Origin: Deltaproteobacteria bacterium
Lineage (GTDB): Bacteria; Desulfobacterota; Desulfobulbia; Desulfobulbales; Desulfobulbaceae
Direction: 5' to 3'
Assembly (NCBI GenBank): GCA_024280455.1
Contig: JAJRQC010000073.1
Span: 1-37,073 of the forward strand
Length of the DNA stretch: 37,073 nt
A program made the position numbers and the translations under genes. Shown here one piece after another: positions 1-37,073 of this stretch. The stretch's first letter is position 1. Every line of letters starts with the position of its first letter. A model generated the notes under the pieces. The model was not told the DNA's origin. It searched no databases and saw nothing but the letters and a program-made list of their open reading frames with translations.

Positions 1-150
1 CACGGTTCTGTGAGGGGCTTGAGACCATCGGAGTCGGCAAGTTTAAGAGCGTTGAACGTAGTAGCCGCGTGCGGCGGGGCGTCAATAAAATCGGCTCTCA
101 AGAACTTGTTGAACAATGATGGAATCGGTCTACTCGACCAGCCAGAACGT
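1..150 (+). mobile_element. Possible 3' tail of a group II intron (remnant)
   Basis: The first bases, CACGGTTCTGTGAGGGG, look like the 3' strand of a bacterial group II intron domain V, and TCTACTCGACC near position 130-140 resembles a usual intron 3' end. The gap between the two is longer than the few tens of bases expected, and the 5' part of any intron lies outside the window. No reading frame here resembles a known protein, although one frame is open over 10-204. This is a similarity judged by eye only; the stretch may be plain intergenic DNA upstream of the RND gene. Confidence 0.3.
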
Positions 151-236
151 CGGAACCGTTCTACTGTTGCTCTTGCCGCAGGCGGTAACTTTACTGTCCT
201 CTGACTTCTGTCTTCTGTTTCCGGATACAAACCAAT

Positions 237-3200
237 ATGACGAATTCCAACCCACAGCTGCCGCCGGCGACCTCACTTGTCGGGGCAATCATTCGGTTCT
301 GCCTGCTGCACAAGGTTATCATCGGCCTGCTGCTTTTAGCCGTTGTCGGCTGGGGCATCATGGTCGCCCCCTTTGACCTCTCTATCGGCGGATTGCCCCG
401 TGATCCGGTCCCGGTGGATGCCATTCCCGATATCGGCGAAAATCAACAGATCGTCTTTACCAAGTGGCCCGGGCGATCTCCCCAGGACGTGGAAGACCAG
501 ATATCCTACCCACTTACCGTAGCGTTGCTCGGCCTGCCCGGAGTTAAAACCGTGCGCAGCTATTCCATGTTCGGTTTTTCCTCGATCTATGTCATCTTTG
601 ATGATTCCGTGGAATTTTACTGGTCCAGGTCGCGGCTGCTGGAAAAACTGGCCAGCCTGCCCCAGGGCACCCTGCCGCCGGCGGTCAGACCGACCCTGGG
701 CCCGGATGCCACCGGTCTGGGGCAGATCTTCTGGTACACCCTGGAAGGCCGTGATCCCCAGGGCAACCCGGCCGGAGGCTGGGATCTTGCCGAACTGCGC
801 TCGATCCAGGACTGGTATGTCCGTTACGCCCTGATGGGGGTCAAGGGTATTTCCGAGGTCGCCTCGGTGGGCGGTTTTGTCAAGGAATATCAGATCGATG
901 TTGACCCGGATGCCATGCATGACAAGGGTGTCAGCCTGGAAGAGGTCTTCAGGGCCGTCAAGCAGTCCAATATCGACGTCGGCGCCCGCACCATTGAAAT
1001 CAACCGAGTGGAATATGTCATCCGCGGGATCGGTTTTATCAAGAGTATTTCGGACCTGGAAAAGGCGGTGATCAAGGCGGTCGATAATATCCCGATCCGG
1101 GTTTCCGATGTGGCCACCGTCAGCCTGGGCCCGGCCCTGAGACGCGGGGTACTGGACAAGGCCGGGGTTGAGGCCGTGGGCGGGGTGGCCGTGGTCCGCT
1201 ACGGCGATAACCCGTTGGCCGCCATTGAACGGATAAAAGAAAAAATCAAAGAGATCACCCCCGGCCTGCCGAGCAAGACCCTGGCCGACGGCACTGTGAG
1301 CAAGGTCACGATTGTCCCCTTTTATGATCGATCCGGCCTGATCTACGAAACCCTGGGCACCCTAAAAACCGCCCTGGGCCAGGAAATTCTGCTCACCATC
1401 ATCGTAGTTCTGGTCACGGTCATGCATTTAAAGAGCTCTTTTTTAATCTCCGCCCTGCTGCCGCTAGCCGTGCTGATGGCCTTTATCGGCATGAAAGTCT
1501 TCGGGGTCGATGCCAACGTGGTTGCCCTGTCCGGTATTGCCATTGCCATCGGCACCATTGTCGATATGGGCATTATTATCTGTGAAAATATCCTGACCAA
1601 GCTCGACGAGGCAGACCCGGATGAACCTACCCTGGTCATCATCTATGAAGCGACAACCGAAGTAGGCAGCGCGGTATTGACTGCGGTGGCCACCACCATT
1701 GTCAGCTTTCTGCCGGTTTTTACCATGCAGGCCGCCGAGGGCAAGCTGTTCCGGCCGCTTGCCTATACCAAGACCTTTGCCCTGATCGCCTCGGTGGTGA
1801 TTGCCCTCACCGTGCTGCCGCCGCTGGCCCATCTATTATTTACCAGGGCCAAAAAAGGCCGCAGGCCGGGCATGATTCAGTTCGTCATGCCGCTGCTGCT
1901 CATTATTGCCGGAACCCTGTTGGCCCTCAAGGTTCACCTTTTCGGCTTGATCCTGGTCGGCTTCGGGGTCTATCGCTTTATCCTCAAATGGCTGCCCAGG
2001 CGCCTCATGCTGGTCCTTGGCCGAATTGAAAGCTGGATTGCGATTGTGATCATCACCCTGCTCCTGGCCCACAGCTGGCAGCCGCTTGGGGTGGAAAAGG
2101 GAAACCTGTCCAACATCCTGTTTGTCGGCCTGATGATCGGGGGAATTCTGGGCGGACTGCAGCTCTTTCAATTTTTGTATCCCCGAATACTTAGCTGGTG
2201 CCTGCAGTACAAAATGCTGTTCCTGGTCATCCCCCTGCTGGTCACCCTGGCCGGGGCCATGGTCTGGCTCGGCGCACCGCGACTCACGGCCTGGATGCCG
2301 GATGCCGTTCGTCACTCCAGTCCAGTGGTGGCCCTGTCGCACAGTTTTCCCGGGCTCGGCAAAGAGTTCATGCCGCCTCTGGACGAGGGCTCCTTTCTCT
2401 ACATGCCCACCACCATGCCCCATGCCGGGATCTCGGAAGTGCATGAGGTTCTGGCCTACCAGGACAGGGCAATCACCGGGATTGCCGAAGTTGAATCCGC
2501 AGTCGGCAAACTGGGCCGGGCGGAAACTCCCCTTGATCCGGCCCCGTTGTCGATGATCGAAACCATCATCAACTATTATCCAGAATATCTGCTCGACGAC
2601 AAGGGCAACCGCAAACGTTTTGTCTACCGCCAGGACAGAAAAGATTATTTCAAAAGCCCGGACGGCATTCTCCTGAAGGCTCCGGACGGAGGGCCTTATC
2701 TGGTACAGGGCCGCTTTGAGCGTGATGCCGATGGCGATCTTGTTGCTGATCCCGGAGGCAGACCGTTTCGGGTCTGGCGGGCTCCACTTGACCCGAAGAT
2801 CAATCCCGGCCGTGAGGCCTGGCCCGGCATCCGTAACTCCGATGATATATGGGATCTTATTACCGCGGCGGCCGAGGTGCCCGGGGTGACCTCCGCTCCT
2901 AAACTGCAGCCCATTGCCACCCGTATCGTCATGCTGCAGACCGGTATGCGGGCCCCGATGGGAATCAAGGTCAAGGGGCCGAGTCTGCAGACTATTGAAC
3001 AGGTGGGATTGCAGCTTGAGCGACTGGTCAAACAGGTTCCTTCCGTGGCCCCGCTCACCGTGCTTGCCGACCGGGTGGTGGGTAAACCCTACCTGGAAAT
3101 CATCATTGATCGTGAAGCCATTGCCCGTTACGGTATTCAGCTTGGCAAGGTGCAGGAAGTGATTGCGGTGGCGGTCGGCGGTAAGATGATAACCACTACG

Positions 3201-4142
3201 GTCGAGGGCAGGGAACGCTACCCGGTACGGGTACGCTACCAGCGGGAGTTGCGGGATTCTATCGAGGCCCTGAAACGGATCCTGGTGACTGCGCCCGGCG
3301 GCGAACAGATTCCGCTGATCCAGCTGGCCGACATTCGCTATGCCCGTGGCCCGCAGATGATCAAGAGCGAAGATACCTTTCTCACCGCCTATGTTCTCTT
3401 TGACAAGCGGCCCGGTTTTGCCGAGGTCGAGGTGGTGGAGGAGACCAAGGCCTTTCTGAAAAACAAAATTGAGACCGGTGAGTTGATCCTCCCGGCCGGG
3501 GTATCTTATACCTTTGCCGGCAACTATGAAAACCAGATCCGGGCCCAGAAACGTCTCTCCATCATTCTGCCCCTGGCCCTGCTGGTGATCATGGTTATCC
3601 TCTACCTGCAATTTAAATCCATGACCACCACCATGATGGTCTTTTCAGCCATCCTGGTGGCCTGGTCGGGCGGATTCCTGATGATCTGGCTCTACGGCCA
3701 GGACTGGTTTCTGAATTTTTCCCTGTTCGGAACGGACATGCGGGAGCTGTTCCAGGTCCATGCCATCAACCTGTCGGTGGCGATCTGGGTCGGCTTTCTT
3801 GCCCTGTTCGGCATTGCCACCGATGACGGCGTCCTGATGGCCACCTATCTCGATGAATCCCGGGACCGCTTCACCGGGACCAGCAAAGAAGAAATCCGGC
3901 AGATGGTTCTCCAGGGTGCACAGCGGCGTATCCGGCCGGCCCTGATGACCTCGGCCACCACCATTCTCGCCCTGATACCTATCCTTACCTCCAGCGGCCG
4001 AGGGGCGGACATCATGGTGCCCATGGCCATTCCCTCTTTCGGCGGCATGACCATTGCCCTGCTCACCGTCTTTGTGGTGCCCACCCTGTACTGCTGGATG
4101 GAAGAGTATAAACTGCTGCGCACGCAAAAAACGGCTGCCTGA
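237..4142 (+). CDS. cusA: CusA/CzcA-family heavy-metal RND efflux transporter
   Basis: Inner-membrane proton-driven RND pump that exports metal through a periplasmic adaptor and an outer-membrane channel. The protein is 1301 aa, against about 1050 for most CusA/CzcA. The N-terminal transmembrane helix is followed by the family block from PVDAIPDIGENQ, a TM4 region with an acidic residue (GIAIAIGTIVDMG), and a late TM block (GIATDDGVLMATYLDE). Three methionines, M723 (LYMP), M773 (LSMIET) and M899 (VMLQTGM), line up with the Cu(I)/Ag(I) cluster M573/M623/M672 of E. coli CusA; the first two keep the 50-residue spacing. The extra length lies in an added membrane-rich segment (about 550-700) and in about 77 residues between the second and third Met. 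No adaptor or outer-membrane partner follows; a partner could lie to the left of the window. The start has only a weak ribosome binding site. Confidence 0.93.
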   Translation: MTNSNPQLPPATSLVGAIIRFCLLHKVIIGLLLLAVVGWGIMVAPFDLSIGGLPRDPVPVDAIPDIGENQQIVFTKWPGRSPQDVEDQISYPLTVALLGLPGVKTVRSYSMFGFSSIYVIFDDSVEFYWSRSRLLEKLASLPQGTLPPAVRPTLGPDATGLGQIFWYTLEGRDPQGNPAGGWDLAELRSIQDWYVRYALMGVKGISEVASVGGFVKEYQIDVDPDAMHDKGVSLEEVFRAVKQSNIDVGARTIEINRVEYVIRGIGFIKSISDLEKAVIKAVDNIPIRVSDVATVSLGPALRRGVLDKAGVEAVGGVAVVRYGDNPLAAIERIKEKIKEITPGLPSKTLADGTVSKVTIVPFYDRSGLIYETLGTLKTALGQEILLTIIVVLVTVMHLKSSFLISALLPLAVLMAFIGMKVFGVDANVVALSGIAIAIGTIVDMGIIICENILTKLDEADPDEPTLVIIYEATTEVGSAVLTAVATTIVSFLPVFTMQAAEGKLFRPLAYTKTFALIASVVIALTVLPPLAHLLFTRAKKGRRPGMIQFVMPLLLIIAGTLLALKVHLFGLILVGFGVYRFILKWLPRRLMLVLGRIESWIAIVIITLLLAHSWQPLGVEKGNLSNILFVGLMIGGILGGLQLFQFLYPRILSWCLQYKMLFLVIPLLVTLAGAMVWLGAPRLTAWMPDAVRHSSPVVALSHSFPGLGKEFMPPLDEGSFLYMPTTMPHAGISEVHEVLAYQDRAITGIAEVESAVGKLGRAETPLDPAPLSMIETIINYYPEYLLDDKGNRKRFVYRQDRKDYFKSPDGILLKAPDGGPYLVQGRFERDADGDLVADPGGRPFRVWRAPLDPKINPGREAWPGIRNSDDIWDLITAAAEVPGVTSAPKLQPIATRIVMLQTGMRAPMGIKVKGPSLQTIEQVGLQLERLVKQVPSVAPLTVLADRVVGKPYLEIIIDREAIARYGIQLGKVQEVIAVAVGGKMITTTVEGRERYPVRVRYQRELRDSIEALKRILVTAPGGEQIPLIQLADIRYARGPQMIKSEDTFLTAYVLFDKRPGFAEVEVVEETKAFLKNKIETGELILPAGVSYTFAGNYENQIRAQKRLSIILPLALLVIMVILYLQFKSMTTTMMVFSAILVAWSGGFLMIWLYGQDWFLNFSLFGTDMRELFQVHAINLSVAIWVGFLALFGIATDDGVLMATYLDESRDRFTGTSKEEIRQMVLQGAQRRIRPALMTSATTILALIPILTSSGRGADIMVPMAIPSFGGMTIALLTVFVVPTLYCWMEEYKLLRTQKTAA

Positions 4143-4184
4143 GAGACTGAATACCTACCGAACAAATTCGTATCACAGGGTTCT

Positions 4185-4225
4185 TCATACGGTTGGAAAC
4201 GGTAAACCCGACTTCAACCGTATGA
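4185..4225. repeat. 11-bp perfect inverted repeat after cusA
   Basis: TCATACGGTTG and CAACCGTATGA are exact reverse complements separated by 19 bases, about 40 bp after the cusA stop. It could form a hairpin in the 3' end of the transcript or be a dyad operator. No T-run follows, so it is not a standard intrinsic terminator. The 350-bp stretch 4143-4494 holds nothing else I recognise; it is open in the frame of the next gene but looks non-coding. Confidence 0.45.
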
Positions 4226-4494
4226 TGAGATGCCTGTGTCCTCCCTGTTCCCTGAAGATTTCTATTTTTCCCTTGAGATTTCACGATGAAGATACTACAT
4301 TGTGGTTCGAAATTGAAAAGGAAACGCGATTGTTTGAATGCTTCAAATGGCGGCTGGATGGGATCTACGACGTTTATCAGAAAATAGCCCGCGAAGTGAT
4401 ACCGCATCAGGCTATTTTCATCCTTGGTTGTGGCTGTGACGTTAAAAATCTTGGTCCAGCCATGCTGGTTTATCCGACGGCCTCAAGGATACAC

Positions 4495-4851
4495 ATGAAA
4501 AGGTATTTGCCGACGCTGCTGCTTCTGATTATTTTATCTACTTTTATCTCTTTTTCAGTGGTCTTTTTCCTGCACAATGGTCTGGGAAAATCACTGTGCC
4601 TTATCGGCTACATATTGCTTGCTGCAAGTATTCTTTCTTTTCTGTTCTTCCTGAGCATCGACCCGGGATACGGCTGGGTCAAGTCGGCAAATTTACATAA
4701 AAATCACAGATTCGTCTTCCTCTTTATAATCCTGTTTATCATCAGTATAGGTTTTATTGTTCTCGGCCTGCAACTGAGTGCATCTCACCCCCGACTGATC
4801 GATACGCATGGAAGGGCTGAACAGATGGGACATACGTTTCCGGTCGATTAG
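4495..4851 (+). CDS. Small membrane protein, unknown function
   Basis: A 118-aa protein beginning MKRYLPTLLLLII with about three hydrophobic helices (roughly residues 5-28, 33-55 and 72-95) and a short polar tail. The start at 4495 is preferred because AAGGA sits five bases upstream and the first helix follows directly; the same frame stays open upstream into the end of cusA, so an in-frame ATG at 4222 is possible. The upstream residues are not recognisably a domain. No family is recognised. It is co-directional with cusA but 350 bp away, so a role in metal efflux is not supported. The downstream gene is convergent. Confidence 0.5.
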   Translation: MKRYLPTLLLLIILSTFISFSVVFFLHNGLGKSLCLIGYILLAASILSFLFFLSIDPGYGWVKSANLHKNHRFVFLFIILFIISIGFIVLGLQLSASHPRLIDTHGRAEQMGHTFPVD

Positions 4852-4974
4852 AATATTGTGCAGACAATGCCTGTTTGCCGGTGTCGTAGATAAGCGTAGA
4901 CTTCGAAAAGCCACAAAACCGACGACGGACAGTTCGTAACATCCTGTAATGCCGTACGATGCAAAGGGCATTTT

Positions 4975-4991
4975 GGACTTTTTATAAGTCC
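4975..4991. terminator. Short hairpin between convergent genes
   Basis: GGACTT, a five-base loop TTTAT, then AAGTCC, lying between the small membrane gene and the end of the minus-strand SDR gene. On the minus strand the hairpin is followed by AAAATGCC rather than a T-run, and the stem is only 6 bp, so this is a weak terminator candidate. Confidence 0.25.
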
Positions 4992-4999
4992 ATCCTGTT

Positions 5000-6025
5000 T
5001 CAAGACTCTACAACTGTGTCACGGATCGACTGAACGTAATCGTTATAAGCCTCCGGCGACTCACCCAGGTGGCGGTAGGTGTCGAACATGTGCATGGGCT
5101 GAACCGAGGTTTTTTTCAACCAGTCGCTGTTGTCGCCGGTGCTGCCCTTGGTCATCATTTCGATGGTGTCGTTGTCCAATTTTGAAAGGATGCCGAGGCG
5201 ATACAGCAAACGCTCCGGCAGTCGCTGGATAAGATTGGTAAAAATCTGGGCAAACAGCAGCGGGGTGCGGATACAAATACCATGTTCAAGCTCCAGGGCC
5301 TTGCAGACGGTCAGAAAAACCTGTTTCCAGGTCATAGCCTCGGGCCCGGTTGCCTGGAGAATCGAGCAGTCGGCCTTGTAAGGATTTTTCATGAGCCGGA
5401 CAATACCAACAGCCAGTTCCCGGCAGTGAATGGGTTGAATATAGCTCTTACCGATATAGGCAATAACCGGCAGTCGGGCAATCTGTTCCAGCAGAAGGTG
5501 GCCGCGACCGGGCTCGTAAATAACATTAGGACGGACAATAATAAAATTGAGGCCGGTTGTCTCGATCAGAGATTCATCAATGAGTTTTTTTGATTTCGGA
5601 TACTTGTAGGCATCACAGTCATCCCAGTTGACGCCGGTTGTGGAAATCTGAATAACGGAAACATCCTGCGGCGGCCGGTTTGCCTCCCGGTTTTCCCGGC
5701 AATAAAAATAGATGGCCTCAAACAGGGCCAGGGGAGCATTGACATTCACATTTTCAATGGACTGACCGCCGAATGCATTGGCAATCCCGACATTGTTGAC
5801 CACTCCGTCAACCCGATGCTCCCGCAGACGGTCGAGCCAGGTGTTGGGGTTGAGGTCTTCGTTCATGTCGACCTTGATCACTTTGACATTGGGAAAGTCG
5901 AGCTGCTGAGCGGCACTCTTAAGATTTCGCACCCCGCAGATTACAAAATAACCGGCCCGAGAGAACTCTTCAACGAGTGCGGGTCCGACAAAGCCTGTTG
6001 CTCCAACAATCAGAATTCTTTTCAT
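5000..6025 (-). CDS. Atypical SDR / NAD(P)-dependent epimerase-like protein
   Basis: A 341-aa Rossmann-fold protein. The N-terminus MKRILIVGATGFVGPALVEE carries the atypical-SDR glycine motif (GATGFVG) for NAD(P) binding. Residues near 140-150 (DAYKYPKSKK) may hold the SDR active-site YxxxK. The C-terminal half (RPNVIYEPGRG, then IQPIHCRELAVGIVRLM) resembles the NmrA/NDUFA9-like branch, which binds NAD(P)H and often has no known substrate. It probably shares a transcript with the membrane methyltransferase-like gene upstream (6157-6717, same strand, about 130 bp). Its ATG overlaps the stop of a possible short hydrophobic frame by ATGA. The substrate cannot be named from the sequence. Confidence 0.8.
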   Translation of the reverse strand: MKRILIVGATGFVGPALVEEFSRAGYFVICGVRNLKSAAQQLDFPNVKVIKVDMNEDLNPNTWLDRLREHRVDGVVNNVGIANAFGGQSIENVNVNAPLALFEAIYFYCRENREANRPPQDVSVIQISTTGVNWDDCDAYKYPKSKKLIDESLIETTGLNFIIVRPNVIYEPGRGHLLLEQIARLPVIAYIGKSYIQPIHCRELAVGIVRLMKNPYKADCSILQATGPEAMTWKQVFLTVCKALELEHGICIRTPLLFAQIFTNLIQRLPERLLYRLGILSKLDNDTIEMMTKGSTGDNSDWLKKTSVQPMHMFDTYRHLGESPEAYNDYVQSIRDTVVES

Positions 6026-6108
6026 TGGCTCTCTACGTATTGTTCACAGTTTGACACAACGGGTTGGATGAAAACAGAAAGCACGAGTACAAGCGGAAAC
6101 ACAAACAT
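6022..6108 (-). CDS. Possible small hydrophobic peptide coupled to the SDR gene
   Basis: A 28-codon frame reading MFVFPLVLVLSVFIQPVV followed by a polar end. Its TGA overlaps the ATG of the SDR gene as ATGA, the usual geometry of translational coupling. A GTG at 6123 would lengthen it by five residues; CAGGAG lies upstream. It would make one membrane helix. Evidence is only the hydrophobic pattern and the overlap; a competing frame is open over the same bases, so it may be chance. Confidence 0.27.
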   Translation of the reverse strand: MFVFPLVLVLSVFIQPVVSNCEQYVESQ

Positions 6109-6156
6109 GGCCCCGGCAACCACTCCTGCCGGGAACGCATAAGGCTACCAACTCCC

Positions 6157-6717
6157 TTATTTTTGTACAACTCTTCTTTGTAAAAAGGGAAAGGCCATAA
6201 AAGGAACCGAATGCAGATACTCCGCATACGCCTGACCAAAGCGCAGCTGCATCTCTTTTTCTTCGATGATTTTTATGTAGGCTATGCCGAGTACCAGGCC
6301 AAAGAGCAGAGAAAACAGGCCGGTGATCAATCCGTCAAAATAGATACCCAGGGCCAGAAAATAAATATTGGTCCCCAGTTCAATGGGATTGCGACCCCAG
6401 CTGTAGGGCCCGGTGGTGACCAGGCTGGTAGTCGGGGCAATCGGTGCCGGTGACCCCTTTCCCTTGCGCCAGAGTTCGACAAGTCCCCAGGTCATCAGCG
6501 AGATGGAAATCAGCAGGGCCCCGGTCATGATGACCAGCTCCGGGAACCGCGGCAGATGCAGCGGGATAAAGCTGCTCAGATACCGGGAGAACAGGACGAT
6601 GCACAGGGGGGAGAGAATAAGGAAGATCAGGATCCCGGGAACCATGGCAACCGCTCGTTGCAGGGGGGTATACTCCTTACAGGTGAATCTCAAGAAAAAG
6701 CTGATTATGGACTTCAT
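6157..6717 (-). CDS. Isoprenylcysteine carboxyl methyltransferase / PEMT-like membrane protein
   Basis: A 186-aa integral membrane protein with four or five helices. The C-terminal half has the ICMT/phospholipid-methyltransferase signature: LVTTGPYSWGRNPIELG (the GPY..xRNP core that binds S-adenosylmethionine in this family), then a glutamate pair IIEEKEMQLRFGQAYAEY, which matches the usual E(E)..L...FG..Y.eY ending. Bacterial members methylate small or lipid substrates; the substrate here is unknown. The start is supported by GGAG about ten bases upstream. It probably heads a short minus-strand unit with the SDR gene and is divergent from the cytochrome operon. Confidence 0.8.
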   Translation of the reverse strand: MKSIISFFLRFTCKEYTPLQRAVAMVPGILIFLILSPLCIVLFSRYLSSFIPLHLPRFPELVIMTGALLISISLMTWGLVELWRKGKGSPAPIAPTTSLVTTGPYSWGRNPIELGTNIYFLALGIYFDGLITGLFSLLFGLVLGIAYIKIIEEKEMQLRFGQAYAEYLHSVPFMAFPFLQRRVVQK

Positions 6718-6753
6718 TGGTCAGGTTCTCCGGCATAGGCTATGGATGAGTTG

Positions 6754-6803
6754 TTAGAATGTGCAACCGGTTCTGCACATCGGTCGGTCCATGTGCATTC
6801 TAA
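6754..6803. promoter_or_regulatory. Nested inverted repeats between divergent operons
   Basis: TTAGAATG (6754-6761) pairs with CATTCTAA (6796-6803), and inside it TGTGCA (6760-6765) pairs with TGCACA (6774-6779). The site lies between the divergent methyltransferase-like gene and the cytochrome operon, where a shared operator would be expected. No regulator family is recognised. A further 7-bp hairpin (GGGGCCG/CGGCCCC, 6927-6944) sits just before the cytochrome ribosome binding site. Confidence 0.4.
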
Positions 6804-6968
6804 GGCTTTTTCGGAGCACAGACAGTAAACGGAAGAGCTGTTAATTTCAACGATGAAGATGTCGCAACGAAAACCCGCTATTCAATATGACCGCAATGTA
6901 AAGGGTACATGGGTCGTTTAACCAATGGGGCCGACAACGGCCCCTGACAGTAAAAAGGAGAAAACAGT

Positions 6969-7556
6969 ATGGGAACATGGAGGTTGTTCATTCTATTGAC
7001 CGGAGTGTTCGTGGTATTTTCACTGCGGGCGGGCCCAGCAGCTGCAAAAAGCAGTCATGATATCCCGGAATTCTCTGTCCCACCCCCGCCATTCTCAGAA
7101 GATATCTTTCCATGCTCGGATTGCCATGGTGATATGGAAACAAATCCTGAACGTCGTGAGCTGGAAGAACATACCGACATCGTTAAGATGTTCGACCATG
7201 CCAGCGACCAACGCTGGTGCCTGGACTGCCACAACCCCGATGACCGGGACAAATTGCGACTGGCCAGCGGCAAGCTTATCACGTTTGAAGAATCCTATTA
7301 TCTCTGCGGCCAGTGCCACGGCACAATCTTCCGGGACTGGAAGGCCGGAGTTCATGGCAAACGGACCGGCGAGTGGAACGGGAAAAAGATCTATCGCCTC
7401 TGTGTGCATTGCCATAACCCCCATTCGCCACGCTTCAAACCCCTGAAGCCGCTGCCGCCTCCCAAAAGACCGGAAGAAATCAAGAATCGTCATCTCACAA
7501 ATGATCAAATCCCAAGCAATCCACTGGATGCTTTAAAGCTTGATGATACAAAGTGA
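6969..7556 (+). CDS. Periplasmic tetraheme cytochrome c
   Basis: A 195-aa exported protein. The signal peptide ends near AGPAAA-KSS (about residue 27). Four CxxCH heme-binding motifs are visible: CSDCH (about 49), CLDCH (about 84), CGQCH (about 113) and CVHCH (about 145), followed by a proline-rich tail. AAGGAG precedes the start. It is the first gene of a three-gene unit with a Tat-exported ferredoxin (10 bp away) and an NrfD-type membrane protein. In such complexes the cytochrome is the periplasmic electron entry or exit point for quinol chemistry in the membrane. The partner outside the complex is not shown by the sequence; Geobacter Cbc-type cytochrome/FeS/NrfD complexes are the nearest analogy I can offer. 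Confidence 0.9.
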   Translation: MGTWRLFILLTGVFVVFSLRAGPAAAKSSHDIPEFSVPPPPFSEDIFPCSDCHGDMETNPERRELEEHTDIVKMFDHASDQRWCLDCHNPDDRDKLRLASGKLITFEESYYLCGQCHGTIFRDWKAGVHGKRTGEWNGKKIYRLCVHCHNPHSPRFKPLKPLPPPKRPEEIKNRHLTNDQIPSNPLDALKLDDTK

Positions 7557-7565
7557 TGGAGACCC

Positions 7566-8477
7566 ATGAAAAAAAATAAAACAATAACCCGTCGATCTTT
7601 CCTCAAGGGAACCGCCGCCGGTGCGGCCGGCTTGGCCATTCCGGTCGGCACGGCCGATGCCTCGGTATGGGAGGCCTTTTTTCAACAGCATTTCCAGGAA
7701 ATGGATGAAGATGAAAAGGCAACAGTCATTGCCCGCCTGGAAGAGGAATATAAGAAAAAGTATAAAAAAGATTTTTCAATTAAAACAACCGACGCCCAGC
7801 CCGGAGTGCTGTTCGGTTACGGCCTGGACCTGTCCCGCTGCATCGGTTGCCGGCGCTGCGTGTATGCCTGTGTCAAAGAAAACAACCAATCCCGGGATCC
7901 CCAGATCCAGTGGATCACCGTCCTGCGTTTCGAAAAAGGGGAAAAATTTGTCAGCAACCTGGAGGAGGCCGACAAATACTACTATCCGGAGAAAGTACCT
8001 GAAGATGAATATTTTTATATGCCGGTCCAGTGCCAGCAATGCGAGAATCCCCCCTGTGTCAAGGTCTGTCCGACCAAGGCAACCTGGAAGGAACCCGACG
8101 GCATTGTGGTGATTGATTATAACTGGTGCATCGGCTGTCGCTTCTGCATGGCGGCCTGCCCTTACGGGGCACGTCATTTCAACCTGAAGACGCCCAGGGT
8201 CAGAGAAGAGGAATTCAACACCAACACCCATTATCTGGGAAATCGCCCCCGTTACCAGGGGGTGGTGGAAAAATGCACCTTCTGTATCCAGCGGACCAGG
8301 GGCAATCCGGGTCGATATCCCGCCTGCGTCGAGATCTGTCCGGTGGGGGCCAGGAAGTTCGGCAACCTGCTGGATCCGGAAAGTGAAATTCGCTACTGCA
8401 TTGAAAATAAACGTGTATTTCGCCTCAAGGAGGATCTGAACACCTCGCCGAAATTTTATTATTTCTTCGCAACTTAA
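7566..8477 (+). CDS. Tat-exported 4x[4Fe-4S] ferredoxin subunit (DsrO/NrfC/PhsB type)
   Basis: A 303-aa periplasmic electron-transfer subunit. The N-terminus has a Tat signal (TRRSFLKG) followed by a hydrophobic stretch. Four cysteine sets follow: CIGCRRCVYACVKEN, CQQCENPPCVKVCP, CIGCRFCMAACP and CTFC...CVEICP, the four-cubane pattern of NrfC/DsrO/PsrB proteins. It sits between the tetraheme cytochrome and the NrfD membrane gene and should pass electrons between heme and the quinone site. No molybdopterin catalytic subunit is encoded nearby, so it is an electron-transfer module rather than a complete reductase. GGAG precedes the ATG. Confidence 0.93.
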   Translation: MKKNKTITRRSFLKGTAAGAAGLAIPVGTADASVWEAFFQQHFQEMDEDEKATVIARLEEEYKKKYKKDFSIKTTDAQPGVLFGYGLDLSRCIGCRRCVYACVKENNQSRDPQIQWITVLRFEKGEKFVSNLEEADKYYYPEKVPEDEYFYMPVQCQQCENPPCVKVCPTKATWKEPDGIVVIDYNWCIGCRFCMAACPYGARHFNLKTPRVREEEFNTNTHYLGNRPRYQGVVEKCTFCIQRTRGNPGRYPACVEICPVGARKFGNLLDPESEIRYCIENKRVFRLKEDLNTSPKFYYFFAT

Positions 8478-8503
8478 AATACAGACCCTGGAGGCGTATA
8501 ATT

Positions 8504-9736
8504 ATGAAACGAATGAGTAACAACTTTCTGGTTCTGTTAAAGGAAATCGGCAAAGGCAATGTCTATTATTTTGCCTGGATCGGCCTGCTGGGCGTCCTGA
8601 TTTGCGCCGGCACCGTTGCCTATATCCAACAGCTGACCGAGGGTATGATCGTCACCGCCATCCGTGACCAGGTCTCGTGGGGATTTTACATCTCCAACTT
8701 TACCTTTCTGGTCGGTGTTGCAGCGGCGGCCGTTCTGCTGGTGGTGCCCGCATACCTGTACAACTTCAAGCCGATTAAGGAGATTGTCCTCTTTGGCGAG
8801 CTTATGGCCGTTGCCGCGATCACCATGTGCATCATGTTCGTGGTCATCGATATGGGCCGGATAGACCGCCTCTGGCATGTGATGCCATTCATAGGCAGGA
8901 TGAATTTCCCATCCTCCCTGCTGGCCTGGGATATCATTGTCTTAAACGGCTATCTCTTCATCAACCTGACAATTACCTTTTACGCTCTGTACAAGATGGC
9001 CAATAGTAAAGAGTATAATCTCAACGTCATCAAGCCCCTGATCATCCTGTCAATCCCCTGGGCGGTAAGTATTCATACCGTAACCGCCTTTCTGTACAAC
9101 GGTCTGTCAGCCCGCCCGTTCTGGAATGCGTCCATCCTGGCGCCTCGTTTCCTGGCCTCGGCCTTTTGTTCCGGACCGGCAATCATGCTGATTGTTTTTC
9201 AGATCATCAGAAAGGTTTCCAAGATCGAGATCGAAAACAAGGCAATCTTCAAAATTGCCGAACTGATGGCCTATGCCATGGGCATTAATCTGTTTCTGCT
9301 GGCGGCGGAATTTTTTAAAGAATTTTACTCCGGCAGCGTGCATCTGGCGCCGATGGAATACCTCTATTTCGGGCTCCACGGCAACGATAACCTGGTTCCA
9401 TGGATGTGGTCGGCCATGGCCTTCAACGTGACCGCCTTTTTTATCTTTCTCCGGCCCCAGACCAGGGAGAACCTGTTCACCCTCAATATCGGCTGCGTAC
9501 TGATCATAACCGGTATTTATATTGAAAAAGGGATGGGGTTGATCATTCCGGGATTTATCCCCGGCACCCTGGGCGAGATCTATCAGTACAGTCCGACCAT
9601 GACGGAAAAGGTCATTACCATCGGCGTATGGGCCACCGGGGCTCTGATCTACACCTTTCTGTTGAAACTGGCCATTCCGGTCTATACGGGAGACCTTCGC
9701 TTTTACAAGAAGGAGGAAACCGTAGAGGCAACCTGA
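8504..9736 (+). CDS. NrfD/PsrC-family integral membrane quinol-interacting subunit
   Basis: A 410-aa protein with about ten hydrophobic helices, the length of the DsrP/HybB-type branch rather than the 8-helix NrfD of about 320 aa. Recognisable pieces are the GFYISNFTFLVGVAAAAVLLV helix region, SSLLAWDIIVLNGYL and the conserved LYFGLHGNDNLVPWMW area. NrfD proteins bind menaquinol at the periplasmic side and have no heme of their own. It ends the cytochrome-ferredoxin-NrfD unit. GGAGGCG lies upstream of the start and a strong hairpin follows the stop. The physiological direction of electron flow cannot be read from the sequence. Confidence 0.9.
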   Translation: MKRMSNNFLVLLKEIGKGNVYYFAWIGLLGVLICAGTVAYIQQLTEGMIVTAIRDQVSWGFYISNFTFLVGVAAAAVLLVVPAYLYNFKPIKEIVLFGELMAVAAITMCIMFVVIDMGRIDRLWHVMPFIGRMNFPSSLLAWDIIVLNGYLFINLTITFYALYKMANSKEYNLNVIKPLIILSIPWAVSIHTVTAFLYNGLSARPFWNASILAPRFLASAFCSGPAIMLIVFQIIRKVSKIEIENKAIFKIAELMAYAMGINLFLLAAEFFKEFYSGSVHLAPMEYLYFGLHGNDNLVPWMWSAMAFNVTAFFIFLRPQTRENLFTLNIGCVLIITGIYIEKGMGLIIPGFIPGTLGEIYQYSPTMTEKVITIGVWATGALIYTFLLKLAIPVYTGDLRFYKKEETVEAT

Positions 9737-9744
9737 AAACAGAA

Positions 9745-9780
9745 TAAGCCCATCTCTCCGGATCCGGGAAGATGGGCTTA
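9745..9780 (+). terminator. Hairpin at the end of the cytochrome-NrfD operon
   Basis: TAAGCCCATCT and AGATGGGCTTA form a perfect 11-bp stem with a 14-base loop that starts 9 bp after the nrfD-like stop. There is no clean T-run after it, so termination may be weak or the hairpin may serve as an mRNA 3'-end stabiliser. Confidence 0.55.
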
Positions 9781-9788
9781 CCCACGTA

Positions 9789-10007
9789 TTAAACCGGCGT
9801 TGTGACTTTTTCAGTTACCGGGTCTGCCCCGAAGGAAGGAGGGGAATCCTGGAATACCGTCCGTATTACCTGGGCCAGCATGATCTCCATGGCATGGGCA
9901 TTCAAGGGCAGCACTAACAGAGCCAGCCACTGTATAATATTACCAATTATTTTACTCGGACCCCAATTATTTAAAGCCTCACTCAGGCCGTTTACAATGA
10001 TGGAGCG
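9789..10007 (-). other. 72-codon open frame directly after the SNF2 stop, same frame
   Basis: Immediately after the SNF2 helicase TGA the same frame stays open for 72 codons. It contains a hydrophobic run (IIQWLALLVLPLNAHAME) and ends in a proline/threonine-rich tail. There is no ATG before codon 40 and a GTG only at codon 31. The TGA is followed by C, the leaky UGA-C context, so a read-through extension is possible; a decayed gene or chance are alternatives. No family is recognised. Confidence 0.25.
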
Positions 10008-13000
10008 TCACCCTTCCAACATGACAAAATTCTCCACATCCATGCTTAACTCGGCAAGCAGGGGTTCAGGCACCGATGGCGACTGCGCAAGCGAGACCGC
10101 CCGCATAATTAAGGCCGCCTCTTCCTGAGTGATCAAACCCCTGGCCAGGGCCTCACCATAAATCCATACCCCTGCATCCTGCACCGTGATCGGCATTTCA
10201 AGTCCTGCCCGTCCGGCAGCGGCGGCAAGCAGTGCCGATACCATAAGCTCCATTGCCCCGCTGAAACACTGCTGCTCAAGCAACACCTTTGCAGCCTTAA
10301 CCTTTTCACCGGCAAGAAGGCACAACCGGGGTACCTGCTCTACTTCGGCCTGTTCCGCAATGTCATAATAGGTGTGACTGTCGGCAACCGGTGAGCCTGC
10401 GCCAAGACGTTCAAGCCCGGTCAGGGTACGCTGATCAATGATTGCCACCGGAATCCGACTGGACAGGCCGGCCGCGACCTGATCATCTTCCATGCCCACC
10501 TGATCCAGGACTGTGAGCAACCCGCCTCCGGAGCCGATAATCCGTTCAATCCTTGGCCCAAAGGCCTGTTGCAACCCTTCAATACATGCGGTAATCTCCC
10601 GCTTCATGCCGTCATCCAGACCACCGCCAAGTGGTTCGGCGTCATCCGCAGCGATATCCGGAACCGTTTCTTCCTCTTCGCTCCGCTCTTCCGGCTCTGC
10701 TGCAGATTTTTCCGCGCCGCTGAGAGCCAGATCCTCCACAAGGGATTCCATCAGTTTTTTCGAGACCCCGACCACGTCAAGTTCGGCATCCTCAGCAATC
10801 ACATTATCAAAAAGGTCCTGTTTACCCTGCAACAGAGAGAGTACATGCTCTTCATACGAATCAGCGGCCACCATGGTAATCACCTGCACGGTCCTGGTCT
10901 GGCCCAACCGGTGTACCCTGGCATTGCGCTGTTCAAGGACTGCCGGATTCCAGGGCACATCCAGATTAACCAGCACCGAACCACTCTGCAGGTTCAAGCC
11001 GACGCCACCGGCATCGGTGGAAAGAAAGACCTGGACGGAGTCATCGTCCCGGAAGCTGTCCATAAGAGCGCCGCGTTTGGCCGTCGGCACACTGCCGTGC
11101 AGACGGACATAGCCAATGTCCATCCGGCGCAAACGGGTTTCCACCATTCTGGTCATAATTTCCCACTGGGAAAAAACAACCACTTTTAAACCGGACTGGA
11201 GACAGACTTCCTCCAGGATATCGGCCAGCTCATCAATCTTGGGCGATCCCGTGGTTTCCTTATCCACAAGGCCTGCGGCATCACAGGCCATCCGCGCCAT
11301 CTGCAGGGCCGCCATCAGCCGGTTCTGTTCCGTGGGCGTCAACGGTCGTCGCTTGGCAATGGTAGCCAGCCGACCGGCGGCAGCAAGGGCGCTGTCATGC
11401 AGCTCCACCTGCTTAGGGGTCATCTCCACGTCCAGCTGGGTAATGATCCGATCCGGCAGCTGATCACTGACAATACGCCGGTCACGGCGCAACATGACCG
11501 GTTCCAGTCTGCGGCGCAAAACAGACAGATTCCTGTATCCGAGAACCTTGCCCCGCTTGTCGGTGACATGAAAATCGATCATGTAGCGCCACAGGGGGCC
11601 GAGAATTTTCGGGTCAACAACCTGCATCAGGCTGTACAGGTCTTCCAGTCGATTTTCCAGCGGAGTACCGGTCAGGACAAAGGCATAGCGGGAGGGGATC
11701 AATTTGACGGCCGTTGCGATCTTGGTGCGCCAGTTTTTGATCCGCTGGGCTTCATCCAGGATGACCAGATCCGGCCTGACCACTTCATTAATAAGTGACA
11801 GATCACGCAGGAGCAGTTCATAATTGAGAATAAAAAAACTGCACTCCCGCCGATACTGCACACCACGTTGCGACGGCGGGCCCTGGATGACCTGGGTCTG
11901 CAGATCGGTAAATTTCGAAACCTCCCGGGCCCACTGCTGTTTGAGTGAGGCCGGACAGATGATGAGGATTTTTCGCACGCCCTCGTATTCCCGCAGCCAG
12001 GCCGCCGCACTGATTGCCTGCAGGGTCTTGCCCAATCCCATATCATCGGCAAGTAGCGCCCTGCCGGTACCGGCGAGAAAAGCAACCCCTTCCATCTGAT
12101 AGGGATACAACCGGGCCCTGACCCCGGGGATCCTCCGGGTTGACTGGATCTGTTTCCGTATTTCAACTGATCGTTCCCTGTGTGCAGCCGCAGCTGCCAG
12201 TTGCCGGGTATAATTGATTGCGTCTTCACCCAGGTGAACATCACTGCGGGCATCGACAAGCTCTTTAAAACGAAAAAAATCATCCGGCAGGCGGCCCTTG
12301 AACAACCCGGCCCCATCAAAAAAACTCTCCAGAATACCCTGCAGATCAGCAGCCACATCAGCGCAACGATGTACCATAAGCTGCGGGGCATCCTCCACAT
12401 CCCAGCTCAGGTATACGTAGGAAAAAGGTGCGGGCTGCTCCTTGAACTGCGTATACTGTGGGTGCTTCCTGATTTTATGGAGTACGGCCTCAATATGCTT
12501 GCAGGTACCAAGCTGGTTGCCGGCAAAATCCGGGCAGGTACAAAAGTTAGCCCGCTGCTGCAGGCTGCGGATAGTGACCTGATAGCTGCTGGAAAAATGA
12601 CTGGCTCCCCCCAGAGAAATGGCCCGCCAGGAACCAAACCAGGGTTCACCACTTAAACGTTCCGCTTCGACTTCCGAACGTCCCCGTTTCATCCGATCCT
12701 TGATCGCACTGTCTGCAGCCGTCAACAGTTGATCGGTTTCTCCGCGTTGATCGGCATATTTACAGAGAACGGCCACCGTATGGCGGCACACGGTACCGGC
12801 AGCAGCATCCTCGCAATCGCATGTAAAGGAAAGCCCTGCATCACCAGAACGAATACTGACTTCATTTGGCACTTCCGGATCAGCGCCTTCCACCTGTCCC
12901 CAGAGCAGTTCCTGATCCTGATCAATCTCCATGACCCGGTTTTCCCGGTGGTCTTCAAGCCCATAATGGATAACCGTCTTGTCGGCAATGGACTGCAGCC

Positions 13001-13055
13001 TGTCCTGGTCAAAAAAGAATGGATCGCTCACCACAACGCTTGTTTCCGTATTCAT
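10008..13055 (-). CDS. SNF2-family DNA translocase/helicase with two SWIM-like zinc motifs
   Basis: A 1015-aa SF2 ATPase (start at MNTETS with GGGG upstream; an in-frame ATG 75 bases earlier has less support). Two SWIM-like CxCx(n)CxH motifs precede the motor: C79/C81/C90/H92 (FTCDCEDAAAGTVCRH) and C172/C174/C185/H187 (CTCPDFAGNQLGTCKH). The SNF2 core has ALLADDMGLGKTLQ (K343), a DEAQ Walker B (VILDEAQRIKN), VLTGTPLENRLEDLYSL and the C-terminal motif QRNARVHRLGQTRTVQV. After an acidic linker (about 740-780) there is a helical C-terminal region of unknown role. Such proteins remodel protein-DNA complexes; several related ones belong to defence or repair loci. A 55-bp dispersed repeat lies just upstream. 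Confidence 0.93.
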   Translation of the reverse strand: MNTETSVVVSDPFFFDQDRLQSIADKTVIHYGLEDHRENRVMEIDQDQELLWGQVEGADPEVPNEVSIRSGDAGLSFTCDCEDAAAGTVCRHTVAVLCKYADQRGETDQLLTAADSAIKDRMKRGRSEVEAERLSGEPWFGSWRAISLGGASHFSSSYQVTIRSLQQRANFCTCPDFAGNQLGTCKHIEAVLHKIRKHPQYTQFKEQPAPFSYVYLSWDVEDAPQLMVHRCADVAADLQGILESFFDGAGLFKGRLPDDFFRFKELVDARSDVHLGEDAINYTRQLAAAAAHRERSVEIRKQIQSTRRIPGVRARLYPYQMEGVAFLAGTGRALLADDMGLGKTLQAISAAAWLREYEGVRKILIICPASLKQQWAREVSKFTDLQTQVIQGPPSQRGVQYRRECSFFILNYELLLRDLSLINEVVRPDLVILDEAQRIKNWRTKIATAVKLIPSRYAFVLTGTPLENRLEDLYSLMQVVDPKILGPLWRYMIDFHVTDKRGKVLGYRNLSVLRRRLEPVMLRRDRRIVSDQLPDRIITQLDVEMTPKQVELHDSALAAAGRLATIAKRRPLTPTEQNRLMAALQMARMACDAAGLVDKETTGSPKIDELADILEEVCLQSGLKVVVFSQWEIMTRMVETRLRRMDIGYVRLHGSVPTAKRGALMDSFRDDDSVQVFLSTDAGGVGLNLQSGSVLVNLDVPWNPAVLEQRNARVHRLGQTRTVQVITMVAADSYEEHVLSLLQGKQDLFDNVIAEDAELDVVGVSKKLMESLVEDLALSGAEKSAAEPEERSEEEETVPDIAADDAEPLGGGLDDGMKREITACIEGLQQAFGPRIERIIGSGGGLLTVLDQVGMEDDQVAAGLSSRIPVAIIDQRTLTGLERLGAGSPVADSHTYYDIAEQAEVEQVPRLCLLAGEKVKAAKVLLEQQCFSGAMELMVSALLAAAAGRAGLEMPITVQDAGVWIYGEALARGLITQEEAALIMRAVSLAQSPSVPEPLLAELSMDVENFVMLEG

Positions 13056-13098
13056 ACATTTTTCCCCATATTTCCTTTTTTTGTTACTCTTCTGCCCA

Positions 13099-13154
13099 CC
13101 CGCCCATGTGAGGCGACCTGATCGCCACAAGATGGGGTACTGCTGAACAGTTCC
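13099..13154 (+). repeat. Dispersed element, copy 1 (upstream of the SNF2 gene)
   Basis: Begins CCCGCCCATGTGAGGCG and ends GCTGAACAGTT. It matches the minus strand of 36,933-36,987 at most positions with one single-base gap. The match stops sharply at CAGTT. In copy 2 this end is one arm of a 12-bp inverted repeat; here only one arm is present, so this copy looks like half an element. It lies in the 5' leader or promoter of the SNF2 gene. Confidence 0.7.
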
Positions 13155-13192
13155 CTTTTTTAAAAAAAAGAGTAGGCCCCTGAAACAAAATA

Positions 13193-13999
13193 TTATTTTG
13201 CTCGAAGGTATATAATTTTCTGGCTTCCTCCCGGTGCTTGTCGTTCTTCCGTTACAAAGAGATCTGTCTTTGCCTTGACGAGATCTGAGAGTTTTTTGTA
13301 ACCGTATAGTCTGGCGTCAAAATCGGGCTGGAGTTTTGTCAGATAGCTGCCGAATGTGCCAAGCTGTGCCCATCCGGTATCGTCGGTTGATTGCTCCAGT
13401 GCCGATAAAATGAATTTCTTGGGGAATTTGACTTTTTGCTCTTCCGCATGATTAGACGATGACGTCAGGTTTTCTTTTTGTGCATTATCCTTTTTTGGTG
13501 GCGGGATGACTGGCTTATCGTCAATATCCGGGCGGAGGACTTCAGTGAAAATAAACTTATGGCAGGCATTACGAAAGGCCATTGGTGTTTTCTTCTCACC
13601 AAACCCAAGAACGGTCAGACCCTCTTCACGCAACCGCACTGCAAGCCCGGTGAAATCACTGTCACTGGTGATCAGGCAGAATCCATCAAATTTTCGGGTA
13701 TACAGTAAATCCATGGCATCAATGATCATGGTGCTGTCGGTGGCATTCTTCCCGGTCGTATAGGCAAACTGTTGAACCGGCTTGATGGCATACCGCTGGA
13801 GTACTTTTTTCCACGAAGCACTTGTCGGAGCAGTGAAATCGCCATATATGCGTCTGACCGTCGCTTCGCCAAAGCGGGCAATCTCAGCAAGAAGACCTTC
13901 AATGACAGCCGCCTGTGCATTATCAGCATCAATTAAAACCGCCAGCCGAAGCGTTGGTTCTTCCGACTCAAATTTTGCTATCAGTTTTGGGTTCACCAT
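13193..13999 (-). CDS. NYN-domain (LabA/DUF88) putative ribonuclease with C-terminal LOTUS/OST-HTH-like region
   Basis: A 268-aa protein. Residues about 17-160 are a NYN (PIN-like) nuclease domain: RLAVLIDADNAQ, then KNATDSTMIIDAMDLLY, then GFCLITSDSDFTGLAVRLREEG, carrying the acidic residues expected to bind metal. A charged linker (about 160-190) leads to a C-terminal region (FPKKFILSALEQ..GWAQLGTFGSYL, then ARLYGYKKLSDLVKA) with the pattern of an OST-HTH/LOTUS RNA-binding domain. This architecture is seen in bacterial RNA-processing or defence proteins. AAGGAA precedes the ATG. It is co-directional with and upstream of the SNF2 gene. The RNA target is unknown. Confidence 0.87.
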   Translation of the reverse strand: MVNPKLIAKFESEEPTLRLAVLIDADNAQAAVIEGLLAEIARFGEATVRRIYGDFTAPTSASWKKVLQRYAIKPVQQFAYTTGKNATDSTMIIDAMDLLYTRKFDGFCLITSDSDFTGLAVRLREEGLTVLGFGEKKTPMAFRNACHKFIFTEVLRPDIDDKPVIPPPKKDNAQKENLTSSSNHAEEQKVKFPKKFILSALEQSTDDTGWAQLGTFGSYLTKLQPDFDARLYGYKKLSDLVKAKTDLFVTEERQAPGGSQKIIYLRAK

Positions 14000-14046
14000 G
14001 ATGATTCCTTTTTTGTATTATGATTCAACGCCCTGAGGGGACACCA

Positions 14047-14355
14047 TTAAATCTGTTTCCGCTTAATCCCGATACAGTACGGGCTGTCCAGCTGGTATAC
14101 ACGCACTTTGCGGCTTCGAGGAAACTCTCTTTTGGCAATGGATTTAAGCAGCTTTGCAAGACCACCCATGCCGACCTGAAAGGTATTTTCTTCATACCCC
14201 CGCTCCATAACAGACAACGTATCGTCATCGATTTTGATGATGGTAATCCCACGGTTGCGTTTATAGGTTAATATCTCGACCCCTTGCGGCGGATCAAGCT
14301 TACGAACGATCTGCCGTACCTGTTTTATCGCGGATTGAATATTAATCAGAGCCAT
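14047..14355 (-). CDS. Conserved-looking small protein, unknown function
   Basis: A 102-aa soluble protein starting MALINIQSAIKQVRQIVRKL. This start is chosen because GGGAG sits about eight bases upstream; an in-frame ATG at 14370 lacks a ribosome binding site. The middle has alternating beta-type residues (GVEILTYKRNRGITIIKID) and the end is basic (KREFPRSRKVRVYQL). I do not recognise the family. It lies upstream of the NYN gene on the same strand with a 47-bp gap, so the two are probably co-transcribed. A 7-bp dyad about 75-95 bp upstream may control it. Confidence 0.65.
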   Translation of the reverse strand: MALINIQSAIKQVRQIVRKLDPPQGVEILTYKRNRGITIIKIDDDTLSVMERGYEENTFQVGMGGLAKLLKSIAKREFPRSRKVRVYQLDSPYCIGIKRKQI

Positions 14356-14428
14356 GGCAGCTTCTCCCATTGCCGGGGACAGTTATCAGTGAAAGGATAA
14401 AACAAGGATGGTTCAGGAAAATCACTCA

Positions 14429-14448
14429 TGTAACCAACAGAGGTTACA
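14429..14448. promoter_or_regulatory. Dyad TGTAACC-N6-GGTTACA, candidate operator
   Basis: A perfect 7-bp inverted repeat with a six-base spacer, typical of a dimeric HTH regulator site, about 75 bp upstream of the minus-strand gene at 14,355. No regulator is assigned. The rest of 14,356-14,573 shows no gene I can support. Confidence 0.4.
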
Positions 14449-14573
14449 AATATATCAGCCGCGCCTTCGGCAATCACGACATTATCAAGTATCTATTAAT
14501 CAGCCTGTAGCTTTTGAATATTTCTCTGATCAGGAAAAAATCACCATCAGCGTACACATTTTTTTACAATTTT

Positions 14574-14699
14574 TCATGCTCCATCGTTAACACTCTGCTT
14601 ACCGATACCACCACAGCCGGTACAGTAACCGCAACCAATGCACTTGCAAAATAATTTTCGTACCGGCACAAAACACTTACCGGGAAAAAATGCCTTCAT
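14574..14699 (-). CDS. Candidate 41-aa cysteine-rich peptide
   Basis: The frame from ATG 14,699 reads MKAFFPGKCFVPVRKLF and then CKCIGCGYCTGCGG, with six Cys in 13 residues. The spacing recalls ferredoxin-like or zinc-binding clusters and also Cys-rich ribosomal peptide precursors. GGAGAAG lies about 13 bases upstream. No radical-SAM or peptide-modifying gene is nearby, so a modified-peptide role is not supported. It would be a monocistronic small gene lying between the terminator at 14,752-14,779 and the next minus-strand gene. Confidence 0.4.
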   Translation of the reverse strand: MKAFFPGKCFVPVRKLFCKCIGCGYCTGCGGIGKQSVNDGA

Positions 14700-14751
14700 T
14701 CCCGTTCTTCTCCATCCCCTGTCTTGATCTCCCTCTCCCTTCAGGTATGAC

Positions 14752-14779
14752 AAAACCGGATGCGCCTGCATCCGGTTTT
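14752..14779. terminator. Strong bidirectional intrinsic terminator
   Basis: AAAACCGGATGC, loop GCCT, GCATCCGGTTTT with extra Ts on the plus strand: a 12-bp perfect stem flanked by A and T runs, so it can work in both directions. It separates the minus-strand NYN cluster and Cys-rich peptide from the plus-strand primase-helicase gene. Confidence 0.75.
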
Positions 14780-14900
14780 TTTATTTTCACCACTTTTCGA
14801 CAGATTTTCTCTTTACCGGCTATTGTCTGTACTCGTTCCCGATCTCCTGATTCCACCATTTTTTCTTCAACATGCTGTCCACTTATGATACAAAAACCAT

Positions 14901-17710
14901 ATGGACAACACCTCTTCACCGGCCAGCAAGATCGCCCTGTTCCGTACCCTGTTTCGCGGCAGGGAGGATATCTACCCACTCCGCTTTAAAAGCAGAAAAA
15001 CCGGCAGATGCGGCTACCAGCCCGCCTGTGCCAACGAGTGGGTCAAAGGTGTCTGCACCAAGGGCGGCGGCAAAGCCAGGGTCAAGTGCGCTGTCTGTCC
15101 GAACCGGAGCCTGCTGCCGGTTACCGATGAAGTCATTCTCAAACATCTATCAGGAAAAGATGAACGGGGAAAAGATTTTGTCATCGGTCTCTATCCCATG
15201 TTCCTGGATGCAACCTGCCTGCTGCTGGCCATTGATTTTGATAAAAAAAGCTGGCAGGCCGACACCCGCGCTTTTGTCAAAACCTGCAGGAAACTTGCAA
15301 TACCAGTGGCTGTAGAGCGCTCCCGATCCGGTAACGGCAGCCATATCTGGTTATTTTTTTCTGAACCGGTTCCGGCGGCAGCAGCACGAAAATTTGCCTC
15401 TCATCTGGTAACCGAGACCATGGAACATTGCCCTGGTATCGGCCTTGATTCCTACGACCGCTTCATCCCCAACCAGGACACTCTGCCAAAAGGCGGATTC
15501 GGCAGCCTCATCGCCCTGCCACTCCAGAAAAAACCACGAGCCAAAGGCAACAGCCTGTTTCTTGATGACAACCTGCAGCCCTATGTTGATCAATGGGCCT
15601 TTATGGCTTCAATAAAAAAAATTCCTCCGGCCGAAGTCGAGAAACGTATTCAGCGGGCTGCAGCCGATAACCGGATCATCGGCGTAAAGCTCTTCCCAAC
15701 GGATGCAGACGATGATACACCATGGCTCGCCCCTCCTTCCCGCCGCAGAAAAGAAAAAGGAATAACCGATCTTCCTGAAAAACTGGAACTGACACTCGGT
15801 GACCAGATTTACCTTCCCAAACAGCATCTTTCCCCGTCTCTTACCAACAGACTGCTCCGGATTGCCTCTTTCCAGAATCCGGAATTTTACAAGTTGCAGG
15901 CCATGCGTTTTTCCACATACGACACTCCCCGCATCATTGCCTGTGCCGAGGACTTTCCGCACCATATCGGCTTACCCCGTGGATGTCTGGACGAAGTGAA
16001 AGAGCTCCTTGCCGGACTGAAAATATCAACGACCATCAATGATGAACGTTTCAGCGGAACACCGCTGCCTGTACAATTTCAAGGGACACTTCGCCCTGCC
16101 CAGCTGACAGCGGCCCGAGCCATGGCCGCCCACAATACCGGTGTCCTGTCCGCCACCACAGCCTTGGGCAAAACAGTGCTTGCCGCCTGGCTCATTGCCA
16201 AACGTGGCGTGAATACCCTGATTCTTGTCCACCGCAAGCAGCTCCTTGAACAGTGGATCGAACGACTGTCCTCATTTCTTGAGCTGAACAAAGACAATAT
16301 CGGCCGGATTGGAGGAGGCCAAAAACATGTAACCGGCCAACTGGATGTGGCGATTATTCAGAGTCTGGTCCGCAAAAAGGTTGTCAATGATCTGGTTGCG
16401 GATTACGGCCATCTGGTCGTGGATGAATGTCATCACATCCCGGCCACCGGTTTTGAACTCGTTGTCCGCAGGACAAAGGCAAAGTTCATTACCGGACTCT
16501 CGGCAACCGTGATTCGCAAAGACGGACACCATCCCATTATCTTTATGCAGTGCGGCCCGGTCCGGCATACGGTGGAGGCAAAACAGGAGGCCGAAGCCAG
16601 GCCGTTTACCCACACGGTGATTGTCCGACCAACCGGTTTTGTCCCGTCCGGAAAAGATGAAGAGGATGCCCGGCTACAGCTGCATCAACTCTATCGTGAA
16701 TTAGCCGGAGATAAGACCCGTAATGCAGTGATCTGCAAAGATGTGCTGGCCGCAGTGAAGGAGGGACGATCCCCGGTGGTACTCACCGAGCGTACCGTTC
16801 ACCTGCAACTCCTGGCCGAACAGCTCACCGGTAAAGTCAACCACCTCATTATTCTGCAGGGGGGACTGGGCCGCAAAAAACTCCGTACAGCACTGAAAAG
16901 TCTGCGGGATATCCCCGAGAACGAGGAACGGGTCCTGCTGGCCACCGGTCGCTACCTCGGAGAAGGGTTTGATGACGAGCGCCTTGACACCCTGTTTTTG
17001 ACCCTGCCGGTTTCCTGGAAAGGTATCATTGCTCAGTACGCCGGTCGTCTGCACCGCCTCCATGACAGCAAACGTGAAGTCCGGATCTACGATTACGCCG
17101 ATCTTGACATCCCGATGCTGGCCAGGATGTTTGATCGACGCTGCCGGGGCTACGAGGCAATCGGCTACTCCGTACAACTTCCGGCCGGCAGCCTCCCGGG
17201 CTGGCCGGCCGAAGTAGCGTTGCCGGCCAATCCTCTCTGGAAACAAAACTACAGCGCAAGCCTCCGCCGATTGATTCGTGACGGTGTAGATAAGCCTCTG
17301 GCCTCTCTCTTTCGCAACGCTGCCCGTGAGTTGTCTGCCGGAGAACAGGATGTCTCCAGAGCCCGCAGTGCCAGCGAAGCTTTTTTATTCAAACGACTGG
17401 CCTCAATGAAGCATACGGCCGGACGTTTTCAGCTCAACGCGGAACTCCCCATACCCTTTGACGGTCTGGGAAAATGGAGGTTGACCTGCTTGACCGTGAT
17501 GCACGGATAGCAATTGAAATTGACGGCAGCCAGCATCTGGACGATGCAGATGCCTATCGCCGGGATCGCCGTAAAGATCAACTCCTGCAGGAAAACGGCT
17601 ATTTTGTTCTGAGATTCCTTGCTGAAGATATCGGTCAACAGCTGGAGGCCGTGCTCAATGCCATTGAGCGAACCCTGGCCAACCGCCTGAAACCGGATAA
17701 ACCGAAATGA
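14901..17710 (+). CDS. TOTE-type archaeo-eukaryotic primase + SF2 helicase, with PD-(D/E)XK/DUF559-like nuclease in the -1 frame
   Basis: Frame 0 runs from ATG 14,901 to TAG 17,510 (869 aa). The primase part has a Cys pair region (CAVCPNR), the catalytic DFD (AIDFDKKS, D112/D114), the SRSGNGSHIW motif and DRFIPNQD, as in TOTE conflict-system AEP primases. The helicase part has ALGKT (about 423), DECHH (about 507) and QYAGRLHRLHD. Frame 0 then ends in unrelated residues, while the -1 frame from 17,474 reads MEVDLLDRDARIAIEIDGSQH followed by RRDRRKDQLLQENGYFVLRF, a Vsr/DUF559-type nuclease. One extra base would give a 936-aa fusion; I recall such a C-terminal nuclease in relatives but could not check. 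The gene may be close to leaderless: TATGAT lies at 14,884 and no ribosome binding site is seen. Confidence 0.85.
17468..17474 (+). other. In-phase -1 slippery heptamer G GGA AAA at the helicase/nuclease junction
   Basis: In frame 0 the bases read G-GGA-AAA-TGG. This is the X-XXY-YYZ form needed for -1 ribosomal frameshifting, and slipping here joins GLGK directly to MEVDLL of the nuclease. The same ATG could also start a separate 78-aa nuclease. No clear downstream pseudoknot or upstream Shine-Dalgarno stimulator was found. Loss of one A from a run of five would look identical. Confidence 0.45.
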
Positions 17711-17754
17711 ATTTTCCCTCAAACCGTCAAGTCAATACCGGCTGGTGCTCAGGA

Positions 17755-17798
17755 TTGACTTTTACTGCTGGTAATACTAATATATACTTATTAATACT
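17755..17798 (+). promoter_or_regulatory. Promoter and phased operator repeats of the toxin-antitoxin pair
   Basis: TTGACT (17,755-17,760), a 17-base spacer and TAATAT (17,778-17,783) make a good sigma-70 promoter. Overlapping it, TAATACT, ATATACT and TAATACT start at 17,772, 17,782 and 17,792, exactly ten bases apart. Helically phased repeats are what a cooperative ribbon-helix-helix antitoxin would bind for autorepression. Confidence 0.65.
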
Positions 17799-17815
17799 TT
17801 TCCTGAGGGGTTCCC

Positions 17816-18097
17816 ATGGCCACCACTGCCGTTGCTATAAAAATAGATCAAATAACAAAAGAACGATATAAAAAACTAGCCCGGATTAAAAACCGTTCAA
17901 CCCACTGGATGATGCGTGAAGCTATTAACCAATACGTTGACAAAGAAGAAAAATGCCAATCATTTCGCCATGATGCGATGCATGCCTGGAACGAATATCA
18001 GGAAACGGGTCTGCATGCAACCGGTGATGAAGTTATCAAATGGCTAAATACCTGGGGAACAGACGGAGCAGAGGACGTTCCGGAATGTCACCAGTAA
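17816..18097 (+). CDS. Ribbon-helix-helix (CopG-like) antitoxin
   Basis: A 93-aa protein. The N-terminal 45 residues (TAVAIKIDQITKERYKKLARI, then STHWMMREAINQYVDKEE) have the strand-helix-helix pattern of RHH antitoxins that bind DNA as dimers. The acidic C-terminal part should wrap and neutralise the toxin. GAGGGG precedes the ATG. It overlaps the toxin gene by 13 bp, the typical antitoxin-first order. The three phased repeats upstream are its likely operator. Confidence 0.85.
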   Translation: MATTAVAIKIDQITKERYKKLARIKNRSTHWMMREAINQYVDKEEKCQSFRHDAMHAWNEYQETGLHATGDEVIKWLNTWGTDGAEDVPECHQ

Positions 18098-18390
18098 AAT
18101 TTTCTTCCGGGGCGTTAAGTGATCTTGCCCGACTGCAGGCCTTCCTGAAGGAAAAGAACCCCATCGCCAGCCAAAAAGCTGCTGCAACAATTATTCAAGC
18201 TATCCGGATTCTGGAACATCACCCGCAAATCGGTCGTCCGGTGGACGACCTGGACCCGGTATTTAGAGAATTAGCCATAGGCTTTGGTCACTATGGGTAT
18301 GTTGCGCTATATCGCCTGGAAAGTGATGCGGTAGTTGTTGTTGCCATCCGCCACCAACTGGAAGCCGGTTACTACTCCAATAAGGATTGA
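18085..18390 (+). CDS. ParE/RelE-superfamily toxin
   Basis: A 101-aa protein starting MSPVKFSSGALSDLARLQAF. It has the ParE pattern: N-terminal strand and helical hairpin with A..DL.RL..FL, then IRILEHHPQIGRPV, FRELAIGFGHYGYVALYRLE and a terminal VVVAIRHQLEAGY. ParE toxins inhibit DNA gyrase; RelE toxins cut mRNA on ribosomes. The IRHQ..AGY ending favours ParE, but the target is inferred. GAGG lies about ten bases upstream, inside the antitoxin gene. Confidence 0.85.
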   Translation: MSPVKFSSGALSDLARLQAFLKEKNPIASQKAAATIIQAIRILEHHPQIGRPVDDLDPVFRELAIGFGHYGYVALYRLESDAVVVVAIRHQLEAGYYSNKD

Positions 18391-18505
18391 GATCTTCGTG
18401 TTCCAGTTTCCAGCGTACCATTCAGAAACAGGTAACGGACGTCGGTATTCAATACCAGGCACCTGCATACATGGACGAAAACAAAAGTGGCGAAAAAAGA
18501 TGCCG

Positions 18506-18772
18506 TCAAACAACTGAAAAAGAAAAAAGCCCCATGTTTTCCTTCTGGTGATCCGCACGATCCACTATGACTTCCGCCGCTGTATTCCCATGGATGGCAT
18601 AATGCATCTTGTTTTGAACCGCAGAAAAGAATCGTTTGGTCGCTGTGGCGGAAGGATTATAATCAAGTGCAGTTGCGTAGATATCTGTGATCTTTTGGTA
18701 AAACTTGCGCTCAGAAAGCCTGATTTCACGGATCTTCTCAAGCTGGCGCTCAAAATATTCATCGGTCAGTGG
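18506..18772 (-). pseudogene. C-terminal fragment of a RhuM-family virulence protein
   Basis: The minus strand reads PLTDEYFERQLEKIREIRLS, then KFYQKITDIYATALDYNPSA, FFSAVQNKMHYAIHGNTAAE and DRADHQKENMGLF before a stop. This matches the well-known core of the Virulence_RhuM family (ITDIYATA.DY.P, FF..VQNKMH.A.HG.TAAE). The N-terminal half is missing: the sequence meets the GGGGAC repeat at 18,771. The final residues differ from the usual MGLTTW ending. RhuM genes often travel with restriction or toxin modules. The remaining non-coding 18,391-18,505 shows nothing else. Confidence 0.75.
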
Positions 18773-18898
18773 GTGTTCCGGGGACGGGTGTTCCGGGGTG
18801 TTCCGGGGACGGTATACTTAACTCACCCTAGGGTGTTCCGGGGACGGTATACTTAACTCACCCTAAATCCAGCCGAATTGAGTATCCTGTCCCCGGAA
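18771..18898. repeat. REP-like GGGGAC palindromic repeat with tandem partial copies
   Basis: The full unit is 18,831-18,898: GTGTTCCGGGGACGGTATAC, then CTTAACTCACCCTAAATCC, then an inverted end AGTATCCTGTCCCCGGAA, so the ends fold back on each other. To its left are three shorter units starting at 18,771, 18,786 and about 18,799, all beginning with (GG)GTGTTCCGGGG. Another copy is at 31,539-31,615. Such GGGGAC palindromes are common in Desulfobacterota and are often linked to REP-associated Y1 transposases; none is encoded here. The repeat truncates both the RhuM fragment and the intron reverse transcriptase. Confidence 0.8.
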
Positions 18899-19521
18899 CT
18901 CGCACTGACCTTCCTCTGATACACCTGCTCTAAGCCACTTCCGTATCAGGTTCAGCATACCGGGATCAACTATTCGGTGCTCCACGAACTTCATTAGCCA
19001 TACATGATCGATAGCGTCAAAGAATCCGCGAATATCAGCATCAATACCCATCCCACCTTACGTCGCGTTATACCAACCCACACGGCGTCCAGCGCATTAT
19101 GCTGGTGCCGCCCTGGCCGGAAACCGTAGCTGAAACCAAGAAATGTCTCTTCGTAGATCTGATTGAGTACCCGAACAGCGGCCTGCTGGACCACTTTGTC
19201 CTCCAGGGTCGCTATACCTATAGGACGCTTACGCCCGTCCGGCTTTGGTATCCAGATCCGTTTCGAAGGCATTGCCCGATAACGGCCACTTTGTACGCGC
19301 CTGTGGAGATCAGGTAAGCTGACCTCCAATTCTTCACCGTACTGCTTCCATGTCACGTTAAAGATCCCTGAGGCGGCATCACGTTTCAGTGATTTGTAAC
19401 TGTCTCGGAGAAGGTCTACCGTAATGTGGTGCATAAGGCTGGTGAAACGCAGGTTTTTATCCTTTTGTGCTGCTACACGTATCCTGTCAAGTCCACTCAA
19501 TGCTTGCTCCTGTCTCTGCAC
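18899..19521 (-). pseudogene. Truncated, frameshifted group II intron reverse transcriptase
   Basis: Residues from MQRQEQALSGLDRIRVAAQK onward match LtrA-type proteins: MPSKRIWIPKPDGRKRPIGI, LEDKVVQQAAVRVLNQIYE, FLGFSYGFRPGRHQHNALDA. The frame breaks near 19,045 (one base missing in TTGATG) and resumes with DADIRGFFDAIDH, the first catalytic-Asp block. It then runs into the GGGGAC repeat after about 200 residues. The YADD block, maturase (X) and endonuclease domains are all absent, so it cannot be active. Confidence 0.88.
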
Positions 19522-20033
19522 AGGTCACAGGTTTACCCTCCAGAATTCCCCTTGGTCACCGCCCTTCCCTCCAGAACCTCCGCTGCTGATTTGGGAAAAT
19601 AGCGTTGTTCGGCTCCTTCTCTGGTACTATGTTGGTGTCTGACTTCTCAATGACGTACGCGTTGGGAGTATGGCCACAGACCTTCTCCAACCGCTCCGAC
19701 GTCAGCACTGACCGCCGGAGATCACTGAGATCTCCCGGTCCTCGAGCATAGAATGTCCACGCATGCACAGGTTCTTAAAGACTCCGCGGGGCCGGTAAGC
19801 GGCTAGCTGGTTCACGCCACTTTCCGTTTTGCCTTCCCTACCAGACCACGTGGTCGGCACCCCGGATGAGGTGATTTCGGAGCTCAATGGCTGGCCTACG
19901 CTTCCCCTGTCAACGCTTCGCCGCCTCCTCGCGGATAGCCGACGCATGACTCGGGGCCATAATGGAGCAGCTTCTCCTTTTATGTAGGGCTCTTTCATCC
20001 CCTACTCTATGCCGGTTTATCCCGGCGCTTTCG
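18899..20033 (-). mobile_element. 5' half of a degraded group II intron
   Basis: Upstream of the reverse transcriptase frame (minus strand, about 20,033 down to 19,522) is non-coding sequence with group II domain I features by eye: GCCGGGATAAACCGGC hairpin, GTTGACAGGGGAAGC, GAGCTCCGAAATCA and GGGGTGCCGACC. A standard GTGYG 5' end is not seen, so the exact 5' boundary is uncertain. The 3' half, including domains V and VI, is missing. It is inserted antisense to the ferredoxin whose 3' part resumes at about 20,034. Confidence 0.75.
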
Positions 20034-20219
20034 GTCTGTCCCCATGGCGTCTTTGTTGTTGACAAGGGGAAGGCGGTTATGGCGGCAAGAAACCTGTGCA
20101 TGGAATGCGGAGCCTGCATGCGTAACTGCCCGTCAGGAGCAATTTCAGTCGAGGCCGGAGAGGGTTGTGTGCGGGGTATTATAAATAAACTCCTGGGTAT
20201 TGATGGGCCCTGCTGTTGA
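20034..20219 (+). pseudogene. C-terminal fragment of an HgcB-like 2[4Fe-4S] ferredoxin
   Basis: The frame reads VCPHGVFVVDKGKAV, then NLCMECGACMRNCPSGAISV, then GEGC and a terminal GPCC. The second cluster motif CxxCxxCxxxCP is complete; of the first only the last Cys (CPHG) remains. The VCPHGVF block, GxGC motif and C-terminal Cys pair recall HgcB, the ferredoxin of mercury methylation, but related ferredoxins share them. The N-terminal half has been replaced by the intron remnant and no hgcA-like gene is present. It is not functional as it stands. Confidence 0.65.
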
Positions 20220-20238
20220 AGCCGACAAGTGAAAAAGC

Positions 20239-21618
20239 CTAGCCTTCAGCCGTACCGTTCTGGTCATATTTTTTGAGTTTTCGCCACAGGGATACCCGGT
20301 CGATTCCGATGATTTTAGCGGCTTTTGTCTTGTTGCCGTCAACGCTTTTCAGAATGGAGAGGATATACTCGCGTTCATTTTCTTCAAGGCTTTTTCTTGG
20401 TCCGGACACTGTAAGGCTGGGCAGTTGGAAGTGGTGGCTGCTGCTGACCTCCGCCGGCAGATGATGTGTTTTGATCTCCGAGTCATCGCACAGGGCCAGC
20501 GAACGTTCCATGATATTTTCAAGTTCCCGTGCATTGCCCGGAAAATCATATTCCTCCAGCTTGTACAACGCCTCCCTGGAAATACTCTTGCTCTTGTCGC
20601 CCGGTAGAGAATATTTGGCCAGAAAATAGTTGACCAGCAAAGGGATGTCGTCTTTACGTTCCCGGAGTGGCGGGATGTGCAGATTGACGACATTGAGCCG
20701 GTAATAGAGATCCTGGCGAAATGTTCCCTTTTTTATTTCTTCCTTCAGGTCGCGGTTGGTCGCCGCCAGCAGGCGGACATCTATTGGTATCTCCTTGGTC
20801 CCGCCGACCCGGATAATTTTTTTCTCCTGCAGTACCCTGAGTAATTTCACCTGCATTGTGAGCGGCATTTCGCCTATTTCATCGAAAAGGATGACTCCGC
20901 CGTTGGCAGACTCTAGAAGCCCGTTTCGCAGTCCACCGGCATCCGTGTACGCATCTTTTTCATGCCCGAACAGTTCGTTGACCATCAGATCCTCGGTCAT
21001 GGCCGCACAGTTAATGGGGAGAAATCGCCTGTTGGCCCTGGGGCTGAGCTCATAAATCGTTCTTGCCACCAGTTCCTTGCCGGTTCCGGTCTCGCCGGTA
21101 ATGAGTATATTGCAGTCAAGCTGGGCAAAATGGGCTATGGAATCTTTGAGTTTGAGTATCTCGTGGTTCTGGCCGATGAACTGTGTCGTCCCCTGTTGCG
21201 CTTTGATTCGTCGTTTAAGGCGGCTGATCTCTCGCCTGAGCATTGTTTTTTCAGTGGCTCTCAGGACCAGGGCATGCAGTTCCTTGAGTTTTATCGGCTT
21301 GGGGAGGGAATAAAAAGCTCCCTGGGCCATGGCATCTACGGCGGAGTTTACCGTTGCATAGCCGGTGACAATGATGACCTCAATCTCGGGATGGATTTCC
21401 TTGGCGGTTTTCATGACCTGGACGCCGTCAACATCACCCATCTTCAGGTCCGTGATCACCAGGTCAAAGTGAGACTGGGCGAGCAGGTTCATGGCTTCAG
21501 TTCCACTTTCTGCTGTTGTTACCTGAAAGCCTTGTTGTTCGAGGAAATGGCTGACGTTCTGAAGGTTTATCACCTCGTCGTCAACAAGCAGGATTGCAAT
21601 AGTATTATTTTCTGGCAT
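20239..21618 (-). CDS. NtrC-family response regulator with an altered GAFTGA loop
   Basis: A 459-aa regulator; start MPENNTIAILLVDDE chosen because AGGA lies seven bases upstream. Receiver domain residues 7-120 with phosphoacceptor D57 (LVITDLKM) and K107 (PKPIKL). AAA+ domain with Walker A GETGTGKE (K181) and Walker B ILFDEIGEM. C-terminal Fis-type HTH (NKTKAAKIIGIDRVSLWRKL). The sigma-54 contact loop, normally GAFTGA, reads DAYTDA at 222-227, so canonical sigma-54 activation is in doubt. The kinase gene lies 16 bp upstream, so they form an operon. Likely targets are the two sigma-54 promoters with TGTTGCA sites in this window. Confidence 0.93.
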   Translation of the reverse strand: MPENNTIAILLVDDEVINLQNVSHFLEQQGFQVTTAESGTEAMNLLAQSHFDLVITDLKMGDVDGVQVMKTAKEIHPEIEVIIVTGYATVNSAVDAMAQGAFYSLPKPIKLKELHALVLRATEKTMLRREISRLKRRIKAQQGTTQFIGQNHEILKLKDSIAHFAQLDCNILITGETGTGKELVARTIYELSPRANRRFLPINCAAMTEDLMVNELFGHEKDAYTDAGGLRNGLLESANGGVILFDEIGEMPLTMQVKLLRVLQEKKIIRVGGTKEIPIDVRLLAATNRDLKEEIKKGTFRQDLYYRLNVVNLHIPPLRERKDDIPLLVNYFLAKYSLPGDKSKSISREALYKLEEYDFPGNARELENIMERSLALCDDSEIKTHHLPAEVSSSHHFQLPSLTVSGPRKSLEENEREYILSILKSVDGNKTKAAKIIGIDRVSLWRKLKKYDQNGTAEG

Positions 21619-21634
21619 TGTTGTTCCTGAATAT

Positions 21635-23085
21635 TTAACTCTTTCCGGAAGAGTGTTCGTCTTCGTATTCCATATGAAGCGGCAGCGTAATGATAAATCG
21701 GGTTCCCTTGCCCTTCTCAGATTCAACCCGGGTTGAACCGTTTTGTTTCTTTATGATGCCGTACACGACTGCCAGGCCCAGACCGGTTCCGTTGCCGGCG
21801 TTTTTGGTGGTAAAAAACGGGTCGAATATTTTTGGCAGATTTTCCTTGTCGATCCCTGTGCCGGTGTCGGCGACGGTGATGACCGCATTTTTACCGTCTT
21901 CGTCTTTGTCCGCATAGATGGTGACCGCTCCCGGTGCTTTGGGAATGGACTGGAGAGCATTGATCGTCAGATTCAACAGGGCTTCAATCATTTTTTGAAC
22001 ATCGATCAGAAGAATAATATCATCGGGTATGTCGGTATCCAGATTAACGCCTGCCGGGATTTCACTGGCAACAAGTTGTTTGACCCTGTTGACGACTTTT
22101 ACAAGCTGGTAGGGTTGGAGAGAAAATGTCTGTGCCCTGGAAAATTCCAACAGTCCTCGAACAATCTCTCCGGCCCTCTGGGTTTCCTGGTTGATGGTCT
22201 CCAGCATCTTTGCGACCAATGGGTTCTGTTCCGGATCGATTTCGGAAATGGCGATCTGGCAGGACGTGGCAATGTTGTTGAGCGGATTATTAATCTGATG
22301 GGCGGTTCCAGAGGCCAGAGTACCGATTGAGGAGAGTTTTTTTGCCTGAAAGAGCTGCTCCTGTTGTTCTTCCAGATCGGTGACCATTTTATTGAACGCC
22401 CGAAGCACACTGCGAACCTCACCTTTTTTTCATCAACAGGTAGAAGGGAAAAGGTACCGTTGGCGATGTCGATGGCAGCATTCTCAACCATTTTCAAGGG
22501 CTTAATAATCGCAATATAGAGCAGGGTGATGGTAAATCCGGAGAGGAGGATAATAAAAAGAACTGCTTTGAAAAGGAGGCGTTTGAAGTTGGCGATAAAA
22601 GTGGTCATCTTGTGCTGTTCAAAGAGGACCAGGTTTTCGGTCACATTCACAAGGTTCTGACCCAGAGAACGAACTTTATCTCGCAGTGCGCAGTCCGTCG
22701 TCTCCTTTCCGTCGACACATATTTCTTTAAAATCCTGAAAGGTTTTCTTGTATGCCTTCAGGTTTGCCGTCAGGTCCTGCAGGTGTGTGGGCTGCGGCAT
22801 TATTTTCAGGTCATCGACAACCTGGGGGACGAGCTGTTCAGCCTCGTTGATGTATTCAAGAACTTTAGTAAAATCTTCATTGTCATTGGCAATGATAAAG
22901 TTTTTTTCATACCGTCGTATCTCAAGGCAGATGTTGCTGAGGTTGCCCGCATGCATCAGCAGGGTGACATCATCGTTGAACATCTCAAAATCTTTGAGGA
23001 AAGTTGCCCCGGCAACAATGTAAAAAAGCAGATGAAGGCATAAGCAGCCGAGCATCTTCTGGCGTAAATTTAAGGCAATCATCAT
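21635..23085 (-). CDS. Membrane sensor histidine kinase, frame broken at an A-run
   Basis: Two frames together make a 483-aa kinase. The first part has a TM helix (about 8-28), a periplasmic helical sensor with EIRRYEKNFII, a second TM (about 175-200) and a HAMP start. The second part has HAMP end, HisKA (GTLASGTAHQINNPLN, His about 260) and a complete HATPase (NLTINALQS, DTGTGI, FTTKNAGNGTGLGL). The break is at 22,434-22,440 (seven T on plus). In frame 0 it reads GAA AAA AAG, i.e. A-AAA-AAG, and a -1 step restores the protein. An A8 to A7 loss gives the same result. HQ replaces the usual HE after the phosphoacceptor. It should phosphorylate the adjacent regulator. Confidence 0.88.
22433..22441 (-). 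other. In-phase -1 slippery heptamer A AAA AAG in the kinase
   Basis: On the minus strand frame 0 reads GAT GAA AAA AAG GTG. A-AAA-AAG in this phase is the most efficient -1 slip site known in bacteria. After slipping, reading continues GGT GAG GTT CGC and enters the HAMP/HisKA frame. Without it the product stops near 22,099 as a 328-aa membrane sensor lacking the kinase. A one-base homopolymer deletion cannot be excluded. Confidence 0.45.
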
Positions 23086-23547
23086 CTATTGTTGCTCGTC
23101 CCGATCAAACAGAAGAACGGGCATTGAAAGAGTTACATTTGACATTTTTTTTTTTCAGTACAGTATAACGTTGACCCAGACTGTCTTGAGGTCACCTCAA
23201 AACAGTGTATCATTGCCCTATCGGTTTGATATTATAAAGAATGTGTCCGTGTCGCATCCGGCCGATTATACGGCTGTCGGTACATCCGGAAACACACTCG
23301 GAAATTTTCACTGACCCGCCCTTGTCGTGTTTTAAACAACACAACAGGATAAAAATTTTTATCTTTAAAATTCCCCTTTATTATATACCGTCACAGATAT
23401 AAAAAACATGAGCGGTATCCTCACCTCAAAGCAAATTTAAGGCCAAATAGGTAAAAACATACTGAAAGGGCGGTATTACGACCTCTTTGCAGGGCTGTAA
23501 AGTGTATTGCTTTCCCATGACAACGTCCAAACTTCCCCTATCAGTAG

Positions 23548-23710
23548 TGTTGCACATCTGAAACATTGTTGCAATGTGTAACGTTGCAAGTCGCAACATT
23601 TCTTTGCGGGCGGTTGTATATTAGCCTTCTGTTATAGTTGTTTTTTTATGGATTTTTTCTCGTCATTATTTTCTTGTCCAGTTTTCAGTATTTTGTTACA
23701 TCCTGCAACA
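23548..23710. promoter_or_regulatory. Cluster of TGTTGCA / TGCAACA sites (candidate activator sites)
   Basis: TGTTGCA at 23,548-23,554 and 23,567-23,573, GTTGCAA at 23,583-23,589, CGCAACA at 23,592-23,598, and TGCAACA at 23,704-23,710. They lie about 100-260 bp upstream of the sigma-54 promoter at 23,805, the usual place for enhancer-binding-protein sites. The same 7-mer pair lies about 245-275 bp upstream of the second sigma-54 promoter. The rest of 23,086-23,800 shows no gene. Confidence 0.55.
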
Positions 23711-23804
23711 GCAACGTGTTACCTCCCTATTTTTCGGATTCATTTTTCCAGACCAGGTGTTGCAGGTAGACACGATAGATAGCATTCCTTCACTCAGGCA
23801 AAAA

Positions 23805-23822
23805 ACGGCATACGGGTTGCAA
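23805..23822 (+). promoter_or_regulatory. Sigma-54 promoter upstream of the SLC13 permease
   Basis: CGGCATACGGGTTGCAA has GG at 23,807-23,808 and GC at 23,819-23,820, ten bases apart, as required for -24/-12 recognition, and a perfect TTGCA -12 element. Only the T before GG deviates from consensus. It predicts a leader of nearly 300 bases before the permease ATG at 24,120. Confidence 0.7.
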
Positions 23823-23934
23823 ATCAACGATGAAATCTACTCATGACTGAGCTGATTGATCGGAGAAAGGAGGAGCAGTACAGGGTTTGACAACAAACAC
23901 TCCGGCCGGCTCGTATTTTTTTTGGAGAAAAGTG

Positions 23935-24036
23935 ATGGAAGATATGACTGTGGAAATGAATAGGGGTGAGAGAGTTCATCCGGTTGCCGGGCCGGATTGT
24001 CATTATGCGACTGGACCTCCTCCTCCTGGCTGGTGA
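23935..24036 (+). CDS. Candidate leader peptide ending in a polyproline motif
   Basis: A 33-codon frame, MEDMTVEMNRGERVHPVAG to TGPPPPGW and stop, with GGAG about eight bases before its ATG. A TTG at 23,887 in the same frame, after AAAGGAGGA, would add 16 residues. It lies within the sigma-54 leader of the permease, 83 bp before the permease start. Four prolines close to the stop would stall ribosomes without EF-P, so a regulatory leader role is possible. It may also be an ordinary small protein. No family is recognised. Confidence 0.45.
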   Translation: MEDMTVEMNRGERVHPVAGPDCHYATGPPPPGW

Positions 24037-24119
24037 ATGTTTGTTAACATCCAGTTTTATTAAAAAGAATGAAATTTCCTGCTGATCAGGAACTACGTAT
24101 AACAAAGGATAAAGGAAAA

Positions 24120-25925
24120 ATGACGTTACCTATAATATTAGTCATGGCCGTTCTGGTCCTGGCGATTCTCCTCTTTATTTTTGAATGGGTCCGTGTCGAC
24201 GTTGTCGGCATAATTATGATGATAATTCTTCCCCTGCTGGGCCTTGTTACACCAAAAGAGGCTATCAGCGGGCTGTCAAGTAATGCTGTTGTTTCCATTA
24301 TAGCCGTTATTATTATCGGTGCCGGACTCGATAAGACCGGGGCAATGAATTCCCTGGCCAGGGTTCTGCTCAAGTTTGCCGGCAAAAGCGAGAGCAGGAT
24401 TATGATCCTGATTTCCGGTACGGTGGCCTTTATCTCAAGTTTTATGCAGAATATAGGTGCGGCGGCACTGTTCATGCCTGCTGCAAAGCGTATCTGTCGG
24501 CAGACCAACATCCCGGTTTCTCGGATTCTCATGCCCATGGGCTTCTGTGCAATTATCGGCGGCTGTATCACCCTGATTGGTTCAAGTCCGCTTATTCTCA
24601 TGAACGATGTCATGAAAATTTCCGACCCCGATGTTGAACCCTTCGGGCTTTTTGCCGTGACTCCGGTCGGGCTGGCCCTGATTGTTGCCGCTCTTATCTA
24701 TTTTGTTCTGTTTGGCCGTTTCATCCTTCCTACAGGGCAGGGTGATGAGGGGGGAACCGGGCCTATTTCACCGGAACTCGAAAGAACGTATCATGATATT
24801 GGGAATCTTTTTGAGATTCAAATTCCAGACTCCTTCAATGGTCCGCAAACGCTATCTGAACTTGATATCAGGCCGATCTTTTTTACTACGATCCTCGGAA
24901 TTACTACAAAGGACGGAAGTGCAACCTTATCCCCTGATTTTTCCGACTCCATCAAGGGGGGAGATACTATCATCGTAGAAGGGCCTCCTGAGCTGGTGGC
25001 AAAAATGGTCGAGTCCTTTGGCTGGCTTCTTAAAGAAGATCTGGAGATATTTGCTGAGAATTTTTCCCCGAACAATGCCGGCATCATGGAGGCAATTATT
25101 TCTCCACGCTCGGAACTGGTCGGGAGTACGCTTCGCTCCTTTTCTTTCCGCAAAAAGAATGGGGTAACCCCGCTTGCCGTATTTCAAGATAATAAGACCT
25201 ATGTCGGTGACATCTCAACCATGACCTTGCGGGCGGGCGATGCTTTGCTGCTGCAGGGCCCCTGGGAAAAATTTCATTACCTGAAAGAACGAACCGATCT
25301 TGTCTTTACCGAGGAGGTGCAGGGTGAAATTCTCCGCACCGATAAGATCAAATTTGCAGTGGGCGGCCTGACCCTGGCTCTGGTCATGATTCTTGGTTTT
25401 CATGTCCAGCTTTCGATTGCTCTGCTCGCAGGAGCCATATTCATGGTTCTTACCAAGGTGCTTTCTATTGATGAGGCCTACGATTCGGTGGACTGGATGA
25501 CGGTCTTTCTCCTTGGCGGTCTTATTCCTCTGGGGATTGCCTTTGAAAAAACGGGCGCAGCAAAACTGATTGCAGAAACCATTATGGGCGCGATGGGTAC
25601 GGTTTCTCCGCTCATTCTGCTGACCGTGATTGGTATCCTGACTTCGTTTTTCACCCTGGTTGCCTCCAACGTCGGTGCAACCGTCCTTATGGTTCCGCTT
25701 GCCATGAATATGGCAGCGAGTGCGGGGGCAGACCCACGGATAGCTGCCCTGGTGGTGGCGGTCGCCTGCTCAAATACCTTTATCCTTCCCACTCATCAGG
25801 TGAACGCTTTAATTATGCGTCCCGGCGGATACAAAACAAAGGATTATTTCCGGGCCGGTGCAGGGATGACTGTCCTCTACCTGGTGGTTATGATGGGATC
25901 GATGGTACTGTTTTACGGCCTTTGA
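24120..25925 (+). CDS. SLC13/DASS-family permease with two TrkA_C (RCK_C) domains
   Basis: A 601-aa membrane transporter. Start MTLPIILVMAV is chosen because AAGGA precedes it and the first helix follows at once; an in-frame ATG at 24,069 is less likely. The N-terminal half of the transporter domain (residues about 1-200; GAGLDKTGAMNSLA, SSFMQNIGAAALFMP, GGCITLIGSSPLILMND) is followed by two tandem cytoplasmic TrkA_C modules (about 235-315 and 325-405) and the C-terminal half (SNVGATVLMVPLAMNMA, SNTFILPTHQVNAL). SLC13 proteins couple Na+ to uptake of sulfate, phosphate or carboxylates; TrkA_C modules bind small ligands and may gate transport. The substrate is not determined. It heads the unit that continues with nhaD. 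Confidence 0.9.
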   Translation: MTLPIILVMAVLVLAILLFIFEWVRVDVVGIIMMIILPLLGLVTPKEAISGLSSNAVVSIIAVIIIGAGLDKTGAMNSLARVLLKFAGKSESRIMILISGTVAFISSFMQNIGAAALFMPAAKRICRQTNIPVSRILMPMGFCAIIGGCITLIGSSPLILMNDVMKISDPDVEPFGLFAVTPVGLALIVAALIYFVLFGRFILPTGQGDEGGTGPISPELERTYHDIGNLFEIQIPDSFNGPQTLSELDIRPIFFTTILGITTKDGSATLSPDFSDSIKGGDTIIVEGPPELVAKMVESFGWLLKEDLEIFAENFSPNNAGIMEAIISPRSELVGSTLRSFSFRKKNGVTPLAVFQDNKTYVGDISTMTLRAGDALLLQGPWEKFHYLKERTDLVFTEEVQGEILRTDKIKFAVGGLTLALVMILGFHVQLSIALLAGAIFMVLTKVLSIDEAYDSVDWMTVFLLGGLIPLGIAFEKTGAAKLIAETIMGAMGTVSPLILLTVIGILTSFFTLVASNVGATVLMVPLAMNMAASAGADPRIAALVVAVACSNTFILPTHQVNALIMRPGGYKTKDYFRAGAGMTVLYLVVMMGSMVLFYGL

Positions 25926-26028
25926 TTTCTGCCGGCGGCGTTCAAACAATCAAGAACTCAAGGCACGTAAAGGTCGGGACGCCAACTGTGTACTGTTTAG
26001 ACAATCTTTTACTCTAAGGACACTTACA

Positions 26029-27447
26029 ATGAAAATATTTCTCTCAACCTGTACCTTCCTGTTTATCGGGGCAAGCCAGGCGTTTGCATCCGGACACGGG
26101 GGCGGTGAAACAGCAGTGAGTCTGACCTCGACAGCTCTTGGCTATGCCTCGCTTGCACTTTTCGTGTTGGCCTATATCTTGGTTATATTTGAAGAAAGAA
26201 CGCATCTTCGTAAAAGCAAGCCAGTGATGATGGCGGCTGGATTCATCTGGATTCTTCTTGCCATTGCCTTTCGTCAGGTGGGTATTCCCGCCGAGGAGGC
26301 GCACAATGCCATTATTCACAATATAACCGAGTATTCAGAGTTGATGCTCTTTCTGCTCGCCGCCATGACCTACATTAACTCAATGGACGAGCGGAATGTA
26401 TTCCAGGCTCTACGTTCCCTGCTGGTTTCCAGGGGTTTTTCACTGCGGGTGGTTTTCTGGATTACCGGGTTTCTTGCCTTTGTCATCTCGCCGGTTGCCG
26501 ATAACCTGACGACTGCTCTGCTTATGGGTGCTGTGGTCATGGCGGTTGCCAAGGATAATAAAAAGTTTATTGCCCTGGCCTGTATTAACATCGTGGTCGG
26601 TGCAAATGCAGGCGGTGCCTTTTCGCCCTTTGGTGATATTACCACCCTTATGGTCTGGCAAAAGGGTCAGGCTGCCTTTGGTGAATTCTTCTACCTCTTT
26701 ATTCCGGCTCTGGTGAACTGGATCATTCCGGCTGCTATCATGAGCGTCTTTGTCTCCAAAGAGGTACCTGAAGCTCTGGATGAATCGGTGCACATGAAAT
26801 TCGGGGCCAGGCGGATCATCTTTCTCTTTCTGCTGACCATTGTTACAGCGGTCTCCTTTCACAACTTTCTCGATCTGCCTCCGGCCGCAGGTATGATGCT
26901 CGGCCTTTCCTATCTGGGATTTTTTTCCTACTACATCAAAGTCAGAGAAAAACGTGCCCATGAATATGATAAACCGCTTGGAATCTCACTCGACCAGCAT
27001 GACAATCCCTTTGATATCTTCAAGCGGGTGGCACAGGCCGAATGGGATACCCTGCTTTTCTTCTACGGTGTTATTCTCTGTGTCGGGGGCCTTTCCCAAT
27101 TCGGGTACCTGGCCCTGGTTTCCCATCAGATGTATGTCGGCCTTGGTGCGACCTACGCCAATATTCTGGTCGGGATTTTATCCGCCATTGTTGATAATAT
27201 TCCGGTTATGTTTGCGGTCTTGACCATGGATCCTTCCATGCCTCTCGGCCAGTGGCTGCTGGTCACTCTGACGGCCGGTGTCGGCGGCAGCCTGCTCTCC
27301 ATCGGTTCAGCTGCCGGTGTCGCCCTGATGGGAACCGCTCGTGGAACCTATACCTTCGGTGCCCATCTGAAATGGGCCCCGGTTGTAGGGCTGGGGTATG
27401 CGGCAAGCATCTATACGCATCTATTGATTAACAGTCGCTTGTTTTAA
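26029..27447 (+). CDS. nhaD: NhaD-type Na+/H+ antiporter
   Basis: A 472-aa membrane antiporter that expels Na+ (or Li+) in exchange for protons. The N-terminus looks like a signal sequence (FLFIGASQAFA-SGHGGG) as in other NhaD proteins, followed by about 12 helices. Family landmarks include EYSELMLFLLAAMTYI, SPVADNLTTALLMGAVVMA, GANAGGAFSPFGDITTLMVW and DNIPVMFAVLTMDPSMP. It lies about 100 bp after the SLC13 permease and 11 bp before the HTH gene. The pairing with a permease of a Na+-coupled family suggests sodium cycling. I looked for a riboswitch in the 103-bp gap and found none I could support. Confidence 0.93.
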   Translation: MKIFLSTCTFLFIGASQAFASGHGGGETAVSLTSTALGYASLALFVLAYILVIFEERTHLRKSKPVMMAAGFIWILLAIAFRQVGIPAEEAHNAIIHNITEYSELMLFLLAAMTYINSMDERNVFQALRSLLVSRGFSLRVVFWITGFLAFVISPVADNLTTALLMGAVVMAVAKDNKKFIALACINIVVGANAGGAFSPFGDITTLMVWQKGQAAFGEFFYLFIPALVNWIIPAAIMSVFVSKEVPEALDESVHMKFGARRIIFLFLLTIVTAVSFHNFLDLPPAAGMMLGLSYLGFFSYYIKVREKRAHEYDKPLGISLDQHDNPFDIFKRVAQAEWDTLLFFYGVILCVGGLSQFGYLALVSHQMYVGLGATYANILVGILSAIVDNIPVMFAVLTMDPSMPLGQWLLVTLTAGVGGSLLSIGSAAGVALMGTARGTYTFGAHLKWAPVVGLGYAASIYTHLLINSRLF

Positions 27448-27458
27448 GGGGGTAGGTT

Positions 27459-27794
27459 ATGGAGTATAGTATACCTGCAGAGGTGATGGGACAGGCCCAA
27501 CTCAGTGGTTACGGCATGGATGAATCAGCGATGGACGACATGATTTCCTCTGTCGCCCATGCGGTCAAGCCGGTTACCGACAACGCTCTTCCCGATCCTA
27601 TCGATTATCTAAAAGAGGTCATGGAACAGCGAGGACTTCGCAACAAGGATTTGAAAATATATATCGGCAGTTCAGGTAATGTCTGTTCCGTGCTTAAGCG
27701 ACGAAAACCGCTTACCCTGCGGATGATACGAAATCTGCATAAGTATCTTGGTATTCCGGCCGAGATACTTATTCAACCGTATACCTGTCGTTGA
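27459..27794 (+). CDS. HigA-like XRE-family HTH protein
   Basis: A 111-aa protein. The C-terminal part DPIDYLKEVMEQRGLRNKDL, then SSGNVCSVLKRRKPLTLRMI and LHKYLGIPAEILIQPY, is the HigA-type helix-turn-helix (the D-P-x-D-x-L-K entry and the LGIP.e.L ending). The N-terminal 45 residues are unlike HigA and may bind a partner. No HigB toxin is adjacent, so it is better viewed as a regulator in the nhaD unit than as an antitoxin. It starts 11 bp after nhaD behind GGGGG. Confidence 0.75.
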   Translation: MEYSIPAEVMGQAQLSGYGMDESAMDDMISSVAHAVKPVTDNALPDPIDYLKEVMEQRGLRNKDLKIYIGSSGNVCSVLKRRKPLTLRMIRNLHKYLGIPAEILIQPYTCR

Positions 27795-27810
27795 TCATTT
27801 TTATTTTCTG

Positions 27811-27864
27811 CAATTGCCGGTGCGTGCGGTAAACACTACCGCACGCACCGGCAACCGGCAATTG
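27811..27864 (+). promoter_or_regulatory. Two-state hairpin upstream of the receiver-Lon gene
   Basis: GCCGGTGCGTGCGGTA (27,816-27,831) pairs perfectly over 16 bp with 27,837-27,852, loop AACAC. A second possibility pairs CAATTGCCGG (27,811-27,820) with CCGGCAATTG (27,855-27,864), because the 3' arm carries ACCGGCA twice in tandem. The two outer pairings exclude each other. No T-run follows and the Lon ribosome binding site GGAGAGGG starts about 12 bases downstream, so it could set translation of Lon or act as a processing or partial termination site. Confidence 0.6.
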
Positions 27865-27883
27865 TAACCGACAGTGGAGAGGG

Positions 27884-29910
27884 ATGAGTTTTTTTTCAAA
27901 AAAAGAACATGAACCTGAAACTTCGGGAACCGGTGAAACCCTCGGTTCTCGACAGGTAAAGGAACTTAAAGCCAGGACTGCAGGCACGGATCTGCCGCCC
28001 TATGTTGCGCGTCAGGTGACAAATGAGCTTGATCGCCTGGAGAAAACCGATCCGGTTGCGGCTGAATTTTCCATCGGGGTCAACTATATCGAACTCCTGC
28101 TCTCACTGCCGTGGTTCAAGGAAACCCGGGATAATCTTGATCTTGGCCGGGCCGAATCCATTATGTCCTCCCATCATTACGGATTGGAGCTTGTCAAGAC
28201 GAGAATATTAGAATTGCTAGCCGCCAAAACCCTAAAAAAACAAGAGAAATCAAGAATATTGATCGTTGACGATGAAGAGGTCGCCCGCGATAACCTGCGG
28301 CATTTTTTTAATTCTCAAGGCCATACGGTTGAAGTAGCTGCCAATGGGGTTGATGCCCTGCAGCAGGTGGAAAAAAGTGAACATTTCGATATCCTGATCA
28401 CTGATCTGAAAATGGACAGGATGGACGGGCTCACCCTGATCGAAAAGGTTGCCAAGGCATCTCCGGAAACCAATGTCATCATGGTCACCGGCTACGCGAC
28501 GGTGTCCAATGCCGTTGATGCCATGCGCAAGGGGGCAACCCATTATCTTTCCAAACCGGTTCAGCTTGATGAATTGAAACAGACTGTAGAGGAAATTCTC
28601 CACAAACAAAAAAAGCTCCAGGTCAGCCAGGGGCCTGTACTCTGTTTTTCCGGGCCCCGGGAACCGGAAAAACCTCCATCGGTCAGTCGGTGGCGACCTC
28701 GCTTGGCCGGGAGTTTGTTCGTCTGTCAATGGCCGGATTGCGTGATGAGGCGGAAATCAGGGGGCATAGAAGAACGTATGTCGGGGCCATGCCGGGGCGT
28801 ATCATCAGTGAGATTAAACGAATCGGGGTGACCAATCCCTGTTTTATGCTCGATGAAATCGATAAGATCGGACAGGATTTCAGGGGTGATCCCGCCTCGG
28901 TGCTGCTTGAGGTCCTTGATCCCGAACAGAACAGGAATTTTACTGATCATTATCTTGATATTCCCTTTGATCTGTCGGGGATTCTGTTCATTGCAACGGC
29001 CAATGACCTGGGGAAACTGCCCGGGCCCTTACTGGACCGATTGGAAGTGATCGATTTTTCCAGCTATTCGTTTCAGGAAAAAAAGACCATAGCCAGGGAA
29101 TATCTTTTACCCAAACAGCTGGCTGCCCATGGACTCACCGATATCAACCCACAGGTTACTGATAACGCCCTGGGAAAGTTGATTGTCAACTACACCAGGG
29201 AATCCGGGGTCCGAGGGCTCAGTCGAGAGATCGGAACTATCTGTCGAAAATTGGCTCTGCAGGTTTTGAAAAATGAAGGGGAAAAGTCGCTCCCGGTCAT
29301 TGACGAAGAGGCGATCACTCCAATGCTCGGACCTCGCAAGTATCGTCAGGAGGCCGCCGAGGGAGAAGATAAGGTCGGAGTTGTAACCAGCTTGGTCTGG
29401 ACCCGTTATGGCGGTGAAATTATGTTCATTGAAGCCCTGGCAATGCGGGGCAGCACCAACCTTATCCTGACCGGATCACTGGGTGAGGTGTTGCGCGAGT
29501 CCGCCCAGACCGCCTTGAGTTACATACGAAGCCATACTGAAGCCCTGGGGATTGCCCCTGATTTCTATGATAAGTCGGACATCCATATTCATCTGCCGGC
29601 CGGTGCGGTTTCAAAAGACGGCCCCTCTGCCGGTGTCGCCATGGCTGTTGCCCTGGTTTCCCTGCTTACCGATCGACCGGTCCATCGGAATGTATCGATC
29701 ACCGGCGAGATGACGCTTACCGGGCAGGTATTACCGGTTGGTGGAATTCGTGAAAAATTACTGGCCGGGGTTCGAACCGGCTGTGTCAAGGTTGTCCTGC
29801 CCGCAAAAAATCGGGAAGATGTTGCCTCGCTGAGCGACGATGTTACCGGTCATCTGGAACTGGTATACGTGGATTCCCTTGACGAGGCCATCGTCCACAT
29901 GTTGCTCTGA
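27884..29910 (+). CDS. Lon-type AAA+ protease with an inserted receiver domain (frame broken at a C-run)
   Basis: Two frames together give 675 aa. Residues 1-118 are the Lon segment before the ATPase (LPPYVARQVTNELDRLEK, LPWFKE, HHYGLELVKTRILE); the N-terminal substrate-binding lobe is absent. A receiver domain follows (about 124-240: DD129-130, D174 in LITDLKM, K224). Then Lon AAA+: GPPGTGKT (spanning the break), FMLDEIDKIG and the S16 protease with Ser in KDGPSAGVAMA and Lys in REKLLAG. The break is at CCCC 28,655-28,658: one more C restores PGTGKT; the site is not a standard slip heptamer, and unshifted product stops at 28,831. Phosphorylation of D174 probably controls the ATPase. The adjacent kinase is the likely donor. 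Confidence 0.9.
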
Positions 29911-30022
29911 GTTTGTTTTTTTTATAGAAAAAACCAGTAGATATGCAATAGCCTGTGTGGCGGAGTTCCTGCTCCACGGTTCCTTTTTCTCCTCCCTTTT
30001 CCCTGTCTGTCTAAAAAACGCT

Positions 30023-30057
30023 TGTTGCATTTTGTTACGGGGTTACACCTTGCAACA
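30023..30057. promoter_or_regulatory. TGTTGCA-N21-TGCAACA dyad (candidate activator site)
   Basis: A perfect 7-bp inverted repeat, TGTTGCA 30,023-30,029 and TGCAACA 30,051-30,057, with the sub-block TTTTGTTAC shared with 23,690. It lies about 245-275 bp upstream of the sigma-54 promoter at 30,298. A weaker relative, TTGTTTCA...TGCAACAA, is near 30,185-30,205. The remaining part of 29,911-30,378 holds no gene. Confidence 0.55.
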
Positions 30058-30297
30058 GTTTTTATTTTGAGAGATGATTGCAGGAATTTTTTTCCAAATA
30101 TCCACTAATTTCAACCTGTTAATATCTTGATACTGGGTTGTGTCTAAGCCGGGGAGCGCTTTCTACTTAATTTTATGGAAAGGATTGTTTCAAGCTGCAA
30201 CAAAGATCGGCCCGGCAGTATGGGGCTGTTGACCGCTGAATGCGGTAATTATTTCTTATCCATTTGTTTTCAAAGCTAAAAAAAATATTTTATTAAT

Positions 30298-30315
30298 TTG
30301 GCACGACCCGTGCAA
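30298..30315 (+). promoter_or_regulatory. Sigma-54 promoter of the UspA-like gene
   Basis: TTGGCACGACCCGTGCAA: a perfect -24 element TTGGCACG with GG at 30,300-30,301 and GC at 30,312-30,313, spaced ten bases; the -12 element is GTGCA instead of TTGCA. A start point near 30,325 would leave a leader of about 55 bases. Confidence 0.8.
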
Positions 30316-30378
30316 CGTTGAGGGCAAAGACACGATGAATACGTTTTGATAAACACATACAGCATAGAGGAGAACGTC

Positions 30379-30933
30379 ATGGGATTCACTGATTGGTTCG
30401 CACTGGGAATGAAGAAAAATAAAGAAGTTAAAGTTAAAAAGATCAAGGAAGCGTCAGTTGATATGGGGGCAATGGCAGCCGGTAGTCCGTCAGAAGCCGC
30501 TGGTGCCTTAGCCCGGTTAATGGATCAGAAAAACGCGCCGACCAAGGTGCTCATGATCCAGGATGGAGAATATATGCCCCAGGTCACGGATTATGCACTG
30601 AAGATGGCCGAGCGGCTTGACTGTGAAATTATTGCCCTTGATGTAACCGATAGACCCTTGCAGTTTTCGGGTGACAGGAGAGCAAGAGAAACCGATCGTT
30701 TCGTGGAAATGGCTGCGCAGAGTGCCGAGAAATTTACCAGTCAGGCCACTGCCCGCGGAATCAAGGTCGAACATATTACTGAGATTGGAGATCCCGAAGA
30801 GGTTATTGCAAAGATCAGTGCTGCCGATGCCGGTATTCGCTACGTCTTGAGCAAGCCGGAAGAGGGCACGATTCGTGCCGGCGAGGAACGCGTTCATGTT
30901 CCTGTCTTTGATCTCCACTGTTCACGTTTATAA
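30379..30933 (+). CDS. UspA-like stress protein with an N-terminal extension
   Basis: A 184-aa protein; the ATG at 30,379 has GAGGAG six bases upstream, better than a TTG at 30,346. Residues 1-50 are a basic then alanine-rich extension (MGFTDWFALGMKKNKEVKVK). From about 55 the fold is UspA-like: PTKVLMIQDG, then YALKMAERLDCEIIALDVTD, IKVEHITEIGDPEEVIAKIS and a terminal strand VPVFDLHC. The usual ATP-binding GxxGxxG loop is not evident. It is preceded by a sigma-54 promoter and activator sites like those before the permease, so it probably belongs to the same regulon. Its role is unknown. Confidence 0.7.
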   Translation: MGFTDWFALGMKKNKEVKVKKIKEASVDMGAMAAGSPSEAAGALARLMDQKNAPTKVLMIQDGEYMPQVTDYALKMAERLDCEIIALDVTDRPLQFSGDRRARETDRFVEMAAQSAEKFTSQATARGIKVEHITEIGDPEEVIAKISAADAGIRYVLSKPEEGTIRAGEERVHVPVFDLHCSRL

Positions 30934-30962
30934 GCGTTTAGACCATATACAGGAGGTACATC

Positions 30963-31235
30963 ATGGAACCCTTGACAATATTTGCATCAACCGTTGGATT
31001 TATCGCCGCTTTTCATCTGGTTTCTACAACCGTTGACCGTTTGAGCAAAAGAAGCTACGGTCATGGCAGTCAGCAGACCAAAAGAGAGGACTGGTATTGT
31101 TTCTTTCAACCATCCGACCTTCTGGGGGCTGACTGGGGTTCCACCGACAGCGGTGACCAGCAGCAACCAACCGTTTCCGACAACCTTGATCAGAGACGTC
31201 GCCAGCAGGAACGTCGACCGCGTCTTCAAGCCTGA
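30963..31235 (+). CDS. Small single-pass membrane protein, unknown function
   Basis: A 90-aa protein with a perfect AGGAGG six bases before ATG 30,963. The N-terminal helix LTIFASTVGFIAAFHLVST is clearly membrane-like; the rest is polar and Gln/Arg-rich. The downstream +1 frame (31,063-31,266) is also open and looks protein-like (SFNHPTFWGLTGVPP), so the true C-terminus is uncertain and a frame error is possible. It follows the UspA-like gene by 29 bp and is closed by a strong terminator. Confidence 0.6.
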   Translation: MEPLTIFASTVGFIAAFHLVSTTVDRLSKRSYGHGSQQTKREDWYCFFQPSDLLGADWGSTDSGDQQQPTVSDNLDQRRRQQERRPRLQA

Positions 31236-31294
31236 GGAAATAACAACACATCCTCTTTACCTGTAAGCAATTTTCAGGTAAAGTACGCATTAAA

Positions 31295-31346
31295 AAAAAG
31301 CAGATAGAGCAACTCCCGCTTCCGGGAGTTGCTCTATCTGCTTTTT
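31295..31346 (+). terminator. Very strong intrinsic terminator
   Basis: A perfect 24-bp stem (left arm 31,295-31,318, right arm 31,323-31,346) with a CTTC loop, beginning AAAAAGCAGATAG and ending in TTTTT. It ends the UspA-like/small membrane protein unit. After it, up to 31,538, I see only a small GTACAA/TTGTAC hairpin (31,364-31,378). Confidence 0.9.
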
Positions 31347-31538
31347 GACTGTTGAGGGACTGCGTACAAAAGTTGTACAGTCTTACATCCACCAGCTCAT
31401 GGCTAAATTTTTTTAACCTGTACATCTATGAGTCCGTTGATTTAGTGTTCCAGCTCTACATTTAAGACGTATATAGCTACAAAGACGTTATTATTTTACA
31501 CTTAGCCCTTGACTGCGTAAGCTTACCATGATATAGGG

Positions 31539-31615
31539 GTGTTCCGGACGTGTTCCGGGGACGGTATACTTAATTCACCCTAAATCCAGCTGAATTGAGT
31601 AACCTGTCCCCGGAA
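31539..31615. repeat. REP-like GGGGAC palindromic repeat, second locus
   Basis: GTGTTCCGGAC, then a full unit GTGTTCCGGGGACGGTATAC, CTTAATTCACCCTAAATCC and the inverted end GTAACCTGTCCCCGGAA. It differs from the unit at 18,831-18,898 at a few positions only. It lies 79 bp past the end of the exonuclease-RecQ-UvrD gene. Confidence 0.8.
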
Positions 31616-31694
31616 ATCACGGAACTCAGATAAACACGTACCTTTCGGCTTCGGGGGAATTCTTGGCAATGTTTTTTTTAAGCAGGAAATCCTG

Positions 31695-34600
31695 TCATTC
31701 CTCCTGTAGATATCGCAACTCAACCACAGGGACTTCCCAGCTCTCGCATTGGCACCGCTTCTGAAAATCCTGATCCAGGATATCCGTTCTGCAACGACGG
31801 GCAAGGGCAATGACCGTTATTTCCTTGATACTCTCTATACGATCCTGCCATCGTGCCTGGGCAGTTTTTGAAAGACGGGCCACAGGGGTCCCGCCATGAT
31901 TGAGGAGGTGCAGGAAACTGTTGTCGCGGCTGATGGTCAGACGGCTGCCGGCTGTAAGTGCCCTGATAGCCCTGCTGGTGGGATGACTCTCTTTTTTCAT
32001 CCCGGCAAAATCAATAAACAGTTCCTTCATACCAAGCAGTTCATAGTGTGGAACCAGTTGCGGCAGCGTATGAGACGGGGTGACCTCACGGTTCATCAGA
32101 AAGTCGCCGCCCAGGAGGCCGACATGTGGATTCTGTGAATTGTCGCTGGCAAAAAGCTGCAGGGTTTCCCGGGCTCGCGACATGGCCACATAGTAGAGTC
32201 TGCGCTCCTCTTCCATGTCCCGGCCTGTCTTTTTCCGCCAGTTGCCGTCCAGGACAAAAACATGGTCAAATTCCAGTCCTTTTATTGAGTGGACGGTGGA
32301 GAGAAAGATGCCGTTTTCCAAATTCCGGCCGCGATGCTGATCGGCCAGGGCCTCATAGAGATAATTTTCCACCCGTCCCACCGGTTGCGGCGTATTCCCG
32401 GTCTCCTCCGACCACTCCTGAAGAAGAGAGCGCAGGTTTGCCTGCCAGATATTTTTTTCCGCCCCGATCTCCGGCAGAAAGTTCAGCAGTGTTTTGGCGG
32501 TGACCTGTTCCTCACTGCAGTTATGAAGAAAAGTCAGCAGATCTGCATTTTCCCTGATCCGGGACAGGCCGGGAAATGCACTCCTCCCCCAGTTAAGGCT
32601 TACCGAAATGCCTTCCGCTTCAAATACGCTGCGGACAATATCAAGCTCCTGCCACTCCCTGGCCAGTATGGCGCAGCTGTTCAGATCAAAATCACTGCTC
32701 AGGCTCTGCAGACGCAGTAGTTCCTCCAGCAGGACAAGGGCCTGGGCTGTCGCACCTTTCACCCGAAAAATCTGCACCTTTCCCTGCCCACTCTGGTCGT
32801 TGAGCTGCCAGTTGCCCCCCGGCGGCAGGGTCTCTCTGGCCCGGTTGATTGCTATGGGATGCTCCTGCTTCATCCTGTCCCGGTTATGAACAATGAGCGC
32901 GTTGGCCGCCCTGATAATATTGGCAGTGGATCTGTAGTTCTCGGTCAGATAATGGACATCAGCATGGTAATCCGCCTTGAAACGTCTGATGAAGTCAACA
33001 TTTGCCCCGCGAAAACGATAGATATTCTGGTCATCATCCCCCACCGCCAGAATGGTAAGCTTTTCATCTTTTTCCGTGAGCGCCCTGCCGGCCAGCAGGG
33101 AAACCAGTTCATACTGTTCCTCATCGATATCCTGATACTCATCCACCAGAATATGGCTGAATCCGGACACCAAAGCATCCCTTGGCCGGCCATCTGCAAA
33201 ACCAAGAACATCACACTCACCCTTGAGCAGGGCGACTGCATCCTGGATCACCCTGGAAAAATCAATCTCCTCCCGGACCGAACCGCCGGTCTGCCTGACC
33301 AGGGATCTGCCGGTCAACCTCAGGGCCAGCCCATGGAAGGTCAGCGTTGTTACCCTGGCCATATCTCTGCCGACCATGTCCCGCAGTCTTCGACGAAGGC
33401 CCATGACAGCGCTCCGATTGAAACAGAGGACCAGGATAGCTTCCGGGCGAACCCGCTTCACCCTGAGCAGATAGGCCACCCGGTGGGCAACTGTCCTGGT
33501 TTTACCGGCTCCAGGGCCTGCCATGATGAGCATATTGGTCTCCGTAGGTGCTTCGACAATCGCTTCCTGGGCCTTGTTGTGCAGGTCTTCGACTATTCGT
33601 TGATACGACTGCTCGCTGGTTGCCCGTTCCAACAACTCCTCCCTGCCGGGAAAGAAACGTTGAATAAAGTCTTCCTTTTCATCGTTGAAGTATGAGTGCA
33701 CCAGATTCATGGCCAGGCTTATTTTTTTTATCGCGCAGCGGGCATACTCGTTGATGACATGGACTTGAAAGTTCTTTTCAGAGTAATGGGTTTTCAACGG
33801 TTCAAAATTCGCCTTTGTATATTGCCTGCCCTTGGTCTCCGGGTTGATGGTGATGGTCATGGCCTGTCTGAAAACAGCCAGCCCCTGCTGCAGTTCAATC
33901 ACCCCCTGTTCATGCATAAAAGTCAGGCCCCGTTCCGCTGCCGCAAGCGGATCCCGGAGTGCGGAAAACAGGAACAGATCTTTCTTCAGCCCTTCGACGA
34001 TCCCCTCAAGGGTAAATTCCAGCAGCAGAGAGGCGTTGGCCCGGACATTGCCCTGCAAAGGGGCCAGGATAACCCTTAGAGCCACATGGGCTGCCTGCTG
34101 ACGGATATCGACCGTCTTCCGCAGAGACTCCCAGTCACGGTGCAGCATGATGGAAAAACTGTTATTTCCCCTGGACTTAATACTGACGCTTCCCTTCTGT
34201 CCGGCCAAGCCCTTGCCGTCACGACTCAAGCCCCGGAGAACCAGGGCCAAACTGCCGGGCGTACTGTAGCTGTGGCCCATATCGATCAGATGCTGATTAA
34301 CCTGCCTGAGATCAATCACCAGGTTTTTTTCACTATCCGCATCCGGCGCAGTGTCCTGGAGTATTTTCAAGAAATCCCTTTCCAGGTCGCAAAAGCGTGT
34401 GAGGCGATTTTTTGAGCTGTCTTTGACCTTATAGCGGACATAGGCCGAGAGGACCATCTCTTTGGAGAGCAGCCCCTGCTGCGCCATATCCTCCAGGGTC
34501 CGCAGTACTCTTTGGGTCTCGGTTTCACTTTCCGGATCATCATCAGTATGCGCAAAGGAACTCAGGCAGGCTAGATCATCGGCACTGAATCCTGTTGCAG

Positions 34601-36872
34601 GCGGACTCTCCATCAGAGCGGCGAGGATGGAAATCCACCGTTTCCGCTGTCTCTTTGAGAGACCAAGTTTCTCTATCTTCCCCTCTGCCTCTTCCAGGTT
34701 ACGCACAAGCGGTTGTCCCTGAAAAACGCGGGTATCGTTCTCATTTCGGTGCAGGAAACCGCTCCTCTCCAGCCATGAAACCGCCGTCTTGACCCGGGTA
34801 TCCCTGTCCCGGCCAAATTCATCCTCATTGATGTCAACCACACCCAACCTGAGAATTTCTCCGGAAGTCAGCACCACTTTGCCGTCTTTTTTTGCGGAAA
34901 AACGCAGGCCGCGCAGAATCTGGGCGATCTCCCGCCGGGTCAACCGCGAGTTGCTGCTCATCCGAAACTGACCTTCAACATCCTGCTCGGTGAAAATCAG
35001 GATGCACTCGGCCTCATCGCGATCCCGCCCCGCACGTCCGGCCTCCTGAAGATAATTCTCAAGGGAACCCGGGATGTCGGCATGGATAACCAGTCGCACA
35101 TCATCCTTGTCAATGCCCATGCCAAAGGCATTGGTGGCGCAGATAACCGGGACCTCTCCACCGATAAAGTCGTTCTGAATACGGTTTTTTACAAAAGGAT
35201 CCAGGCCGGCGTGAAAGGCCTCCACCCTGTAGCCTTCATTTGCCAGAAACTCGGTCAGATTCTCGGTATTTTTGCGAGTCGCACAATAAATGACCACACT
35301 GCCCGAGTCACTGAAACGCGTTTTGAGCAGGGTCAGGATCGTCTGGTTTTTTTCATAACTGTTCACCGGCCATACTTCGTAGTGCAGATTGTCCCGCTCA
35401 TGGCCTCCGGCAAATGTAAGAACCCGCAGTCCGAGTTCACGGCCGATAATATCGAGGATCTCGGATTGTACATCTTTCTTGGCCGTTGCCGTGAAACACT
35501 GGACAGGAGGGATTGCACTTTTTTGCTTTTGGGCGAATTCCCGGATGAAACGAATGGAATAAAGATAATCCGGGCGAAAATCATGCCCCCATTTGGACAG
35601 GCAATGCGCTTCATCAAAGACCCAGGCACCAATCTCCCGCTGACTGATGGTCTGGACAAAAGAACGGTTACGCAACTGTTCCGGTGAAACATACAAAATG
35701 CCCACATCCCCCAGCCTGACACCGTCCATCACCTCACCTCTTTCGGGCATGGACAGCATGCCGTTAATGGCCGCAGCCAGAGTGGTTCCCGTCTGCCTGG
35801 CAAAATTTTCCACCTGGTCTTTCATCAGGGCCTGCAAAGGAGAAATAACGATGGTCAAGGTATTGCGCCGACGATAGCGCATCAGGGCGGGAAGCAGGTA
35901 ACAGAGGGTTTTCCCCCCTCCGGTGGGCAAGGTGGCAAAAAGGGAAGAATTCCGGGCAGCGGCTGTTACAATTGTTTCCTGCAGACTCCTGCCGTCATCG
36001 GCTGCCGGCTGGGGCCGAAAGTCCTCAAACCTAAAATACTTTTGCAGAAAAGCCCGTGGATTATGATTTGTTTGGCAATAGGTGCAGTCGGGGTTGCTGC
36101 AGGGCTGTTCACGCAGCTGATGAAGAAGGCCGACTACCACGGGGAAATGGTGGCGAACCCACGGAGGCAGGACCGAATTGCCGCCGGAAACACTCAACCA
36201 CGCGGTCACATAGGCCAGCGGTGGGTGTTCTAAATGTTTATCAATCAGCTGCTCTACAAGTTTTTCCAGGGCCTCTCTGCAGACATTTTTCTGAATGCGC
36301 CAGGAAAAGGCCTCATAAAGATCATCATCCTCCAGAAGAGGGACCCCCATTGCTCCAAAGGCAACGGATGTACCTGCAAACTTTTCATCTTTGTCAAAGA
36401 ATCCCCGGTAGATCAATGGAGCATCCGAGCCACCGGCCAGCAACTGTGAAAAAGCGTCCCATTGTTCAGTGAAGACCTTTCCGGCCAGTACGGCATCTTC
36501 AGCCGGATTGTTTATACTGTCCCTGACGATCTGATAATTCTTGACCAGTCGATGGTAGGGATTTTCCGGAAAGGCAAGGGGAGAGAGATAGAGGGTGTCG
36601 ACCACCGGTTTATGCAGAATTGCAAGTGTTGGATCCTTTTCATGCAGGCAGGGGATATCGTGGGAGAGGATATTATGGCCGAGGATAAACTCCGCACTGC
36701 TGCCGAAGTCATCAAACCGGGCAAGCTGTTCTTTGCCGACTTTCCGCCCTTGCGGGGTATTGAACTTTTTCCCGTTGAAAAATGCGCCCAGGGCATAGAT
36801 TTCACCGTTCTCATTTGTTTCAATATCAAACAAGAGACAGCGAGTAAGAAATGCCTGGCTATCATTGGACAT
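31695..36872 (-). CDS. DEDD exonuclease - RecQ helicase - UvrD/Rep helicase fusion
   Basis: A 1725-aa protein; start MSNDSQAFLTRC chosen for AGGGG six bases upstream (an in-frame ATG at 36,950 lies in the dispersed element). Residues 10-170 are a DnaQ-like 3'-5' exonuclease: LLFDIETN (D16, E18), ILGHNILSHDI, then an Asp in PAEDAVLAG. RecQ core about 300-650: LPTGGGKT (about 316), FDEAHCLSKWGHDFR (about 419), QEAGRAGRDRDEAE. The Cys cluster of the RecQ zinc domain is not visible. After a helical region comes an SF1A motor: GPGAGKTRT (about 1124), VDEYQDIDEEQYE (about 1247), VHSIKGLEFDHVF (about 1531), YYVAMSRARE. Probably a DNA repair or anti-phage machine unwinding in both polarities. Confidence 0.93.
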   Translation of the reverse strand: MSNDSQAFLTRCLLFDIETNENGEIYALGAFFNGKKFNTPQGRKVGKEQLARFDDFGSSAEFILGHNILSHDIPCLHEKDPTLAILHKPVVDTLYLSPLAFPENPYHRLVKNYQIVRDSINNPAEDAVLAGKVFTEQWDAFSQLLAGGSDAPLIYRGFFDKDEKFAGTSVAFGAMGVPLLEDDDLYEAFSWRIQKNVCREALEKLVEQLIDKHLEHPPLAYVTAWLSVSGGNSVLPPWVRHHFPVVVGLLHQLREQPCSNPDCTYCQTNHNPRAFLQKYFRFEDFRPQPAADDGRSLQETIVTAAARNSSLFATLPTGGGKTLCYLLPALMRYRRRNTLTIVISPLQALMKDQVENFARQTGTTLAAAINGMLSMPERGEVMDGVRLGDVGILYVSPEQLRNRSFVQTISQREIGAWVFDEAHCLSKWGHDFRPDYLYSIRFIREFAQKQKSAIPPVQCFTATAKKDVQSEILDIIGRELGLRVLTFAGGHERDNLHYEVWPVNSYEKNQTILTLLKTRFSDSGSVVIYCATRKNTENLTEFLANEGYRVEAFHAGLDPFVKNRIQNDFIGGEVPVICATNAFGMGIDKDDVRLVIHADIPGSLENYLQEAGRAGRDRDEAECILIFTEQDVEGQFRMSSNSRLTRREIAQILRGLRFSAKKDGKVVLTSGEILRLGVVDINEDEFGRDRDTRVKTAVSWLERSGFLHRNENDTRVFQGQPLVRNLEEAEGKIEKLGLSKRQRKRWISILAALMESPPATGFSADDLACLSSFAHTDDDPESETETQRVLRTLEDMAQQGLLSKEMVLSAYVRYKVKDSSKNRLTRFCDLERDFLKILQDTAPDADSEKNLVIDLRQVNQHLIDMGHSYSTPGSLALVLRGLSRDGKGLAGQKGSVSIKSRGNNSFSIMLHRDWESLRKTVDIRQQAAHVALRVILAPLQGNVRANASLLLEFTLEGIVEGLKKDLFLFSALRDPLAAAERGLTFMHEQGVIELQQGLAVFRQAMTITINPETKGRQYTKANFEPLKTHYSEKNFQVHVINEYARCAIKKISLAMNLVHSYFNDEKEDFIQRFFPGREELLERATSEQSYQRIVEDLHNKAQEAIVEAPTETNMLIMAGPGAGKTRTVAHRVAYLLRVKRVRPEAILVLCFNRSAVMGLRRRLRDMVGRDMARVTTLTFHGLALRLTGRSLVRQTGGSVREEIDFSRVIQDAVALLKGECDVLGFADGRPRDALVSGFSHILVDEYQDIDEEQYELVSLLAGRALTEKDEKLTILAVGDDDQNIYRFRGANVDFIRRFKADYHADVHYLTENYRSTANIIRAANALIVHNRDRMKQEHPIAINRARETLPPGGNWQLNDQSGQGKVQIFRVKGATAQALVLLEELLRLQSLSSDFDLNSCAILAREWQELDIVRSVFEAEGISVSLNWGRSAFPGLSRIRENADLLTFLHNCSEEQVTAKTLLNFLPEIGAEKNIWQANLRSLLQEWSEETGNTPQPVGRVENYLYEALADQHRGRNLENGIFLSTVHSIKGLEFDHVFVLDGNWRKKTGRDMEEERRLYYVAMSRARETLQLFASDNSQNPHVGLLGGDFLMNREVTPSHTLPQLVPHYELLGMKELFIDFAGMKKESHPTSRAIRALTAGSRLTISRDNSFLHLLNHGGTPVARLSKTAQARWQDRIESIKEITVIALARRCRTDILDQDFQKRCQCESWEVPVVELRYLQEE

Positions 36873-36932
36873 TCTTGCCCCTGGGAAACGGAAGGATAAT
36901 AAACAGTTACAAACATCATTACTTGTTTTGTC

Positions 36933-37040
36933 GTAACTGTTCAGCTGCACCCAATCTTCAGGCGATCAGGCGCCTCACATAGGCGGGCTATAGATTCGTT
37001 GGCCTGATTACCTGAATCTCAGGCACATCTGAACAGTTAC
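36933..37040. repeat. MITE-like 108-bp element with 12-bp terminal inverted repeats (copy 2 of the dispersed element)
   Basis: GTAACTGTTCAG (36,933-36,944) and CTGAACAGTTAC (37,029-37,040) are exact inverted repeats bounding 108 bp without coding capacity. The inner part up to 36,987, read on the minus strand, matches 13,099-13,154 upstream of the SNF2 gene. A further AACAGTTAC at 36,902-36,910 faces the left arm. It occupies the promoter region of the exonuclease-RecQ-UvrD gene and ends 33 bp before the window edge. Confidence 0.6.
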
Positions 37041-37073
37041 AGCCGGTGGTTATGCGAATTTCCAGCACCCATC

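Follow-up and report, generated by a model that had tools for sequence, protein, structure and literature searches.

Lon proteases with a receiver domain before the AAA+ module form a fairly widespread fusion that may link two-component signalling to proteolysis

Can a two-component system act directly through proteolysis, by way of a Lon protease that carries its own receiver domain? The question is raised by a locus in the 37,073-nucleotide stretch of DNA analysed here (the window), for which a preliminary description had read positions 27884-29910 as a Lon protease without its substrate-binding N-terminal lobe (N-lobe) and with a receiver between the Lon helical segment and Walker A, an arrangement said to be rarely described. 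Rarity is borne out by the literature that we searched, where three papers name DVU3303, with the qualification that excerpts of Rajeev et al. 2011 (PMC3333781) already present DVU3303-DVU3305 of Desulfovibrio vulgaris Hildenborough as a "three-component system" and suggest that DVU3303 may need phosphorylation for protease activity.

The anatomy of the protein is as proposed (Table 1). Pfam Response_reg matches residues 125-235 of the window protein (2.1e-30), and the receiver splits the match to the NCBIfam lon model (TIGR00763) into two parts, model positions 253-357 on its N-terminal side and 351-793 on its C-terminal side. Since this match begins only at model position 253, the N-lobe and the remaining N-terminal region are missing, and no N-lobe is found among the Pfam matches of the window protein either. 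The domain order Response_reg, Lon AAA+ and Lon_C is present across two frames. D129/D130, D174 and K224 sit exactly where they had been placed and, together with T202, provide the acidic pair, acceptor Asp, Thr/Ser and Lys of a response-regulator receiver, while the Lon_C domain with its Ser-Lys catalytic dyad is that of a LonA (S16) protease. The AAA+ module is of the Lon type by both Pfam and NCBIfam and no sigma-54 interaction domain follows the receiver; the protein may work like NtrC, though it is no member of the NtrC family. Three further Lon genes with long frames of 806, 859 and 789 residues are found in the same genome.

Table 1. Features of the Lon-receiver locus (positions in the window).
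Feature	Position	Strand	Basis or remark
Sigma-54-dependent response regulator (receiver, AAA+, Fis-type HTH)	20239-21726	-	Pfam
Histidine kinase, C-terminal part (HisKA, HATPase_c)	21635-22408	-	Pfam
Histidine kinase, N-terminal sensor part, other frame	22099-23085	-	
Two adjacent palindromes GTTRC-N5-GYAAC	23568-23597 (starts 23568, 23583)		between kinase and transporter
Palindrome GTTRC-N5-GYAAC	23695-23709		upstream of transporter gene
Anion transporter (Pfam CitMHS with TrkA_C)	24069-25925	+	DASS-like, below NCBIfam cut-off
Na+/H+ antiporter NhaD	26029-27447	+	Pfam, NCBIfam
111-aa ORF	27459-27794	+	near Lon-receiver gene in several close relatives
Lon-receiver protein, N-terminal piece	27884-28651	+	short N-terminal tail, Lon helical segment, receiver, linker to Walker A
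Lon helical segment	about 27953-28243	+	
Receiver	about 28247-28603	+	
Receiver acidic pair D129/D130 codons	28268-28273	+	sequence position
Phospho-acceptor D174 codon	28403-28405	+	sequence position
Receiver K224 codon	28553-28555	+	sequence position
Frame change, inside Walker A at C run	28652-28662	+	
AAA+ domain, in second frame	28642-29052	+	Pfam AAA
Lon AAA+ lid	29125-29286	+	Pfam Lon_lid
Lon_C protease domain	29299-29904	+	Pfam Lon_C 6.8e-78
Catalytic Ser codon	29626-29628	+	in Lon_C
Catalytic Lys codon	29755-29757	+	in Lon_C
Palindrome GTTRC-N5-GYAAC	30042-30056		upstream of Usp gene
Sigma-54-like -24/-12 site	30299-30314	+	80 bp before Usp start
Universal stress protein (Usp)	30379-30933	+	Pfam Usp
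90-aa ORF, conserved DWYCFF motif	30963-31235	+	near Usp in relatives

What has to be given up is the reading of 27884-29910 as one gene frame. By start codons it consists of two overlapping open frames (27884-28831 and 28690-29910), with a one-base shift within Walker A at a point where the relatives are single-framed; the LonA set of AAA+ motifs (Walker A and B, sensor 1 and Arg finger) is complete in these relatives. The neighbouring histidine kinase is split as well, near 22424-22430, where its coding strand has a run of A that is one base longer in the related loci L066 and L067 and absent in L038, and the kinase of L066 is a single frame. The window module is either mis-sequenced or recently inactivated. 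We lean towards error, since each of the two breaks falls at a homopolymer run, a common site of sequencing errors. A true inactivation of protease and kinase, with the module decaying in this genome alone, seems rather doubtful to us, though frame changes affect two of the three signalling genes of the window, and the same scan, coarse as it is and with two events being few, found none when applied to 20 stretches elsewhere in the genome (homologues covered 35.4 kb of these, leaving five of the 20 stretches without coverage, compared to 9.2 kb in the window). The fusion is also seen in none of seven same-genus genomes. However, the constraint on the window copy has not loosened, its mean identity to six outgroups over AAA+ and protease domains being 0.616, compared to 0.601-0.620 for eight intact relatives. 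Contamination was considered separately and is not supported: in tetranucleotide composition the window correlates with the pooled genome stretches at 0.92, while 15 stretches of at least 15 kb reach at most 0.909 against the rest, in a blunt test in which the window is the longer sequence and a stretch of another genome still reached 0.825. Furthermore, a piece from the same-genus genome G002 is 97% identical over 62 residues to the NYN protein of the window, which speaks against contamination.

Relatives were collected from several sources. A first search of 57 genomes, including the window's own, gave 14 candidate relatives, and a search of genome contigs gave 23, besides six further loci that are receivers only. 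Across 395 genomes of the window phylum (taken as Desulfobacterota from named relatives), a profile of the N-terminal part matched 55 at 1e-45, 51 of which have Lon-receiver genes by query coverage (a count that includes the window's own genome and three others with short frames) and four of which have receivers only. In the phylum of Candidatus Magnetobacterium, which we take to be Nitrospirota, 24 of 198 genomes matched at 1e-55. In the phylum of Woeseia and locus L061, presumably Pseudomonadota, none of 398 genomes matched at 1e-55 in a search run without a positive control. Excerpts of Rajeev et al. 2011 (PMC3333781) report DVU3305 orthologues, mostly alongside the Lon regulator, in Thermodesulfovibrio, Thioalkalivibrio and Dechloromonas, and because of the latter two genera we consider the fusion rare at most, not absent, in Pseudomonadota. 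Some genomes with an apparent orthologue of the regulator show no Lon-receiver fusion.

In a scan of 104 loci with a full-length model, 100 contain a frame scoring above 850 bits (all except L054, L056, L059 and L078), of which 99 are distinct sequences. A fusion by chance is excluded, as it is encoded by a single long frame at all these 100 loci. Relatives do not show the separate receiver gene that would have refuted the proposed reading. The fusion is genuine, fairly widespread and was first described by others. Two of the sequences are incomplete: L079 (the same gene as L021) has a gap that spans the end of the receiver and Walker A, and in L058 the frame starts past most of the helical segment. 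The receiver is conserved throughout, with the acceptor Asp and Thr/Ser202 kept in 100/100 relatives, the first residue of the acidic pair in 100/100 and the second in 98 (two have Glu), Tyr/Phe221 in 99/100 and Lys in 99/100 (one gap). The same holds for the Lon part, where the Walker A Lys is kept in 99/100 (one gap), the catalytic Ser in 99/100 (one X), and Walker B, sensor 1, Arg finger, pore-loop Tyr and catalytic Lys in all 100. Pfam detected no N-lobe at a threshold of 0.01 in the seven relative frames scanned, which include several of the longest. Independent insertions of the receiver are not supported, given that the Lon receivers group together in one tree when the broken copy L078 is counted (branch support 88/69, from few columns). 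A role in defence was rejected, the sole match being that of BrxL to the protease domain.

The receiver also sits at a nearly invariant place in the chain. The helical Trp and the receiver Asp are 52 residues apart in 99/100 relatives, and the receiver Lys precedes the Walker A Lys by 39 residues in all 99 that have both, while the segment before the protease domain (K456-G499) varies, with a length of 43 in 73/100 and the eight commonest values spanning 42 to 62. If the receiver were loosely tethered, its distances to both neighbours could vary, and their constancy suggests that the receiver is coupled to the ring. When the relative L037 is aligned to Bacillus subtilis Lon (3m6a), the first part of the Lon match ends at chain residue 104 and the second begins at 101, which puts the inserted receiver immediately in front of Walker A. 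The structure predicted for L037, a single-chain model of moderate confidence (pLDDT 73.3, pTM 0.56) that does not address the ring, has a receiver fold at residues 124-240 (block pLDDT 65-88), and the 50 PDB matches shown for it are all Lon proteases, at low whole-chain TM-scores of 0.25-0.30.

The Lon-receiver gene of the window has both a histidine kinase, out of frame, and a sigma-54-dependent response regulator nearby. These two are encoded on the minus strand, with the transporter, NhaD, the 111-aa ORF, the Lon-receiver protein and Usp on the plus strand. For the relatives, we counted neighbours around Lon-receiver genes only, at loci flanked by 3 kb or more in both directions and within 9 kb, scoring kinases above 350 bits and regulators above 640 bits (L056, L057, L059, L165, L174, L188, L193 and loci with less than 3 kb on a side were left out). 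Among 37 loci from the window phylum (43 fetched of 51), 27 have the kinase, 28 the regulator, 25 both, 24 Usp and 26 the transporter; for the 18 Nitrospirota-type loci (24 fetched), the corresponding numbers are 14, 11, 11, 14 and 14. The first set gave 8, 7, 7, 9 and 9 of 11 loci (14 fetched), and the named contigs with their short flanks gave 5, 6, 5, 10 and 8 of 13 (23 fetched). The kinase-regulator pair is accordingly not nearby at 12/37 and 7/18 loci of the two phylum-wide draws.

Two small ORFs accompany the module. The 111-aa ORF has no Pfam or NCBIfam match, and we take its C-terminal half to resemble a small HTH antitoxin; its relatives lie near the Lon-receiver gene in L066, L067, L037, L039, L040 and L043. 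For the DWYCFF ORF no family was found, and two of its relatives scanned were without an NCBIfam match. Between the 111-aa ORF and the Lon-receiver gene lies an inverted repeat (27814-27854) whose 18-bp arms match perfectly around a loop of 5 nt, and the gap before this gene contains strong hairpins in L066, L043 and L038 that differ from that of the window. Elsewhere the window encodes an 869-aa protein with archaeo-eukaryotic primase and helicase domains of a TOTE system (14901-17510; Pfam AEP-TOTE 1e-90, PADLOC PrimPol), a 1751-aa protein uniting DpdF-like and UvrD/GajB-like helicase parts (31695-36950), an SNF2 helicase with a weak SWIM match adjoining the NYN-OST-HTH protein (10008-13999), and a short reverse transcriptase fragment, possibly a mobile-element remnant (18994-19521).

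A shared palindrome, GTTRC-N5-GYAAC, may connect these genes. It occurs four times in the window against 0.07 expected, but because the pattern was derived from the window itself, this enrichment is circular and the relatives provide the test. Over 105 loci (1.54 Mb, window included, a few overlapping) it occurs 96 times, compared to 5.0 in base shuffles, and 21 of the 31 spacings below 130 bp measure 78-92 bp. Sites resembling the sigma-54 -24/-12 consensus lie within 320 bp downstream of 21/96 palindromes, compared to 1.5% of random places. Such a site precedes Usp in five of nine relatives scanned (L066, L068, L039, L040 and L043), with none at the same threshold in L067, L038 and L042 and the stretch of L037 ending before any Usp gene. 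In L053-L057 (Desulfovibrio/Nitratidesulfovibrio), a pair of palindromes lies close upstream of the Lon-receiver match. The palindrome is found at 19/37 loci of the window-phylum draw and only 3/18 of the Nitrospirota-type draw. We regard it as a candidate operator of the module.

If kinase, regulator and protease form one module, the receivers of the latter two might answer to the same kinase. A second receiver match at 1e-45 is present in 31 Lon-receiver genomes, on the same contig within 12 kb in 22 of them and elsewhere in nine. Across 61 loci with both genes, receiver identity is higher within than between loci for alpha-1, the main kinase-docking helix (0.568 vs 0.525), for beta5-alpha5, the other kinase-contact segment (0.510 vs 0.462), and for the rest of the receiver (0.502 vs 0.482), with 0/2000 permutations as high in each region, an excess that is confounded by kinship. 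Stronger is the comparison to 61 other receivers: in alpha-1, the Lon receivers share 52.5% identity with module regulators and 24.2% with the others, compared to 48.3% and 37.6% in the rest of the domain, with little special excess in beta5-alpha5 (46.2% and 33.9%). When receivers are matched for similarity in the rest of the domain, alpha-1 identity is 0.493 for two regulators vs 0.262 for 12 others (bin 0.40-0.44), 0.506 for 24 vs 0.319 for three (0.44-0.48) and 0.540 for 35 vs 0.450 for seven (0.48-0.60), so the contrast shrinks at the highest similarity. Several of the other receivers most like the Lon receivers group with the module regulators in the tree. Taken together, these sequence comparisons make a fairly strong case that one kinase serves both the Lon receiver and the sigma-54 regulator.

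A receiver-controlled Lon is the best reading of the locus, because nearly all of the 100 relatives have complete active sites, the spacing is fixed, and kinase and sigma-54 regulator adjoin in most loci. We consider it probable, with some reserve, that the protein is a LonA-type protease with a receiver at its hinge which is phosphorylated by the neighbouring kinase, and that its ring then degrades a small set of targets. The kinase would phosphorylate both D174 of the Lon receiver and the receiver of the sigma-54 regulator; phosphorylation would promote assembly or ATPase activity of the Lon ring, much as receivers control NtrC-type AAA+ rings; and proteolysis of a few targets by the ring would give the same stress response its post-translational arm. 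Control of assembly or ATPase is favoured because the receiver precedes the AAA+ ring at fixed spacing and the N-terminal region of Lon has been lost. That region helps substrate binding and hexamer stability, so its loss may itself weaken hexamers, which counts against our reading. We hold with moderate confidence that phosphorylation would gate the ring, and with weak to moderate confidence that it would activate rather than repress. In a fuller version that we put forward only tentatively, a single kinase would act on a pair of AAA+ rings by way of sibling receivers. One ring would be a sigma-54 activator that switches genes on, and the other a Lon ring whose receiver forms a rigid collar at the hinge, with phosphorylation assembling the protease for dedicated targets.

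Genetic data from D. vulgaris bear on this reading. Excerpts of Trotter et al. 2023 (PMC10102598) give pairwise cofitness above 0.9 for the three genes, which may be a polar effect given that Rajeev et al. speak, in the excerpted text (PMC3333781), of one operon for the genes of the system. Disruption of the three-gene system raises fitness in chlorate, while its target DVU3299 is needed in chlorate (excerpts of PMC10102598), which a system that simply activates this transporter would not explain. Some DVU3305 targets have UspA domains according to excerpts of PMC3333781, and an excerpted paper on the sigma-54 regulome (PMC4641369) gives the same targets.

Alternatively, the receiver could be a docking surface, and proteolysis of the sigma-54 regulator or of the kinase by the Lon ring would end the response. 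The close relationship of the two receivers and the joint travel of their genes would fit such a feedback protease, but all three D. vulgaris mutants behave alike and a protease that removes its partners should give the opposite sign (unless polarity explains the likeness), which makes this alternative unlikely. We judge it still less probable that the receiver does no more than act as a phosphate sink or scaffold to whose state the Lon part is indifferent: the literature searched, mostly without subscription papers, contained no biochemical test of or support for the gating of a Lon protease by a receiver, but the fixed spacing (99/100 and 99/99) and the relay residues Thr/Ser202 and Tyr/Phe221 (100/100 and 99/100) suggest coupling. 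A programmed frameshift near Walker A yielding two products would fit two further Lon-receiver genes that change frame, nearby in the linker at a run of A (L020/L078) or upstream of the receiver (L058). It hardly deserves credence, as 100/104 loci have a long single frame and the breaks fall at differing places.

Receiver control of the Lon ring thus remains our preferred reading, to which the present analysis adds the breadth of the fusion, its fixed spacing, the docking-helix signature of a shared kinase and the shared palindrome. With 51/395 and 24/198 genomes in two phyla, the Lon-receiver gene is no local oddity. If gating is true, it would be a protease switched by a two-component kinase within its own chain, for which the literature searched offers only a suggestion, and direct proteolysis would be a two-component output common to both phyla. 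A naturally phospho-controlled Lon would then also be a lesson in hinge control of a ring. D. vulgaris, with its existing transposon mutants, is a tractable model and a route to the targets.

Among known systems, the locus is closest to that of DVU3303, which belongs to a three-gene signalling system found in sulfate reducers and their relatives. There, too, a response regulator carries a Lon protease and is accompanied by a histidine kinase and a sigma-54 regulator, with UspA-domain genes and a putative anion transporter among the regulated neighbours; this link rests on architecture, neighbours and the Desulfovibrio/Nitratidesulfovibrio relatives (among L053-L057). It differs in that the transporters of the window are CitMHS/DASS-like and NhaD, in that its protease is encoded amid transporter and Usp genes, divergently from kinase and regulator, and in that the window copy is out of frame. 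Bacterial LonA (S16) shares the helical segment, Walker A and B, sensor 1, Arg finger, pore-loop Tyr and Ser-Lys protease, yet lacks a receiver inserted just before Walker A and has the N-lobe that we did not find here. A receiver directly before an AAA+ module is otherwise the arrangement of NtrC-type sigma-54 activators such as NtrC1 and LuxO, and excerpts of PMC4878744 describe that the unphosphorylated NtrC1 dimer cannot form rings and phosphorylation permits active oligomers, and that the receiver linker of LuxO blocks the ATP site. Unlike in these activators, a Lon helical segment precedes the receiver and the output would be proteolysis rather than sigma-54 remodelling. Receiver state also controls proteolysis in the case of RssB and CpdR, but both are separate adaptor proteins, whereas the receiver of the Lon-receiver protein lies inside the protease chain itself.
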